Made by a program: the position numbers and the translations under genes. A stretch of DNA of 61,514 nucleotides. Source: Planctomycetota bacterium (lineage in GTDB: Bacteria > Planctomycetota > Planctomycetia > Gemmatales > Gemmataceae). A model generated the notes under the pieces. It was not told the origin of the DNA. It saw only the letters and a program-made list of their open reading frames with translations, and did not search any database. Each line of letters starts with the position of its first letter. Position 1 is the first letter of the stretch. The DNA lies in contig JAKBCS010000010.1 of assembly GCA_021807595.1 (NCBI GenBank), positions 1 through 61,514 on the forward strand, in the 5' to 3' direction. Positions 1-61,514 of the stretch are shown here, one piece after another.

Positions 1-103
1 CAGGTCAGGCGAACCGGCGGCGTAAGCCCCCAGGTCAGGCGAACCGGCGGCGTAAGCCCCCAGGTCAGGCGTGAAACCCGGCAGCTTACGCTGCCGGTTC
101 GCC
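1..103. repeat. Hairpin repeat array at the left edge
   Basis: Two identical 30-bp direct units (1-30 and 31-60) each carry GAACCGGCGGCGTAAGCCCC. A third, diverged unit from 61 ends in an inverted copy, CGGCAGCTTACGCTGCCG, a perfect 7-bp stem with a 4-nt loop. The same core occurs as a larger array at 56574-56772, so this is a dispersed family. The array may continue left of the window. Confidence 0.85.
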
Positions 104-122
104 ATAGGTAAGAGGACCGACC

Positions 123-1256
123 GTGCCACCCCATGCGAACGATCGTCCGCCTCCGGAACGTTTTCTGGCGTTGATCCGCGAACAGCAACGCGGCAGGCTC
201 AAGATCTATCTCGGCTTCGCCGCGGGAGTCGGTAAGACCTACGAAATGCTGCAAGAAGGTCAGCGTCTGAAAAAACAGGGCGTGGACGTGGTTCTCGGCA
301 TCGTCGAGACGCATGGCCGAGCCGAAACCGCTGAGTTAATCGACGATCTCGAACAGATACCGCGACGGCGGATTGAATATCGCGGAGTCGTTCTCGAAGA
401 GATGGATCTCGACGCCGTTTTGAAACGTCGGCCCCAGGTGGCCTTGGTGGATGAATTGGCGCACACCAACGCACCGGACAGTCGCAATACCAAACGCTAT
501 CAGGACGTGCAAGAACTGTTGCAGTCCGGAATCCATGTGATCTCGACTTTGAACATTCAACATCTCGAAAGTCTTTACGATCTCGTCGAGAGTTGTACCG
601 GAGTGAGAGTCAAGGAGCGCGTGCCCGACTATCTTCTCGCCTTGGCCGATCAAATCGTGAACGTCGATCTGCCGGCCGAGGATCTGCAGGAACGTCTCCG
701 CGGCGGCAAAATCTACCCGCGCGAACGGATCGACAGCGCGCTGAACAATTTTTTCACCGAGGCGAATCTGACGCGTTTGCGCGAAATGGCCCTCGAAGAG
801 ATTCGCTTCATCTTGGATCGCAAACGTCAAACGCGGGACGCGGAGTCGCCGACCCCTTCGGGACGGGTGATGGTGTGCCTCAGTTCGCGCAGTCCCAAAC
901 CGCAGATTCTCTTGCGTAAGGGGGCGCGTCTGGCGGATCGTCTGCACGCTCCGTGGTACGCGGTGTACATTAAGACGCCGCGCGAAGATCTGTTGCGGGT
1001 CGAGGCGGCGACGCAACGCCGCATCGCCGACGCCCTGGCACTGGCGCACCAACTCGGTGCCGTGCCGATGAGCTACGCCGGTGCCAACTTCGCCGATGCC
1101 GTCGCCGGTTTCGTCCGCGAGTACGGCATCACGCAAATTCTCATGGGGCGAACGCAACGGCCCTGGTATCGCCGCTGGTTCGGACAATCGCCTTTGGATC
1201 GGTTGCTCCGCATCGTCAGCGGGGTCGATGTGCTGATCGTGGATACGACGATGTAG
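123..1256 (+). CDS. Stand-alone KdpD-type sensor (KdpD N-terminal plus Usp domains)
   Basis: Resembles the cytoplasmic N-terminal half of KdpD, the sensor kinase for potassium limitation. Residues about 15-225 form the KdpD domain, with a Walker A motif GFAAGVGKT at 31-39 and the family motif VDELAHTNAPDSRN near 110-122. Residues about 245-377 form a universal-stress-protein domain ending in a typical MGRTQRPWYRRWF segment. The 377-residue protein has no membrane segments and no histidine kinase domain (full KdpD is about 900 residues), and no kdpFABC genes are nearby. It is intact, not frameshifted, so a free-standing sensor or nucleotide-binding regulator is more likely than a broken kinase. 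It converges on the chemosensory operon; the gap to cheB is 35 bp. The ligand is unknown; Usp domains of KdpD bind c-di-AMP in some Firmicutes. Confidence 0.85.
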   Translation: MPPHANDRPPPERFLALIREQQRGRLKIYLGFAAGVGKTYEMLQEGQRLKKQGVDVVLGIVETHGRAETAELIDDLEQIPRRRIEYRGVVLEEMDLDAVLKRRPQVALVDELAHTNAPDSRNTKRYQDVQELLQSGIHVISTLNIQHLESLYDLVESCTGVRVKERVPDYLLALADQIVNVDLPAEDLQERLRGGKIYPRERIDSALNNFFTEANLTRLREMALEEIRFILDRKRQTRDAESPTPSGRVMVCLSSRSPKPQILLRKGARLADRLHAPWYAVYIKTPREDLLRVEAATQRRIADALALAHQLGAVPMSYAGANFADAVAGFVREYGITQILMGRTQRPWYRRWFGQSPLDRLLRIVSGVDVLIVDTTM

Positions 1257-1291
1257 CGCCGCGCTTCTCCGGCCGGTTCCCCGCTATTCGG

Positions 1292-2308
1292 TTAGTGCGG
1301 GAAGTGGGCAATTATGGCCTGTGTCAGATCGGATAAAGGCAGAATATGCCGCGCCGCTCCCAGTTGTGCGGCGGCTTGCGGCATTCCGTAGACCACGCTG
1401 GTGGATTTATCCTGAGCCAAGGTCAGCCATCCCGCCTGGCGCAGATGCAACAAGCCCCGCGCCCCGTCCGCTCCCATGCCGGTTAGCAGCGCCGCGGCTC
1501 CCGGATTGGGCCAGTGCGCGGCGAGACTGGCGAAGAAAACGTCTACCGAGGGACGATAGGGATAATCCTTGGGTTCTTCGCGATAGGCCAATCGGCCATC
1601 TCGGTTGAGGATCAAGTGATCGTTGCTGGCGGCGACCAGAATTTCGCCGACTTGCGGCGTGTCTCCGGCGGCAGCGGGGCGAACGCGAAGGCGACTGCGT
1701 CCTTGCAGCCAGCCCACCAGGCTGGGGACGAAATCGACGCCAATGTGTTGGATAATCACCGTGGCAGTGGGAAACTCGGTCGGCAGAGCCGCGACGATGC
1801 GCGCCAATGCTTCCGGCCCCCCCGTCGAGGCACCGAGCGCCAATAAGGGCGGTGCTTCTCGCGCGGGACGACCGCTGGGAGTGGAAGCGGCGAGAGGGAC
1901 GGAACTAACCCGCCTCGCATTCGCCAGCTGAGCCAACCGGACTAACAGGCCTTGACCATCCCGCACCTTGCCGTCGCGGTCCAAGGTGGGCGTGTTGACG
2001 GCGTCGAGGCCGCCGTGACCCATCGCCTCGTACACCATGCCATAGTTTCCGGAGACGCTCGACGTGACCAATAAAATCGGACAGGGATTGTCTTTCATTA
2101 TGCGGCGTGTGGCCTCGATGCCGTCCATTCCCGGCATCACCAGATCCATGAGAATCGCGTCGGGTGTGTCCTCGGCGGCCTTGCGCACGGCCTCCAGGCC
2201 ATCTCCCGCCGTCCAGGCAATTCGATAGTCCGGAGACGAGAGAAGCAAACGCCGCAGCACCTCCCGCGCCAGCGCCAGATCGTTGACAATCGCCACACGC
2301 ATCCTCAC
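1292..2308 (-). CDS. cheB: Protein-glutamate methylesterase CheB, WspF-like
   Basis: Removes methyl groups from chemoreceptor glutamates and sets adaptation. Receiver domain at residues about 3-125 with phospho-acceptor D55 ([10 protein letters not shown]). Methylesterase domain at about 155-335 with the serine in GASTGG, the histidine in IIQHI and the aspartate in [11 protein letters not shown], so the catalytic triad is complete. The start reads [17 protein letters not shown] and the receiver contains ALDAVNTP, both as remembered in WspF of Pseudomonas. It is the last gene of the operon and overlaps cheA by ATGA (2305-2308), so it is translationally coupled. 338 residues is normal. Confidence 0.95.
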
Positions 2309-4584
2309 GGCTCTCCAATCAGATCGACGACGGCTTGCAGAAACGTATTATCGTGAAAACTACTCTTGGTCAGGTAGTAATTGGCTCCGACCTCCATTCC
2401 GCGCACGCGATCCGACTCACGGTCTTTGTATGAAACGATAACAATGGGCACGCCTTGCAGCGCGGGATTGCCTCGAACGGCTTGAACCAACTCCAAGCCG
2501 TTCATGCGCGGCATGTCCACATCGGTGATGATGAGATCGAAAGCTTCCGACCGCGCCAGGTTCCAACCTTCTTGGCCGTCCACCGCCACGGCCACCTCGT
2601 AGCCGCGATTAACCAGCGTTTGACGCTCCACCTCGCGCACGGTGATCGAGTCGTCCACGACGAGGACGCGCTTCCGCCGAATCGCTCCGAGCTTGGGCGA
2701 CTCGCAGCGGCTCAGGGTGCCGGTCTGAATGTAGCGATCCAGCGAGCGCAGCAAATCCTCCACGTCGGCGATCAGCACCGGCGCGCCGTTGTCGAGGATG
2801 GCGATGGCGCTGACGTTGGCCACTTTGCCCAAACGCGAATCGAGCGGGCGGACCACGAGATCTTGCTCGCCGCGAAAAGCATCGACGATCAAGCCGTATT
2901 GTCCCGACGCATCGCTGACGAGCAGGACGGGCAAGTCGTCGCCGGGCGGAGTGCGGCTCGGCAGGTCGAACACCTGAGCCGCGAGGACGAGTCCGACATT
3001 GCGACCATCGACGGCTACGAATTGCCGGTTTTCCAGCGAATCGAGTCCGTCTCGCGAGAGTCGCACCAGCCGGTCGATGCGATTGTGGGGAAAGGCATAG
3101 GTCTCGCCGGCCACATCCACGACCACGGCGCGCAAAACGGATAGGGTAAGAGGCAATTGCAGATGGAAGGTCGTGCCCCGTCCCAGGGAGGTAGTGACGT
3201 GGACGGAGCCGCCCACTTTGCCGACCATATCGTGAACGACATCGAGGCCGACGCCCCGGCCGGACACCTCCGTCACCGCCTCCGCCGTCGAAAAGCCGGG
3301 CAAAAATAGAAAACTGAGCAATTCGACCTCGCTCATCGCCGACACCAGATCGGCGCGACTCAATCCCCGATCGAGGATTTTTCTCCGCAGTCTATCCAAG
3401 TCGATGCCGCGCCCATCGTCCGCGATCGTCAAAACGAGCATGCCAGCGCGATGGCGCGCCTCCAGACGCACGACGCCGCACTCCGGCTTGCCCGCCTCGA
3501 CTCGTTCGGCGGGCGCTTCCAAACCGTGATCGATGGCATTGCGCAAAAGATGTGTCAGCGGCGCTTCCAGCTTATCGAGAATGTCGCGGTCCACTTCGGT
3601 CGTCTGACCGGCTATCTCCAGGCGAACTTGTTTGTCGAGAAAGCGCGCCAGATCGCGGATCATCCGAGGAAAGCCTTGCACTCCATCGGCAAAGGGCCGC
3701 ATCCGACTGCCAATCACTTCGAGATAGAGCCGACTATTGAGATCCTCGGCGCGGGCGGCGTGATCCTCGAATTCGGCGATGCGTTCGGCCAAATGTTGAC
3801 GGCATTGAACCGTTTGCCTGCGCGCTTCCGCCGCCAGAACGGCGAGCCGATCCGTGTTGCCGCTCTGCAACTCGTCGTCCAAAGTGTCGAGGACGGCGGC
3901 GAGATGGTCTTGATGCTTTTTCAATTTCAGAAGCGAGGTAGTGAACGGTTGCAGCCAGCGGGCCTGGACCAACGATTCGCCGGCCAATCCCATAAGCCGC
4001 GTGAGATTCTGCGCCGTCACGCGGACCACCGATTCGACGGAGCCGTTCGCGGACGAAGGCGCTGGGGCCGGGGCAGGTTCCTTGGCCATCGCTTCGGTCG
4101 GCGCGGGCGCTGTCAACTCGGCGGATGCAAGAGGCGCGGCGGCGGCTCGATCGGTCGGGGCGCTCGGCTCCGATTCCGATTTGGGCCGGGTTAGAATCGT
4201 CCGAATCCGTTGCGATAGCTCTTCCACCGTCGATTCGAACTCAGCAATCCACGCGGTCGGGTCGTCGCCGGGCAGCTTCGCCAGCTCGGCCAGAACGTCC
4301 GTCCCGCGCAGTAAGATGTCGATATCGGAAGAGTTAAGGCGCACTTCTTTCCGCTGTGCCGCGACGAAGACCTCCTCCATCGCGTGCGCGAGTTTCACGG
4401 CGAGATCGACGCCGACGATCCGCGCCGCCCCCTTAATCGAATGCGCCGCGCGCATCAGCGGTTCCAGAGTTTGGGCGTCGGCAGACGACGACTCCAAACG
4501 CAAGAGTCCTTCGCTGAGTCCGCCGGCGTGCGCGCGCGCCTCTTCGCGGAACAAGTCCATCATCGAGAAACCGCTGTCGCTCAT
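2305..4584 (-). CDS. cheA: Hybrid chemotaxis histidine kinase CheA-REC, WspE-like
   Basis: Autophosphorylating kinase of the array that passes phosphate to its own receiver, to CheB and to the output regulator. HPt domain at residues 8-110 with H48 (AAHSIKG); an Ala/Pro-rich linker replaces a CheY-binding P2 domain; dimerisation helices; ATPase with HLLRNAIDHGLE, DDGRGID and GRGVGLDVV; CheW-like domain; C-terminal receiver (VLVVDDS, IITDVDMPRMNG). The frame is open further upstream to 5013, but that stretch overlaps cheW and looks non-coding. The ATG at 4584 overlaps the cheW stop by ATGA. 759 residues. The HPt-kinase-CheW-REC order matches WspE and argues for a non-motility pathway. Confidence 0.95.
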   Translation of the reverse strand: MSDSGFSMMDLFREEARAHAGGLSEGLLRLESSSADAQTLEPLMRAAHSIKGAARIVGVDLAVKLAHAMEEVFVAAQRKEVRLNSSDIDILLRGTDVLAELAKLPGDDPTAWIAEFESTVEELSQRIRTILTRPKSESEPSAPTDRAAAAPLASAELTAPAPTEAMAKEPAPAPAPSSANGSVESVVRVTAQNLTRLMGLAGESLVQARWLQPFTTSLLKLKKHQDHLAAVLDTLDDELQSGNTDRLAVLAAEARRQTVQCRQHLAERIAEFEDHAARAEDLNSRLYLEVIGSRMRPFADGVQGFPRMIRDLARFLDKQVRLEIAGQTTEVDRDILDKLEAPLTHLLRNAIDHGLEAPAERVEAGKPECGVVRLEARHRAGMLVLTIADDGRGIDLDRLRRKILDRGLSRADLVSAMSEVELLSFLFLPGFSTAEAVTEVSGRGVGLDVVHDMVGKVGGSVHVTTSLGRGTTFHLQLPLTLSVLRAVVVDVAGETYAFPHNRIDRLVRLSRDGLDSLENRQFVAVDGRNVGLVLAAQVFDLPSRTPPGDDLPVLLVSDASGQYGLIVDAFRGEQDLVVRPLDSRLGKVANVSAIAILDNGAPVLIADVEDLLRSLDRYIQTGTLSRCESPKLGAIRRKRVLVVDDSITVREVERQTLVNRGYEVAVAVDGQEGWNLARSEAFDLIITDVDMPRMNGLELVQAVRGNPALQGVPIVIVSYKDRESDRVRGMEVGANYYLTKSSFHDNTFLQAVVDLIGEP

Positions 4585-5270
4585 CGCAAGCCCGCCCGTA
4601 TCACGTCGAACAACCGTGCTTCGTCCAGCAGGCCGACCGCGCGATTTTGACTGCGGAAGACGCCGCGCGTCATCCGCGCCTGCGCTCGACCCAACGTCGG
4701 CGGCACGGGTTTCAACTCGTTGGGTGTCAGGCGAAAAACGCGGTCCACTTCGTCGACGCAGAATACCCACGTCTCTTTGTCGCCTCCCGCCACGATCAAT
4801 CGGCTTCTCGATTCGCCGTTTCCAGAGAGTGAAGGCGTACTCGTATGGCCATTTGTCGCCGCTAACCCCAGCAGAGAATGGATGCGAACGGCCAGATGCA
4901 GCTCTCCGCGCACGTTGACCGCGCCGGCGAGCAGCGGAACTTGAAAGGGGATGCGGCGAATGGGCCGAAGCGCCACGACTTCTCGAAGCGCCACGACCGG
5001 CAGAGCTAACCACTCGCCCCCGAGACGAAAAACCAACGCGCCCCGCTCTTCACCCGAATCCTCTTGTTCCGGCTCGGCCAAGCGGGCCGTCCATGCCTCC
5101 AGATAGCCTGCCGGAGCGGGACCGGCCAGAAAGCGGCGTCCGGCGGCGCTGAAAATCGGGCAATTGTGACAGTGGACCACGGGAGGCAATTCGGGACACG
5201 AACGGTCGCCCCACACGCCGACGCGGCTCCAACATTCCGTGCGATCTTCGGCTAACGGCAACGAGGTCAC
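4581..5270 (-). CDS. CheW-type coupling protein with Cys-rich N-terminus, WspD-like
   Basis: Scaffold linking receptor and kinase. The CheW domain occupies residues about 80-228. The N-terminal region has four cysteines (13, 25, 34, 37) spaced as CWSRVGVWGD...SCPEL...HCHNCP, the arrangement remembered for WspD; a metal site is possible but not shown. I chose the GTG at 5270: it overlaps the cheR stop as GTGA and has GGAGG just upstream. The open frame continues to 5414 but that part lies inside cheR. 229 residues. One of two different CheW proteins in the operon, as in Wsp systems. Confidence 0.9.
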   Translation of the reverse strand: MTSLPLAEDRTECWSRVGVWGDRSCPELPPVVHCHNCPIFSAAGRRFLAGPAPAGYLEAWTARLAEPEQEDSGEERGALVFRLGGEWLALPVVALREVVALRPIRRIPFQVPLLAGAVNVRGELHLAVRIHSLLGLAATNGHTSTPSLSGNGESRSRLIVAGGDKETWVFCVDEVDRVFRLTPNELKPVPPTLGRAQARMTRGVFRSQNRAVGLLDEARLFDVIRAGLR

Positions 5271-6463
5271 GATTCGCCTCCTTGAGAGAGACGGGCCAAA
5301 CGATCTTGGAAGCGCTCCGCGGACTCCCCATCGCCGCTCTCTTGAGCCAGCAACCGGAGGTGTATCAGGGATTCCTCGTGTTGTGGATCGAGGTAGAGGG
5401 CCTTGCGAAAACAAGTCTCCGCCTCCGTCTTCTCCCCCCGCGCGCGGTGAATCACGCCGAGCAGGCTGTACGCCGCCGCCGACGCATCGGCAGTGGATAA
5501 GTGCGTCTTACAGGTGGCCAACGCCGTCTCCAAGGCTCCCGCGTTCGCCTCGGAGCGCGCTCGAAGCATGAGATCGACTTCCGGGCGCGACGTTGGGGGA
5601 ACCCGCGGCGACGACGCCGGGCGCGAAGTACTGCTTCGCCGAGGCACAACGGACACAATGTCTCGCTTTGCCGGTCGCTCGGGAACATGCCGCCGATGGA
5701 ACAGGAACAACTCGTGCGGCCCGAGGGATTGAAAGCGGCCGTTGGTAAAGTTTATCGGCTCGGCATGGCCGGTGCAGACCACGCCGTCCGGAGACAGCCA
5801 AAGCTCGATATGGTCCAGAGCCAAAGCTCTCGCTTCCGCGCAGAGATAAATGAGGACATTGCGGATGAAAATGAGATCGAACTGACCCGCTCCCGCGATC
5901 GAATTGGCATCCAGGATGTTTCCGCGATGGAAGCGAACCAGATTGCGAATCGACTCATCCAACTCCCAGCCGTCCGCCTTCTCGTGAAAGTATTTCCGTC
6001 GCACCGAGAGGGGGGTTTCTCGAAACGACGAATGGCCGAACCATCCGCGCCGCGCTCGCTCGATGTTCCGCGCGCTCAGATCGATGGCCTCCAGCCTCCA
6101 CTGTTCGCGCGGTACGCCGGATTCAACCAGAGACAACGCCAGTGAATACGGTTCTTCTCCCGTGCTGCACGCCGCGCTCAGAATGCGGACGGGGTAGGTA
6201 GCGGCGCGGCGGATGCGCTCCACCAGATAAGGGAATAGTTTGCCTCCGCGAAAGAACCATGTCTCCGAAACGACGAGTTGTTCGACGACCTCCTCGAACT
6301 CGGCAACGGAGTCGGCGAGAATGGCTGCGTAGGCCGAGACCTCGTCCACCTGAAGGGCGCTCATGCGTTGGGCCACGAGATGGGGAAGCACATTCGCGCC
6401 GAGCGACAACGGATCGAGTCCGATGCGTCGGCGCAACCATTCGGCGACGATGGCGACGTTCAT
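5267..6463 (-). CDS. cheR: Chemoreceptor methyltransferase CheR with C-terminal TPRs, WspC-like
   Basis: Transfers methyl groups from S-adenosylmethionine to receptor glutamates. N-terminal helical domain at residues 1-75; methyltransferase domain to about 270, with VVSETWFFR, the SAM-binding motif ILSAACSTGEEPYSLA and FDLIFIRNVLIYL. After a low-complexity linker, residues about 310-390 contain TPR helices (LLGVIHRARGEKTEAETCFRKALYLDP). CheR-TPR is the WspC architecture. The ATG at 6463 overlaps the upstream cheW stop by ATGA; in-frame sequence above it is inside that gene. 398 residues. Confidence 0.93.
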   Translation of the reverse strand: MNVAIVAEWLRRRIGLDPLSLGANVLPHLVAQRMSALQVDEVSAYAAILADSVAEFEEVVEQLVVSETWFFRGGKLFPYLVERIRRAATYPVRILSAACSTGEEPYSLALSLVESGVPREQWRLEAIDLSARNIERARRGWFGHSSFRETPLSVRRKYFHEKADGWELDESIRNLVRFHRGNILDANSIAGAGQFDLIFIRNVLIYLCAEARALALDHIELWLSPDGVVCTGHAEPINFTNGRFQSLGPHELFLFHRRHVPERPAKRDIVSVVPRRSSTSRPASSPRVPPTSRPEVDLMLRARSEANAGALETALATCKTHLSTADASAAAYSLLGVIHRARGEKTEAETCFRKALYLDPQHEESLIHLRLLAQESGDGESAERFQDRLARLSQGGES

Positions 6464-6924
6464 GGCGACTGGCCCCGCGAGAAGTCTGGAAGTTGACGGC
6501 GCATCGAATCCGGCAGCAAGCGCGCGAGGTCGAGCAGGCGCAGCACTCCTTTTTGGTCGACCAAGGCCGCCCCGAGGTCCGGCACTCCGTCCTCGGCAAA
6601 GTGAGTCCGCCGCGCTCCGCCCTCGTCCACTTCTTGGAGATCGGAGACCTCCGAGGCGAGCAGTCCAAGAAGCTGCCCCCCGTTGCCGCCGGGTTGGGGC
6701 ACGAGAATTATACGGCTGTTCAACAAGACGGGACAATCGCCGAGTCCCACCAGGCGGTGGAGGTCGAGGATGGGAACCACGCGTCCCCGATAGACGAGCG
6801 TGCCTACCAACCACGACGGCCCACACGTCAACGCATGGAGGCGCACGCGCGGCGTCACTTCGTGAATGCCGCGCACATCCAACGCGAGGCGGTCGTCGCC
6901 AACCTGAAACACCAGAGCAAGCAT
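6460..6924 (-). CDS. cheW: CheW-type coupling protein, WspB-like
   Basis: Single CheW domain of 154 residues, starting MLALVFQVGDDRLALDVRGI, with the usual later segments GTLVYRGRVVPILDLHRLVG and FAEDGVPDLGAALVDQKG. It should bridge the receptor at 6946-8592 and the CheA hybrid. It follows the receptor gene by only 21 bp and overlaps cheR by ATGA, so co-expression is near certain. Position and size match WspB. Confidence 0.93.
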   Translation of the reverse strand: MLALVFQVGDDRLALDVRGIHEVTPRVRLHALTCGPSWLVGTLVYRGRVVPILDLHRLVGLGDCPVLLNSRIILVPQPGGNGGQLLGLLASEVSDLQEVDEGGARRTHFAEDGVPDLGAALVDQKGVLRLLDLARLLPDSMRRQLPDFSRGQSP

Positions 6925-6945
6925 AACGCGATGGAACCTCGGCAG

Positions 6946-8592
6946 TTAGACTTTGAATTGGCTCACTTCTTGGTTGATCGTTTCGACCGAATGCCGCAGA
7001 TGCTCCGAGGCGCGCTTGAATTCGTCGATGGACGCGCGCGTCTGCCGCGATCCGTCGGTCACTTGCATCATGGCCTCGTTGATCTGCTCGGCCCCCAGAG
7101 CCTGATTGCGCACGCCTTCGTTAACCGAACGGAAGCGTTCGCTGAGGGCGTGGACTTCCTCGATAATCTGTCCGGTTTGTCCGTTGATCTCGGCGATGCG
7201 CGCGACTCCGGAGCGCACGTCTTCGGTAAACTTGTCCATCTGCATGACCCCGGCGGAAACGGCGTCGCGCATGTGCCGCACCATGTTGTCGATGTCCAGC
7301 GTGGCGACGGCGGTTTGATCGGCGAGTCGGCGAATCTCGCGCGCCACCACCAGAAAGCCGCGCCCGTATTCGCCGGCTTTCTCGGCCTCAATGGCGGCGT
7401 TAATGGAGAGCAAATTGGTCTGATCCGCCACTTTGGTTATGGTGGTAACGACCACGTTGATGCCGTCGGCCTTTTCGCGGATGACGCCGAGCTTGGCCGA
7501 CACCGACGCCGTCGCTTGCACCAGTTGTTCCATGGCGCTCTCCATGTCTTCCAACCGCGTTTGGCCCGTGTCGGCAAGGGCGGCGGCGCGCTCGGCGCGC
7601 TCGCTAACCTCGTTCATGGTAGACGATAGCTCTTTGCTCGTCGCGGAGATTTCGCGGACGGAAGCGGCGATCTCCGCCGTCGAACTGCCCAATGAGTGCG
7701 CCGTCGTCTCTTGTTGCCGCGCCGCCGCGCCGATCTGCGACGCGGTGGACAACAGCTCGACGCTCGCCTCGCGGACGCGCTGCACGATCGTCTGAATTTT
7801 ACCGATGGTGGCGTTGATCCCTTCCGCCAAGACGCCAAGCTCGTCGCGGGTCTCCACCGGCAAGCGCGCCGTCAAATCGCCCGCGCCGGCGGCCATGTCT
7901 CGAACGCGGCCTATCAGCGCGTTGGTAGCCACGACGATTCCACGCGCCATCCACCAACCGCCAAGAGACATGATGAGTACCTTGACGACGCTGATGACGA
8001 TCACGGCCGTCAGCCAAAAGCGCATCCTTTCCGTGGCCGTTTTCTCATCGTTTCGGTTGGTTTCCTTGACGACGTTGATACTCCGATCGATAGTTTGGCG
8101 TTGATTCGCATGGCGTGGTTTCAGTTTCTCCATCAAAACCCGCGCCAATTTCGTACGATCCGATTTCCCCACCGAGGGCAAGTAGTCCTCCTTGGCGACG
8201 CGATAGAACTCGTGCATCGAAGGGAAAACCTCATTCGTCAAGATCCGCTTGGTCGGGCCCTCGTAAAGATTCTCTTGCCAGTAGCTCTCGCGCTCTCGAA
8301 AGTGGCTTTCGTGCCTCGCAAACTGTTTTTTCATCGCCTCGATCTCGTCGGCGTCGGTGGCCAGGCTCATCTCGATTAACAGCCTATAAGGATCGGACAT
8401 ATCGAACGTGGCCGGTTCCAGTTCGGCGAGTACCAACGTGCGGAGCATGAGATGGTCGTAGACTGGACCATTCACGCGGTACTCGTGAAGCACCCACAAT
8501 GAGAGAGCGAGTACGGCCACGAAAAGCGAGGTGCTGATGATCACCAGACTGCGTAGTTTGGTGTTGATCGTCGTGTCGGAATAGCGTGACAT
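6946..8592 (-). CDS. Methyl-accepting chemotaxis protein, WspA-like
   Basis: Membrane receptor of the operon, 548 residues. TM1 at about 15-35, a helical extracytoplasmic sensor of about 150 residues that looks like a four-helix bundle, TM2 at about 190-212, HAMP to about 265, then the signalling coiled coil. The tip is present near residues 395-430 (NLLSINAAIEAEKAGEYGRG, a common variant with EYGRGF instead of EQGRGF). The chain ends shortly after the second methylation helix with no CheR-tethering pentapeptide. The 192-bp gap before the upstream phosphatase gene may hold its own promoter. Confidence 0.93.
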   Translation of the reverse strand: MSRYSDTTINTKLRSLVIISTSLFVAVLALSLWVLHEYRVNGPVYDHLMLRTLVLAELEPATFDMSDPYRLLIEMSLATDADEIEAMKKQFARHESHFRERESYWQENLYEGPTKRILTNEVFPSMHEFYRVAKEDYLPSVGKSDRTKLARVLMEKLKPRHANQRQTIDRSINVVKETNRNDEKTATERMRFWLTAVIVISVVKVLIMSLGGWWMARGIVVATNALIGRVRDMAAGAGDLTARLPVETRDELGVLAEGINATIGKIQTIVQRVREASVELLSTASQIGAAARQQETTAHSLGSSTAEIAASVREISATSKELSSTMNEVSERAERAAALADTGQTRLEDMESAMEQLVQATASVSAKLGVIREKADGINVVVTTITKVADQTNLLSINAAIEAEKAGEYGRGFLVVAREIRRLADQTAVATLDIDNMVRHMRDAVSAGVMQMDKFTEDVRSGVARIAEINGQTGQIIEEVHALSERFRSVNEGVRNQALGAEQINEAMMQVTDGSRQTRASIDEFKRASEHLRHSVETINQEVSQFKV

Positions 8593-8784
8593 TGAAGGCT
8601 TTCACAAACGGGATTAAGCCTGCCGTGGCGAAACGCATCTCTTGGGATTCAAGAATCTATTATCCACACACTTTGCCTATTTTGCCATAGCTTGCACCGA
8701 GGATCGCGACGTAAAGTTGACGGGGTCGCGGATTCTACGACAGGGACAAGGAAAGTGATAGAGGTGAAGGAATCGCGTCAGCCG

Positions 8785-9984
8785 TCAAAATCGGACTTCC
8801 AGCACCGAGTAATCGTCGGCGAGAAGGTCGCTGCCGTGCCGGAGACGGACGTGGGTCAACAATCGCTCTCCGAGCGAGCCGTCGTCGCGCTCGAGGGTCG
8901 AGAGAAACCGAACGAAATCTTGATGCTTCCACATATCGCCCTCCGGTGTCTCGATCTCGAAAGCTCCGTCGCTGTAGATCAACAGCCTGGCGTAGGTTCC
9001 CAAGGCGATGGAGCGCGTTTCAAACGACGTGCCGGGAGGCAACATGCCGATGAGAGGATCGGTCGAATCGAGGGTGGCGAGCGTCGCCTCGGAAGACGAG
9101 GCCCCCGACCACAACAACGGCGAGGGATGCGCTGCATTGCAGTAGGCGAGATTGCGGTCGCCGAGTCGAAAGACGCCGTACCAGATGGTGAAATACTTGC
9201 CGTCTTGTCGGTCCATCTGAAAGACATCGTTGAGGCGAGAGAGAACCTTTCCCGGATCCCGGAAGTCGGTATTCGGCAGCGATTGCGAGTCTAACACGTT
9301 CGTGGCCGAGACGGCCAACAGCGACGAACCGACGCCGTGGCCGCTCACATCGAGCAAATATAGCGCCAGATGCTCGCGGTCGAGCCAGTGATAGCCGAAC
9401 ATATCGCCGCCCAGCTGCGTGGAGGGCACGAAAGTTCCTCTCGCGCCGACGGCTCCGGCGAGCGGTTGCGGCAACAACGATTGGACGTAGCGGGAGGCTC
9501 CGGCCAATTCCTGGGCCATCAGCTGCTCGCTCTCGGCGAGGCGGCGATAGGCTTCGTCTCGCTCCAAAAGATTGAGGTAGCTGCGCGAGTGATAGCGGAT
9601 GCGCGCGATAAGTTCGATGGGGTCCGGCAGCTTGACAAGATAATCGTTCGCACCGAGCGCGAACGCCTGCGCCTTGATCGTCGGCTCCTCTTTGGAAGAC
9701 AGCACGATCATGGGGACTTGGCGCGTGCCCGGATTGACGCGGAAGAACTTCACCAGCGTCAGACCATCCACCTCCGGCATGACGAGATCTTGCAGAATCA
9801 CCGTGGGTTGGACGACGTTCGCGGTCTCGACGGCGCGAGCCGGATCGGAGCAAAAGTGATAGACGATGTCTTTTTCCGCGGCCAACATGCGCCGCACAGC
9901 TTCGCCGACAATCGGTTGATCGTCGACGAGGAGAACGGTGACGGGGCGGGGGGAAGACGTTTTCGCGATTTGGGGTTGTGTCAT
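8785..9984 (-). CDS. Response regulator with WspR-type receiver and SpoIIE/PP2C phosphatase output
   Basis: Receiver at residues about 14-140 with acceptor D66 (VILQDLVMPEVDG), then a short helix, then a PP2C-type (SpoIIE/RsbU) Ser/Thr phosphatase domain at about 170-399 with QLGGDMFGY, LYLLDVSGHGVGSSL, NAAHPSPLL, IYSDGAFE and a final LLADDYSVLEVRF; the metal-binding aspartates are visible. The receiver carries segments remembered almost word for word from WspR: GANDYLVKLPD, ELIARIRYHSRSYLNLL and DEAYRRL. WspR itself ends in GGDEF. So the output appears to be dephosphorylation of a partner, typically an anti-sigma antagonist, rather than c-di-GMP synthesis. No STAS or anti-sigma gene lies in the window. 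First gene of the operon in transcription order. The ATG at 9984 fits the family length. Confidence 0.93.
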   Translation of the reverse strand: MTQPQIAKTSSPRPVTVLLVDDQPIVGEAVRRMLAAEKDIVYHFCSDPARAVETANVVQPTVILQDLVMPEVDGLTLVKFFRVNPGTRQVPMIVLSSKEEPTIKAQAFALGANDYLVKLPDPIELIARIRYHSRSYLNLLERDEAYRRLAESEQLMAQELAGASRYVQSLLPQPLAGAVGARGTFVPSTQLGGDMFGYHWLDREHLALYLLDVSGHGVGSSLLAVSATNVLDSQSLPNTDFRDPGKVLSRLNDVFQMDRQDGKYFTIWYGVFRLGDRNLAYCNAAHPSPLLWSGASSSEATLATLDSTDPLIGMLPPGTSFETRSIALGTYARLLIYSDGAFEIETPEGDMWKHQDFVRFLSTLERDDGSLGERLLTHVRLRHGSDLLADDYSVLEVRF

Positions 9985-10003
9985 GCGCGGAGCCTTTATG
10001 CCG

Positions 10004-10912
10004 TTATGCCGAGTCGGCCAGCCTTGCGGAAGACTCCGCCTCGACGAGTTCCTCGAACGAGGTCTCGCAAGGGTTCCAGACGGAGCAATGGCCGCCGCAC
10101 TTGCCGGCCAGGCGCGTCAGCCGCGCGAAGAAATCGTCGGCGCGCAGGGAAGCGAAGTCCTTCTGAGCCGGCCGCCGACACTCGCAAATATCATAGGCCA
10201 ACTTGTCGGCGTCCGCCACTGCCGGGATGCCGCGTAGATACGAGGCAAGATCGACTTGGGCGAGATCCATCAAGCGGTCGTAGTCGAGAATGGGGACGTT
10301 GTGCCGGTGGGCGTCCTTGAGGAGCTTGTAGTAATAGATGACGAAGGCCGCTACCAGACGTTTGGCGATGGTGTCAGCTTGCTCGACGGCGAAATCGACT
10401 AGAACGCGCACGTCCGGTTCCAAGGTCCAACGATTTCGCAGCAGCGAGGAATACATCGCGTCGTACCACGCCTTTACCGGCAGGCGGCTCCCCGGCAGCG
10501 ACAACTCGGCGCGGCGATACAACACCACACAATCGAAGCGCGTCACAAACCAGTTGAGTTTGAAGCCGCTGTAGTTCTCCTTGGTGAAGTTATAGTTCTC
10601 CTTGGCCCAGGTTTGTTGGTACACCTTCTCGTGGTGACCGCCAGCCTTGGCAATCATGGCGTAATTGTCGACCATCTCGCATCCGAACGCTCGATTCAGC
10701 ACGTTCTCGTGATGGGGATTGCATATAGGATTAAAATACTCTCGGTAGTATCTCAAGTACGGGTTCTGGCGTAAAAGCATGTCCGCGAACCAATCGGTTC
10801 CCGTATTGGGCAGCGATAACAGGGCGATCGGACGGTGCGAGGGCGAGGGGGCATTCGCCTCAAGGAGAGGTTCATTTCCCACGCCGTCGAAGGAGGATCG
10901 TGCTTCTTGCAT
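10004..10912 (-). CDS. Sulfotransferase-like protein
   Basis: The N-terminal motif LLSLPNTGTDWFADMLL at about residues 31-47 fits the PAPS-binding loop of sulfotransferases (LPxxGTxW). Further fold elements are weak: a DVRVLVDFAVEQADTIAKRL segment and IPILDYDRLMD-like PVLxYExL sequence. The C-terminal quarter is Cys-containing (CECRRP, CGGHCSVWNPC). 302 residues. It lies 19 bp upstream of the phosphatase-regulator gene in position but reads as the last gene of the glycan cluster, 44 bp after the GT4 gene, which suggests it sulfates a surface sugar. The substrate cannot be told from sequence. Confidence 0.7.
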   Translation of the reverse strand: MQEARSSFDGVGNEPLLEANAPSPSHRPIALLSLPNTGTDWFADMLLRQNPYLRYYREYFNPICNPHHENVLNRAFGCEMVDNYAMIAKAGGHHEKVYQQTWAKENYNFTKENYSGFKLNWFVTRFDCVVLYRRAELSLPGSRLPVKAWYDAMYSSLLRNRWTLEPDVRVLVDFAVEQADTIAKRLVAAFVIYYYKLLKDAHRHNVPILDYDRLMDLAQVDLASYLRGIPAVADADKLAYDICECRRPAQKDFASLRADDFFARLTRLAGKCGGHCSVWNPCETSFEELVEAESSARLADSA

Positions 10913-10956
10913 ACCCGTGTGCCTGCTAAGGAGTTAAAGGATCGTGAATTCGTCGC

Positions 10957-12546
10957 TTACAACCGTGCCGCCCCCGCGCTCTGCAACTCGGGCAACGGCG
11001 TCTCGGATTGTCGGCGCATGGCGTCGTCGCGGGCATCGAGGTAGAACTGCTCGCGCAAGCGTGCGTAATGTTCGTGAGGCGAGAATAGGCGCGAACGGCC
11101 CGCCAACGCGGAGGCGAGGATAGATGGGTCGGCGACAACCCCGCGGAGCTTGGCATAGAGGTCGGCCCGCGAACCGGCGCGAAAGACGAGATCGGGGCAG
11201 CCGAGCAACTCTTGAGCGCCGCCGCGATCCGAGGTCAGAATCGGCACGCCGGAAGCCACGCACTCGATGGCCACCTGCGGGAGATTGTCTTCCCAGAGAA
11301 CCGGAACCACGGCGAGATCGACCCCTGCGAGCAGTTCGGGCAGCTGGTTGTGCGTGTAGCCGTCGTAAAACGCGACGGAGGCGAAGCGATGGGCCACGCG
11401 CTTGATTTGCGCGCAAGCGTGCGGATCCACGATCTTGGCCGCGAACGTGAGCGCGAGCCGGCGCGCCAGACTCGCCGGCATCTTTTCCAGAGCTTTCAGA
11501 TAGAAATAAAACCCTTTGTCGCGCCGCATGTATCCGAGATAGGCCAAACGCAGCGGTTGTCCGCGAACGATGGGTTTGGTTGCGGTAGCGTCCGTCATGC
11601 GTTCGGCAAAGCGCGTGCCGATATACAGCGTTTGCACCTTGGCCGGGTCGATGCCAAACCCCACGGTCAAGTCGGCGACGCGTTGGGAGACGGGTAGAAT
11701 GGCATCGACGTAACCGTTCAGGGCATCGACGAACGCACGCCGCCGCTGAGCGAATCGATCCGCGGCGGCGGGATCGAGTATGGCCGTGGCTTGGGTGGCG
11801 CGGCGCGCTCCCCACGATGGATCGGGCTTACCTTGCCGACCCGCCTTATACCAGCGATAGCCGGATCGAGCGACGTGATAGAGGCTGCGGAGAAAACCAA
11901 AGATTGCCCAATTGGCAAAACGATGCGTCACCGAATAGGGTGAGATGCCGAGCATGGCGAGCAGATACTCCAAGCGATATTGTCGTTGTGTGCCGCGCGG
12001 ATGCAACAGATGCGTAAGACAATTGACGCACTTTCGCCCGGCGCGGAAATCGCGGCAGGTCGCTTGCTCCTGAAACCACAGATTGACCTGCGGACAAAAG
12101 GCAAAATAATTGTGGACGCTGTAGATAATCTTTGTCTGTGGATAATGCTCGCGCGCTAGGCGCAGAAACGACAGTGGAATGCCTTCGAGGTTGTTGAAAT
12201 GGATCACGTCGAACGGGCCGTAATCGCGTAGAAAATCGGCGAACAGAGGGTCCATCTCCGGCGACTGCGCCACATCCTGTCCGAAGGCTTCTTGGCCGGG
12301 ACTGAGGATCGTGGAGTTGACCATTTCAAACTTGCGGACTCCCTGAGTCTTCGATGCGGCTTCGCGGACATGGGGCTTGCGCGAGAAGGGGCTGTAGCAA
12401 ACGCCGGAACTGAAATACCAGACGTCGTCGCCGTTTCGCACGGCGGCGTCGATGACATTGCGCTGATAAATGGAGACGCCGCCGCCCCGGCGTTGCTCGT
12501 CCTCGAAATCGACCCAATTGTAGTAGAGTATTTTGAGCTTGCGCAT
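10957..12546 (-). CDS. Glycosyltransferase family 4
   Basis: Retaining GT-B glycosyltransferase. The N-terminal domain has an early glycine-rich loop (RRGGGVSIYQRN) and a CPQVNLW...C...CVNC cysteine cluster seen in a subset of GT4 proteins. The C-terminal domain has LRLAYLGYMRRDKGFYFYLKAL, a VAFYDGYTHNQLPELL segment and PVLWEDNLPQVAIECVASG with the donor-binding E-x7-E region, followed by VPILTSDRGGAQELLG. The TTG at 12561 is in frame, but the ATG at 12546 has GAGGAAAGC upstream and I prefer it. 529 residues. Part of the glf cluster. Confidence 0.9.
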   Translation of the reverse strand: MRKLKILYYNWVDFEDEQRRGGGVSIYQRNVIDAAVRNGDDVWYFSSGVCYSPFSRKPHVREAASKTQGVRKFEMVNSTILSPGQEAFGQDVAQSPEMDPLFADFLRDYGPFDVIHFNNLEGIPLSFLRLAREHYPQTKIIYSVHNYFAFCPQVNLWFQEQATCRDFRAGRKCVNCLTHLLHPRGTQRQYRLEYLLAMLGISPYSVTHRFANWAIFGFLRSLYHVARSGYRWYKAGRQGKPDPSWGARRATQATAILDPAAADRFAQRRRAFVDALNGYVDAILPVSQRVADLTVGFGIDPAKVQTLYIGTRFAERMTDATATKPIVRGQPLRLAYLGYMRRDKGFYFYLKALEKMPASLARRLALTFAAKIVDPHACAQIKRVAHRFASVAFYDGYTHNQLPELLAGVDLAVVPVLWEDNLPQVAIECVASGVPILTSDRGGAQELLGCPDLVFRAGSRADLYAKLRGVVADPSILASALAGRSRLFSPHEHYARLREQFYLDARDDAMRRQSETPLPELQSAGAARL

Positions 12547-12557
12547 GCTTTCCTCAA

Positions 12558-14417
12558 TCAAGGGACCAGGTTCGTCTCCGTTTGGCTCGGCGCAAAATGG
12601 GCCGCCTCCTCGCCGACGGAATGGCAGTCAAGGACGTTTAAGTGTCGCGTCCAGAACGCGGACTTTGTCAGCGGTTTGCTGCCGCCCCGCCAGGCGCGCG
12701 CGACGCGACGGTACGACAACCACAACCGCAGCGCCAGCCACGCGCCTCGAATCAGACCGCGGACGAAGCGGCCTCGCGAGCGGCGAATCACGAGACATTC
12801 GGGGCGATGCGTTTCGTCCACGGCCACGACATCGGCATCTTCCACGTCGTACCATTGCTCGCCTCCTCGGAGCGTTCGTTGCGGAACCGCATCGGCTGGA
12901 GGACTGGAGCGAGCGAGATTGCGGACGACGAGTCGCCAACGTCCCCAGCGCGTCGCCCGGCCGCGATCGGAGGGGCGTGGAACGCTCGAGGGACCAACGG
13001 CATCGCGCGGACAGGTTGGCGGCGAGAACGACCGCGCGAGCGCGGCGACGCGGCGATGCAGCGCGGCCCCCTCCTCGGCCAGAGCCGTCGGGCCACGCAG
13101 ATAGGCCGCCGCCGCCTCGCACATCAGATGTGCTTCGCCGTAGTCGAACGTCAGCAACTCGTCGAGCAACCGGCTGAAAAACTGCCGTGCTACCGTGCGG
13201 GCAGCGATGTCGGGAAAGTGGAGCGCGCCGACGATTAAAAGATTGCGTAACTCGTAAAAAGGATGCCAGCTTCGCCCTTTGCCCTCGAACGACTCGTGCC
13301 AGACGGCAATCCCCGGCAGCGCGACTGTGGCAATGCCATTGCGGAGTAAGCGACATCCATACTCCACATCGTCGCCGCGTAGGAACAGCGGTAGCGGCAA
13401 ACCGGCGCGCTCCAGCGCCGGCCGAGAAAAGGCATGGAACCACCAGCCGTTATAGTGCCTCGGCTCCGGCTCCAGAAAAGGTTGCAGCCCATCGGGTCGA
13501 TCGACGCGCCTTCTTCTCGGCTCGTCGATGCGGATTCGATCGGGCCGATACCGGCTGCCGCACTCGACCAGCACCCGCGGTTCCGACCGATCGAGCATGT
13601 GTCCACCGAGGGCGACTTCTTCGCGCGCCAGCGATAAAAAGGCGGCCGCGCGGACGATGGACTCGGTCTCCAACACGATGTCGTCGTCCATGAACAATAC
13701 GTGCGTGGCGGTAGATTCCTTGCGTGCCTCCAGCAGGCTGCGCGTGAAGCCGCCCGCGCCGCCGCGATTCGACTGTTCGATCCATCTCAGGCGCGAGCCG
13801 GCGAGGGAAGCCAGCCGAGCATGGCGGGGATGATCGCGGACCTTTTCCTCTCCCTGATCGACGACGATGACGCACTTCAACCATTTCAGCGCGAACTCGT
13901 CGGCGAACAATCGATGGAGATTCGCAAGAAGCAAGCCGGCGCGGTTGAAGGTGCAAAGAGCGGCGACGAAACGCACGGGGCGCGGCTCCACCTCGCGGGC
14001 AAACCACTCTGCCTTCGACAACCGCGTCGATTGGCCGTGGGAGACGATCTCGAAATACAGGAGCCCCTCGCCGGGCGGAACGTCCATCTCAAGCGTCGAT
14101 TCATCGTGCCGAACCGAGAAATCGCGCTCACAAACCAACATTGCTGCGCGCTCGCGCGTTCGTCGATAGATTCGCGCCACCCCCGAACCTCGAACCCGAA
14201 GCCGCAGGGCAAGATGCCGCAACGCGGTATATTCGCGCCAATAGCTTTCGTAAAAGGCGTTGAAAAACGTATCGGTTCGCACCGTCGCATTCCGGGACAA
14301 TTCGAGCGCGCACCGTCCCAGTTGCCGCACTTCCGACGCTCGTTGGCACCGATAGTACAGTCGTCTCAGGCATCGTTTGGACGGCATCACGGTGCGCTGT
14401 AGGATGCGCTCGATCAT
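12558..14417 (-). CDS. GlfT2-like galactofuranosyltransferase (GT2)
   Basis: GT-A enzyme probably transferring galactofuranose from UDP-Galf. The N-terminal beta-rich domain (1-160) precedes VRFVAALCTFNRAG, the DXD-type motif LFMDDDIVLE near 240-250, YNGWWFHAFSR, RGDDVEYGCRL and WHESFEGKGRSWHPFYELRN. The DDD, WW, DDxE and HE elements and the overall length (619 versus about 637 residues) follow mycobacterial GlfT2, the polymerising galactan enzyme. It sits 9 bp after glf in the same operon, which supports UDP-Galf as donor. In organisms with O antigens, related enzymes add single Galf residues, so polymerisation is inferred only. C-terminal part (about 500-619) contains a basic helical tail. 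Confidence 0.85.
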   Translation of the reverse strand: MIERILQRTVMPSKRCLRRLYYRCQRASEVRQLGRCALELSRNATVRTDTFFNAFYESYWREYTALRHLALRLRVRGSGVARIYRRTRERAAMLVCERDFSVRHDESTLEMDVPPGEGLLYFEIVSHGQSTRLSKAEWFAREVEPRPVRFVAALCTFNRAGLLLANLHRLFADEFALKWLKCVIVVDQGEEKVRDHPRHARLASLAGSRLRWIEQSNRGGAGGFTRSLLEARKESTATHVLFMDDDIVLETESIVRAAAFLSLAREEVALGGHMLDRSEPRVLVECGSRYRPDRIRIDEPRRRRVDRPDGLQPFLEPEPRHYNGWWFHAFSRPALERAGLPLPLFLRGDDVEYGCRLLRNGIATVALPGIAVWHESFEGKGRSWHPFYELRNLLIVGALHFPDIAARTVARQFFSRLLDELLTFDYGEAHLMCEAAAAYLRGPTALAEEGAALHRRVAALARSFSPPTCPRDAVGPSSVPRPSDRGRATRWGRWRLVVRNLARSSPPADAVPQRTLRGGEQWYDVEDADVVAVDETHRPECLVIRRSRGRFVRGLIRGAWLALRLWLSYRRVARAWRGGSKPLTKSAFWTRHLNVLDCHSVGEEAAHFAPSQTETNLVP

Positions 14418-14426
14418 TGGAGAACC

Positions 14427-15593
14427 TCACCCGGCCACGCTTTCGAGCGTTCTAGCCCAGAAGGGAACGACCTTTTTACGAAAATCGCTGAGTGCCGAGG
14501 CGATGGCCTGGTGCATGTCGAGGTACTGATACGAGCCGAGCCTCCCGCCGAAGAGAACATTGTTCTCGCGGGCGGCCAAACTCCGATAAGCGGAGAACAT
14601 CTGACGGTCCCGCGCGGTATTCACCGGATAGTACGGTTCGTCGTCTCGACGCGCGCGGCGCGAGTATTCGCGGCAAATCAGCGTGCGATCCGACGGATGG
14701 CGTCGTTCCGGATGCAGGTGCTTGAACTCGTGGATGCGCGTATGCGGCACTTCCTCGTCCGCGTAGTTGACCACGGCGGCCCCCTGATAGTCGTCCACGC
14801 CGACCGCTTCGCGTTCGAAGTCGAGCGTTCGCCAGCTCAATTCGCCCAGTCGATAGCCGAAGTAGCGATCGATCGGGCCACTGTAGACGACGAGTTGATG
14901 GGGGAGCAACGAATCGCGGGCGTCGAAAAAATCGACACCCAAGCGGAGATCAATACAAGGCGAATCGAGCATACGGCGGAAGACGGCCGTATATCCGTCC
15001 ACCGGCAACCCTTCGTATTGGTCGGTAAAATAGTACGGATCGAAGGTGAAGCGCACGGGCAAGCGCGCGATGATGCTCGCCGGAAGCTGGCGCGGATCGG
15101 TCTGCCACTGTTTCTTTGTGTAGCCGCGAACGAACGCCTCATAGAGCGGCCTACCGATGGAGGCGACCGCCTTCTCTTCGAGATTGTCCGGGTTCAAACG
15201 CGCCTCGGCATCCGCCTGGCCACGAACTAATTCGCGCGCCTCCGTCGGCGTCATGTGACGACCGAAAAAAGCGCAGATGGTGCCAAGGTTGATGGGCATC
15301 GGATAGACTTGGCCCTTGTGAACGGTTAGCACGCGATGGCGGTATTGGGTGAAGCTGGTAAAGCGTTGGAGATAGCGCCACACCTCTTCGCTATTGGTGT
15401 GAAATAAATGCGATCCGTATTTGTGATATTCGATGCCGGTACTCGCGTCGGTCTCGGAGTAGCAATTGCCGCCGATGTGCGAACGACGTTCCAGCACGCA
15501 CACAGTTCGACCCAGGGAAGCGATGCGTTCGGCCAGGGTAGCGCCGTAGAATCCCGCGCCGACAATAATCGCGTCGTAGTCGCGCAGCGCCAT
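14427..15593 (-). CDS. glf: UDP-galactopyranose mutase
   Basis: Flavoenzyme interconverting UDP-galactopyranose and UDP-galactofuranose. N-terminal FAD-binding motif DAIIVGAGFYGATLAERIA, then SHIGGNCYSE and IEYHKYGSHLFHTNSEEVW, in which the active-site His region is kept. Later family segments: YTKKQWQTDP, LPVRFTFDPYYFTDQYEGLP, YSGPIDRYFGYRLG, EYSRRA and DEPYYPVN, and GGRLGSYQYLDMHQAI near the C-terminus. 388 residues is normal. The ATG at 15593 has GGGAGG 7 bases upstream. The neighbouring GlfT2-like gene gives the use of its product. Confidence 0.97.
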   Translation of the reverse strand: MALRDYDAIIVGAGFYGATLAERIASLGRTVCVLERRSHIGGNCYSETDASTGIEYHKYGSHLFHTNSEEVWRYLQRFTSFTQYRHRVLTVHKGQVYPMPINLGTICAFFGRHMTPTEARELVRGQADAEARLNPDNLEEKAVASIGRPLYEAFVRGYTKKQWQTDPRQLPASIIARLPVRFTFDPYYFTDQYEGLPVDGYTAVFRRMLDSPCIDLRLGVDFFDARDSLLPHQLVVYSGPIDRYFGYRLGELSWRTLDFEREAVGVDDYQGAAVVNYADEEVPHTRIHEFKHLHPERRHPSDRTLICREYSRRARRDDEPYYPVNTARDRQMFSAYRSLAARENNVLFGGRLGSYQYLDMHQAIASALSDFRKKVVPFWARTLESVAG

Positions 15594-15679
15594 CGAAGAA
15601 CCTCCCTGTCACATCGCGGCGAAACGAAAGCTGAGTTCCGTAAAAGTGGGAGGATTCTATCTTTACCGGGTTTGCCGTG

Positions 15680-16723
15680 TCAATCGGACTTCGGGGGTTT
15701 GGATTGCGACAGGAGGCGGGGCAGTTCGGCACGAAGGCGCTGGGTGAAGACCTCGGCTCCGTGAAAGAGGGTATGATGCCCGTCCTCGAAATCGTCGTCG
15801 GCCAGCCAGCGTTCGGCGTCGATCACCTCAACGCCGTAGGTCGCCCTCAACTCGTCGAGCAAGGCGCGCACCGCGGCCTTGCCTTCGTCGGAATACCAGC
15901 TGCGAAACGCCGACGACTCCGGCATGACCACCAGAGCGGCCGGGATCCTCTCTTTCCGGCATAAGTCGAGCGTTTGACGGAGTGCTTGCGTCGGTTTTTT
16001 TCCGAGGCGGAAGTTGCCCAAGCCCGGTGAATAACCGCTGTGCGCCGTCGCCAATCGTTCCTGCCGCGCCGATTCGGGGAACGGCATCGGCGCTAGGATC
16101 GTCCATCCCCAATCGTCCAAGGGCTGATAGGTGGGGAAGGGTACCCTTTCCACCAGACACTTCGTCTCCAGTTGAATCTGGCGGCGGAAGGTGTACCAGG
16201 GAGCGATGCGAGCTTCCAACCACAATCGTCCTCGTTTCCCCGGTCGATTGAGATAGGGATACCATTGCCGGAATCGGTGGGCGTCGATGCTTTCAAATCC
16301 GGTCATTCCCTCCTCGGTGAGCGAGCCGCGCTGGGATTCGTTCATCAGAGGCGGAAGAAACTCGATGAGCGCGAAGCGAGGCCGAATCCCCTTGGCGAGC
16401 ATGTCGCGCAGATAAAAGCACTCCGAGATGGGGCCGGTAGCGGGGATGCCGAAGTTATACACATGCAAAGGCTTGCCGTCGCTATCGGGCATGCCTTCGA
16501 GACAGCCGGCGCGAAAGGCCCAGCAGGCGCGCGAACTGCCGAGCATGAGGAGAAGCGATCGATCCGGCTCTTGGCTCACGAGATGGCGCAAAGCCGGCCA
16601 CTTGCGCGCTTCGTTCGCCGGGCCGATCCTCAGCCATCGATCTTTGAGTAATCCCGGAACGATTAACGAGATACCGTACCAAAGCAACACCCACATCAGC
16701 GCGGCTCGGCCACAGCGTTTCAT
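15680..16723 (-). CDS. Membrane-anchored SGNH/GDSL-like protein of unknown function
   Basis: One N-terminal membrane segment (LMWVLLWYGISLIVPGLL), then an extracytoplasmic domain opening with SLLLMLGSSRACWAF, an SGNH-type block I with a possible nucleophile serine, followed by YNFGIPATGP and, near the end, DFEDGHHTLFHGAEVF, which places an Asp and His as expected for the catalytic pair. This pattern occurs in DUF1574-like and AlgX/AlgJ-like acyltransferase-related proteins. An in-frame ATG at 16933 would add 70 residues, but these lie in a 230-bp dispersed repeat, so I favour 16723 (347 residues) although its ribosome site is weak. Location beside the glycan genes suggests polysaccharide acylation; this is inference. 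Confidence 0.6.
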   Translation of the reverse strand: MKRCGRAALMWVLLWYGISLIVPGLLKDRWLRIGPANEARKWPALRHLVSQEPDRSLLLMLGSSRACWAFRAGCLEGMPDSDGKPLHVYNFGIPATGPISECFYLRDMLAKGIRPRFALIEFLPPLMNESQRGSLTEEGMTGFESIDAHRFRQWYPYLNRPGKRGRLWLEARIAPWYTFRRQIQLETKCLVERVPFPTYQPLDDWGWTILAPMPFPESARQERLATAHSGYSPGLGNFRLGKKPTQALRQTLDLCRKERIPAALVVMPESSAFRSWYSDEGKAAVRALLDELRATYGVEVIDAERWLADDDFEDGHHTLFHGAEVFTQRLRAELPRLLSQSKPPKSD

Positions 16724-16802
16724 GCGGCGCGAACGCAAGCGATTCAAGGACGGTGCGGATTCATCGCGGGCTTTTCCCGACTCGGTGCGACGCGCTTTCC
16801 AT

Positions 16803-17030
16803 GCCCAGCGCCAGCCACCGATCGGTACGAGAGGCAGGCGACGAATCGACGGTTGAGGCGGCACGTCGAGAGAAGGAGCCGCAGAGTCGAGAAAGAGGGA
16901 GTTGGCCTCGGCCCGCTCGATTGGCGCGTTCATCGGTAGACGACTCCGGCAGTAAAGAAACGGATGACCGGCAATTCAACACCAAGATGTGTGACAAAGT
17001 GTACTTGCAGCATCGATGGAATCAACCCCA
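16803..17030 (+). repeat. Dispersed 230-bp repeat, copy A
   Basis: Aligns over its whole length with 23283-23511 in the same orientation. Near-identical blocks include TTGGCCTCGGCCCGCTCG, CATCGGTAGACGACTCCGGC, GACAAAGTGTACTT and the shared end AATCAACCCCA. Several frames stay open in both copies, so no coding strand can be chosen. Terminal inverted repeats were not seen. Confidence 0.75.
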
Positions 17031-17334
17031 TAAACCTCGATATCCAGGGGTTAAAAAACCGCTCTTGATTCTTATTGAGGCGTCTGGTAAATATCGTTTG
17101 TTTGATAAAGTGTGGGTAGGGATGCCCGTTCCACAGCAACTGGGAAATCGCAGGAGGTCGAACACTTCAACACTTGCCCTCTTTTGGTAATAAGCCAACT
17201 TATCACCATTTCGCTTCCATGCTGATGCTTGGGCAAGTTCGTTCGTGCATTCCCCCGCGATTCAGGGGGATGGCCGATGCGTGGCTTTTGACCGCATCGG
17301 TTACCGCTGCTTTATTTGGAAAGGACACCCACGC
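17031..17334. other. AT-richer intergenic stretch upstream of the CsrA-receiver gene
   Basis: No gene recognised. Base composition is clearly more AT-rich than the surrounding genes, for example around 17040-17130 and 17180-17215. It lies between the minus-strand SGNH-like gene and the plus-strand Kai region and should hold the promoter for the latter. A clear ribosome site GGAAAGGA lies at 17318-17325, 9 bases before the next start. Confidence 0.5.
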
Positions 17335-18120
17335 ATGCTCGTCTTGACTCGTCGTCTCGGTCAGAAAATCGTTATTCCCGACATTCAAACGACGATACAA
17401 ATCGTCGCCGTCAAACCCGGTGTGGTGCGTTTGGGCATCGAGGCCCCCGGACACGTCGGCGTCTACCGCGACGAATTGCTGCAACGTGCCGATTTCCAGC
17501 CGGCGGAGATGCGCGACGGTACTCCGTCCGAAAAGACGGCATCCGAACTCGCGCATCTGCTCAACAATCGGCTCAACGCCAACACGATCGGCTTGGCTCT
17601 GCTCCGCCGGCAGCTGGAACTCGGCCAAACCGGCGCGATGCTCGAGACACTCGACAAAATTGAAGCCAATCTTAGCAAGCTTCAAGAGCGCGTCGACCAC
17701 CTCGATACGGCTCTACCATCCGCTCCTCGCGGCAAGAAGCGGCGCGCGTTGGTGGTCGAAGACGATCGCAATGAGTGCGAGCTTTTGGCGGGCTTTCTCC
17801 GTTTAGCTGGGCTGGACGTATACACGGCCGGCGACGGTGCGGCCGCTCTCGATTATCTCAATCTTGAAGGCAAGCCGGACGTACTGTTTTTAGACATGAT
17901 CTTGCCGCGCTGCGATGGGCCGACGACCGTTCGCACCATTCGCCGCAATCCAGCCTACAAAGGTCTCCGCATTTATGGCGTGACTGGCGGTGCCGTCGAG
18001 CAATTCGGACTCAATGAGGGACCGAGCGGCATTGACCGCTGGTTCCGCAAGCCCCTCAACCCCGAAGCTATGCTTCGCGAGTTGGAACCGGCGCTTCGGC
18101 ACAACCCCGAAAAAGCATGA
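17335..18120 (+). CDS. CsrA-receiver fusion protein
   Basis: Residues 1-55 match CsrA/RsmA, the RNA-binding translational regulator: MLVLTRRLGQKIVI, then VVRLGIEAPGHVGVYRDELL, keeping the LTRR start and the RLGIEAP and VYR segments. Residues about 65-125 are helical (HLLNNRLNANTIGLALLRRQ) and resemble a dimerisation helix pair. Residues about 137-255 are a response-regulator receiver (ALVVEDDRNE, D187 in LFLDMILPRCDG, YGVTGG, FRKPLNPE). Phosphorylation could therefore gate mRNA binding. 261 residues; ATG with GGAAAGGA at good spacing. It precedes the Kai genes by 267 bp and may be their output or an unrelated neighbour. Confidence 0.88.
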   Translation: MLVLTRRLGQKIVIPDIQTTIQIVAVKPGVVRLGIEAPGHVGVYRDELLQRADFQPAEMRDGTPSEKTASELAHLLNNRLNANTIGLALLRRQLELGQTGAMLETLDKIEANLSKLQERVDHLDTALPSAPRGKKRRALVVEDDRNECELLAGFLRLAGLDVYTAGDGAAALDYLNLEGKPDVLFLDMILPRCDGPTTVRTIRRNPAYKGLRIYGVTGGAVEQFGLNEGPSGIDRWFRKPLNPEAMLRELEPALRHNPEKA

Positions 18121-18387
18121 GCTTTTCCATTCCACGATCCCAGCCCGCAGCGAGCGCGGGGGAGACTACTCCTCTCGTCACCGCCGCGGGTTGGGCAGGA
18201 TTCGCCCTCCTGGACAATCTCTACCCACCGGCCTATTAGTAACAGAGAATTTGCCACGCTTGCATTCGCATCATCGGCGAACGAGCGTCCGCACCCTGAA
18301 TGCGGTGAACCGAGAGCATCTCCACCCCATTGAAAACCGGGTCGAATTGATCCGGTAGTGGAATGGAAGTTGCAGGAGTTTATCGTC

Positions 18388-18831
18388 ATGATACAACACA
18401 AAAGCAACCCGTTTGGATTCCGACCCGCTACCGATTCCAGTAACCCTCCACTTAAAAGTAGCCGAGAGGGCGTGCGGGCTTCGCTGGTCCAATCGCGCTT
18501 TTCCAGCGGGCATGGTTCGGACAAGACGGCGGCCCATTTGCACGGAGATTTCGTCGATCGCTACAGTCTCTTGTTGGATCGAGCCGTGCATCGGCGCTTT
18601 GCTCCGGTCGATTTCACGCCTTCGACGGTGTTGAGCGACCTGAGCGAGGGTTTGGGGCAGCTTCGGGCCAGCGCGCGCGACGTGATCGAATTGCACGGTC
18701 GCGTACTCGAACGAAAGCTAGCCACTGCCTCGCCGGATTTACAGCGGGCCTATCTTGAGGAGGGTCATTTGCTGGTCCTCGAACTCATGGGACGGTTGCT
18801 TTCGTATTATCGTTCGGCATGTCTTTCGTAG
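18388..18831 (+). CDS. Small helical protein resembling KaiA C-terminal/RsbU N-terminal domain
   Basis: 147 residues with no assigned family by eye. Residues about 50-145 look all-helical: [18 protein letters not shown], then [16 protein letters not shown], then [17 protein letters not shown]. The spacing of the V-x-E-x-H motif, a variable loop and a final hydrophobic helix ending YRSA parallels the KaiA C-terminal domain (VLEIH...DVIAHLCEMYRRS, from memory) and the N-terminal domain of RsbU; these two are classed in one structural superfamily. It lies directly upstream of kaiB and kaiC, where cyanobacteria carry kaiA. The ATG at 18388 has GGAG 9 bases upstream; a GTG at 18358 is possible. 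Domain assignment is inference and was not computed. Confidence 0.6.
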
Positions 18832-18944
18832 TCGAGACTGCTGGGACGGAGGAGAGCGTTTGGCTTTGCCCTTGCGTCTCCGGCTCTTCTACTTGCGTTG
18901 GATGGCGGAGTGGGAAGCGAGGAGGCGCACCGAGGGAAGAAGGA

Positions 18945-19271
18945 ATGAGTTTCTATCTACTAAAACTTTACGTTACCGGCCAAACGCCGCGCTCGCGTCG
19001 GGCGATTGAGAACCTGCGCCGCATCTGCGACGAGGAACTGCGCGGCCAATACGAAATGCACGTTATCGACGTATTGGATCGGCCACAACTTGCCGAGGAC
19101 GAAAAGATATTGGCCACTCCCACGGTGGTCAAGGAATTACCCATGCCCATGCGCCGCATCATCGGCGATTTGTCGGACGCCGACAAGGTGCTTCTGGGGC
19201 TAGATCTGCAATCGTGTCAATTGCGGAGCGACACCGCAACTCGAAAGGAGGAAGGCGTTGACCTGGCATAA
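18945..19271 (+). CDS. kaiB: Circadian oscillator-type protein KaiB
   Basis: Thioredoxin-like KaiB of 108 residues. The sequence follows cyanobacterial KaiB closely: [39 protein letters not shown], and [20 protein letters not shown]. KaiB changes fold and binds phosphorylated KaiC in the cyanobacterial clock. The C-terminus lacks the long acidic tail. The ATG at 18945 follows a purine-rich GAGGGAAGAAGGA. It overlaps kaiC by 14 bases, so the two are translationally coupled. Confidence 0.95.
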
Positions 19272-20829
19272 CCAACGCACTGCTGTCGCCAAGCTCGCAA
19301 CCGGAGTTCCTGGCTTCGATTTAATCGGTTATGGAGGGTTGCCCGAAGGGCGTTCGACGCTGTTATCGGGTACTTCCGGCAGTGCCAAGACCGTTTTCGC
19401 TTGTCAGTTTTTGGCGGAGGGTATACGCCGCGGTCAAACGGGTGTTTTTGTCACCTTTGAAGAAAGCCCCGAGGCCATTCGCAAGAACATGGAGGGGTTC
19501 AATTGGAACATCCCCGCGTGGGAGGCGGAAGGGAAATGGGCTTTCGTCGACGTGTCTCCCCATCCGGGGCAAGAGACGATTGTCAGCGGAAATTACGACT
19601 TGAACGCGCTCTTGGTGCGGATCGAAAACGCGGTGCGCAAGACGGGGGCGCGGCGGATGTCGCTGGATTCGTTGGGAGGAATCTTCGCTCAACTCGGCGA
19701 TAGTGGTACCGTGCGCAACGAACTGTTCCGCATCGTGAGCGCCCTTAAAAAGATGGGCGTCACCTCGATCATCACCGCCGAGCGCACGGAAGAGTACGGA
19801 CAAGTCTCGCGCTATGGCATCGAAGAGTTCGTCACCGACAACGTAATCATTCTACGCAACGGCTTGGAGCAAGAGAAACGGCGACGGACTATCGAGATCC
19901 TCAAATTTCGCGGAGCGCCTCACCAGAAAGGCGAGTATCCCTTCACGGTCAGCCCCAATCAAGGCGTGGTCGTGATTCCCCTGTCGGCCATCGAACTGAC
20001 GCAGAAATCGACGGACATGCGCATCCGTTCGGGTGTGCCGGAATTGGATCGCATGTGCGGAGGCGGCTTCTTCCGCGACTCCATCGTCCTGCTGTCCGGA
20101 GCCACGGGTACCGGCAAAACGCTGGTGACCACCAGCTTCATCGCGGGCGGCGTCGAGTCGGGAGAACGCTGCTTATTGTTTGCGTTCGAGGAAAGCCGCG
20201 ATCAACTCTTCCGCAATGCCACCGGCTGGGGCGTCGATTTCGAGAAAATGGAAGAAGTCGGCAATCTCAAGGTTGTTTGCGAGTATCCCGAAACCGGCAG
20301 CCTCGAAGATCATCTCATCGCCATGAAGGCGGTGGTGGACGAATTCAAACCGCAACGCATTGCCATCGACAGCCTGTCGGCCTTGGAGCGCGTGGCCACC
20401 GTCAAGAGTTTTCGAGAGTTTGCCATCGGCCTTACCTCGTACATCAAGGACAAAAATGTCGCGGGACTGTTCACCGCGACTTCCTCAAGCCTGCTGGGCG
20501 GTTCCTCTGTAACGGAAACGCACATCTCCACCATCACCGACACCATTATTCTCCTCCGCTATGTGGAGATGCACGGCGAGATGCGGCGAGGCGTTACCGT
20601 TCTCAAGATGCGCGGTTCGACGCACGAAAAGAATATCCGCGAGTTCACCATCGACGGCAACGGCATGCACGTCGGCAAGCCATTCCGCAACATTTCCGGC
20701 ATCCTATCGGGCCATTTCATCCATCGACCTCAAGACGAAATGGATCGCCTGCGCGAAATGTTCAAAGAAGACGCGGACGGAGTCGCCCAAACGCTGAACA
20801 TTCCAGGCGCAGGAGATCGGGGGCGATGA
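19258..20829 (+). CDS. kaiC: Circadian oscillator-type ATPase/kinase KaiC
   Basis: Double RecA-type ATPase of 523 residues. CI: Walker A GTSGSAKT at 38-45 and the catalytic Glu pair in [21 protein letters not shown] and [10 protein letters not shown]. The autophosphorylation pair is kept as [13 protein letters not shown] with S424 and T425, equivalent to S431 and T432 of Synechococcus KaiC. An A-loop-like NISGILSG and a tail of about 40 residues follow; in cyanobacteria KaiA binds there. The start is a TTG at 19258 inside kaiB, supported by a strong AAAGGAGG 7 bases upstream. It forms one unit with kaiB and the downstream histidine kinase. Confidence 0.96.
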
Positions 20830-20856
20830 AACGGGCCAAGGCGAGGGAAACCGGCA

Positions 20857-22335
20857 ATGTTGGAGATGTACCAGCGCGCTTTGGCCGTCAGCGAGGCGCG
20901 CTATCACAACTTGATCGAAAAGATCGCCGATGGCGTGGTTGTTGTCTCCTCGGAAGGCGTTATCCTCTACGTCAATCCAGCAGCGGAGTGCCTGTTGCGC
21001 CATCCGGCCGAAGAACTGATTGGAACCTGGTTCGGGAGACCGTTGGCCTCCGGCGAAACGGTGGAAATCGAACTGCGGCCGAATACGCGCCCGTACTTGG
21101 CGCAGGGTGAGGGTGATCCCTCGCCGCCCGCGACGAATTATCGAATCGCCGAGATGCGGGTCGTGGAGATCGTTTGGGATCGACAACCCGCCTATTTGGC
21201 CGCGCTGCGCGACGTGACCGAACGGAAGGAAGCCGTCCGTCGCCGCGACGAATTTTTGGCCATGCTGGCCCACGAACTACGCAATCCCCTCGCGCCCATT
21301 CTGAGCGCCGTTCACTTCATGCACCAGCGCGGCTTGCCCACCGCCGAACTCGAAGAAGCGTGCGCCGTCATCGAACGACAGAGCCAACACCTCGTTCGCA
21401 TCTTGGACGATCTCCTCGATCTGTCTCGGGTGACGCACGGTAAGATCGACTTGCGCAAACAACCGATTGATCTTCGGACGCTTCTCGCCGATGCCGTTCG
21501 AGCCAGCCGCAATCTGGCGGAGGCGAGAAATCTCCAATTGACGACCGACGTGCCCACCGAGACGCTGTGGGTCGAGGCGGACCCGACGCGCATGACACAA
21601 GTGATCGTCAACTTGCTTAATAATGCGACAAAGTACACGCCGCCGGGCGGTCGCATTGAGGCGACGCTTCGCTCGGACGATTCCCAAGCGATCCTGTCGG
21701 TCAAAGACACTGGGGTAGGCATTCCCGAAGTAGAACGGATCAGTATTTTCGATTTGTTCGCACAATTGCACGTCTCGTTGGATCGAACGGAAGGGGGATT
21801 GGGCATCGGCTTGACTCTGGCTCAGAGGATCGTGGAATTGCACGGCGGCACGATTGAGGCCCAGAGCGAGGGGGAGGGAAAAGGCAGCGAATTTATCGTT
21901 CGTCTGCCGCGCCGCCAACCGCCCTTGCTTCTTGCTGCGGCTCCAATCCTACCCCCGCCAAAGAAACCTTTCGTGCCTCGGAACATCTTCCTCGTCGAGG
22001 ACAACGACGACAATCGAGAGATGCTGCGCAATTTGTTGCTCGCGTGGGGACATCGAGTCGAAGGGGTGGGGAATGGATTGCAAGGGCTAGAACTCATGCG
22101 CCACAGTTTTGCCGAAGTCGCGCTGATCGATCTCGGTTTGCCCGGCATGGACGGCTACGAATTGGCTCGCCAAGTTCGCAAACTCCCGAGAGGAGACGCG
22201 ATTCGACTGATCGCTCTTACCGGCTACGGCCAGCCGGAGGATCGCCGCCGCGCCATACAGGCGGGCTTCGACTTCCATCTCGTCAAGCCGGTCGATCTTC
22301 ATAAACTCCAGCAGTACCTCGCCGAGATGCCTTGA
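20857..22335 (+). CDS. PAS-histidine kinase-receiver hybrid
   Basis: Predicted cytoplasmic hybrid kinase of 492 residues, no membrane segments. PAS domain at about 8-125 (IADGVVVVSSEGVILYVNPA), DHp helix with H139 (FLAMLAHELRNPLAPIL), ATPase with VNLLNNATKYT, VKDTGVGIP and GGLGIGLTLA, and a C-terminal receiver with D425 (LIDLGLPGMDGY). It begins 27 bp after kaiC, so it is probably co-transcribed and may read KaiC state, as SasA does in cyanobacteria; it lacks SasA's KaiB-like sensor. The CsrA-receiver protein is a possible phosphate acceptor. An ATG at 20826 is out of frame; 20857 has GAGGGA upstream. Confidence 0.93.
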   Translation: MLEMYQRALAVSEARYHNLIEKIADGVVVVSSEGVILYVNPAAECLLRHPAEELIGTWFGRPLASGETVEIELRPNTRPYLAQGEGDPSPPATNYRIAEMRVVEIVWDRQPAYLAALRDVTERKEAVRRRDEFLAMLAHELRNPLAPILSAVHFMHQRGLPTAELEEACAVIERQSQHLVRILDDLLDLSRVTHGKIDLRKQPIDLRTLLADAVRASRNLAEARNLQLTTDVPTETLWVEADPTRMTQVIVNLLNNATKYTPPGGRIEATLRSDDSQAILSVKDTGVGIPEVERISIFDLFAQLHVSLDRTEGGLGIGLTLAQRIVELHGGTIEAQSEGEGKGSEFIVRLPRRQPPLLLAAAPILPPPKKPFVPRNIFLVEDNDDNREMLRNLLLAWGHRVEGVGNGLQGLELMRHSFAEVALIDLGLPGMDGYELARQVRKLPRGDAIRLIALTGYGQPEDRRRAIQAGFDFHLVKPVDLHKLQQYLAEMP

Positions 22336-22366
22336 GCCTCCGGCGAGGCACTCGGTTCACCGGCAC

Positions 22367-22756
22367 CTATTTATCCCAGCCATAAATCATCAGAGCGAGA
22401 CCGAGCCATTGCAGCAGCGTGGCTGCCACGCTCAGAAGGACCGACGCTTTGGCGCGATTGCGCGCGGATCGGTCGTCACCCACCCCGCGCACGGCGCGCC
22501 AGCCATAAAACATTCCGAGAGGGCCTAACACTAGACCGAAGCCCGGCAGCAGCGACCACAGAGCCAAACGATACGCATGCCAAGCGGTCGGATGGTTGCT
22601 TTCGACCGCAGTCTCGCTGGGGTCGTCGCTCCGCCGTCGTCCATTGGACCGCCGAGACGGCCGAGACGGCTTCTTTTCGGAAGAAAGTGGACTTCCACAA
22701 GCGGCGCAAGCGACGGCTTCGGCAGTGTTCGCAGCGTGACAGGCCGGACAATCCAT
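22367..22756 (-). CDS. Zinc-ribbon plus membrane protein
   Basis: 129 residues. N-terminal zinc ribbon CPACHAANTAEAVACAACG (two CxxC pairs at residues 3-21), a basic linker, then two hydrophobic segments (LWSLLPGFGLVLGPLGMFYGW and ASVLLSVAATLLQWLGLALMIYGW), as in DUF4190-like small membrane proteins. Function unknown. It converges on the hybrid kinase gene with a 31-bp gap. Confidence 0.75.
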   Translation of the reverse strand: MDCPACHAANTAEAVACAACGSPLSSEKKPSRPSRRSNGRRRSDDPSETAVESNHPTAWHAYRLALWSLLPGFGLVLGPLGMFYGWRAVRGVGDDRSARNRAKASVLLSVAATLLQWLGLALMIYGWDK

Positions 22757-22884
22757 AAAATCCGAAGTACAAAGGAGAGGAAGGTGGTTCCAACACCGTT
22801 GGGCGACGCGCTCGCCGCTCCTGGGTAGGGTGTTATACGTCCTTCTCTGGTTTTCGTCATTTTACGCTTCGTACTTGGCCTGGG

Positions 22885-23282
22885 GTGTTCGATTTTGTGC
22901 GCTACCGTCCGAGCTTCGACGAATTTGTCGCTCTAATCCGTTCTTCCTCTGACCCCGTAGGCTTGGTGCCCGTCTGCGCCAACACGCTGACGCCGGTGAG
23001 CGCCTTCTGCAAGTTCCAAGAGGGCGATCGTTCGTTCCCGTTCGAGAGCGTCATCGGCGGCGAACGTCTGCCGCATTCGCCGCCGGACGATCGCGGCTTA
23101 CCCGATCTCTGTTTCGCCTTCTACGATCGCACGGTGATTTTCGACCACATCAACAAAACCGTGGCAGTGGTGGCGCATGCGCACATCGATCCAGAGAACC
23201 TGCACGGCTGTTACGAAGCCGCGTGCGAGCGCGTGGATCGCTTGGTCGAACGCTTCCAACAAGGCGACGGCTCCCTTCCGCT
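22885..23282 (+). pseudogene. trpE remnant (anthranilate synthase component I, N-terminal piece)
   Basis: Residues 1-130 of this open frame follow the N-terminal domain of TrpE: LVPVCANTLTPVSAFCKFQ, FPFESVIGGER, then DLCFAFYDRTVIFDHINKTV and AACERVDRLVERF. The middle of that domain, normally about 90 residues between GGER and the LPD segment, is missing without breaking the frame, and the whole chorismate-utilising catalytic domain is absent. The frame then runs through repeat copy B to a stop at 23574. It is best read as a decayed trpE truncated by, or next to, the repeat. Confidence 0.75.
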
Positions 23283-23511
23283 CCAACGCCGGTCACCGAC
23301 GGGTGACAGCGGCAGACGGCGCATCGCCGACGACGGAGGCACTTCGAGGGAAGGAACGGCCATACCGAGAGTGCGGGAATTGGCCTCGGCCCGCTCGCTC
23401 GGGGCGTTCGTCATCGGTAGACGACTCCGGCATCGAAGATACCGACGCCTGGGAAGCCAACGCAACCAGTTGCGACAAAGTGTACTTCGAGCCGCGAACG
23501 AATCAACCCCA
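23283..23511 (+). repeat. Dispersed 230-bp repeat, copy B
   Basis: Same orientation as copy A at 16803-17030, with the same blocks in the same order and the same right end, AATCAACCCC. It directly abuts the trpE remnant and stops 59 bp before the start of the next plus-strand gene. Confidence 0.75.
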
Positions 23512-23570
23512 TTACGCCGCCCCGAATCGACCTTGACGTTCGGGCAAATGCCTCTTATATCCCCGACGCC

Positions 23571-24719
23571 ATGAAAACGAATGCGATAAACCTGATGTTG
23601 GTGGCGGCGCTGGCGGGCTGGGACGGCACGAACGTCCGCGCGGCCGAGGCCCCACCGTCTTCTTCTCCTAGAAAAGTACTCATTCTTAAAAATGAGTATA
23701 CGATGGAGGGCGACATCGAGCGGGTTGAGAATCGCTACCGCGTGCGCGGAAAGGGCGGCGAGACGTGGGTTCCCGCCGACCGCGTGCGCGCCGTGGTTCC
23801 CACCCTGACGGATGCCTACGCCTATCTGCGCAAGCGGACCAATCTCGACGATGCGGACGAGCGCTTGTGGTTGGCGCGCTGGTGTTTCGCCAACAATCTC
23901 CCCGAGCAGGGGATGTCCGAATTGCAAACGGCCGCCCGATTGCGGCCCGATCACGCCGAGACACGCCGCTTGTTGCTCTATTGGCAACAAGCGGTCTCGA
24001 AGCCGGTGAAGCCGGTGGAGGCGGCGTCCGCGAAGCCATCGACCGAGGCCGAGGAGTTGCCTCCCGTCGAGGTGACCACGGATTCCTTGGGTCTATTCGT
24101 CACCCGCGTGCAGCCGATTTTAATGAACGCATGCGCGCGCTGTCATGCCTCGGGTCGAGGGGGCGATTTTCATCTCACCCAAGTTTACGACGACGGCATC
24201 GGGAATCGCCGTTCGATGGAGAAGAATCTTGCGGCCGTTATCAAGCAAGTCGATCTCAAGCGACCCCAGGCAAGCCGGTTCCTGATCAAAGCCATCAGCG
24301 ACCACGCCCATGCCGGACAAGCTCCGATCCGCGATCGACAGGCTCCTCCCTATCGCGCGCTGGAGCAATGGGTCAAGCTGACCGTGGCCAACAATCCCCA
24401 TTTGAACGGTCGCGAGGCCCGATCTGCGCCCACGCCCGCTGGCGTAAAGGATAAGCAGACCAAGAGCGAAGAAGAATCGGAGTGGGGGGCCGACGCGCGG
24501 ACAGCGACGCACAATCCGGACGCGCCGTCGCCTTTGCCTCTGCCACAAACCGCGCCCAACCCCAGCAAGGGAACCACGCCGACTTTGCCTGCCTCCATGC
24601 CCTTGATGGTCGATCCGTACGATCCAGAGTTATTCAATCGCAAGATGCACCCGGAGACGAACGAACCCAATCCACCCAAAGGAAGCCCTCGGCCCGGTAT
24701 GCAGGATACGAACGAATGA
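23571..24719 (+). CDS. Secreted protein with a c-type-cytochrome-like CARCH motif
   Basis: 382 residues with an N-terminal signal peptide ending near VRAAEA. Residues 35-140 contain a small beta domain and TPR-like helices (GMSELQTAARLRPDHAETRRLLLYW). Residues about 165-270 contain LFVTRVQPILMNACARCHASG, a heme-type CxxCH, in the setting used by planctomycete PSCyt proteins. The C-terminal 100 residues are Pro-rich and look disordered. Heme attachment is possible but unproven. It overlaps the next gene by ATGA, so the two are coupled. Confidence 0.75.
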   Translation: MKTNAINLMLVAALAGWDGTNVRAAEAPPSSSPRKVLILKNEYTMEGDIERVENRYRVRGKGGETWVPADRVRAVVPTLTDAYAYLRKRTNLDDADERLWLARWCFANNLPEQGMSELQTAARLRPDHAETRRLLLYWQQAVSKPVKPVEAASAKPSTEAEELPPVEVTTDSLGLFVTRVQPILMNACARCHASGRGGDFHLTQVYDDGIGNRRSMEKNLAAVIKQVDLKRPQASRFLIKAISDHAHAGQAPIRDRQAPPYRALEQWVKLTVANNPHLNGREARSAPTPAGVKDKQTKSEEESEWGADARTATHNPDAPSPLPLPQTAPNPSKGTTPTLPASMPLMVDPYDPELFNRKMHPETNEPNPPKGSPRPGMQDTNE

Positions 24720-26149
24720 ACGCGCGATCTCTTTCACCCCGACTCTCCGAGCGCTACCGGCGCTGGCGGGGCAAATCGACATACAAAGACTATGCTCATC
24801 GTTATTGTATACAATTGGCGCTCGCCGTCTGGCTGATCCTCGCCGCGGCGGTCGCGGTGCGGACCTTCGCACGCCCGATCAGTCATACCGTCTTCCCCAT
24901 CTTTGCAACCAGCGCGTCCCATTGGTGGAGCGATCTATCGTTGTACGAGTTGTACCCGGGACTCGATCGGTTTCGCTACCCGCCGATTTTCGCTTTGTTC
25001 GTGACGCCGTTCGGCTCGTTGGGCTTCACGATGGGCGGGATGCTCTGGAGTTGGCTGAGCATGGGGGTTTTCGTCGCCGGGCTATGGCGCTATGCGCACG
25101 ATGTGATTCCATCCTCGTGGACGCGAGGACGCCTCGCGCTGTTTTTAACGCTCGGCGCGGCGGGAGCGCTCCGCGGATTGTGGAACGCGCAGAGCAACGC
25201 GCTGATGGTGGGGTTCCTTTTATTAGGAGCGTCGGCGCTGGCGCGCGCCGTCTCTCGTCGAATCGCCCCTTCCCGCGATTGGTGGTGGGCAGCGTTCCTT
25301 CTGGCAGTGCCGGTTTGTCTTAAATTCACCCCTTTGGCTCCCGTATTGTTACTCGTCGCCCTTTGGCCGAGACAACTGGCGGGGCGAATGCTCGTCGTCG
25401 CGGCAGGGCTTGTGTTGTTGCCGTTTCTCACGCGCCCGCCGCACGTTGTCTTGTTTCAATACCGCGAATGGATCGACAATCTCATCGCTTCGGGGAGTGT
25501 GCGGTGGACCGGTTTTCGAGACGGTTGGACGATTTGGGTCGTACTGCGTTCTCAACTCGGCCTCGCGCCGAAGCAGATCGACTTGGGCGAGCCGTTGCAT
25601 TCGTCGGTCTATCGCGCGATTCAACTGGGAACGGCAGTCGGCGTTCTCGTCTGGTGTGTGTGGCAAAAAAGCCGCGCTCGACAATTCCAATGGGGATCGC
25701 GTTGGGCGCTTCATGTGACGCTGAGCATGGGGTTGACGTGGTTGATGCTTTTCGGCCCGGCCATCGAACACGCCACCTATGTGTTTCTCGCTCCGCCCTT
25801 GATTTGGGCATTGTTGGAGCCTGATGTCTGGCCCCGCGGACGCCGACTCGTTTGGCTGGCATTCGCGCTCGTCATGGTTCTCGGTTGGGGCGCGATCGCA
25901 CGCTCGGTTACTCCGCTGTCGCCGCTGATTCTGACCGCGCTGCCGGTCGGCAGCGCGGTCTTCGCGCTGTGGTTGATCGGCTACGCGGCGAATCGTCCAT
26001 CGACGCGCGGAGCATCAATACCCGCGCGAGAGGTAGTGGAGCGAAGCCAAGCCCAGTGGGTGAACCGGGAAGTTTTGCTTCGCTCCGCTCCCGTCGCTCC
26101 TGTAGTCGCGGCGGAGAGGAGAAGCCGAGAGTTCAATTCTTTACCTTAA
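24716..26149 (+). CDS. GT87-like (DUF2029) integral membrane glycosyltransferase
   Basis: 477 residues with about nine to ten membrane segments. The first loop after TM1 holds HWWSDLSLYELYPGLDRFRYPPIFALFVTPF, the pattern of DUF2029/GT87 polyprenyl-phosphate-sugar mannosyltransferases (GT-C fold), in which the loop carries the catalytic aspartate. Later LWNAQSNALMVGFLLLGA and LKFTPLAPVLLLVALW match the family. The start ATG at 24716 overlaps the preceding stop by ATGA; upstream in-frame codons lie inside that gene. Its 3' end overlaps the convergent DUF1080 gene by 17 bp. Confidence 0.85.
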   Translation: MNARSLSPRLSERYRRWRGKSTYKDYAHRYCIQLALAVWLILAAAVAVRTFARPISHTVFPIFATSASHWWSDLSLYELYPGLDRFRYPPIFALFVTPFGSLGFTMGGMLWSWLSMGVFVAGLWRYAHDVIPSSWTRGRLALFLTLGAAGALRGLWNAQSNALMVGFLLLGASALARAVSRRIAPSRDWWWAAFLLAVPVCLKFTPLAPVLLLVALWPRQLAGRMLVVAAGLVLLPFLTRPPHVVLFQYREWIDNLIASGSVRWTGFRDGWTIWVVLRSQLGLAPKQIDLGEPLHSSVYRAIQLGTAVGVLVWCVWQKSRARQFQWGSRWALHVTLSMGLTWLMLFGPAIEHATYVFLAPPLIWALLEPDVWPRGRRLVWLAFALVMVLGWGAIARSVTPLSPLILTALPVGSAVFALWLIGYAANRPSTRGASIPAREVVERSQAQWVNREVLLRSAPVAPVVAAERRSREFNSLP

Positions 26150-26723
26150 TGCGAACGCGGCGAAACTCGAACTTGCCCGTCTCCGCTTGGAGTCCGATGC
26201 CGCCTTTTGCCGGTACTTTCATCGTCTGAAGCCGTTCGCCGTTCACTCGACAAACCGCCTCCGTTCCCGCGACGGTGATGTCCAGTTCGTTCCAATCGTC
26301 GTTTTTGAATTTCTTCATATGCTTCTGTTCGCCGCGCCGGATGAAGTCGCGCACCTGCAGCTGCGGCCCTCGAATGTACACACCGCTGTCGGCTTTGGCG
26401 GCGGCGCGGAACTCAAGGATAAGATGGAAGTCTCTATCGAACGATTTACTTGTATACAGATCGCGTATGCCGCCTTTGCCTTTGTCGTCCGTCGCGCGCA
26501 TGACAATCGCGCCGTTCTCGACGGCAACGCGCTTGTCGGGCGTCTCGGTCTTGCCTTCCATGTCGCCGCCCTTAAATCCGGGGTAGCGCCACCCGCTCAG
26601 ATCCTTGCCGTCGAACAGGATCGTATACCCCGCCTCGACTTTGAAATCGTCCGCCGCCGGCAACGACGCCAGGAAAATCAGTAAGCAACCGCAACCGACC
26701 GAACGAACCAAGACACCGTTCAT
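26133..26723 (-). CDS. Secreted DUF1080 (3-keto-disaccharide hydrolase-like) protein
   Basis: 196 residues. Signal peptide (VGCGCLLIFLASLPAADD), then one DUF1080 beta-sandwich: GYTILFDGKDLSGWRYPG, SFDRDFHLILEFRA, SGVYIRGPQLQVRDF, DDWNELDITVAG and GGIGLQAETGKFEFRRVRI. DUF1080 proteins are abundant in planctomycetes, and several cleave 3-keto-glycosides. The ATG at 26723 has GAGGA upstream; an upstream in-frame ATG at 26762 is less likely. Confidence 0.88.
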   Translation of the reverse strand: MNGVLVRSVGCGCLLIFLASLPAADDFKVEAGYTILFDGKDLSGWRYPGFKGGDMEGKTETPDKRVAVENGAIVMRATDDKGKGGIRDLYTSKSFDRDFHLILEFRAAAKADSGVYIRGPQLQVRDFIRRGEQKHMKKFKNDDWNELDITVAGTEAVCRVNGERLQTMKVPAKGGIGLQAETGKFEFRRVRIKVKN

Positions 26724-26924
26724 CGTTCCGTCCTCTAGGGAGTGTTCGAGGCGATTATCCACTCTTTTTTATGCGCGAGGGCAACCCCCTCGCCGCGCCG
26801 TGTAAGAGTCCGTCTCCACGGTATGCCCCAATGAGGAGCGAGTCAATCAACAATTGCTCCCAAAGCGTATAGAATGGTGTCATCGGCAAAGATAACCTCT
26901 AGCCCTCTTGGGGAGCCTTCACCC

Positions 26925-28220
26925 ATGCGCCGCATTTTCTCGACTGCGATACCCTTTTTGCTTTTGTTCGCCTTTTCCGTTTCAACGAGGATCGTCGTGG
27001 CTGAAGCGCGTTTTCCCGAACCGGATCGACTCCCCTCGCATCCGGAATTGCCCAATCCGCTCGTGCTGTTCGACGGAACCCGCGTCACCAGCAAAGAGCA
27101 GTGGATCGAGAAACGTCGTCCCGAACTGAAGGCGTTGTTTCAGAACTACATGTACGGCCATCTCCCGCCGCCGGTCAAAATCAAGTCCAAGGTGCAACAC
27201 GAGGACACCGAGGCATTCGGCGGCAAGGCCACCCTGCGCGACGTGACGATCTCGTTCGGGCCGCCGGGCACGCCGCCGATTCAACTCTTGTTGATCGTTC
27301 CCAACGCCCGCAAGGAGCCGGCCCCGGTCTTCCTCGGCATCACTTTCTGCGGCAATCATGCGCTGGTCAGCGATCCCGCCGTCCGCATTCCGACGGTGTG
27401 GATGTATCCCGGCCCCGGCGTCAAAGATCATCGGGCCACGGAGGCGGGACGCGGCAAGCAGATCGACGTGTGGGCGCTGGAGCAATCGATCGACCGCGGC
27501 TACGCGGTGGCCACGTTCTATAGCGGCGATGTCGATCCCGATCGCCCCGATGTGCGCGAGGGGATTCAGGCCCATTTGCGCGCCAAGGACGCCAAGGCGA
27601 CGGACCACGATTACGGCACGATTGCCGCCTGGGCCTGGGGCGCGCAGCGCGTCGTCGATTATCTCTGCGAACGCGACGACATCGATCGGACTCGCATCGC
27701 CCTGGTCGGCCATTCGCGTTTGGGCAAGGCGACGCTTTTGGCGGCGGCGCTGGACGAACGCATCGCCTTGGCCATCCCGCATCAAGCCGGCTGCGGCGGA
27801 ACCGCACCGAGCCGAACGAACAACCCCAAGGCCGAATCGGTCCGACGCATTAACACCAGCTTCCCCCACTGGTTCGACGGCGCGTTCAAGCGATTCAACG
27901 ATTGCACCGACAAATTGCCCTTCGATCAACACTGCCTCATCGCCCTGATGGCACCGCGACCGATCCTGCTGAGCAACGCCGTCGAGGATCAATGGGCCAA
28001 TCCGAGCGGCCAATTCCAGATGTTACAAGCAGCCGATCCGGTATATCGCCTTCTCGGAACTACGGGCTTGAAGGCCAGGGAGATGCCGGAGGTGGGCACA
28101 TGCAGCGACGGCAAGCTCGGCTTTTCGCTCCGCGCGGGCAAACATTCGATGACCGTGGGCGATTGGAAGGTGTTTCTCGACTTCGCCGACAAACACTTCG
28201 GCAAACCCGCCGCGCGATAA
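26925..28220 (+). CDS. Secreted CE15 glucuronoyl esterase-like alpha/beta hydrolase
   Basis: 431 residues. Signal peptide (IPFLLLFAFSVSTRIVVAEA). The family features are LKALFQNYMYGHLPPP, the nucleophile serine in VGHSRLGKATLLAAALDERI, HQAGCGG, the acidic residue region NAVEDQWANP and the histidine in GKHSMTVGDWKVF. CE15 enzymes hydrolyse esters between glucuronic acid of xylan and lignin alcohols. The usual nucleophile motif GCSRxGK is GHSRLGK here, as in many bacterial members. I chose the ATG at 26925, just before the signal peptide; an in-frame ATG at 26874 adds 17 residues. Confidence 0.88.
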   Translation: MRRIFSTAIPFLLLFAFSVSTRIVVAEARFPEPDRLPSHPELPNPLVLFDGTRVTSKEQWIEKRRPELKALFQNYMYGHLPPPVKIKSKVQHEDTEAFGGKATLRDVTISFGPPGTPPIQLLLIVPNARKEPAPVFLGITFCGNHALVSDPAVRIPTVWMYPGPGVKDHRATEAGRGKQIDVWALEQSIDRGYAVATFYSGDVDPDRPDVREGIQAHLRAKDAKATDHDYGTIAAWAWGAQRVVDYLCERDDIDRTRIALVGHSRLGKATLLAAALDERIALAIPHQAGCGGTAPSRTNNPKAESVRRINTSFPHWFDGAFKRFNDCTDKLPFDQHCLIALMAPRPILLSNAVEDQWANPSGQFQMLQAADPVYRLLGTTGLKAREMPEVGTCSDGKLGFSLRAGKHSMTVGDWKVFLDFADKHFGKPAAR

Positions 28221-28292
28221 ACGATGCGACGACTCCGTTTCGAGCAACCCCAACGGCAACCAATCCAACCTGGATTTTCAAGGATGGGAGCT

Positions 28293-30419
28293 ATGAACGC
28301 ACGCCTGCTTATCGCCGTCTGCTTGGGATTCTCCTCGGTGGCAACCGGCCGCGCCAAGGCTGCCGAGACCGAGTTGGCCGATCTCGCGCCCGCGCGCACG
28401 CTGGCCTATTTGGAGCTACACGATCCCGCAGCCACGGCGCACGCCTTGCGCGCCCTCGTCAAAGGATCGTATCTCCAACGTCCCGAGTTGCTTCTCGCTC
28501 GACGCGGAGGACAGAAGAACCAGAATCAGACGAACGAGGAGGCATATCTCTTTGCCTGGATGTGCAGTTCCGAGTTCATCGACGAACTCGGCGATTTGGA
28601 AGGCGGTTTCGTCGCGCTGACGGGGTTCACCAAGAGCGACGAGCCGGAGGTGGTCGGAGTGTTGCGCACCGGCAAAAATCGCATGATCCCGTTGGCCTTG
28701 CGGTACGCCATGGTCGAAGACAACGATTTTCGTTGCATCGCGCGCGTGGAAGGCGTGCCGATCTTTCAGATCGGCGACGCCAAGTCGCCGGAGCAACCGG
28801 AGATTGCCAAACGCCGACGCATCTCCGCCGAGCGTTTGGCCCGTCGGTTCCGCGCTCCGCGCAAGACCTCGCTCTATCAGGTGGCCCTGCTGGAGACCAT
28901 GCAGGTCGAAGAACCGCAGGTCGAGCCGGAGTTTGGCTGCTTCGTCGCGCTGGCTCCCGGCGCGGTGGCCTTTGGAACGACGCCGAAAGTCCTCGCCGAC
29001 ACCGTGCGCCGCCTGCGCAGCAAGTCCGCCGCGCCGTCGTTGGCGGGCGATCCGACCTTTCGCGAGGCCGCGCGGGGACGTGTGCCCGGTCTGTTCGCCT
29101 GGTGCGATCCGCGGCGCTTGACGGGGCGAATAAACGATTTAATGGATCGTCAATTGCAGCGCGCCCAAGACGAGATCCGTCGCCAGCATTTTGCCGAGAA
29201 GTCGAAGCGCGAAGCCGCCGGTCTCAAACGCGCGTTGCAACAAGCCGAGATCGAACATCGCCGCGAGCTTCAAGAATGGACGTTGTTGCAGCGCGCCCTC
29301 CGTCCCGCCGCCATGCGATACGCCACGGCCTCGTGGTCGCTGCACGGGGGCGATCTCGCTTGCCGTCTCGATCTGCGCATGCGTGAAAAACAGACTAGTC
29401 CGCTCCTCGATGTCTTGAGCCGGCAAAAGTTGAGCGACGAGCTGTTGCAGGCCCTGCCCCAAGACGCCTTCGCTGGCTGCGCCGTTCCCCTCGCCGACGG
29501 CGCGAAGACGCTGGCGCGTCTCGTCGAACTTGCCGACGCTTATGTGGCCGAAGGCGGCGAGAACGCGCTCTCTCCAAGCAAACAACTTGCCGAACTAGAG
29601 AAACGTCTGAAGCGAATTCTGGGGCGAGAAGTTTTAGGGAAGATCGGCGCGATGGCCTTCGCTTTGCAACTACCGGTTGAGAAGAATGCTACGGTGTGGC
29701 CCATCGCGTTGGTGGAGGCGAAGAGCGAGAGCGCCGCCAAGGATCTCGTGGCGATGCTGCCCAGCCTCTATTCTCTCGGAGGCAAAAACGTCGCCCCACG
29801 AAAGATCGACATCGCCGGGCAGCCCATCTTCTCTCTGGCGGGCGAAGGCAAGGCCCCCGCGCTGGAAGGGCCGCCCCCGCACTATGGCCGGCGCGGCAAG
29901 ATCGTCGTTCTCGGCTGGCATCCCGTTTCCGTCGCCAACACGCTTCGGCAAATGACATCTAAAAAAGACCTTCTGAATCTGCGACGGGGAAGAGAGGCGG
30001 TGGAGGCGGTCGGGGAATTGAGCGCCTTGGGTATGTTCTCGTGCCACCAAATGCTCCATCGCCTCGTTTGCATCGCCTCCGAACAAAGCGAACAGAATGA
30101 GGGGCATCTCCGCGCCCTTCGCTATCTGCGCGAGTTGAGCGTGCCGATGGCCGGGATGCCGCCGACAATGTTCTCCATCAAACGACTCGACGATGGCCTG
30201 CGGATCGAGTTCCTACAGAAGGAGCTGCCCAGCGCGTCGGCGACGGTCATCGACATCGGCCTATCGTGGATACTGGACAACGAGGCTCAGCTGGTGGATG
30301 GCGTGATCTTCCGAATCGAATTGGGAAATCCACCGCAAAATCTACCTGGCTTTGGACTTCTGCCACTCTTGCCTCCGCCTCCCGTTCCGCCACTGCCAAC
30401 GCCGAAAGCGGATGAGTAA
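28293..30419 (+). CDS. Large secreted protein of unknown function
   Basis: 708 residues with a signal peptide (LLIAVCLGFSSVATGRAKA). The mature part repeats a pattern common in planctomycete exported proteins resembling DUF3352: LADLAPARTLAYLELHDPAATA, then a central coiled coil near 285-350 (KSKREAAGLKRALQQAEIEHRRELQEW split over helices), then VALPIALVEAKS-like and FSLAGEGKAPALEG segments. The C-terminus ends in a Pro-rich tail. No catalytic motif was recognised. The ATG at 28293 has a GGGAG site. It lies 72 bp after the esterase gene on the same strand. Confidence 0.7.
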   Translation: MNARLLIAVCLGFSSVATGRAKAAETELADLAPARTLAYLELHDPAATAHALRALVKGSYLQRPELLLARRGGQKNQNQTNEEAYLFAWMCSSEFIDELGDLEGGFVALTGFTKSDEPEVVGVLRTGKNRMIPLALRYAMVEDNDFRCIARVEGVPIFQIGDAKSPEQPEIAKRRRISAERLARRFRAPRKTSLYQVALLETMQVEEPQVEPEFGCFVALAPGAVAFGTTPKVLADTVRRLRSKSAAPSLAGDPTFREAARGRVPGLFAWCDPRRLTGRINDLMDRQLQRAQDEIRRQHFAEKSKREAAGLKRALQQAEIEHRRELQEWTLLQRALRPAAMRYATASWSLHGGDLACRLDLRMREKQTSPLLDVLSRQKLSDELLQALPQDAFAGCAVPLADGAKTLARLVELADAYVAEGGENALSPSKQLAELEKRLKRILGREVLGKIGAMAFALQLPVEKNATVWPIALVEAKSESAAKDLVAMLPSLYSLGGKNVAPRKIDIAGQPIFSLAGEGKAPALEGPPPHYGRRGKIVVLGWHPVSVANTLRQMTSKKDLLNLRRGREAVEAVGELSALGMFSCHQMLHRLVCIASEQSEQNEGHLRALRYLRELSVPMAGMPPTMFSIKRLDDGLRIEFLQKELPSASATVIDIGLSWILDNEAQLVDGVIFRIELGNPPQNLPGFGLLPLLPPPPVPPLPTPKADE

Positions 30420-30455
30420 ATCGACAGACGATGTTGTGACAGGCGATCCTAGAAG

Positions 30456-30504
30456 CCCCTCTCCCCTGTACTCAGGGGGAGAAGGGTTGGGGGGCGGGGG
30501 TGAG
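30456..30504 (+). repeat. CTCCCCTG-TACT-CAGGGG palindromic repeat, copy 1
   Basis: CCCCTCTCCCCTGTACTCAG followed by GGGGAGAAGGG can fold into a long hairpin with TACT in the loop; a G-rich tail GGGGGTGAG follows. It lies in the 207-bp gap between two plus-strand genes and may act as a terminator. Confidence 0.75.
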
Positions 30505-30626
30505 TTTCCGATCGCTCGCTTCTTCCTGCGGGGTTTCCATTTCGATTTGTGCGTGGGTGAAAGAGGCTTTCGAGACCGATGCTCAAAACCGCCTTCGCCC
30601 GAGGTGGCGAGGCAAGGCAGCGCGAC

Positions 30627-31973
30627 ATGAACCCCTGGCTCGGCGTGATCCTGATGCTAACGGCGCTGGGCGCGTGGATGACCGTCTTGAGCCGCTTCCA
30701 GTCGCTGGCTCAGCCGCACCCGGAGGTGGTCCGCAAGTTGATGCACGTCGGCATGGGGTTGACCGTGCTGGCCTTTCCGTGGTTGTTCGACGATGTCTGG
30801 CCGGTGGTGTTGGTCATCGCATCGTCGCTGGGATTGTTGGCGACGGTGCGTTTCGTATCGGGGCCGCGTTCTCAGATGGGAAGCGTTCTGGGCGGCGTGG
30901 CCCGCAAGTCGCTCGGTGAATTTTACTTCGCCATCAGCGTGGCGGCGCTGTTCGTGTTGTCGCGCGGGCAGCCCTATGCGAACATTTTGTACGGCGTGCC
31001 GTTGCTCGTTCTCGCACTGGCCGATGCCGTGGCCGCACTGATCGGCGTGGCCTATGGGCGCTTCCAGTACACAACTGTGGACGGCATCAAAAGCGCCGAG
31101 GGGTCCACGGCCTTCTTTCTCGCCGCCTTCTTCAGCGTCCATGTGCCGTTGCTCCTGGCGACCGATGTGGGCCGTGCCGAGACGCTGCTCATCGCCCTGA
31201 TCGTCGGCTTCCTCATCATGCTTTTCGAGGCCATTGCCTGGCGCGGTCTCGACAACTTGTTTATCCCGCTCGTCTGTTTTCTGATATTAAAGATCTATCT
31301 CGGTCCTCCTTGTATGGATTTGGCGGCTCTGCTCGCTCGCGCGGCGGCGTTGCTGGCTCTGTTCGCCTTCCTGTTGATCTGGCGTCATCGTTCGACGTTG
31401 GACGCCAGCGGCGTGTTGGCGGCGGCTCTGGTCGGCTACCTCGCGTGGGCATTGGGAGATTGGCGTTGGCTGGTATTTCCAACGGCATTGTTCCTCACCT
31501 ATACCCTGCTCTCGCCGCGCACGGAGATCAACAGTAGGCGCGTCCACAATGTCCACGCCGTCGTGAGCGTGTCCGCGGCCGGCTTGATTTGGCTGTTCCT
31601 GGCCCGCACGCTCAACCGGCCCGAACTGATGCTGCCCTACGCCATCGCCTTCGCCGCCAACTTGGCCATCGTCGGTGTGGCGCGCCTCCGTCACGACTAT
31701 CCTCAGCGTTCGCCGACGGCGATCTTGGTCGCGTGCATTGTCAAGGGTTGGCTCATCCTCTTCGTACCTTTCGCTCTCATCGCGGAGTTTTCGCCGTCGC
31801 CCATAGCCTGTGGCCTGACCGCGTTGGCGGGGGTGGCTACCGCGGCACTGTTGTTTCATGCCACGCAGCCCGGCATGGAAGACTGCGCCACCGACACGCC
31901 GCGTTGGCTCCGTCAGGCCGGCTCCTCCGCACTCGGCTCGACTCTCGGTCTGATTCCCCTCTACTTTTTCTAG
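30627..31973 (+). CDS. Phytol/dolichol kinase-like integral membrane protein, possibly bifunctional
   Basis: 448 residues, about twelve membrane segments. The N-terminal half (1-230) shows phytol/dolichol kinase features: VVRKLMHVGMGL, ALADAVAALIGVAYGRFQYT and IKSAEGSTAFFLAAF, the last being the conserved glycine/acidic loop of CTP-dependent polyprenol kinases. The C-terminal half (240-448) is a second multi-spanning domain with LDASGVLAAALVGYLAWALGDW and RRVHNVHAVVSVSA, reminiscent of DUF92 (the VTE6 phytyl-phosphate kinase family); this second match is weak. The ATG at 30627 fits the first helix; in-frame upstream sequence looks non-coding. First gene of a probable four-gene lipid operon. 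Confidence 0.7.
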   Translation: MNPWLGVILMLTALGAWMTVLSRFQSLAQPHPEVVRKLMHVGMGLTVLAFPWLFDDVWPVVLVIASSLGLLATVRFVSGPRSQMGSVLGGVARKSLGEFYFAISVAALFVLSRGQPYANILYGVPLLVLALADAVAALIGVAYGRFQYTTVDGIKSAEGSTAFFLAAFFSVHVPLLLATDVGRAETLLIALIVGFLIMLFEAIAWRGLDNLFIPLVCFLILKIYLGPPCMDLAALLARAAALLALFAFLLIWRHRSTLDASGVLAAALVGYLAWALGDWRWLVFPTALFLTYTLLSPRTEINSRRVHNVHAVVSVSAAGLIWLFLARTLNRPELMLPYAIAFAANLAIVGVARLRHDYPQRSPTAILVACIVKGWLILFVPFALIAEFSPSPIACGLTALAGVATAALLFHATQPGMEDCATDTPRWLRQAGSSALGSTLGLIPLYFF

Positions 31974-31981
31974 GAGCAACC

Positions 31982-32983
31982 ATGTCTCAATTTGTCCAGC
32001 CGACGAACGCTGCCGACTTGGAGGCGTTTTGCTCCTTGCCCGGATTGTCCCCTTTGCATCCCGAAACGATTGCCCGGCAGCGCCCCGACGCGCAGTGGAT
32101 GCTGCGAACGACGAAGGGCACGGTCGTCGCCCGTTGCTCGCTGTGGTGGAGCGACCTCCCGGAACACGAAGGCCAGCGACTCGGCTACCTCGGCCACTAC
32201 GCCGCATGCGATTCCCCATCCGCTGCCGAACTGCTCGACCGAGCCTGCGCGCAGCTGACTCAACACTGCACTCTGGCAGTCGCGCCCATCGACGGAAATA
32301 CTTGGAATCGCTATCGCCTGCTCACCGAGCGCGGCACGGAGCCGCCGTTTTTTCTCGAACCGGATAACCCCGACGAGTGGCCGGCGCACTTTACTAGCAA
32401 CGGCTTCACGCCGTTGGCGAATTACTATTCGGCGCTCAATGAAGACCTCCGCCGGTCGGACCCGCGCACCGAGGAAATGATGCGCCATCTGACCGACCGG
32501 GGCATCCGTCTCCGGTGTCTCAATCTGGATCGCTTCGAGAGCGAGCTGCGCGCCCTGTGGCGTCTGGCCTTGGCCAGTTTTCAGCAGAATTTTCTGTACT
32601 CGCCGATCTCGGAAGAGGATTTCCTGGCGCAATACCTTCCCCTCCGTCCCCACTTACGTCCGGAGTTGGTGCTAATAGCAGAAAAAGAGAGTAAACCCAT
32701 CGGATTCATGCTCGGCGTTCCGGACTTGTATCAATCGCGGCGCGGGCGCGCGGTGGATACCGTCATCCTCAAGACCGTGGCCGTCGATCCGGAGCAAGCG
32801 GGCGGCGGTCTGGGCACGCTCCTCATCGCCCACTGTCAGGACAAAGCGGCACAACTGGGTTACAAGCGAGCCGTTCACGCCTTGATGTACGAGGCCAATC
32901 GGTCGAGGCGGATCAGCAGCCACACGGCTCAAACGATTCGCCGCTACACCCTGTTCGCTCGCCCGTTGGAGGTGAGGCCATGA
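31982..32983 (+). CDS. GNAT-family acyltransferase
   Basis: 333 residues. The C-terminal half has the acetyl-CoA fold: ELVLIAEKESKPIGFMLGVPD, VILKTVAVDPEQAGGGLGTLL with the pyrophosphate-binding loop QAGGGLG, and YKRAVHALMYEANRS. The N-terminal half looks like a degenerate second GNAT unit (WMLRTTKGTVVARCSLWW). It starts 8 bp after the kinase-like gene and overlaps the next gene by ATGA, so it belongs to the same transcript. The acceptor is unknown; lipid amines or amino alcohols are possible given the neighbours. Confidence 0.82.
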   Translation: MSQFVQPTNAADLEAFCSLPGLSPLHPETIARQRPDAQWMLRTTKGTVVARCSLWWSDLPEHEGQRLGYLGHYAACDSPSAAELLDRACAQLTQHCTLAVAPIDGNTWNRYRLLTERGTEPPFFLEPDNPDEWPAHFTSNGFTPLANYYSALNEDLRRSDPRTEEMMRHLTDRGIRLRCLNLDRFESELRALWRLALASFQQNFLYSPISEEDFLAQYLPLRPHLRPELVLIAEKESKPIGFMLGVPDLYQSRRGRAVDTVILKTVAVDPEQAGGGLGTLLIAHCQDKAAQLGYKRAVHALMYEANRSRRISSHTAQTIRRYTLFARPLEVRP

Positions 32984-34560
32984 ATATCGCCGAGATCCTC
33001 GCGGCGCGGGCGGCGGATTGCCCCAACGATGTCGCCATTCTCGATGCTTCCGGGCGCGGGGAGCGCTCGATCACCTTCGCGGAACTGGACCGCGCCGCCG
33101 CCCGTTGTGCCACGCTTCTGGAACAAAACGGCCTGCGGTTCGGAGATGCCGTGCTGGTGTTTCAACCGATGTCGGCAGAACTGTATGTGGCTCTTCTGGC
33201 CGTGTTCCGCCTCGGACTGATCGCCATGTTCCTCGATCCCTCGGCCGGACGCGAGCATATGGAACGATGCTGCGCCCTGCACCCGCCGCGCGGCTTCATC
33301 GCCGGTACCAGGGCGCACCTGTTGCGCCTCTTCTCCCCCGCGCTCCGCCGCATCCCTCGCAAGTTTGTCATCGGCTTGCCCGTGCCGGGCGCGGTTCGTT
33401 GGCAACGCGCCGACTCGCTTGCACCCAGGACGCCGATCGAGACGGTATCGCCAGAGACACCCGCTCTGCTGACCTTCACCAGCGGCAGCACGGGACAGCC
33501 CAAGGCCGCCGTGCGCAGTCATGGGTTTCTGGTGGCTCAGCATCGCGCCCTGGCCGATAGCCTGCACCTCACTCCCGGCGAGATCGATGTCGCAACCATG
33601 CCCATCGTGTTGTTGGCCAACCTCGCTTCCGGCGTGACGAGCCTCATCCCCTCCGTTGACTTGCGCCATCCGGGTTCCATCGATCCCGTTCCCCTTATCG
33701 CCCAAGTTCGGAAGCATAAGGCGGTCAGTTCCGTTGCCTCGCCCGCCTTTTTCGAGCGATTGACTCGCCATTGTGTCGATCGCGGATTGACGCTGCCAAG
33801 TTTCACGAAGCTATTCACCGGCGGCGCTCCGGTCTTTCCGCGCCTGCTCGAACGGATGCAGGCGATGGCTCCCGCCGCCGACGTTGTGGCCGTCTACGGT
33901 TCGACCGAGGCCGAGCCGATCGCCCACATCTCGCACCGCGATATGTCCGAGGCCGATCATCGCCTTATGCTCGCCGGCAAGGGGCTTCTTGCCGGATTGC
34001 CGGTCGCCGCAATCCAGCTACGAATCCTGCGCGACTCGTGGGGGAGGCCCGTGGGTCCGTTCGACGCCGAAGGGTTCGATAGCCATTGTCTTTCCGCCGG
34101 CCAGCCCGGTGAGATCGTCGTCAACGGCGGCCACGTCTTGCCGGGCTACCTGCACGGACAGGGCGACGAAGAAACCAAGTTCCGCGTGGACGGCGCGGTC
34201 TGGCATCGCACGGGAGACGCGGGCTACCTGGACGATACGGGTCGCGTCTGGCTGCTGGGCCGTTGTACCGCTCGCATTGAGGACGATCGAGGAATCCTCT
34301 ACCCCTTTGCCGCCGAAACCGCCGTCTATCAGGACGCGCGCGTTCGCCGCGCGGCCACGATCGCCCATCGGGGACGGCGGATTCTCGCCGTCACGTTTTA
34401 TCCCAGCAGTGTTCCCGTCGATTTGACGGCACTCAAGACTTCGCTGGCCTGGACGCAGCTCGACGAGATCCGGGTTTTCCCCGATCTGCCGGTGGACAAA
34501 CGGCACAACGCCAAGATCGACTATCCAAGTCTCCTTAGGATGGTGGATCGATCGCATTGA
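32980..34560 (+). CDS. OleC-like AMP-dependent synthetase/ligase
   Basis: Adenylate-forming enzyme of 526 residues. The AMP loop is LLTFTSGSTGQPKAAVRSHG near 165-184. The central part follows OleC, the beta-lactone synthetase of long-chain olefin biosynthesis, as I remember it: PGEIDVATMPIVLLANLASG, HPGSIDPVPLI, SVASPAFFERL, LFTGGAPVFP, VAVYGSTEAEPIA. The C-terminal lid has WHRTGDAGYLDDTGRVWLLGR and a final lysine motif DKRHNAKIDY. OleA, OleB and OleD were not seen in the window, so an acyl-activating role on another substrate remains possible. Confidence 0.82.
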   Translation: MNIAEILAARAADCPNDVAILDASGRGERSITFAELDRAAARCATLLEQNGLRFGDAVLVFQPMSAELYVALLAVFRLGLIAMFLDPSAGREHMERCCALHPPRGFIAGTRAHLLRLFSPALRRIPRKFVIGLPVPGAVRWQRADSLAPRTPIETVSPETPALLTFTSGSTGQPKAAVRSHGFLVAQHRALADSLHLTPGEIDVATMPIVLLANLASGVTSLIPSVDLRHPGSIDPVPLIAQVRKHKAVSSVASPAFFERLTRHCVDRGLTLPSFTKLFTGGAPVFPRLLERMQAMAPAADVVAVYGSTEAEPIAHISHRDMSEADHRLMLAGKGLLAGLPVAAIQLRILRDSWGRPVGPFDAEGFDSHCLSAGQPGEIVVNGGHVLPGYLHGQGDEETKFRVDGAVWHRTGDAGYLDDTGRVWLLGRCTARIEDDRGILYPFAAETAVYQDARVRRAATIAHRGRRILAVTFYPSSVPVDLTALKTSLAWTQLDEIRVFPDLPVDKRHNAKIDYPSLLRMVDRSH

Positions 34561-34830
34561 ATAGGGGTTGAAAGCTCCTCACATCCTGACTCTCATGAGA
34601 GGAGCGAGGAGTTAGCGAGGGAGACATGAAGCAAACGGAGGCAGCCCGATCGGAACCTCCCCTGTCGCCGGGGACCGAACGGTAGGTAATGATCGCGGCC
34701 TTCCTCGCGTCGGGCATAACGCCGATCGACGAGAAGGCCTGGCTCAGAGCCTTAGAGGCAACCCTTTTGCCCAAGGGAAGGCCCCGAGCGACCGAAAAGC
34801 CGCTCCCGCGAATTCCGAAGGATGACGGTT

Positions 34831-37470
34831 ATGGATTCCTCCCTGGGCGCGCCCCGTTGGGCCGAGCAAACCGTGCGGTACTTCCGCCATCTTCTGTATG
34901 GCATCGGCACGTTTTTTCTCGCCACGCAGTTCGCGGCGTGGACGGGGCGGATACCTCACTTGCAGCCAGTATCGTTTCGGGAAATCACGGCGAACATCCT
35001 TTTCGCGATCGGTTTCGGCTGCCCCCTGGTGCTGCACCTGAGCGGTCTGCCACGCTGGCGGGAAATCGGCGGAACGCTCGTTCTCGGTCTGCTGTTGGCA
35101 TTTCTCTTCTGGGGCCTTCAATGCTGGTTCGGTTTGCCGCCCGCGCTGGCTCCCGGCGAGGTCGCCGCCGCCCAATCGATCGTCGGCCTCGGCCTTGCCA
35201 GTCTTGGCACTCTGTCTCTGCGCGCCTGGCGCGGAAGCGGCACGGATCGAACGAGAGCGCTGCTGTATCTGTTGCCGGCTTGCGTGGCTCTCGTCTACAC
35301 CTTCGAGGCCGGGATTTTCTTGAGCTTCATCAAGCGTTTTTCGCCGACCTCGCACGACGCGGACGCCTATGTCCTGGACTCCGCCTTCGGAATGCAGCCG
35401 AGCTTTGCCATCGGTCGGCTTTTCGCCGCTCTCCCGCCGCTTCGATGGGTGTGCTTCGCCATTTATGTGGCTCCGCCTCCCGCTCTTGTCTTCGTTTTCG
35501 CCTTGCAGACCAGGGCGCGGAGACCGCCGCCCGTCGATGTGGTAACGGTACTCCTCTTCATGGCGCTGTGCGGCTACGGATTCTATTTTCTCTACCCCGT
35601 CTGCGGGCCGTTGTTCGCCTTCGGCGACGCTTTCCCCAATGCGCCGCCCCAGGCGGAAGTTCGACTCGGCCAACGGCTCACCATCGCCAACAAGGACGCC
35701 TGGCCCAACGGCATGCCGTCCCTGCACCTGGCCTCGGTAATCCTCGCCGCTTGGCACGCTTGGCCCTATGGCCGAGGGGCGCGGATCGTCGCAGCCATTT
35801 TCGTTATCGGCACCTTCCTGGCGACGCTCGGGTTGGGCGAGCATTATTTCGTGGACTTGGTGGTCGCCCTGCCGTTTACCCTGGCGCTCCATGCGGGTTG
35901 TATGCCGGGCTGGCATAGCCTGCGCCGGCCGAGGCGCGAAGCCTTCCTGGGAGCGGTCGGACTCGTTGCCGTCTGGTACGCGATCCTATTCTTCGGCATC
36001 CCACTGTTGCGAATCTCCCCCGCGCTTCCGTGGAGTCTGACGCTTACCACCGCCGGGGCCGTCGTCTATCTGGAACGACGGCTCTCCCGCGCGATTGGAG
36101 ACTCCGTCGAGACCGATGTGCTTCCGAAGACCGCCCCCGGCCCGCGCGGCCATCTTCTTCTCGGCAATCTGTTGGAGTTTCGCAAAGATGTCTTGCAACT
36201 CCTGATGGACGGGCCTCGACGCTTCGGAGATGTGGTCCGCTACCGTCTCGGCCCCGTCATCGTCCATCTGGTTAGCCATCCCGATCACATTCGACACGTC
36301 TTGCTGACCCGGCACGAGGTTTACAACAAAGACACTCGCAGCTCGGCCAAAATTCGTTCCATAACCGGCGAGGGGTTGTTGACCGGCAACGGCGATTTCT
36401 GGCTGCGCCAGCGACGGCTCATGCAGCCTACCTTCTCGCTCCAACGCTCGGACCGCTTCGCCGGCGTCATGGCGCAGTCCACGACGCGGATGCTCCAACG
36501 CTGGAGCGAAGAAGCGAAGCGAGGGCAGCCGATCGACATCGCCTCGGAGATGATGGCCCTGACGTTCACGATTGTCGGCAAAGCCCTCTTCGGCGCGGAA
36601 CTCGGCGGAGAGGCGGAGTCGGTGGAGCGCTCCTCGACACAAATTTTGGAACATACCTGGAAGCGGCTGGAGAAGTTGATCGAACTGCCGTTCTGGATCC
36701 CCAGCGCGAGTTCCCGACGGTTCCAGAGGGGATTGCGCGATCTCGATCGCATCGTTCATCGCCTGATCGCCGAGCGAAGAAAGGAGAGCATCGCTTCCAA
36801 CGATTTACTGGCACTTCTACTGCAGCGCGCCGACGAGGAGACTGGATATCGCATGACCGACGAGCAACTGCGGAACGAAACGCTGACGCTGTTGCTGGCC
36901 GGTCACGAGACTTCGGCCGTTGCCCTGACCTGGACGTGGTATCTGCTCTCGAAGCATCCAGCCGTCCGACGCCGCTTGACCGACGAGGTTTCCGAAGTGT
37001 TGGAGGGCAGAATACCCACCGCCGAAGACTTGCCCCGTCTCGTCTACACGACCATGGTTTTCAAGGAAGCCATGCGCCTCTATCCGCCAATCTGGATCAT
37101 GGAACGCCGCGCCCTGGAGGAAGACATCCTCGACGGCTATACCATTCCAGCCGGTTCCTCGGTCGTCATCAGTCCTTACGTTACGCACCGCGATCCACGT
37201 TTCTGGGAGAACCCCGAAGGATTCGATCCCGAACGCTTTGCGCCGCAGGCTTCGGAGGATCGAAACCCTCACTGCTACATCCCGTTCGGCCTCGGTCAAC
37301 GCCTGTGTATCGGCAACCATTTCGTTCTGATGGAGGCACGGATCATCCTCGCCGCCATCGCGCAGACATTCCGCCTCGACCTCGTGCCCGGCCATCCCGT
37401 CGAGCCGAAGCCGGGCATCACCCTGCGGACGCGCCACGGTCTCCCGATGATCTTGCATCCCGCAGGGTAA
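34831..37470 (+). CDS. PAP2-type lipid phosphotransferase fused to cytochrome P450
   Basis: 879 residues. Residues 1-400 form a multi-spanning domain with the PAP2/inositolphosphotransferase motifs PSLHLA (S297, H299) and GEHYFVDLVVA (H338). After a further membrane hairpin, residues about 430-879 are a complete P450: PGPRGHLLLGNLLEF, WLRQRRLMQPTF, I-helix AGHETSAVALTW, K-helix ExxR in KEAMRLYPP, PERF, and heme loop FGLGQRLCIG with Cys826. Both halves keep catalytic motifs and no stop or frameshift separates them. ATGs at 34822 and 34831 compete; GAAGG at 34817-34821 favours 34831. It follows the OleC-like gene by 270 bp with no other gene between. The product should place the P450 at the membrane acting on the lipid handled by the PAP2 half. 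Confidence 0.9.
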   Translation: MDSSLGAPRWAEQTVRYFRHLLYGIGTFFLATQFAAWTGRIPHLQPVSFREITANILFAIGFGCPLVLHLSGLPRWREIGGTLVLGLLLAFLFWGLQCWFGLPPALAPGEVAAAQSIVGLGLASLGTLSLRAWRGSGTDRTRALLYLLPACVALVYTFEAGIFLSFIKRFSPTSHDADAYVLDSAFGMQPSFAIGRLFAALPPLRWVCFAIYVAPPPALVFVFALQTRARRPPPVDVVTVLLFMALCGYGFYFLYPVCGPLFAFGDAFPNAPPQAEVRLGQRLTIANKDAWPNGMPSLHLASVILAAWHAWPYGRGARIVAAIFVIGTFLATLGLGEHYFVDLVVALPFTLALHAGCMPGWHSLRRPRREAFLGAVGLVAVWYAILFFGIPLLRISPALPWSLTLTTAGAVVYLERRLSRAIGDSVETDVLPKTAPGPRGHLLLGNLLEFRKDVLQLLMDGPRRFGDVVRYRLGPVIVHLVSHPDHIRHVLLTRHEVYNKDTRSSAKIRSITGEGLLTGNGDFWLRQRRLMQPTFSLQRSDRFAGVMAQSTTRMLQRWSEEAKRGQPIDIASEMMALTFTIVGKALFGAELGGEAESVERSSTQILEHTWKRLEKLIELPFWIPSASSRRFQRGLRDLDRIVHRLIAERRKESIASNDLLALLLQRADEETGYRMTDEQLRNETLTLLLAGHETSAVALTWTWYLLSKHPAVRRRLTDEVSEVLEGRIPTAEDLPRLVYTTMVFKEAMRLYPPIWIMERRALEEDILDGYTIPAGSSVVISPYVTHRDPRFWENPEGFDPERFAPQASEDRNPHCYIPFGLGQRLCIGNHFVLMEARIILAAIAQTFRLDLVPGHPVEPKPGITLRTRHGLPMILHPAG

Positions 37471-37520
37471 GGGCAAACGAAAAAGCGCGGCGAGCGCTGA
37501 GTGTTAGCCGTGCAGCGTTA

Positions 37521-37566
37521 CTCCCCTCTCCCCTGTACTCAGGGGAGAGGGGCCGGGGGTGAGGGT
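37521..37566 (+). repeat. CTCCCCTG-TACT-CAGGGG palindromic repeat, copy 2
   Basis: The best-conserved copy: CCCCTCTCCCCTG, TACT, CAGGGGAGAGGGG is a perfect 13-bp stem, followed by CCGGGGGTGAGGG. It lies 50 bp after the fusion gene, so it could terminate its transcript. The rest of the 37471-37730 gap shows nothing. Confidence 0.85.
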
Positions 37567-37730
37567 GGAAGTTTGCGCGCTTCGCAACGAGGGCTTTCGC
37601 ATCTCATTCAATAGGAGCCTCGGCCTCCACCTCAATGGCGATGTTCTTCGCGACAACGTCGGAGGAATGGAAGAGTGCCCCGTCGGACCTAATTTGAACC
37701 GTGCGAGAGTCGAAAAGAGAGGGATTGGGT

Positions 37731-40439
37731 ATGGTACGATTCGCCAGGTACATGGTCCCGACATTCATTTTGGTTCTCGCCCTCGCGGCCGCGAACCACG
37801 CTCAGCAGTTCCCCGCCTTCGATCCGGAACGCATTTTCATGTTCGGCGACGCCGATCTCGATGGCAGGCTCTCGCTTGAGGAGTTCCGCGAGTTGTATCG
37901 AGCCTCTCCTCGTGGGAAGAATGCCGGAGCCGCCATTGAGCCGTTGTTCCAAAGGCTCGACGTGGATCGAGACGGGTTCTTGTCTGTGCGGGAATATCGC
38001 AAGCTATTCTCCGGCAGACCAACTCGGCCGGGGAACGAGAAGGAAAAACGGCCCGAAAAGGACGAGGGGAAAGGAACGATTGCGGAGAAGGCGGCTGTCA
38101 CTCCCGAACAAACGAGGTTCTTCGAGGCGAAGATTCGGCCCGTTCTGGTGTCGCAATGCGGCAAGTGTCACTCTCGCGCCGCCGAGAAACTACGGGGCGG
38201 ACTACGGCTCGATAGCCGCGAGGGGCTGCGGCGCGGAGGCGATTCCGGTCCCGCCATCGTACCGGGAAAGCCAGAGCAGAGTCGGCTCATTCGCGCGATC
38301 CACTATGGCGACGAGGAGTTGCAAATGCCGCCCAAGGGCAAGCTCTCCGAGGCCGTCCTTGCCGATTTTGAAACCTGGGTCAAGATGGGAGCGCCGGACC
38401 CAAGGAGCGAAACGTCGGGGGATGCGGCATCTACCCCGATCGCCCCTGGGAAGGGGCGCGACTTCTGGTCGTTTCGTCCACCCAAGAAAGCGATGCCCCC
38501 AAGGGTCAAGCGTGCCGACTGGCCGCGCGGCGACATCGACCGCTACCTCTTGGCAAAACTGGAGGAGCGCGGGCTTAGTCCCGTGGCCGACGCCGACCGT
38601 TCGCGGCTCCTACGCCGCGCAACGTTCGATTTGACGGGACTACCGCCGACGCCCGAAGACGCGGAGGCCTTTCTCCAAGACCGCTCTTCCGACGCCTTCG
38701 CCAAGGTCGTCGATCGACTGCTCGCCTCGCCGCGCTTTGGCGAACGCTGGGGACGGCATTGGCTCGATCTGGCACGATACGCCGAGTCGAGCGGCAAGAC
38801 CAACTTCACCTATCCTCAAGCCTGGAGGTACCGCGACTGGGCCATCGCTTCGTTCAACGCCGACATGCCCTACGATCGCTTCGTCCGCGCGCAGATCGCC
38901 GGCGATTTGCTCCCCGCCAAGGACGACCGCCAGCGCGCCGAACAAGTCATCGCCACGGGATTCCTCGCCATCGGCAGTAAGGCCCACGATGCCGAGAATC
39001 GAGGCCAGTTTATTCTGGATCTGATCGACGAACAGATCGAGGCCACCACGCGCGCCTTTCTGGGTCTCACCGTCGCCTGCGCGCGCTGCCACGATCACAA
39101 GATGGACCCCATCGCGCAGAAGGATTACTACGCTTTGGCCGGTATCTTTCGCAGTACCAAGACATGCTCCGGCACGCTGGCGCGCGTCTTTCCGAATTTC
39201 AATGCCTCGCCGTTGATCGAACTGCCTTCCGGCGCGGGACTGCCCTCGGCCGTGCCCGCGCTGACCCCAGAGCGAAGGAAAGAACTCGAACAGCGCGTCG
39301 CCGCCCTGGTGCGCGAGCGCGATGCCATTCCTTCGGGAGAAGCCAATCGAGATCGGCTTCGACGAACGAACTCGATCCTGGCCATGCTCCGTTACCGCCT
39401 GGCCATGGATCGTCCTGGACAATCGCCCCGCGCCTTCGCCATGGGGGTTCAGGAGCGGGATGAGATCGTGGACAGCCCGCTGTATGCGCGGGGCGATCTC
39501 GACCAGCCGCGCGCGGTCGTTCCTCGGGGACTCGTTCCGGTGCTTTGCCTCGACACGACTCCGTCGATCCATGTGGGCAGCGGACGTCGAGAACTGGCAG
39601 ACTGGCTCGCTTCCCCGTCGAATCCGCTGACGGCTCGCGTCTTGGTGAATCGAGTCTGGCTGCACTTGTTTGGGCGAGGACTCGTCTCAAGCCCCGATAA
39701 CTTCGGTGCTGCCGGGATGCCGCCGAGCCACCCGGAACTACTCGACACCCTGGCCGTCGATTTCATGGCGGACGGCTGGTCGATCAAAAGGCTGATCCGC
39801 CGAGTGATCCTCAGCCGGGCCTACGGACTCGACTCGACCCACGATCCGCGCAACTTCGAGGCCGACCCCGACAATGCGCTGCTCTGGCGAATGAGCAAGC
39901 GACGGCTTGAGGCGGAGGCCGTGCGCGACGCTGTGTTGTTCGTCGGCGGACGGCTCACAGTCGAACCCCCCGTCGGATCGAGTGTGGCGCGCACGGGTGA
40001 GGGATTGGCCTTGTTCCTCCGCACCTCCGGCCTGGATGCCTCGGACGCGCATCGGTCGGTCTACCTGCCGGTCATCCGCGACCAAATCCTCGAGGCGCTC
40101 GCTCTGTTCGATTTCGCCGATCCGAGCCTGGTGACTGGGGAACGAGCTACAACGATTGGCCCAGCCCAGGCACTCTATTTTATGAACGGCCCCTTCGTGA
40201 TTCGACAAGCCGACGCCTTCGCCGAACGAGTGTGTGAGAACGAGAAGGACCAGAATCGCCGCATCGAACGGGCCTATCGGCTCGCTTTCGCGCGCGCGCC
40301 GACGGCCGAAGAACGCAAGCGCGCCCTGGCTTACCTCAAGAACACCCAGGCGACAGATACGGCGGAAGCGGCGCGCAATCGCTGGCCCCTCTTCTGCCAG
40401 GCGCTCTTCGCCAGCGCCGAGTTTCGCTATCTGGATTGA
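37731..40439 (+). CDS. EF-hand, PSCyt1, DUF1549 (PSCyt2) and DUF1553 (PSD1) protein
   Basis: 902 residues with a signal peptide (FILVLALAAANHAQQ). Domains in order: two EF hands (DADLDGRLSLEEF near 40-52 and DVDRDGFLSVREY near 82-94), PSCyt1 cytochrome-c-like with QCGKCHS, DUF1549 (RRATFDLTGLPPTPEDAEAF, FGERWGRHWLDLARYAES, ACARCHDHKMDPI) and DUF1553 (TARVLVNRVWLHLFGRGLV, IKRLIRRVILSRAY). This is the classic planctomycete-verrucomicrobial exported protein family, paired here, as usual, with a DUF1501 protein 34 bp downstream. They are thought to act on extracellular polysaccharides, but the biochemistry is unsettled. Confidence 0.95.
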   Translation: MVRFARYMVPTFILVLALAAANHAQQFPAFDPERIFMFGDADLDGRLSLEEFRELYRASPRGKNAGAAIEPLFQRLDVDRDGFLSVREYRKLFSGRPTRPGNEKEKRPEKDEGKGTIAEKAAVTPEQTRFFEAKIRPVLVSQCGKCHSRAAEKLRGGLRLDSREGLRRGGDSGPAIVPGKPEQSRLIRAIHYGDEELQMPPKGKLSEAVLADFETWVKMGAPDPRSETSGDAASTPIAPGKGRDFWSFRPPKKAMPPRVKRADWPRGDIDRYLLAKLEERGLSPVADADRSRLLRRATFDLTGLPPTPEDAEAFLQDRSSDAFAKVVDRLLASPRFGERWGRHWLDLARYAESSGKTNFTYPQAWRYRDWAIASFNADMPYDRFVRAQIAGDLLPAKDDRQRAEQVIATGFLAIGSKAHDAENRGQFILDLIDEQIEATTRAFLGLTVACARCHDHKMDPIAQKDYYALAGIFRSTKTCSGTLARVFPNFNASPLIELPSGAGLPSAVPALTPERRKELEQRVAALVRERDAIPSGEANRDRLRRTNSILAMLRYRLAMDRPGQSPRAFAMGVQERDEIVDSPLYARGDLDQPRAVVPRGLVPVLCLDTTPSIHVGSGRRELADWLASPSNPLTARVLVNRVWLHLFGRGLVSSPDNFGAAGMPPSHPELLDTLAVDFMADGWSIKRLIRRVILSRAYGLDSTHDPRNFEADPDNALLWRMSKRRLEAEAVRDAVLFVGGRLTVEPPVGSSVARTGEGLALFLRTSGLDASDAHRSVYLPVIRDQILEALALFDFADPSLVTGERATTIGPAQALYFMNGPFVIRQADAFAERVCENEKDQNRRIERAYRLAFARAPTAEERKRALAYLKNTQATDTAEAARNRWPLFCQALFASAEFRYLD

Positions 40440-40473
40440 GGACGAATGTTCCCCGATATAGAGGACCGATCCC

Positions 40474-41859
40474 ATGATTCCCTATGGTATGAGCCGTCGT
40501 AACCTGTTGAAATCCATGTCCTCCGGGTTCGGTTACTTGGCCTTCGCGGGGCTGTCCTCAATGGCGGCGGCGACCGATGCCAAGCGGTCGCTTCTTTCGA
40601 CCAAGGAACCGCATTATCCGGCGCGGGCCAAGCATGTGATCTTCCTGTGCATGAACGGGGGGCCTTCGCACGTCGATACTTTCGACTACAAGCCCAAACT
40701 CACGGACCAAGACGGTAAGTCGTCCTCCCGACCGGGACGGATTCCGGGAGCAAAACTGATGGGTTCGCCGTGGAAATTCCGCCAGCACGGTCGAAGCGGT
40801 CTGCGGATCTCGGAGTTGTTTCCCGAAGTCGCCGCCCACGCGGACGAACTGTGCGTCGTCCGCAGCCTGCATACCGACCTCCCAGCCCATCCCGAAGCTT
40901 ACTTGATGCTGCACACGGGTAGTTCGCAATTCATCCGTCCTTCGCTGGGAGCGTGGACGCTGTACGGCCTCGGTACGGAGAGCGACGACCTTCCCGGCTT
41001 CATCGCCATCAAACCGACCGGCAGAAACGGCGGCGCGCAGAACTATGGCAGCGGCTTTCTCCCCGCGGCCTGTCAGGCGACGCGCATCGGCAACGAAGGT
41101 CGGCCCATCGCCGAGGCTCGGATCGGCAATATCAAGAACCCCAAGCTCGATGCCCAAGCCCAACGCCGACAACTCGACCTCGTCCAGTCGATGAACCGCG
41201 ACTTGCTGGAGCGCGAGCGGGTGAACCCCGGCGTCGAAGGGGCGATCGAATCCTACGAGCTTGCCTTCCGCATGCAAGCGAGGCTTCCCGACGCGATGGA
41301 TCTCGCCTCGGAGTCGGCGGCGACGAAACGGCTGTACGGTCTCGAAGATCCCGCGACATCCGATTTCGGACGACAGTGCTTATTGGCGCGGCGTTTCGTC
41401 GAGTCCGGCGTCCGCTTCGTCGAACTGACGCACGGCGACTGGGATCAGCACCGGGGCTTGAAGGCGGGTCATGCGCGGAACGCGCGCGCGGTCGATCGCC
41501 CCATTGCCGCCCTGTTGACCGATCTGCGTCGGCGCGGACTGTTGGATCAGACGTTGGTGCTATGGGGCGGTGAGTTTGGCCGCACCCCGCACGGTCAGAA
41601 CGCCGATGGCCGCGACCACAACAACAAGGGCTTCTCCCTCTGGTTGGCCGGAGGAGGCGTGAAGCCGGGTATCGCCTACGGCCAAACCGACGAATTCGGC
41701 TACGAGGCCGTCGAACATCCGATGCACGTTCACGATCTACACGCCACCATCCTCCACCTCCTCGGTCTCGATCACGAACGACTTACCTACCGATACGCCG
41801 GGCGCGACATGCGGCTGACCGACATCAAAGGCGCGATCCACCGCGCGCTGTGCAGCTAA
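40474..41859 (+). CDS. Tat-exported DUF1501 protein
   Basis: 461 residues. Twin-arginine signal SRRNLLKSMSSGFGYLAF at the N-terminus. The sulfatase-like DUF1501 fold shows VIFLCMNGGPSHVDTFDYKP near the start, HTDLPAHPEAYLMLHTGS, ELTHGDWDQHRGL, LVLWGGEFGRTPHGQ and GRDHNNKGFSLWLAGGGVKPG, the last being the conserved metal-site region. Partner of the preceding DUF1549/DUF1553 protein; they form a conserved two-gene unit. The ATG at 40474 has a weak ribosome site; an in-frame ATG at codon 6 is also possible. Confidence 0.95.
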   Translation: MIPYGMSRRNLLKSMSSGFGYLAFAGLSSMAAATDAKRSLLSTKEPHYPARAKHVIFLCMNGGPSHVDTFDYKPKLTDQDGKSSSRPGRIPGAKLMGSPWKFRQHGRSGLRISELFPEVAAHADELCVVRSLHTDLPAHPEAYLMLHTGSSQFIRPSLGAWTLYGLGTESDDLPGFIAIKPTGRNGGAQNYGSGFLPAACQATRIGNEGRPIAEARIGNIKNPKLDAQAQRRQLDLVQSMNRDLLERERVNPGVEGAIESYELAFRMQARLPDAMDLASESAATKRLYGLEDPATSDFGRQCLLARRFVESGVRFVELTHGDWDQHRGLKAGHARNARAVDRPIAALLTDLRRRGLLDQTLVLWGGEFGRTPHGQNADGRDHNNKGFSLWLAGGGVKPGIAYGQTDEFGYEAVEHPMHVHDLHATILHLLGLDHERLTYRYAGRDMRLTDIKGAIHRALCS

Positions 41860-41960
41860 GCGGTATCGCGCCGCATTTCAACGACTTTGCTAGCCTGTTT
41901 ATCGTATTTACGAAGGCACCCGATGGGATGAGTCGAGGAACGAGACCCACCCTGCCGGAC

Positions 41961-41994
41961 TCGCCTCTCCCTCTGTACTCAAGGGGCGAGGGGC
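41961..41994 (+). repeat. CTCCCCTG-TACT-CAGGGG palindromic repeat, copy 3
   Basis: Diverged copy CGCCTCTCCCTCTGTACTCA with GGGGCGAGGGG, still able to form a stem around TACT. It lies 101 bp after the DUF1501 stop. The remainder of 41860-42076 shows no gene. Confidence 0.7.
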
Positions 41995-42076
41995 TTATAG
42001 AATAGACTTTCGTTTACAATCGGATGCTTTTTTTGCCACCGCGACGCGAACGGTTCGTTCGCATGAGGGAACATTC

Positions 42077-42550
42077 ATGGCCATCGACCCCCAGGTTCAA
42101 CGGCACATTATGGGTCATTTCGCCACGGGCGTGACGGTGGTGACGGCCATGTGCGACGGCCAATTCGCGGGCATGACGGCCAACGCCGTCACCTCGCTGT
42201 CGTTGCATCCGCCGTTGATCTTGGTGGCCGTCGAGAAGACGGCGGCGATGCACGCCGCCTTGACCGCCAGCCGTCACTTCGCCGTCAACATCCTCGATAC
42301 CGCTCAGGAAGCCCTGTCGCGCCGCTTCGCCCAGCGCGGTCCCAAGGAAGTCGGCGATTTGACCTGGAAAACAGCGGATAGCGGCGCTCCTATTCTGGTC
42401 GACGCCTTGGCCTGGGTCGATTGCCGACTCGCCGATATCTTGTCCGGCGGCGATCACGACATCTTTATCGGCGAAATCCTGGCCGGAGACTGCCGCGAAG
42501 GCGAGCCGTTGCTTTACTATTGCGGCAAATACAAGCGACTGGAAGCGTAA
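42077..42550 (+). CDS. Flavin reductase-like FMN-binding protein
   Basis: 157 residues, one flavin-reductase domain: HIMGHFATGVTVVTAM, GMTANAVTSLSLHPPLILVAV, ASRHFAVNILDTAQEALSRRF, and GDHDIFIGEILAGD near the C-terminus. Such proteins use NAD(P)H to reduce FMN or FAD for two-component monooxygenases. No monooxygenase partner is adjacent. The ATG at 42077 gives the usual length. Confidence 0.93.
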   Translation: MAIDPQVQRHIMGHFATGVTVVTAMCDGQFAGMTANAVTSLSLHPPLILVAVEKTAAMHAALTASRHFAVNILDTAQEALSRRFAQRGPKEVGDLTWKTADSGAPILVDALAWVDCRLADILSGGDHDIFIGEILAGDCREGEPLLYYCGKYKRLEA

Positions 42551-42589
42551 TGATTTAGCATTACAGCGCCATTGGGAGTTCCCCACGAA

Positions 42590-42765
42590 AGTGGCAGCTC
42601 GTGCTGCACAGGATGTCATGTTTGGCCAGCAGTCGTTGGCAGTGGTCGCTGGCATATTGGCTACCTCGATCCGAGTGGGCCAACAGCACTTCCCCCGGCA
42701 GGCGTCGCTGCACGGTCATTTCCAGAGCCTCGCCCAACCCGCCGTGAATACAAATCGACGGGTCC
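42590..42765 (-). pseudogene. IS3-family transposase remnant
   Basis: On the minus strand, VDLYSRRVG (about 42762-42736) and, in another frame, LGEALEMTVQRRLPG and HSDRGSQYASDHCQRLLAKH match the integrase core of IS3-type transposases, including the HSDRGSQY motif. The frame shift between the pieces, and the absence of the upstream DDE part and inverted repeats, show it is dead. The rest of 42551-42990 shows no other gene. Confidence 0.75.
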
Positions 42766-42990
42766 ACCAGCGGCAGTTTGCCCTCCAAATGCAGCGTCTT
42801 CAGAAGTCCACCCAAGACCTTCTTCGCCACGCGACCCCGACGGCAGCGTCGACAGCGTTGCACCGGAGGAGTCAGCGTTGCGGAGGGTGTGGCGGCGATG
42901 CAATGCAATACTCGGACGCCTGCTTTTTTGTCTTTTCAAGTTGGGAAATTGCTGACACAATCCAAGGAGGGATTTTTTCGTGAGGGCGTC

Positions 42991-43539
42991 GTGCGGTATC
43001 TCATTGATGGGTACAATCTGTTGCATGCGATGGGCGTGCTGGGCGGCAAAGTCGGCCCTGGCGGTTTAGAGCAAGCGCGTGCCGCGTTGTTGGGTCGTCT
43101 GTGCGGCGATCATAGCAACGACGCCGGCTGCGTTACCGTAGTCTTCGATGCCGCCGGCGCTCCGCCTCACGCCTCGGCGATTGCGCACTATCGCGGTTTG
43201 CAGATCCTGTATGCCATAAACGGCGAGGCCGACGATGTAATCGAAGATTTGATCGAATGCGAGGCGACGCCGCGTCATTTGACCGTCGTTTCCGACGATC
43301 GGCGTCTCAAGCAAGCAGGCCGTCGGCGTCGCTGTTCGGTACTGGGATGCCAGGCTTATCTGGATTCGATGGAGAAACGTCGGCGGAGCAAGCCGCCGAG
43401 TTTGGAATCGAACGCCAAGCCGGAGGGTGTCTCTGGCGACGAAGTGCGTCATTGGCTGCGCGAGTTCGCGGACCTCGTGGACGATCCTCAAGTCCGCGAG
43501 GCTTTGGGACCGGACTTCCGCAACGAGAGCGAGAAATGA
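42991..43539 (+). CDS. YacP-like NYN-domain protein (predicted RNase)
   Basis: About 182 residues. A NYN/PIN-fold ribonuclease of the YacP group: VRYLIDGYNLLHAMG at the start with the first catalytic Asp, VTVVFDAAGAPP with the second, and DDVIEDLIECEATPRHLTVVSDDRRL with the acidic site. YacP (Rae1 in Bacillus) cleaves mRNA on the ribosome. Homology favours the GTG at 42991, but the best ribosome site (AAGGAGG, 42964-42970) sits 20 bases away, so a longer form from an in-frame ATG at 42901 cannot be excluded. Confidence 0.82.
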   Translation: MRYLIDGYNLLHAMGVLGGKVGPGGLEQARAALLGRLCGDHSNDAGCVTVVFDAAGAPPHASAIAHYRGLQILYAINGEADDVIEDLIECEATPRHLTVVSDDRRLKQAGRRRRCSVLGCQAYLDSMEKRRRSKPPSLESNAKPEGVSGDEVRHWLREFADLVDDPQVREALGPDFRNESEK

Positions 43540-43663
43540 GCGACCCGGCAGGCCGCCAAGCCGGTTTGCCGCGGCGGATAACTTCTGTCTTTTCCTCGAT
43601 CCTCTCGTGGGATACACTGGCGCGGGGGGATTTCGATTGGTATAGGGATCGTGAGGAAGTATC

Positions 43664-44644
43664 GTGACCAATGGAGATCGTTCGCTGGCCATTTTCATCG
43701 ACTTTGAGAATCTCGCGCTCGGCTTTCAAGGTCGGCGGGATCGGTTCGACATTGAGCGGGTTCTCGAGCGACTCGTGGAAAAAGGCAAAATTGTTTGCAA
43801 GAAGTCCTACGCCGACTGGAACCGCTTCGCCACCTTCACCACACAGCTGCACGAAGCCGCCATCGAGTTGATCGAGATACCGCGTCGCGCCCAGAGCGGC
43901 AAGAACTCGGCCGACATCCGCCTCTGCGTCGATGCGATGGATCTCGCCTATTCCAAGGATCACATCGACACGTTCGTGATCGTCTCCGGCGACAGCGATT
44001 TTTCGCCTCTGGTGTCGAAGCTGAAGGAATTGGGCAAGCACGTCATCGGTCTGGGAATGCAGGAATCGACCTCCGATCTCCTGCGCGACAATTGCGACGA
44101 GTTCATCTACTACGAGGATCTGGGCAAGCAACCGGCGATGACGACGGACATCGACGCGCAATTGCCGGAGACCAAGCGCAAGGCGTTCGCGCTGTTGCTC
44201 GAATCGTTGCTGGCACTGCGGCGGGAAAACAAGGAAGTGTTGTGGTCGTCGATGATTAAGGACACGATGAAGCGAAAAAAGCCGTCGTTCAATGAGTCGT
44301 ATCACGGCTACCGCACGTTCAGCGAATTGCTGGAGGATGCCAACAAAGAAGGTCTGCTGGAACTGGATACCGACAAGCGCAGTCGAACCTATGTGGTGAC
44401 GCGCTTCGGCGAGGAACTGCACACTCAACCGAGTGCGAGCGGTTCGGTCGCGTCGTCACTCAAGAAGAAAGCACGCCGCCGTCGCGGGTCGGGTAAGAAG
44501 AAGGCTATTGCCGATTCGATACCGAACGGCGCGCGGCCATTGGCGGAGAAGCCGTCCGCCGAATTGGCCTCGCCGCCCGAAGCGCCCCATGAAATGCCCG
44601 CGCCGCCCGAAGGCGCAATTGACGACGCCGATATTCGTTTTTAA
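43664..44644 (+). CDS. NYN-domain protein with OST-HTH/LOTUS domain (LabA-like)
   Basis: 326 residues. NYN domain at 5-160 with IFIDFENLALG, the acidic IRLCVDAMDLAYS, and VIVSGDSDFSPLVSKLKELG, typical of LabA/DUF88. Residues about 170-250 (KRKAFALLLESLLALRRENK, KKPSFNESYHGYRTFSELLEDA) are an OST-HTH/LOTUS RNA-binding domain. The tail is basic then Pro/Ala-rich. A small-RNA-processing or mRNA-decay role is likely by family. GTG start at 43664 with GAGGAAG. It follows the other NYN gene by 124 bp. Confidence 0.9.
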   Translation: MTNGDRSLAIFIDFENLALGFQGRRDRFDIERVLERLVEKGKIVCKKSYADWNRFATFTTQLHEAAIELIEIPRRAQSGKNSADIRLCVDAMDLAYSKDHIDTFVIVSGDSDFSPLVSKLKELGKHVIGLGMQESTSDLLRDNCDEFIYYEDLGKQPAMTTDIDAQLPETKRKAFALLLESLLALRRENKEVLWSSMIKDTMKRKKPSFNESYHGYRTFSELLEDANKEGLLELDTDKRSRTYVVTRFGEELHTQPSASGSVASSLKKKARRRRGSGKKKAIADSIPNGARPLAEKPSAELASPPEAPHEMPAPPEGAIDDADIRF

Positions 44645-44671
44645 CTCGTGCCCGGCGATTTGTGGGATTCC

Positions 44672-46072
44672 ATGCCAAGAGTTGTTATCGTCGGCGGCGG
44701 GATTTCGGGGCTGTCTCTCGCCTATCAACTGGAGCGGCGATCGCCTGAGGTGGAGGTTGTCGTTCTCGAACGGGCCGCGCAGTTGGGTGGAACCATCGGT
44801 ACCCATCGGCAGGACGGCTTCCAGATCGAGACGGGGCCGAACGGCTTCCTCGACAACAAACCGTTTGCCCTATCTTTGTGCCGCGATTTGGGGTTGAGCG
44901 AACGTCTGATCGCGGCCAGTGAAGCGGCTCGGCGAAATCGCTATCTGTTTCTCGGCGACCGGCTGCGTCTTTTGCCCAATAGTATGGCTTCGTTCCTGAC
45001 CGGTGACGTGTTCAGTTGGCGGACGCGGTTTTTGCTATTGGCCGAACGCTTTCGTCCGCGGCGCGTGCAAACGGACGAAGAATCCATCGATGCGTTCGTT
45101 CGCCGCCGCGTTGGACGGGAGGTTGCCGAGACGTTGGCCGATGCTTTCGTCACCGGCATTCACGCCGGCGATCCGACATTATTGAGCGTCCAAGCCGCCT
45201 TTCCGCGTCTGGTTGAACTGGAGCGCAACTACGGCAGCGTGCTGCGGGGCATGCGTGCGACTGCGAAACAACGCCGACGCGAGGCAGCCGCACGCAGCGA
45301 AGCGCCTCCTCCCGCCGGCCGGATGTGGTCGTTTCGAGAGGGATTATCGCTGCTCATCGACACGCTTCGCGCCCGCCTTCGCTTCGCACCGCTGACCGGC
45401 GTTGCTGTCCGCACGGTACGGCGATTGGCCAACGACGCCTGGCGCGTGCAGAGTGAGGGCCGCGACGGTTGGGACGCAGAAGCCGTCGTGCTAACCTGTC
45501 CGGCCTTCGAGCAAGCGCGAATGCTGGCGGATGAGGATGGGGAATTGGCGACGGTTCTCGACGGCATCCCCTACAATCGTTTGGCCGTGATCGCATTGGG
45601 CTACCGGGCTGCCGACGTGCCCACTCCGCTCGACGGGTTCGGTTACCTGTCGCCGCAACGCCTTCGCCGCGATGTACTCGGCACGCAGTGGTGTTCGTCT
45701 ATCTTTCCCGACCGGGCACCGCCGGGATTGGTTTTACTGCGCGCCATGTGCGGAGGATGGAATCGACCGGAAATGGTCGATTGGGACGACGAACGCTTGT
45801 TGAATGCCGTTCGCGGCGAGATGCGTCAAACGATGGGGATTCAGGCACTGCCCGTGTTTCATCGCATCGTTCGCTGGCGCAAGGCGATTCCCCAGTACCA
45901 TTTGGGGCACTGCCAGCGCGTGGAGTGGATGGATCGGCGTCTGGATCGGCATGCGGGATTATTGCTGGGAGGCAATGCGTTTCATGGGGTGGCGCTCAAC
46001 GATTGCATCGAACGGGCCGACATCTTGGCGGAACGGATCGCTCGCAGATTGGAGCGGTCGTCGCGCCAATGA
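44672..46072 (+). CDS. hemG: Protoporphyrinogen/coproporphyrinogen oxidase
   Basis: FAD enzyme of 466 residues for the late heme pathway. N-terminal VVIVGGGISGLSLAYQLE, GGTIGTHRQDGFQIETGPNGFLDNK, FVTGIHAGDPTLLSVQAAFP, and a C-terminal GLLLGGNAFHGVALNDCIERA flavin-binding segment. This is the HemY/HemG-type oxidase; whether it uses coproporphyrinogen or protoporphyrinogen cannot be told. A GTG at 44648 is an alternative start; the ATG at 44672 begins exactly at the fold. No other heme genes are nearby. Confidence 0.92.
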   Translation: MPRVVIVGGGISGLSLAYQLERRSPEVEVVVLERAAQLGGTIGTHRQDGFQIETGPNGFLDNKPFALSLCRDLGLSERLIAASEAARRNRYLFLGDRLRLLPNSMASFLTGDVFSWRTRFLLLAERFRPRRVQTDEESIDAFVRRRVGREVAETLADAFVTGIHAGDPTLLSVQAAFPRLVELERNYGSVLRGMRATAKQRRREAAARSEAPPPAGRMWSFREGLSLLIDTLRARLRFAPLTGVAVRTVRRLANDAWRVQSEGRDGWDAEAVVLTCPAFEQARMLADEDGELATVLDGIPYNRLAVIALGYRAADVPTPLDGFGYLSPQRLRRDVLGTQWCSSIFPDRAPPGLVLLRAMCGGWNRPEMVDWDDERLLNAVRGEMRQTMGIQALPVFHRIVRWRKAIPQYHLGHCQRVEWMDRRLDRHAGLLLGGNAFHGVALNDCIERADILAERIARRLERSSRQ

Positions 46073-46314
46073 GCCGTTGCTCGATTGACAGTCGCCATGA
46101 ACGCAAGATATAGTTTTAGTGTTATCGGACCAAACCGTCGATAATTCGGCGAGCCAGGGGAGGCGTAAGCCCTTCGATGGAACAGTTCGGTGGGCATACG
46201 CCCCAGCTCGCCAACGGTCTGTGTGCGATAATACGGATTGTCAGGCGTTTCATCGTGGAGTCGCCGTGAGGCCAACTTCTTCCTGGAGGGGCGGGGGGTT
46301 CCCGCACCGATGTC

Positions 46315-49300
46315 ATGTCCGATTCACTCGGCGATCCTCTCCGCGGCAAAGCGATACCTCTTCCCACTCCCCCTTCCTCGATCTTGAACGACGACGAAGA
46401 TGCCGCGCTTTTGCTCGATGGCTCGATTGAGCCAACCGACGATTCCCCGACGGTGATTTCCAAAGCGCCGCTGCCGCAAAGTGCGTCTCGCCCCGACGAT
46501 TTGTTCGGCTCCAGCGTTCGCGGACATCGGCTGGCACACTTCGAGTTGATCGAACCGATCGGCGTCGGCGGTATGGCTGCCGTGCTACGCGCCCGCGATA
46601 CCCAACTCGATCGCATCGTGGCGCTGAAGATCTTGCCGCCGGAGACGGCGTCCGACCCGGAGAACATCCGCCGCTTCCATCAGGAGGCGCGCAGCGCCGC
46701 GCGGCTCGATCACGAGAACATCGCCCGCGTGTTTTTCTGCGGCGAGGATCAACGGCTGCACTTCATCGCCTTCGAGTTCGTCGAGGGGGACAATCTTCGT
46801 ACCATTTTAGAAAAGCGCGGTCGTTTGCCGGTCGGTGAAGCACTGCACTACATGCTGCAAGTGGCGGCCGGTTTGGCCCACGCCGCGCGCCGCGGCGTCG
46901 TCCACCGCGACATTAAGCCGTCGAACATTATCATCACGCCCAACGGACGCGCGAAGCTCGTCGATATGGGTTTGGCCCGCAGCCTGGAACCGCAACACGA
47001 CATGGGGTTGACGCAGTCCGGTGTGACGTTGGGCACTTTCGACTACATCTCGCCGGAGCAGGCGCTGGAGCCGCGCGATGCCGACGTTCGCAGCGACATC
47101 TATTCGCTGGGTTGCACGTTCTATCATATGCTCACGGGGCAACCGCCGGTTCCGGAAGGGACCGCTGCCAAGAAGCTACACCACCATCAGCACGTCAAGC
47201 CGACCGATCCGCGCCAGTTCGTCCCCGATCTACCGGACGAAGCGGCGATCATCCTCGACCGCATGATGGCCAAAGAACCCAACGACCGCTATCAGACACC
47301 GGAACATCTGGTACATCATTTGTACTTGGCAGCGCGGAAACTCGGTTCGGCCGCCGAGATTCCTGAAGGAGTGTTGACCGTGGAGGCCGCGCTGCCCGCG
47401 CCGCCAACGAACCGACCGTTCGTTCTTGCCGCTGTCGCCGTGGTCGCCGTCGTCGGTTTGATTTTCCTCGTCGATGCTTTCTCTCCAAAGCCCGAACCGT
47501 CGCCGCCCCTCGACGTAACGCCGAGCAAACCGATCGCCGGCACGGACACTTCGTCCACGCCGTCGCCGAGCGACTCCTCGAACGTCAAGCCCCGCAAGGA
47601 AGAGAAATCGCTAACCCCCGTCGAAGAGCGAAAAGTCGCCGAATTCAACGATCCCGAACCGACCGTCAAAAAACTGTCGCAGTTCTTCCGCGACAACGAA
47701 ACAGCCTACAAAATCGTGCTGTCCCTCGCCGATTGCGATTTGAGGTCGCGCGACGACGAAACGTCCAAACTAGTCGTCGGCAACCCGGTTTTGGAGATTC
47801 GCCCGCTCAATCCCAATAAGCGTCCGACCGTCCGCGATCAATATCTCGCGCAGCTGTCGCAAACCTTTCAATCGACGTTCACCGTGCGGAGCAAGATTTG
47901 TACGATAGAAAATATCCGCTTTGTACTCGATCAAAATGGCTGCAACGTGCCGATGGCCATGCTCCGCTTCGAGGGGACGCGCGACATTCGCCTGACCGGC
48001 TGCGAATTCGTTCAACTCACGCCGCGCGGCGAAGCGTCGCGCATGGCTTCCGTGTTGGTGGAAGCGGGGACGACCGAGTCCTCCGCACTGACGGTGCGTA
48101 AATCGTGCTTTCTCGGTTTCGATTCGGCCGAATCGTCCTCTGAAGAAGGACGCTTTAAATTGGCCTTCGACAAACCGGGCGGACAGGACGCGATCGCTCG
48201 GCGCGGCCGCGTTCTCATCGACGCGCAAGATTGCGCCTTCGGACCACACGCCGCACTCTTTCGCCTCGAAGGCCCAGCCGAGGGCAAAGAAGGCTTGGTG
48301 CGAATGAATCATTGTTCCGCGATCGTCTCCCACTCTTCGGCGGTGTTCGATGTCGCCAAGGATGCCGACGCCTCCATTGAAGCCAGTTTCTCGCTTTTTT
48401 CTCATCCCAGAGATCCCATCGGGATGGAGATGATGGAGGAGGAAGGGTCCGTTCTTTTGCGCCGCGCTTCCCCGCAGGGAAAAGTCTCCTATCGAGGATT
48501 CGACAATCGTTACCATCGGCTCGATCGACTCCTTGCCGTGGCCGGCGCATCGCAAGAAACCGTTTTGGTTTGGCTCGACGAAATGCGGGAGACCGACAAG
48601 AAGTCGCTTTCCCTAGAAACCTCGCCTTGGAAAAATTCGAATCCCCTTGAAGCGTTGAAATCGATGGACGTGAAATCCGCCTTCGAGGTCGATGCGTCGC
48701 AGCGGGAGTTGCGCGGGCCGGATTGGAAGCGGGAACTCATCGGCGTCGAACGGATGATGAGTTTTTCCTACGTCGATCCGAAACTGCCCGAGTTGACAGA
48801 AGCCCCCGCCGGCGCGGGCCATCGCACGTTGATCGTTCAACGGAGAGCGACGCCGGATCACGAGAAGCTCTTGTATCCCACGCTGAATCACGCACTGTTG
48901 GACGCGCGTCCCGGCGATCGTATTCACCTGCAATGGAATGGCGAGGTGCCACTCGATTCCCATCAACTCAGCGGCGAGAAGCTGTCGGACCTGACGCTTC
49001 GAGCGGCCCCCGGTTTTCACCCCGTGTTATCGCTGAGCTCGGACGAACAAGGCACGGTTTCGGCCTTGTTCGAGATTTACAACGGCAAACTCCAGCTGGA
49101 AGGATTGGAGGTGCGGCTGAAAGCGCGAGGCGGCGATGACTGGTGCGCGGTGGTTTCATTTTTCGGCGAAGGCGAGTGCTTCCTGAAAAATTGCGTCGTG
49201 ACATTGGAACGCTCCAACCAAAAGACGAGTTTGGCCATATTGCCCAAGCGGCGCATGAAAAGAACGACCCCCGCGCCGCCCAAACCTCCGCAAATCACGC

Positions 49301-50001
49301 TGGAGAACTGTCTCGTGCGCGGCTACGGCAATTTGATGGTCGTTCGCTGCGGATCGTGCTTCCGCGCGACGGTTGAGAGGAGTCTCGTCGCGCTCAATGG
49401 ATCGCTGCTTACCGTCGAGTCGGACGAGACGGAAGAGAGACCGGCTATTGCGGATCAAACGGAACTTCATCTGCAAAATACGACGACGTATCTGGGCGAG
49501 AATCTGCTGCGTCTCCACTCCGCTAAAAGCATCAAGGGGCTTGCGAAAACGCACTGTCTCGCATCGAGGTGCCTTTTCTTGCCGGCAAGCGACCGCAGCG
49601 CTCTGGTGCGATTGGAAGGGCCCGAGAGCGAGGAAAGCGGCCTGCGCGACAAACTAATATGGGAAAGCGGCGAGAAGAACGCCTACGGAAAATTCCCCGC
49701 CTTGCTCGAACTGCAATCGCTGGACACCATGAAAATGCCGGCGTCGTTGAATCAGGAGAAGTGGAAGCGCGAAATGGTAGGAGAAATGAACAACGAATAC
49801 AATGTTGTATTGCCCAGTCCGCCGGGGACCGATGTTTCCTTCACCCAATTGACCCCGTCGACGTTCCGGCCTCCCGATGCGATCGAGTCCTGCGGTGCCG
49901 ATCCGCGATCCCTTCCCCGCCCACACGACAAAAAGAGCGAGACGACGGTGCGCGAGTCCGCCGGTCCCGAAGCCGAGTTCGAGCAAGAGATCGATCCCTG
50001 A
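46315..50001 (+). CDS. Ser/Thr protein kinase with large extracytoplasmic domain
   Basis: 1228 residues. Acidic N-terminus, then a Hanks-type kinase at about 76-345: glycine loop IGVGGMAAV, VALKIL, HRDIKPSN with D199, DMGLAR (instead of DFG) and SPEQALEPRD. One membrane helix at about 370-389 (VLAAVAVVAVVGLIFLVDAF). The 830-residue outer part has repeated short strands around CxF/CE turns (LTGCEFVQL, VRKSCFLGF, INAQDCAFG-like, LENCLVRGYG), suggesting parallel beta-helix repeats. Planctomycetes encode many such receptor kinases. The ligand and phosphorylation targets are unknown. Confidence 0.9.
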   Translation: MSDSLGDPLRGKAIPLPTPPSSILNDDEDAALLLDGSIEPTDDSPTVISKAPLPQSASRPDDLFGSSVRGHRLAHFELIEPIGVGGMAAVLRARDTQLDRIVALKILPPETASDPENIRRFHQEARSAARLDHENIARVFFCGEDQRLHFIAFEFVEGDNLRTILEKRGRLPVGEALHYMLQVAAGLAHAARRGVVHRDIKPSNIIITPNGRAKLVDMGLARSLEPQHDMGLTQSGVTLGTFDYISPEQALEPRDADVRSDIYSLGCTFYHMLTGQPPVPEGTAAKKLHHHQHVKPTDPRQFVPDLPDEAAIILDRMMAKEPNDRYQTPEHLVHHLYLAARKLGSAAEIPEGVLTVEAALPAPPTNRPFVLAAVAVVAVVGLIFLVDAFSPKPEPSPPLDVTPSKPIAGTDTSSTPSPSDSSNVKPRKEEKSLTPVEERKVAEFNDPEPTVKKLSQFFRDNETAYKIVLSLADCDLRSRDDETSKLVVGNPVLEIRPLNPNKRPTVRDQYLAQLSQTFQSTFTVRSKICTIENIRFVLDQNGCNVPMAMLRFEGTRDIRLTGCEFVQLTPRGEASRMASVLVEAGTTESSALTVRKSCFLGFDSAESSSEEGRFKLAFDKPGGQDAIARRGRVLIDAQDCAFGPHAALFRLEGPAEGKEGLVRMNHCSAIVSHSSAVFDVAKDADASIEASFSLFSHPRDPIGMEMMEEEGSVLLRRASPQGKVSYRGFDNRYHRLDRLLAVAGASQETVLVWLDEMRETDKKSLSLETSPWKNSNPLEALKSMDVKSAFEVDASQRELRGPDWKRELIGVERMMSFSYVDPKLPELTEAPAGAGHRTLIVQRRATPDHEKLLYPTLNHALLDARPGDRIHLQWNGEVPLDSHQLSGEKLSDLTLRAAPGFHPVLSLSSDEQGTVSALFEIYNGKLQLEGLEVRLKARGGDDWCAVVSFFGEGECFLKNCVVTLERSNQKTSLAILPKRRMKRTTPAPPKPPQITLENCLVRGYGNLMVVRCGSCFRATVERSLVALNGSLLTVESDETEERPAIADQTELHLQNTTTYLGENLLRLHSAKSIKGLAKTHCLASRCLFLPASDRSALVRLEGPESEESGLRDKLIWESGEKNAYGKFPALLELQSLDTMKMPASLNQEKWKREMVGEMNNEYNVVLPSPPGTDVSFTQLTPSTFRPPDAIESCGADPRSLPRPHDKKSETTVRESAGPEAEFEQEIDP

Positions 50002-50033
50002 ACCACCGAGCGCCCCCTTTTCGCGATCCCGCT

Positions 50034-50594
50034 ATGTTCAATCGATTGGCGACGACATTTTTTCACGGCCTCGGCGGACCTCCTTGTTTTCAGATCCACG
50101 GCAAGGCGCGCGGAGAAGCGCTGTGGCGTGTCGTTGGCGTATATGCCACGCATCGGCGAGACTACGAAAGTCGTTGGCCACGCTATCTCTTTCGTGGGAC
50201 GTGCATCACCTGGACCGCGGAAGTCGTCGCCGTCGGCTGGGACTTCGCCGAGGGTGTGCTACGCGAGCAGATCGGCGAACCGGCCTCGCGCGATCGTCCC
50301 GTAGAGGTTGCCTCCGGCCGCATCCGCGACCACCTTCGCCGAGCCGACGCCGGAGCCTCCCCGTTCGCCAGTTGCAGCGAAGTGCTGGCTCACGAGTGCG
50401 GTCATACTTGGCAGATGCTGCGTTTGGGTGTGTTCTACTGGCCCATCGGCGGCGCGTTCACGCTGTTCCGCGAAGGGCCACACTGGTGGAACCACTTCGA
50501 GAATCAGGCCAGCGAGATCGGCCAGTTCGGCGGCATCGTCAACGGCTCGGTCTGCCCCGATTTAATGCGCCGGATAGGATCGAAGAAAGATTAA
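50034..50594 (+). CDS. Unknown protein with HECGH zinc-protease-like motif
   Basis: 186 residues. The only clear signature is EVLAHECGHTWQMLRLG near residues 121-137, an HExxH motif inside a helix, then EGPHWWNHFENQASEIGQFGG, where the acidic residues could supply a third ligand. No signal peptide or membrane segment is seen. It could be a zinc metallopeptidase or a structural metal protein. It ends 5 bp before the next gene. Confidence 0.65.
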   Translation: MFNRLATTFFHGLGGPPCFQIHGKARGEALWRVVGVYATHRRDYESRWPRYLFRGTCITWTAEVVAVGWDFAEGVLREQIGEPASRDRPVEVASGRIRDHLRRADAGASPFASCSEVLAHECGHTWQMLRLGVFYWPIGGAFTLFREGPHWWNHFENQASEIGQFGGIVNGSVCPDLMRRIGSKKD

Positions 50595-50599
50595 TCGTC

Positions 50600-51289
50600 A
50601 TGGCGTCACTTTCCATTTCGAGTCGGGTGTTGGGGATCTTCGCCAAGTGGCCGTCACCGGGACAAGCGAAAACGCGCTTATCGCCCACCGATCCGACTTG
50701 GGGGGCGCGCGTCGCCGAGGCGTTTCTGCGCGACGGACTCACTCGGTTCGAGAAACTCGAAGCGCGGCGCGTGCTGGCGTTCGCCCCCGTCGAACGGGCG
50801 GCCGACTTCGCCGCGCTGACCGGCAGGCGCTATGAGCTTACGCCGCAGGGAGAAGGCGATCTCGGCCGACGGCTGAACGTCTTCTTCGCACAACAATTCG
50901 AGAGGGGAGCGCATGCCGTCGCGGCAGTGGGAACCGATAGCCCGACGCTTCCAATGGCCTATGTACAGCAGGCTTTTACCGCCCTGGAGAGTGCCGATGT
51001 CGTTTTAGGCCCCTCCACCGATGGCGGGTATTATCTCATCGGCTGCCGCGCCCGCCATCCGCCGCTCTTCGAGAACGTGGCGTGGAGCAGCCATCGCGTT
51101 CTCGCCGAAACGATAAACGCATTGAAAGACCCTCAATGGAACCTATCCCTATTGCCGCCGTGGTACGACGTGGACGAAGCGGCAGATTGGGACATGCTCT
51201 GCGGCCATCTCGCCGCCCTCCGCCGAGCCGGTATCGATCCGAACGCACCCCATACCGAAGCGCTGCTCCGAGCGATTCGACCTTCTTAG
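50600..51289 (+). CDS. DUF2064/TIGR04282-type glycosyltransferase-like protein
   Basis: 229 residues. LGIFAKWPSPGQAKTRLSP at the N-terminus is the nucleotide-sugar loop of the DUF2064 (CofC/MobA-like) family; VGTDSPTLPMAYVQQAF and VVLGPSTDGGYYLIGC with the metal-binding aspartates follow, then DVDEAADWDML. Some relatives act in arsenosugar synthesis, others are of unknown role. It is coupled to the preceding HECGH gene. The start ATG lies 5 bp after that stop. Confidence 0.85.
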   Translation: MASLSISSRVLGIFAKWPSPGQAKTRLSPTDPTWGARVAEAFLRDGLTRFEKLEARRVLAFAPVERAADFAALTGRRYELTPQGEGDLGRRLNVFFAQQFERGAHAVAAVGTDSPTLPMAYVQQAFTALESADVVLGPSTDGGYYLIGCRARHPPLFENVAWSSHRVLAETINALKDPQWNLSLLPPWYDVDEAADWDMLCGHLAALRRAGIDPNAPHTEALLRAIRPS

Positions 51290-51302
51290 CAATACGGCTC
51301 TA

Positions 51303-51340
51303 CTCCCCTGTACTGAGGGAAGAGGGGCAGGAGGTGGGGA
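51303..51340 (+). repeat. CTCCCCTG-TACT-CAGGGG palindromic repeat, copy 4
   Basis: CTCCCCTGTACTGAGGGAAG with AGGGG after it: a shortened stem around TACT, tail GCAGGAGGTGGGG. It lies 14 bp after the DUF2064 stop. Confidence 0.65.
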
Positions 51341-51382
51341 TTTGGCGAAAACGAGTGAGTTCGGCGTCGCCATCCGTCTCGT

Positions 51383-51430
51383 ACCCCTCACCCCCTCTCC
51401 CCTGACTACAGGGGAGAGGGGAGCAGGGCT
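51383..51430 (-). repeat. CTCCCCTG-TACT-CAGGGG palindromic repeat, copy 5 (inverted)
   Basis: ACCCCTCACCCCCTCTCCCC, then TGACTACA and GGGGAGAGGGGAG. The tail-like CTCACC precedes the stem, so this copy is in reverse orientation relative to copy 4. The pair sits between convergent genes. The gap 51431-51538 shows nothing else. Confidence 0.75.
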
Positions 51431-51538
51431 GTAACTCTTAGGGCAGACGAAGCGGAGGCGTCTTAGAAAGCTGCGGTTGCCCTTATTTTCTGGCTCATAA
51501 AGAGGCTCGCCGGTTGTTATGACGCAGCATGTATCGAA

Positions 51539-54112
51539 TCACTTCCGCAGACTCTGCAACAATGCCCCAAACGCTTGCAGCGCCTGATTCAGCACCTCTG
51601 GGGGCGGCACCGGCAGTTTGAGGAACGTCTCGCCGGTGCGTTCGTCGCGCTGGATCAGGGAGCGCGGGGATGGGCCATTGTCCGAAGGGGGTGGAGAGGT
51701 GGAGGCAGGCGCGGCCAGTTGTTGCAACAAGGCGAGGCCCGATTGAAACAAGCTCGTCCATGGGTCGGACGGAGACGGGGCCGCGGTGGGAGTGGAAGGC
51801 GATTCATCTTCCGTATCCACGACGATGCCGAGCGGCGAGGGGCGTGGGCGGCGGCGACCGTGGCGGCCTGCACCCGGTCGCGGACCCGCCACTTCGTCGG
51901 GCGGGACGCGCAACGCCTCTTCGGCGTCCTCAATCAGCGCTTCGGGGATCGCCGATGTCGCCGATTCGACCGTCTCCATGAATTTGTTGAGCCGACTGCC
52001 GCCGAGGAACACTTCCTTGTCGCCGCCGTCGAGGACTCCGGCAAACAACGATTTCTTGAACTTCAATACCGCCAACATGCCTTCTTCGATGGTGCCCTTC
52101 GCCACGAAGTTGACGACGCGCACCGGCTGGCGTTGGCCCAGACGATGTACGCGACCGATGCGCTGCTCCAACACGGCGGGGTTCCACGGCAGGTCCATAT
52201 TCACCACCACCGAGGCGTGTTGCAGGTTCAGACCGACGCCGCCGGAGTCGGTGGACAGAAACACCCGACAATTCGCATCGTCGCGGAAACGGTCGAGCAT
52301 CTCCTTGCGTTTGTTGCTGGACAAACCGCCGTGGAAGAGGACGTGATCCCACTTGCGGCCCTCCAAGCGGCGCGCCACCAGTTCGTGCATCCGCAGCCAT
52401 TGACTGAAGACCACCGCTTTGGTTCCCGGAGTTTCCAGCATCTCGTCGAGCAGCGTCGCCGCTTCGTCGGCCTTGGTGCCGCAATCGCTGCGATGATCGA
52501 CGAGATAGCTGCTGTCGCACGACATCCGCATGCGCATGAGAGCGATCATCAGCCGCCGCTGATCCGCTTCAGAGAGAAAGCGATAGCGCCGCCATTTCTG
52601 CACGACGCGGGCGACGATCTCCTGATTCTCCGCATGGTGCTTGCGTTGCAGTTCGGTCATCGGCACGAAGATGTTGTTGTCGATGCGCTCGGGCAATTGA
52701 TCGAGGACTTCGTCCTTATGCCGACGGACGAGGATCGGCTCCAAGGTTTTGCCAATCTTATCGAGATCTCGGTAGCCGACGACCTTGCCGTCGTCGTCGC
52801 GGATCTGATGCTCGTGTAGCAAGCGGAAGGTGGGTCCGAGACGAAAGCGATCCACGAACTGCACGATGGAGACCAGCTCTTCCAAGCGATTTTCCAGCGG
52901 CGTTCCGGTGAGAACGAGGGCGTGGGGGGCGGCGATTTTCTTGACGCTGCGCGCCGTGCGCGTGTTCCAATTCTTGATGCGTTGGGCTTCGTCGAGGACG
53001 ACGAAATCCGGCCCCCAGGCTTCGACGAGATCGAGATCGCGATAAATCGTATCGTAATTTGTGATTTTGAAGAACGAATCGGCGGCGAAATGGACCTCGC
53101 GCCGTTCGCGCAATCCGTTGACGACTTCGACGCTGCGCTCGGAGCAGCGTTGGATCTCGCGTTCCCACTGGTGTTTCAGCGAAGTCGGGCAGACGATGAG
53201 GACACGCTCGACACCGAAGAGACGGGCCATGATCTCGGCGGTGGCGATGGCCTGGACGGTTTTGCCCAACCCCATCTCATCGCCGAGCAGACAGCGCCCG
53301 GCTCGAGCGGCGAACAACACGCCCTCACGCTGATAATCGTAAAGCGACACTTTCAGTAGATTTTTGAAGGCGGCGCTGGCCACACCTTTCGGAAACGCTT
53401 CGGCGACGCGCGCGCGGCGGCGTTCGGCATCACGCACCTCGGCGATGAAGGCGAGAACATCGTCGTAACAGCGGATTTCGTGATCGTGCTTGGCGGCATC
53501 GGCGACGAAGGTTTCAAAGCGACCGAACCCCTCCGGTATCAGCGCCCCCTCGTCGTCGAAATAGCGCGGCGCTAATCGGGCCAAGCCGGCAGGACAATCG
53601 CTGCCGGGCCGGAAACGCACCTCGCGCCGAGCGCCGTAGTGCAGGTAAACCTCGCTGTAGGGCGGTTGATAGCCGGCGCGGAGGGCGGGGACGCCGCCGC
53701 GCTTGCGCTCGAGGACCGACAAGGCGAACTCGATGTGTTTGCAGGTACCGAGCGTGTTGGTGGCGAAATCCGGACACGAACAGTAGTTATCTCCCGGTTC
53801 CACACCGCGAATGTGAACGCGGTAGGTATTGTTCGACTGAGGATTGGTGACGTGGAAGATGGAGAAGATCGGATGATTGCCGACGTTCTCGATGCGGAAG
53901 TTCTGTTCGCGGCCAAATTGTCTCCGCAGTTCGATTTGCCAATCTTCCAACGACATGCCTTCGGGCTTGTGCAAGCGCGAGAGTTTGGGCGCACGACGCT
54001 GTTTCGTCTGCGTTTGCTCCGCCGCTGGCTCGGTAGATCGCACTACCGTGAGAGAAGATTTGCGACGTTTCGGTTGCTTGCCCGAGGTAGGCTTTTTCGG
54101 TCGCCATTGCAT
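51539..54112 (-). CDS. SNF2/RapA-family DEAD-like helicase with SWIM zinc finger
   Basis: 857 residues. Residues about 60-135 contain a SWIM-type zinc finger (CSCPDFATNTLGTCKHIEFAL). The SNF2 ATPase spans about 245-710: motif I GDEMGLGKTVQ, VLIVCPTSLKHQW, DEAQRIKN, LTGTPLENRLEELVSI, then motif V/VI FLSTDSGGVGLNLQ and QRIGRVHRLGQRQPV. The C-terminus is basic and Pro-rich. Such proteins remodel nucleic acid-protein complexes or RNA polymerase. I chose the ATG at 54112, 9 bases after GGAG; the open frame runs on to 54538 but that part overlaps the divergent gene and looks non-coding. Confidence 0.93.
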   Translation of the reverse strand: MQWRPKKPTSGKQPKRRKSSLTVVRSTEPAAEQTQTKQRRAPKLSRLHKPEGMSLEDWQIELRRQFGREQNFRIENVGNHPIFSIFHVTNPQSNNTYRVHIRGVEPGDNYCSCPDFATNTLGTCKHIEFALSVLERKRGGVPALRAGYQPPYSEVYLHYGARREVRFRPGSDCPAGLARLAPRYFDDEGALIPEGFGRFETFVADAAKHDHEIRCYDDVLAFIAEVRDAERRRARVAEAFPKGVASAAFKNLLKVSLYDYQREGVLFAARAGRCLLGDEMGLGKTVQAIATAEIMARLFGVERVLIVCPTSLKHQWEREIQRCSERSVEVVNGLRERREVHFAADSFFKITNYDTIYRDLDLVEAWGPDFVVLDEAQRIKNWNTRTARSVKKIAAPHALVLTGTPLENRLEELVSIVQFVDRFRLGPTFRLLHEHQIRDDDGKVVGYRDLDKIGKTLEPILVRRHKDEVLDQLPERIDNNIFVPMTELQRKHHAENQEIVARVVQKWRRYRFLSEADQRRLMIALMRMRMSCDSSYLVDHRSDCGTKADEAATLLDEMLETPGTKAVVFSQWLRMHELVARRLEGRKWDHVLFHGGLSSNKRKEMLDRFRDDANCRVFLSTDSGGVGLNLQHASVVVNMDLPWNPAVLEQRIGRVHRLGQRQPVRVVNFVAKGTIEEGMLAVLKFKKSLFAGVLDGGDKEVFLGGSRLNKFMETVESATSAIPEALIEDAEEALRVPPDEVAGPRPGAGRHGRRRPRPSPLGIVVDTEDESPSTPTAAPSPSDPWTSLFQSGLALLQQLAAPASTSPPPSDNGPSPRSLIQRDERTGETFLKLPVPPPEVLNQALQAFGALLQSLRK

Positions 54113-54350
54113 GAGACAATCTCCGCGTTTTCCTTTTGCCGAACAGCCGAGCAAAGTGCAGCTTATTCTAGCGAGGAAGGCAAGAGTACGCCGTCGATTT
54201 TCCCTCGTTCGATCGCTCGACCGCTCGCCCAGAGGCTTCGCTTCGGATTCTCGGTCTTGGGGCGCGGACTCGGCTGAAACGATGCTGACAACGATTCTCC
54301 GATGCGTTACCATGACGAGGAAGAAATGTTTGCTCATTCGGAGACTCGTC

Positions 54351-54893
54351 ATGCGCAAGCTGTCCCGCGGCGTGAAGCTGCTCGTTCTGGGCGCGATCGT
54401 GTCCGGTTGCCTATCCAACAGTTCTACCTCCACACGCTCTGCGCGAGACAAGACCGTCGGAATCGGGAAGGTTGCGCCAGATGCCACCGGCGTCGATTCC
54501 AGCGGACAAGCGTTCAAGCTCAGCGACTCGCGCGGCAAAGTTGTTCTGCTCGACTTTTGGGCCGAGTTCTGAGGGCCGTGCCGCGACTTGTTTGCTCACG
54601 AGCGGTCGCTCGTGCGGAAGTATGAAGGCAGGCCGTTCGTTCTGCTCGGCGTCAACGAAGACAGCAGTTCAAAAAAACTTCGAGACGCCGAAAAGAAGCA
54701 CGATTTGAATTGGCGATCGTGGTGGGACATGGAAGGTCTGATCGCATCCCATTGGAAAATCGAAGGCTTGCCGTCTCTCTATCTGATCGACGCCGATGGG
54801 ATTATTCGCTGGAAAAGTTCGTTCCCTCTCGATCTCGAAGAGATGGAGAAACAGATCGAATTGCTGCTGAAAGAAGCCGAAGATCGAGAGTGA
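54351..54893 (+). CDS. TlpA/thioredoxin-like lipoprotein with UGPC active site (predicted selenoprotein)
   Basis: 180 residues if UGA at 54570-54572 is read as selenocysteine 74. Lipoprotein signal (KLLVLGAIVSGC, lipobox cysteine near residue 22). The thioredoxin-like fold shows GKVAPDATGVDSSGQAFKLS, GKVVLLDFWAEF, then U-GPC, FVLLGVNEDSSSKKL, and ASHWKIEGLPSLYLIDADG with the cis-Pro loop (LPS). The UGA sits exactly where the first active-site Cys of WCGPC belongs, and the same frame continues for 107 codons of clear thioredoxin sequence. As a stop codon it would leave a 73-residue stub. ATG at 54351 has GGAG 7 bases upstream. Likely a periplasmic redox protein. selA, selB and selC are not in the window. 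Confidence 0.85.
54570..54614 (+). promoter_or_regulatory. Candidate bacterial SECIS element
   Basis: The inverted repeat CACGAGCG (54597-54604) and CGCTCGTG (54607-54614) is a perfect 8-bp stem; in RNA the apex is better drawn as GAGC-GGUC-GCUC. The loop starts with G-G-U, as in E. coli fdhF, and begins 31 nt after the UGA. As I remember it, the published bacterial consensus is a small loop with an early G, 16-37 nt from the UGA; this fits. Confidence 0.7.
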
Positions 54894-54965
54894 GGCTTCC
54901 TTGAGGCCGACGCGGCCGCGCGCGCCCACACGAGAGTATCATCTCAGAGACTGTCTCCTACGCTA

Positions 54966-54994
54966 CCCTCCCCCTGTATTCAGGGGTGAGGGGC
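54966..54994 (+). repeat. CTCCCCTG-TACT-CAGGGG palindromic repeat, copy 6
   Basis: CCCTCCCCCTGTATTCAGGG followed by GTGAGGGG: the loop is TATT, the stem about 8 bp. It lies 73 bp after the selenoprotein stop. Confidence 0.65.
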
Positions 54995-55010
54995 AAGAAT
55001 TCTCGGAGAA

Positions 55011-55051
55011 CTCACCCCAACCTCTCTCCCCCTGAGTACGGGGGTGAGGAG
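55011..55051 (-). repeat. CTCCCCTG-TACT-CAGGGG palindromic repeat, copy 7 (inverted)
   Basis: CTCACCCCAACCTCTCTCCC then CCTGAGTACGGGGGTGAGG. The loop reads AGTA, the complement of TACT, so this copy is inverted and forms a head-to-head pair with copy 6. The region 55052-55154 shows no gene. Confidence 0.7.
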
Positions 55052-55154
55052 TTTCTCGGGTCGCATCGCATTCGTCTGGTCCAATCTGTCTTCGCCGTGA
55101 CTACAATGAGGAAGGACTGCGTTCGATCTTCCTCAACGTGGAGTCAATCGGAAC

Positions 55155-56573
55155 ATGACGAACGGCACGCGACCCAGCACCCTTCAAGATCTGCGTTCCA
55201 GCGGTTGGATCTCGAAATCCGTCAAGCGGGAAGTCTGCGACAATTTCTTGCGTATGATGCAAGCGGGCGACGATCTCTTTCCCGGCATCATCGGCTACGA
55301 AAACACCGTCCTGCCGGAGATCAATCTCGCCATTCTCGCCGGTCACGACATACTGTTCCTCGGTGAGAAAGGGCAAGCCAAAAGCCGATTGATGCGCTCC
55401 CTGGTCCGCTTTCTCGACGACGAAATACCCTATATCGACAATCCCTCTTGTCCTGTACACGAAGATCCCTATCGTCCCATTTCGACGGCGGGGAAGCGAT
55501 TGTTGGCCGAGCTGCCGGAAAACCAGATCCGCATCGCCTGGTGGCCGCGCCAACAGCGCTACGCCGAACGCTTGGCTCCCGGCACCAAATTCGCCGACAT
55601 CATCGGAGAGATCGACCCCGCCAAGCTCGCCGCCGGCGTCAGCATGTCAACCGAGGAGGCGCTGCATTTCGGTCTGATTCCACGCATGCACCGCGGCATC
55701 TTCGCCATGAACGAAGTGCCCGAATTGGACGAGTTGGTTCAAGTCGGTCTGTTCAACATCCTCGAAGAGCGCGACGTGCAGATTCGAGGCTATCCGATTC
55801 AGTTCGACCTCGATGTACTCATCTTGTTCTCGGCCAATCCGGCGACGTACAACCGCTCCGGCAAAGTGATCCCCCAATTGAAGGATCGCATCGGTTCGTT
55901 GATCCAGACGCACTATCCGCTCGATCGATCGCTGGGCATCGACATCATGGAGCAGGAAGCCGGAATCGATCTCGACGGCGATTATCCCGTGTTGGTTCCC
56001 TATTTTATGAAGGAAATCGTCGAGCAAATCAGCATGTGCGCCCGCAAATCGAAGTACGTCGATCATCAATCCGGCGTCAGCGCTCGCTTCTCCATTGCCA
56101 ACTATCGCACCATGGTAGCCAGCGCCCGCCAGCGCGGAGTGCGCCTGGGCGAACGTCCCGCCGTGCCGCGCATCAGCGACTTGGGCCATCTCTATTCCTC
56201 GTCGCTGGGCAAGCTGGAACTGGACATGATGGGCAGCCAACAGATGTCGGAAAGGCAGGTTCTCGAAGCGATTCTAGCCGAGGCGATCGGCCTCGTCTTC
56301 GCCGAGTACGTCGAAAAGAACGGCTTGGAAGAGATCGCAGGCGTTTTCGGCAAGGGAGTCAAAATCGAAGTCGGCGATCTCTTGCCGTCGTCGCACTACG
56401 CCGAACGGCTCAAGCGCGTGCCCAAGGCATGGGACAAAGCCTTCGAGGTCAATCCCGGCGAGAGCGAGGCGGTTCGCGCTTCCTGCGTGGAGTTCGTTCT
56501 GGCCGGTTTGTACGCCGCCGACCGCATCTCACGCTCGCAGAAACACGGCCGCATTACCTATGAGATTCGATAG
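55155..56573 (+). CDS. AAA+ ATPase of the magnesium chelatase ChlI/MoxR type
   Basis: 472 residues. Walker A is GEKGQAKS at 70-77. The rest matches ChlI-like ATPases: [53 protein letters not shown], and [35 protein letters not shown], a sensor-1/arginine-finger region. A helical lid follows. These ATPases normally act on a VWA-domain partner, but no VWA gene is adjacent. Chlorophyll synthesis is not implied. Followed at once by the hairpin array. Confidence 0.88.
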
Positions 56574-56772
56574 GGGCGAACCGGCAGCGTAAGCTGCCGA
56601 GGCGAACCGGCAGCGTAAGCTGCCGAGGCGAACCGGCAGCGTAAGCTGCCGGGTAGAACCGGCAGCGTAAGCTGCCGGGTAGAACCGGCAGCGTAAGCTG
56701 CCGAGGCGAACCGGCAGCGTAAGCTGCCGGGTAGAAGCCAGACACCCGGCAGCTCAAGCCGCCGGTCCGCCG
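56574..56772. repeat. Tandem GAACCGGCAGC-GTAA-GCTGCCG hairpin array
   Basis: Six head-to-tail units of 25-26 bp with the invariant core AACCGGCAGCGTAAGCTGCC, joined by GAGGCG or GGGTAG, then a diverged inverted unit to 56772. Each core folds as a 7-bp stem CGGCAGC/GCTGCCG with a GUAA (GNRA-type) loop. It fills the space between the convergent ATPase and TPR genes, so it may serve as a two-way terminator. Related to the array at 1-103. Confidence 0.9.
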
Positions 56773-56777
56773 AAGTG

Positions 56778-58409
56778 CTACTGGGACAACGGTGTATCCG
56801 CCTTCGAGGTAGTTTCCACGCGGCGATTCTCGTACCTCTCGGTGCGAAGTGAGGCGAGTTCGGCGTTGAAGCTCTCGGAACTGGCGCGGTTCCAACAACG
56901 CCGGGCCAACTCGGCGAATCGCCGCGCTTCCACGCCGCGCCCCTGTTGCTCGCACAGAACTTGCATGCCCAGCGCGGCACGGACGCTACCTGCGTCGTGG
57001 GCCAACGACTCAAGAAATGCTTCCTCGGCGACGGCGTCGCTTCCGCTCTTGAGGGCCGCGATGCCCCATCGCTCCATGTAATACGCACCGTTGCCCCAGG
57101 CGTGATGGGCGTAATCGTCTTTCGTCTTGTCCACGGCGCGGAACAGCAATTTCAGTCCGGCGTCGGCGTCGCCCGTCTGGCACATCAGCCATCCTTGCGT
57201 CTCCCACAAGCGGCACGACAGCGACTTGTCGTTGGGCCGGTCGCGCAGCGCGTGTTGCAAGACTTCGATTTCGGGGAGGGCACGCGCCGCGTCGCCTTGA
57301 TTGAGATAAAGTAGAGCGTAAAAGTAGGCGGCAGTCGTCTTGTCGTTCTTGTTGGCTTTGGTCATCTCGTCAACAAGTTGCCTCGCTGCGGTCCAATCGC
57401 GTTGGCCCAGGCGCAGCTGGAACCACAATTGCCACGGTTTGAATCCGCAGGCGCGCTGCTCCTTCTCGATCTCCCGTGCCTCGGCGAAACGGCCGTCGTG
57501 AATCAACGAGCGCAACAGCGTCTCGACGTGATGGGCGTACTGCGAATCCTCGTTCGGCTTGACCTTCATGTCGCGGTGATAGGCGCGTTCGATCTCGACG
57601 GCGCGGGCCGAGCGATCCGAAGTTCGCGCCCAACGGCCGATGCGCATGGCCAGATGAGCCTGCATGTGAAAGGGGTGCGGAATGCCCGGCGACGACTTGA
57701 TGTAATTCTCGGCGTAAATCCATCCCAACGCCGGTCGCCGCGAGTTCTCGTAATAGTGCAGCAATTCGTGGTTGGCACCCGGATGCAATGGGTTGACGCG
57801 CACCAGCGCTTTGTAGAAAGGAACCGAGGAAGCCTGTCCGCCAAACAACCGTTCGCCTCCCGCCAGCTGGGCGCGATAGTACCAGGCTTCCTCGTCGTCG
57901 TCATACAGGGCGATGAGGTTGTCGAGAGTCGCAATGGCTTTGCGCTTGCGCGTCTCGCCGTCGCCGACGCCGGGGGCTTGTCCCTTCTCTTGCATGCGTG
58001 CCAGAATCAAGAGCTGTTCTCGATGGCTGGCGCGTTCTTGCAGTTTGCTCGCCTTCAACAGGGTTTCGGTGTGATTGCTCTTGCCCCAGCGTTCGAGCGC
58101 GCGGCTGAGTCCCCACCACGCCAACGGACATTCCGGATCGTAAACCAAGGCCGTCTCGAAGGAACGCGCCGCTTCCATCCAGACATACGAGTAGAAATAC
58201 CCCAGCGCCTGATCGAAGTACGCTTGGCAATCCGGCGAAGTTGTGCTGATGCGATAGCGCACCAAGCATAGATCGGGAACGAGCTTGGATGGAGCAAGCC
58301 CGGTCGTAGGTAGCTTGTCGGGGAGTTTCTTGGGTGCTTCGGCGCGAAGCGGTACCGGCACGAGGAAAGCGAGGAACAGTACGGCTATCGCGTGGCGGAG
58401 GTGCATCAT
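56778..58409 (-). CDS. Secreted TPR-repeat protein
   Basis: 543 residues with a signal peptide (IAVLFLAFLVPVPLRAEA). At least six TPR-type helix pairs are visible, for example YFDQALGYFYSYVWMEAARS and LVYDPECPLAWWGLSRALER, then HPGANHELLHYYENS, MQAHLAMRIGRW, and GWLMCQTGDADAGLKLLFRA. A conserved histidine-rich pattern (NHELLHYYE, PHPFHMQAHL) hints at a metal or cofactor site, unproven. Probably a periplasmic scaffold. The start is one of two adjacent ATGs. Confidence 0.82.
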   Translation of the reverse strand: MMHLRHAIAVLFLAFLVPVPLRAEAPKKLPDKLPTTGLAPSKLVPDLCLVRYRISTTSPDCQAYFDQALGYFYSYVWMEAARSFETALVYDPECPLAWWGLSRALERWGKSNHTETLLKASKLQERASHREQLLILARMQEKGQAPGVGDGETRKRKAIATLDNLIALYDDDEEAWYYRAQLAGGERLFGGQASSVPFYKALVRVNPLHPGANHELLHYYENSRRPALGWIYAENYIKSSPGIPHPFHMQAHLAMRIGRWARTSDRSARAVEIERAYHRDMKVKPNEDSQYAHHVETLLRSLIHDGRFAEAREIEKEQRACGFKPWQLWFQLRLGQRDWTAARQLVDEMTKANKNDKTTAAYFYALLYLNQGDAARALPEIEVLQHALRDRPNDKSLSCRLWETQGWLMCQTGDADAGLKLLFRAVDKTKDDYAHHAWGNGAYYMERWGIAALKSGSDAVAEEAFLESLAHDAGSVRAALGMQVLCEQQGRGVEARRFAELARRCWNRASSESFNAELASLRTERYENRRVETTSKADTPLSQ

Positions 58410-58521
58410 AATCCGGTTCCTTCGAGGCGGGTTGCACGGATGGCTGATGCTTTATTGTGGGGGATTCGCCGTCGGATTACCAGTTCCTTTTGTCGGAATC
58501 TCGAAGAATTCCGCGAGCGTC

Positions 58522-59232
58522 TCATGGCGCGTCCACCGCGATGCGGACGCGCTGAGCCGTTTGCGCCGTCGCCGGAGATTTGCCGCGCGAACAAGTGGCC
58601 ATACGGGACCATCCCTCCTCGTCCTCTTCCGCAGGCATCGCCAGCGCCTGCATCATTTCCCGATAATAGCGAGCATATTTGCCGTTAAAGAAGATCAACT
58701 GAATTTTGTTCTCTTCGTCGAGGTGGAACCGCAAACTGTACGGTCGAAGCAATTCGACGCGGTGCCGTCGCACGCGCTCTTCGATCCACCACGAGGAACC
58801 CCGTCGAGCCAAGTCTTCGGCGCGCGTTAAGACATCGGCGATGAGAAGGCGAAATTCATGCACGCTGTCGCCGTTCACGACCGTCGGAGCGAGCGCGGCC
58901 AACGGTGCCTGCATGCGAACGCGCCGGCGCGGCTCATCGACGACCTTGCCTCCCTGATTCCAGGCGGCGATCCAGGCGTTCAGACGCGGCCCCCAATTCG
59001 GTTGCGTTGCGCCCGTCTGAATCAGCACCAACGGATCTTGACTGGTCAAAACGGTCTCAAACAATTCGTCGAAGCCATCGGTCTCGACGTATTGGAGAAC
59101 GGAAGGTTTGATTTCGGGCGGAGGGGGAGCGTGGTAAGTGCGAACATTGCGGTTGGATCGGCAACTCAGAGTGGCGAGGCAAGCGATCAAAAGTGCCACC
59201 AGGTATTGGCTCCGAAGGCGATTTTGCAACAT
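58522..59232 (-). CDS. Lipoprotein of unknown function
   Basis: 236 residues. Lipoprotein signal VALLIACLATLSC with the lipobox cysteine near residue 23, then a Pro-rich stretch (APPPPEIKP). No catalytic motif recognised. The body alternates LDELFETVLTSQDPLVLIQTG-like helices and LRFHLDEENKIQLIFFNGKYA strands. In-frame codons above the ATG at 59232 precede the signal peptide and are unlikely. It lies 112 bp upstream, in transcription order, of the TPR protein and may share its operon. Confidence 0.65.
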   Translation of the reverse strand: MLQNRLRSQYLVALLIACLATLSCRSNRNVRTYHAPPPPEIKPSVLQYVETDGFDELFETVLTSQDPLVLIQTGATQPNWGPRLNAWIAAWNQGGKVVDEPRRRVRMQAPLAALAPTVVNGDSVHEFRLLIADVLTRAEDLARRGSSWWIEERVRRHRVELLRPYSLRFHLDEENKIQLIFFNGKYARYYREMMQALAMPAEEDEEGWSRMATCSRGKSPATAQTAQRVRIAVDAP

Positions 59233-59445
59233 GAGCGGACCCACCCTCCGTCGAGCGCGGCCGGTCGGTCCGCTCTCGTTCGATCGATCGTTTGTAAAAA
59301 GAATGGCGGGAAGATATGCCAAGAAAACGGCATCGTGTCCAGAGCGATTTTCGAGAGGAAATAGATGCCGCTCCGCCCTTCCTTCGCTATTGTCACCTCA
59401 GAACGCACGCGCAACCGCGAACCGACACACAAGGGAGACTCTCGC

Positions 59446-60639
59446 ATGGGCATCAACGCGCCTCTCAATCGCAAACTTCGCATGGGCCTCATCGGCGGAG
59501 GCCAAGGAGCCTTCATCGGCAAAGTCCACAGCATCGCCGGGACGATGGACAATCGCGCCGCCCTCGTCGCCGGAGCGCTGTCGTCCGATCCGGTCAAAGC
59601 CAAGGCGTCGGCTCCGGATTACGACATCCCCGCTAGCAGAGCCTACGGATCGTACAAGGAGATGATCGAAGGCGAGTTGAAACTGCCCGCCGACCAACGT
59701 ATGGACTTCGCCGCCATCACCACGCCCAATCACACCCATTATGAGATTGCCAAGGCGCTCGTCGAAGCCGGCTTCAACGTCGTTTGCGACAAACCGATGA
59801 CCTTCGATCTCGCCCAAGCCGAGGAACTGGCGAAGCTCGTGCGGAAAACCGGTGTCGTCTTCGCGGTCACCCACACCTACACCGGCTATCCCCTCGTCCG
59901 CCAGGCCCGTGAGATGGTGCGCGGCGGCGAGTTGGGAGAGATCAACGCCATTCGATCGTCTTACATCCAAGGCTGGCTGCGCACGCGCCTGGAAACGTCG
60001 GGGCAGAAGCAAGCGAGCTGGCGCACCGATCCGAAGAAGTCCGGCGCGTCCGGCTGTTTCGGCGACATCGGCACGCACGCCTACAACCTCGGACGCTATA
60101 TTACCGGACTGATGCCGGAGCAAATTTCCTGTCAACTCAAGGCGTTCGAGCCGGGCCGCGCGCTCGACGATTACGGCACGGCCATCATCCGCTACACCAA
60201 CGGGGCGCTGGGAACCGTGACGGCCTCGCAGATTTCCCACGGGCGCGAGAACGAAGCCTGGATCGAGATCGACGGAACCAAGGGATCGCTCGAATGGCGG
60301 CAAGAAGAGCCGAACTCGATGCTTTTCCGCGTCAACGGCAAGCCGCATCAGATCTACACGCGCGCCGGCGGTCCCTACCTCGGCGAGTTGGCCGGTCGTT
60401 CCTCGCGTCTTCCCAGCGGCCACCCGGAAGCATTTCTCGAAGCGTTCGCCAACGTCTACACGGCGACATACGAAGATATGATCGCGCGGGCGAGCGGTAA
60501 AAAGATCGACGATTCCCACAGCATCTATCCCAACGTCGCCGACGGCGTGGAGGGTATGCACTTCATCGCTCAATGCGTGGCCAGCGCGGCGGAGAACGGC
60601 GCGTGGAAGTCGCTGAAACATCCGTTGTGCCGCTCGTGA
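59446..60639 (+). CDS. Gfo/Idh/MocA-family oxidoreductase
   Basis: 397 residues. N-terminal Rossmann fold: LRMGLIGGGQGAFIGKVH (GxGxxG-like), then AAITTPNHTHYEIAKALVEAG and the catalytic Lys motif VVCDKPMTF. The C-terminal sheet domain has GASGCFGDIGTHAYNLGRYI, containing the usual Asp-x-x-x-His pair, and GALGTVTASQISHGREN. Acts on a sugar or cyclitol with NAD(P). The ATG at 59446 follows AAGGGAG; it is not Tat-exported, unlike many planctomycete relatives. Confidence 0.93.
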   Translation: MGINAPLNRKLRMGLIGGGQGAFIGKVHSIAGTMDNRAALVAGALSSDPVKAKASAPDYDIPASRAYGSYKEMIEGELKLPADQRMDFAAITTPNHTHYEIAKALVEAGFNVVCDKPMTFDLAQAEELAKLVRKTGVVFAVTHTYTGYPLVRQAREMVRGGELGEINAIRSSYIQGWLRTRLETSGQKQASWRTDPKKSGASGCFGDIGTHAYNLGRYITGLMPEQISCQLKAFEPGRALDDYGTAIIRYTNGALGTVTASQISHGRENEAWIEIDGTKGSLEWRQEEPNSMLFRVNGKPHQIYTRAGGPYLGELAGRSSRLPSGHPEAFLEAFANVYTATYEDMIARASGKKIDDSHSIYPNVADGVEGMHFIAQCVASAAENGAWKSLKHPLCRS

Positions 60640-60822
60640 GGATCTGCCCCGATCCGAGCCGTGGCCGTTGGGGAGCGGGCAGTCGTAGCGCTCCCCGGCG
60701 GTCAACGGGATCGTAGTCGCCTCGGGGCGGCGGTCGCCTATCGGCTCTCGACTATCCGTTAACTACAATAAAATCGTTCTTCGAGGCCGATTGCGGATCG
60801 CTAACAAGAGCCTATCCGAGAA

Positions 60823-60870
60823 GCCTTCTCCACTGGACTCAGGAGGAGAGAGGTTGGAGTGAGGGGGGCT
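60823..60870 (+). repeat. CTCCCCTG-TACT-CAGGGG palindromic repeat, copy 8
   Basis: Diverged: CCTTCTCCACTGGACTCAGG then AGGAGAGAGGTTGGAGTGAG. The general plan and G-rich tail are kept. No gene lies between 60640 and 60906. Confidence 0.55.
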
Positions 60871-60906
60871 TTGTGGATAGGCTCAACCAAATCGAGGAGC
60901 CTACGA

Positions 60907-61110
60907 ATGTCTACAAGCCGTCGTGACTTTCTGAAAACGTCGTTGGCCGGTGCTGGGCTGGTGACTTGCAGCCTCGGCGCTCCCGCTTTTCTGGGCCGTA
61001 CCGCCGCCGCCGCGCCAAAGGCCGGCAAGCCCTGCGCGAAGGACACCATTCTCGTTGTCATCGAATAGACCGGGAGCAATGACGGACTGAACACTATCAT
61101 ACCCTGGCCG
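60907..61110 (+). pseudogene. DUF1501 gene remnant (5' piece)
   Basis: A clean Tat signal STSRRDFLKTSLAGAGLVTC begins a DUF1501-type protein: after KDTILVVIE comes TAG at 61066, then [13 protein letters not shown], exactly where family members read LTGGNDGLNTVIP. One base change (TTG to TAG) explains the stop. Sequence homology ends near 61110. No other DUF1501 sequence follows, so about 90 percent of the gene is missing. Confidence 0.8.
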
Positions 61111-61111
61111 T

Positions 61112-61210
61112 GCCTACGAACGGGCCGTGAAAGTGATGACCTGCAACGCACTCAAACGCGATGCCCAAGAGGGGATGAGCGCCTTCGTGGAAAAACGTCC
61201 GCCACACTGT
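61112..61210 (+). pseudogene. Enoyl-CoA hydratase/crotonase gene remnant (3' piece)
   Basis: The frame from 61112 reads [20 protein letters not shown] then [12 protein letters not shown]. The [16 protein letters not shown] pattern is the typical C-terminus of crotonase-family proteins. Everything before it is missing, and the native stop is replaced by sequence antisense to the next gene. Confidence 0.6.
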
Positions 61211-61514
61211 TGTGTCGGCCGCGGGTGAATTGCTTGGTAGTCAAGCGGCGTTCTTCATTGGGAAAGTCGCGGCACAACGCCTCCAACGACCAGAAATAAT
61301 CGTACCAGTCGATCGAGCCGGCCACAGCCAAGCCGGACTCCGGAATGAGCAGCGGCCCTCCGTCGAGATAATGGAAACCGTATTGTTTGCACAGCGCCGG
61401 TAGATCTTCTTCGTACAGATGCAGCGAGTCGCGGGGCGAGTCGGACTTTACCCACAGATCGTGATTGCCCGGTACCAGTGCCTTGCGGCAGGAAAGATCG
61501 GCAAATAATTGCAG
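61211..61514 (-). CDS. Metallophosphoesterase, partial at the right edge and 3'-truncated
   Basis: The minus strand from 61514 reads [12 protein letters not shown], the GNHD metal signature of calcineurin-like phosphoesterases, then [33 protein letters not shown] and [10 protein letters not shown]. Its start lies beyond the window. Homology stops at 61211 (RGRHN), while the open frame continues to a stop at 61152 in unrelated, antisense sequence, so the C-terminus appears lost. Confidence 0.75.

Follow-up and report, generated by a model that had tools for sequence, protein, structure and literature searches.

A single gene joins a PAP2_3 membrane domain to a cytochrome P450 in the window, by which we mean the whole 61,514-nt stretch of DNA analysed here. 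We consider it reasonably probable that its product is a bifunctional membrane enzyme in which an outer-face, Aur1-like PAP2_3 domain and a tethered cytosolic P450 both tailor one lipid pathway.

The fusion gene and its fused and split relatives

An uninterrupted frame runs from 34822 to 37470 on the forward strand. Of its two possible starts, ATG 34831 is better than the upstream ATG 34822 because it has AAGG 9 nt upstream and because the protein starts of relatives align to it without gaps: its first 21 residues match the starts of the separate PAP2 protein of genome G060 and of the fused protein of G063. The resulting gene (34831..37470, +) encodes 879 aa, and motif positions below are numbered on this protein. 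An initial annotation had read the frame as a PAP2 domain joined to a complete P450, which the open frame and Pfam bear out, with matches to PAP2_3 (PF14378, E 9.8e-19, 68.3 bits against a curated cut-off of 27) and p450 (PF00067, E 5e-91, 306 bits against 22.8). The N-terminal membrane domain (34831..36075, +) has 12 predicted transmembrane helices, with the PAP2_3 match at about 35371-35895. It is followed by a linker of about 20 residues (aa 416-437; 36076..36141, +) and by the P450 domain (36142..37467, +), which is supported by both Pfam and structure matches.

Catalytic residues are intact in both halves, as had been claimed, and the motifs named in the annotation (PSLHLA and GEHYFVD, AGHETS, ExxR, Cys826) were each found in place. 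The PAP2 half carries YPVCGP (255; 35593..35610, +), around which Tyr252, Pro256 and Pro260 are invariant in 19 PAP2_3 relatives, PSLH (296; 35716..35727, +) with His299 as the catalytic histidine of the PAP2 fold, and GEHYFVD (336; 35836..35856, +) with His338, Tyr339 and Asp342. All positions of the catalytic PS.H and HY..D motifs (P296, S297, H299, H338, Y339, D342) are invariant in the 19 sequences. In the P450 half we found the I-helix motif AGHETS (690; 36898..36915, +), the ExxR motif KEAMR (745; 37063..37077, +) and the haem loop FGLGQRLCIG (819; 37285..37314, +) with the axial Cys826. The cysteine, ExxR and the oxygen-binding I-helix motif are kept in all five P450s of the cluster described below.

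The fusion is real and not an assembly error. The same join is present in two independently assembled genomes, G039 (90% identity over 882 residues) and G063 (57-58%), and dN/dS between the window and G039 (0.18 in the PAP2 part, 0.34 in the short linker, 0.16 in the P450 part) places both halves under purifying selection. Although the halves are separate genes in two relatives (G060 and G043), a frame or assembly error as the origin of the fusion is thereby ruled out, leaving it practically no probability.

In G060 and G043, PAP2 and P450 are adjacent genes with a 4-nt overlap (ATGA) at the place that corresponds to the linker. Fused G063 pairs with split G060 in the P450 tree (support 100/100), and these two belong to one genus with 77-79% identity in each half, while the fused genes of the window's own genus (window and G039) form a sister pair. 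Fused and split forms are thus interleaved, so fusion or fission must have occurred at least twice. Two independent fusions and a single fusion with later fissions both fit the tree; we consider the former likelier since the split genes show the overlap of an ordinary coupled operon. Loss of the ATGA overlap, in which the stop of one gene meets the start of the next, would then have produced the fusion.

As the halves are separate genes in two relatives, covalent linkage is dispensable, and the earlier suggestion that it points to sequential action is not supported in that form. The fusion might even be a neutral by-product, in which overlapping neighbours were joined and the domains act independently in one pathway through a functionless link. 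We give this a chance not far short of even: one split relative (G060) is congeneric with fused G063, and the linker differs in length between the two fused lineages (60 nt in the window and G039, 78 nt in G063). However, the window's genome and G039, which share a genus, both keep the linker frame, and at least two changes of fusion state among five genomes could also reflect selection. If there is a gain from fusion, it is probably co-expression and membrane anchoring of the P450 rather than channelling. The natural occurrence of fused and split versions in one genus makes a direct test of the contribution of fusion possible.

Identity and predicted topology of the two halves

A single-sequence search of the PDB returned no match for the PAP2 half, and Aur1 was found only by profile and fold searches. 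A profile built from the 19 PAP2 relatives matched AUR1 best (E 7e-10), followed by PgpB (E 5e-8). Since the fold matches listed for the whole fusion were all P450s, the PAP2 half was modelled alone (pLDDT 81.7, pTM 0.81). This model matched inositol phosphorylceramide synthase (Z 14.4) and Aur1-Kei1 (Z 14.2) ahead of LpxE (Z 12.2) and PgpB (Z 10.3). The Aur1-fold matches span 239-244 residues at an rmsd of 5.6-6.3, with unrelated entries at Z 6 and less, in a setting where helical bundles score high; Foldseek alone gave no significant E-value, its best match (0.078) also being inositol phosphorylceramide synthase. Aur1 aligns to residues 3-358. Past that stretch, two final helices (about 362-430) connect to the P450. 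Judged by profile and by fold, Aur1 is the nearest solved relative of the PAP2 half.

The PAP2 half had been annotated as either a lipid phosphatase or a head-group transferase. Of these, a transferase fits through the proximity to Aur1, and a phosphatase stays a close rival. The domain might be a periplasmic lipid phosphatase with a substrate such as a prenyl (di)phosphate or a lipid phosphate, the freed alcohol being oxidised or acylated afterwards. PgpB and LpxE follow closely behind Aur1, and a kinase-like partner together with a UbiA prenyltransferase in the gene set hints at prenyl phosphates, but Aur1 comes first by both methods over an alignment that extends far past the PAP2 core, and the YPxxGP region is invariant across PAP2_3 relatives. 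We put the probability of a phosphatase at about one in three.

Among solved structures, CYP184A1 comes nearest to the P450 half (36% identity over about 459 columns), followed by fatty-acid and carotenoid P450s (BM3, CYP4B1, CYP97).

Hydropathy averaged over five relatives, with the PSLH helix, indicates 12 helices, and both structure models agree. Mean loop charge is positive for the N-terminus, loops 2-3, 4-5, 6-7 and 10-11, and the tail, and near zero or negative elsewhere, which is the alternation expected of 12 helices with both ends inside. By the predicted topology, PSLH and HYxxD would face outward, whereas the P450 would sit in the cytoplasm. Electron donors for P450s are found in the cytoplasm.

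With the two sites predicted on opposite membrane faces, a simple hand-over is unlikely. This bears on the initial proposal that the fused enzyme hydroxylates and phospho-transfers on one and the same lipid molecule. Its broader part, a shared pathway, seems likely from the gene set described below, whereas direct hand-over is disfavoured by the predicted topology. Covalent linkage and the shared gene set speak for sequential action, while the opposite faces, the split homologues and a related cluster that has a P450 without PAP2 (locus L023) speak against it, and we regard it as improbable.

A lipid-type gene cluster in Planctomycetota

In the window, the fusion gene comes after KIN, a membrane protein and operon partner (30579..31973, +), a GNAT acyltransferase (31982..32983, +) overlapping the next gene by 4 nt, and an OleC-like AMP-forming ligase (32980..34560, +) assigned by Pfam and the OleC model. 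KIN matched no meaningful solved structure and gave only a sub-threshold Pfam match to DUF92, in its C-terminal half; its KS-EGS motif, which is conserved, is reminiscent of the phytol/dolichol kinase (CTP-transferase) group. A remnant of an MFS transporter gene (34689..34832, +) lies between ligase and fusion, in which the first and last codons of a drug-transporter-type gene are joined at a GGC microhomology (internal deletion of ~1.39 kb, scar near 34737). The MFS gene is intact at this position in G039 and absent in G060.

G060 carries on one contig the genes for HMG-CoA reductase, UbiA, a PEP-synthase-like protein, a BtaA-like protein (DUF3419), KIN, GNAT, ligase, PAP2 and P450, as a contiguous operon with a few small genes interspersed. 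The window genome (G000) has the first four on another contig, C229 (L084 5586-11680, G000:C229), and KIN, GNAT, ligase and fusion in the window. In G043 and G063 the seven core genes are together with PAP2-P450 on a different contig, which counts against our preferred reading.

Across 95 family genomes, PAP2, GNAT and the ligase clade (at least 65% identity) occur in the identical five (G000, G039, G043, G060, G063), and KIN, UbiA and the BtaA-like clade (at least 66%) in these and also in G028, a MAG of 82% completeness. HMG-CoA reductase was found in the same six, hereafter the cluster genomes, whereas 14 further genomes tested lacked it. Under an independence model, the five PAP2 genomes would fall within the six UbiA genomes with a chance of about 1e-7, a figure weakened by relatedness. 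The gene set is absent from close relatives in both genera (G037 and G038; G061, G062 and G064-G066), so its presence changes as a unit. PAP2 and P450 were found only with this lipid-type gene set, which makes a shared pathway likely. G001 holds a more distant PAP2 relative (about 32%) outside this gene setting, and elsewhere in the phylum the 392 sampled genomes held only distant relatives of this subfamily (about 23-42%).

The seven-gene core, or the portion left by contig ends, was also found in five further genomes from three other planctomycete families, with neither PAP2 nor P450 at the locus. PAP2 and P450 are thus accessory, which again weighs against our preferred reading. Locus L023 (JAEUIH010000033.1, Planctomyces sp. 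MAG-38), from a second planctomycete family, has a P450 that shares 44% identity with the one in the G060 cluster and is located between BtaA-like and UbiA genes, adjoined by PEP-synthase-like, ligase and GNAT genes, with no PAP2 within the 17 kb seen. The P450 is therefore tied to the pathway by two lines of evidence and PAP2 by one.

The L023 locus (187-15452) is a variant cluster: its P450, UbiA and BtaA-like genes have around them two PEP-synthase-like genes and class III aminotransferase-like and sulfotransferase-like genes, the latter two named by eye from their sequences. At the more distant loci L112 (2702-11339) and L111 (4201-6971), UbiA is paired with an OleC-like ligase, in L112 also with a PEP-synthase-like gene, while HMG-CoA reductase, BtaA-like and KIN genes are missing; these loci perhaps represent a related pathway.

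In eight cluster proteins, the HMG-CoA reductase keeps the four catalytic residues known from the human enzyme: Glu, Lys (DKK), Asp (GQD) and, in the C-terminal AH motif, His. HMG-CoA synthase (PF08540) was found in none of 20 genomes, all six cluster genomes included, while controls were found, and mevalonate diphosphate decarboxylase (TIGR01240) stayed under the cut-off in all six. A role in the canonical mevalonate pathway is thus unsupported, with neither enzyme found above cut-off. The substrate is then either HMG-CoA supplied by some other route, for instance leucine breakdown, or a different thioester.

Proposed function and comparison with known systems

In the bifunctional enzyme we favour, the PAP2_3 half would be a phospho-head-group transferase (or a phosphatase) whose active site lies at the outer side of the cytoplasmic membrane, and its C-terminal helix would carry a fatty-acid-type P450 on the cytosolic side. 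The P450 may oxidise a hydrophobic chain inside, while PAP2 may transfer a phospho-head group or remove a phosphate outside; the opposite faces fit sequential action poorly. The pathway core would comprise GNAT, the OleC-like ligase, HMG-CoA reductase, the UbiA prenyltransferase, a PEP-synthase-like phosphotransferase, a BtaA-like aminocarboxypropyl transferase and the prenol-kinase-like protein, and the product would be an amino-lipid with an isoprenoid part. More tentatively, and with less than an even chance of being right as a whole, the fused enzyme might finish an undescribed planctomycete lipid. The core would build it from an isoprenoid transferred by UbiA, a homoserine-like unit of the BtaA type and an acyl group, HMG-CoA reductase would work outside the mevalonate pathway, the Aur1-like domain would add a phospho-head group and the tethered P450 would oxidise the chain. 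Planctomycetota are a phylum with known unusual membranes. If our reading is right, P450s have a new kind of domain partner here, which points to a lipid pathway of this phylum that has yet to be characterised, and the orphan HMG-CoA reductase, the BtaA-like enzyme and the bacterial Aur1-like domain offer concrete genes for experiment. A literature search, with most subscription journals outside its coverage, found no report of a PAP2-P450 pairing or of the gene cluster.

Individual components resemble known systems to different degrees. The window ligase scores 211 bits on the NCBIfam model of OleC, the olefin beta-lactone synthetase, far under the cut-off of 900, and the cluster ligases form a separate group. 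The DUF3419 protein of the cluster matches PF11899 (E 1.9e-70), the family that also includes BtaA of betaine lipid synthesis. Unlike BtaA, its gene sits with UbiA and HMG-CoA reductase, and no BtaB-kind methyltransferase was seen beside it. Aur1, inositol phosphorylceramide synthase (PDB 9vj3/9vj4, 9ivc), has the same PS.H and HY..D catalytic motifs as the PAP2 half, which is, however, bacterial and only 16-18% identical, has two extra C-terminal helices leading into the P450 and shows no Kei1-type partner. CYP184A1 of Streptomyces avermitilis (7wzl; 7wzm with oleate) was solved as a lone P450, whereas the P450 of the window is joined to a membrane enzyme. Covalent union of a P450 with another domain is known from natural fusions, namely CYP102A1 with its reductase, and PpoA/CYP6001 and CYP5619 with a haem peroxidase/dioxygenase, the PpoA type likewise combining two lipid-modifying activities (PMC5919972). 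In contrast to these, the window protein has no fused redox partner, and its P450 is joined instead to an integral-membrane PAP2_3 domain.
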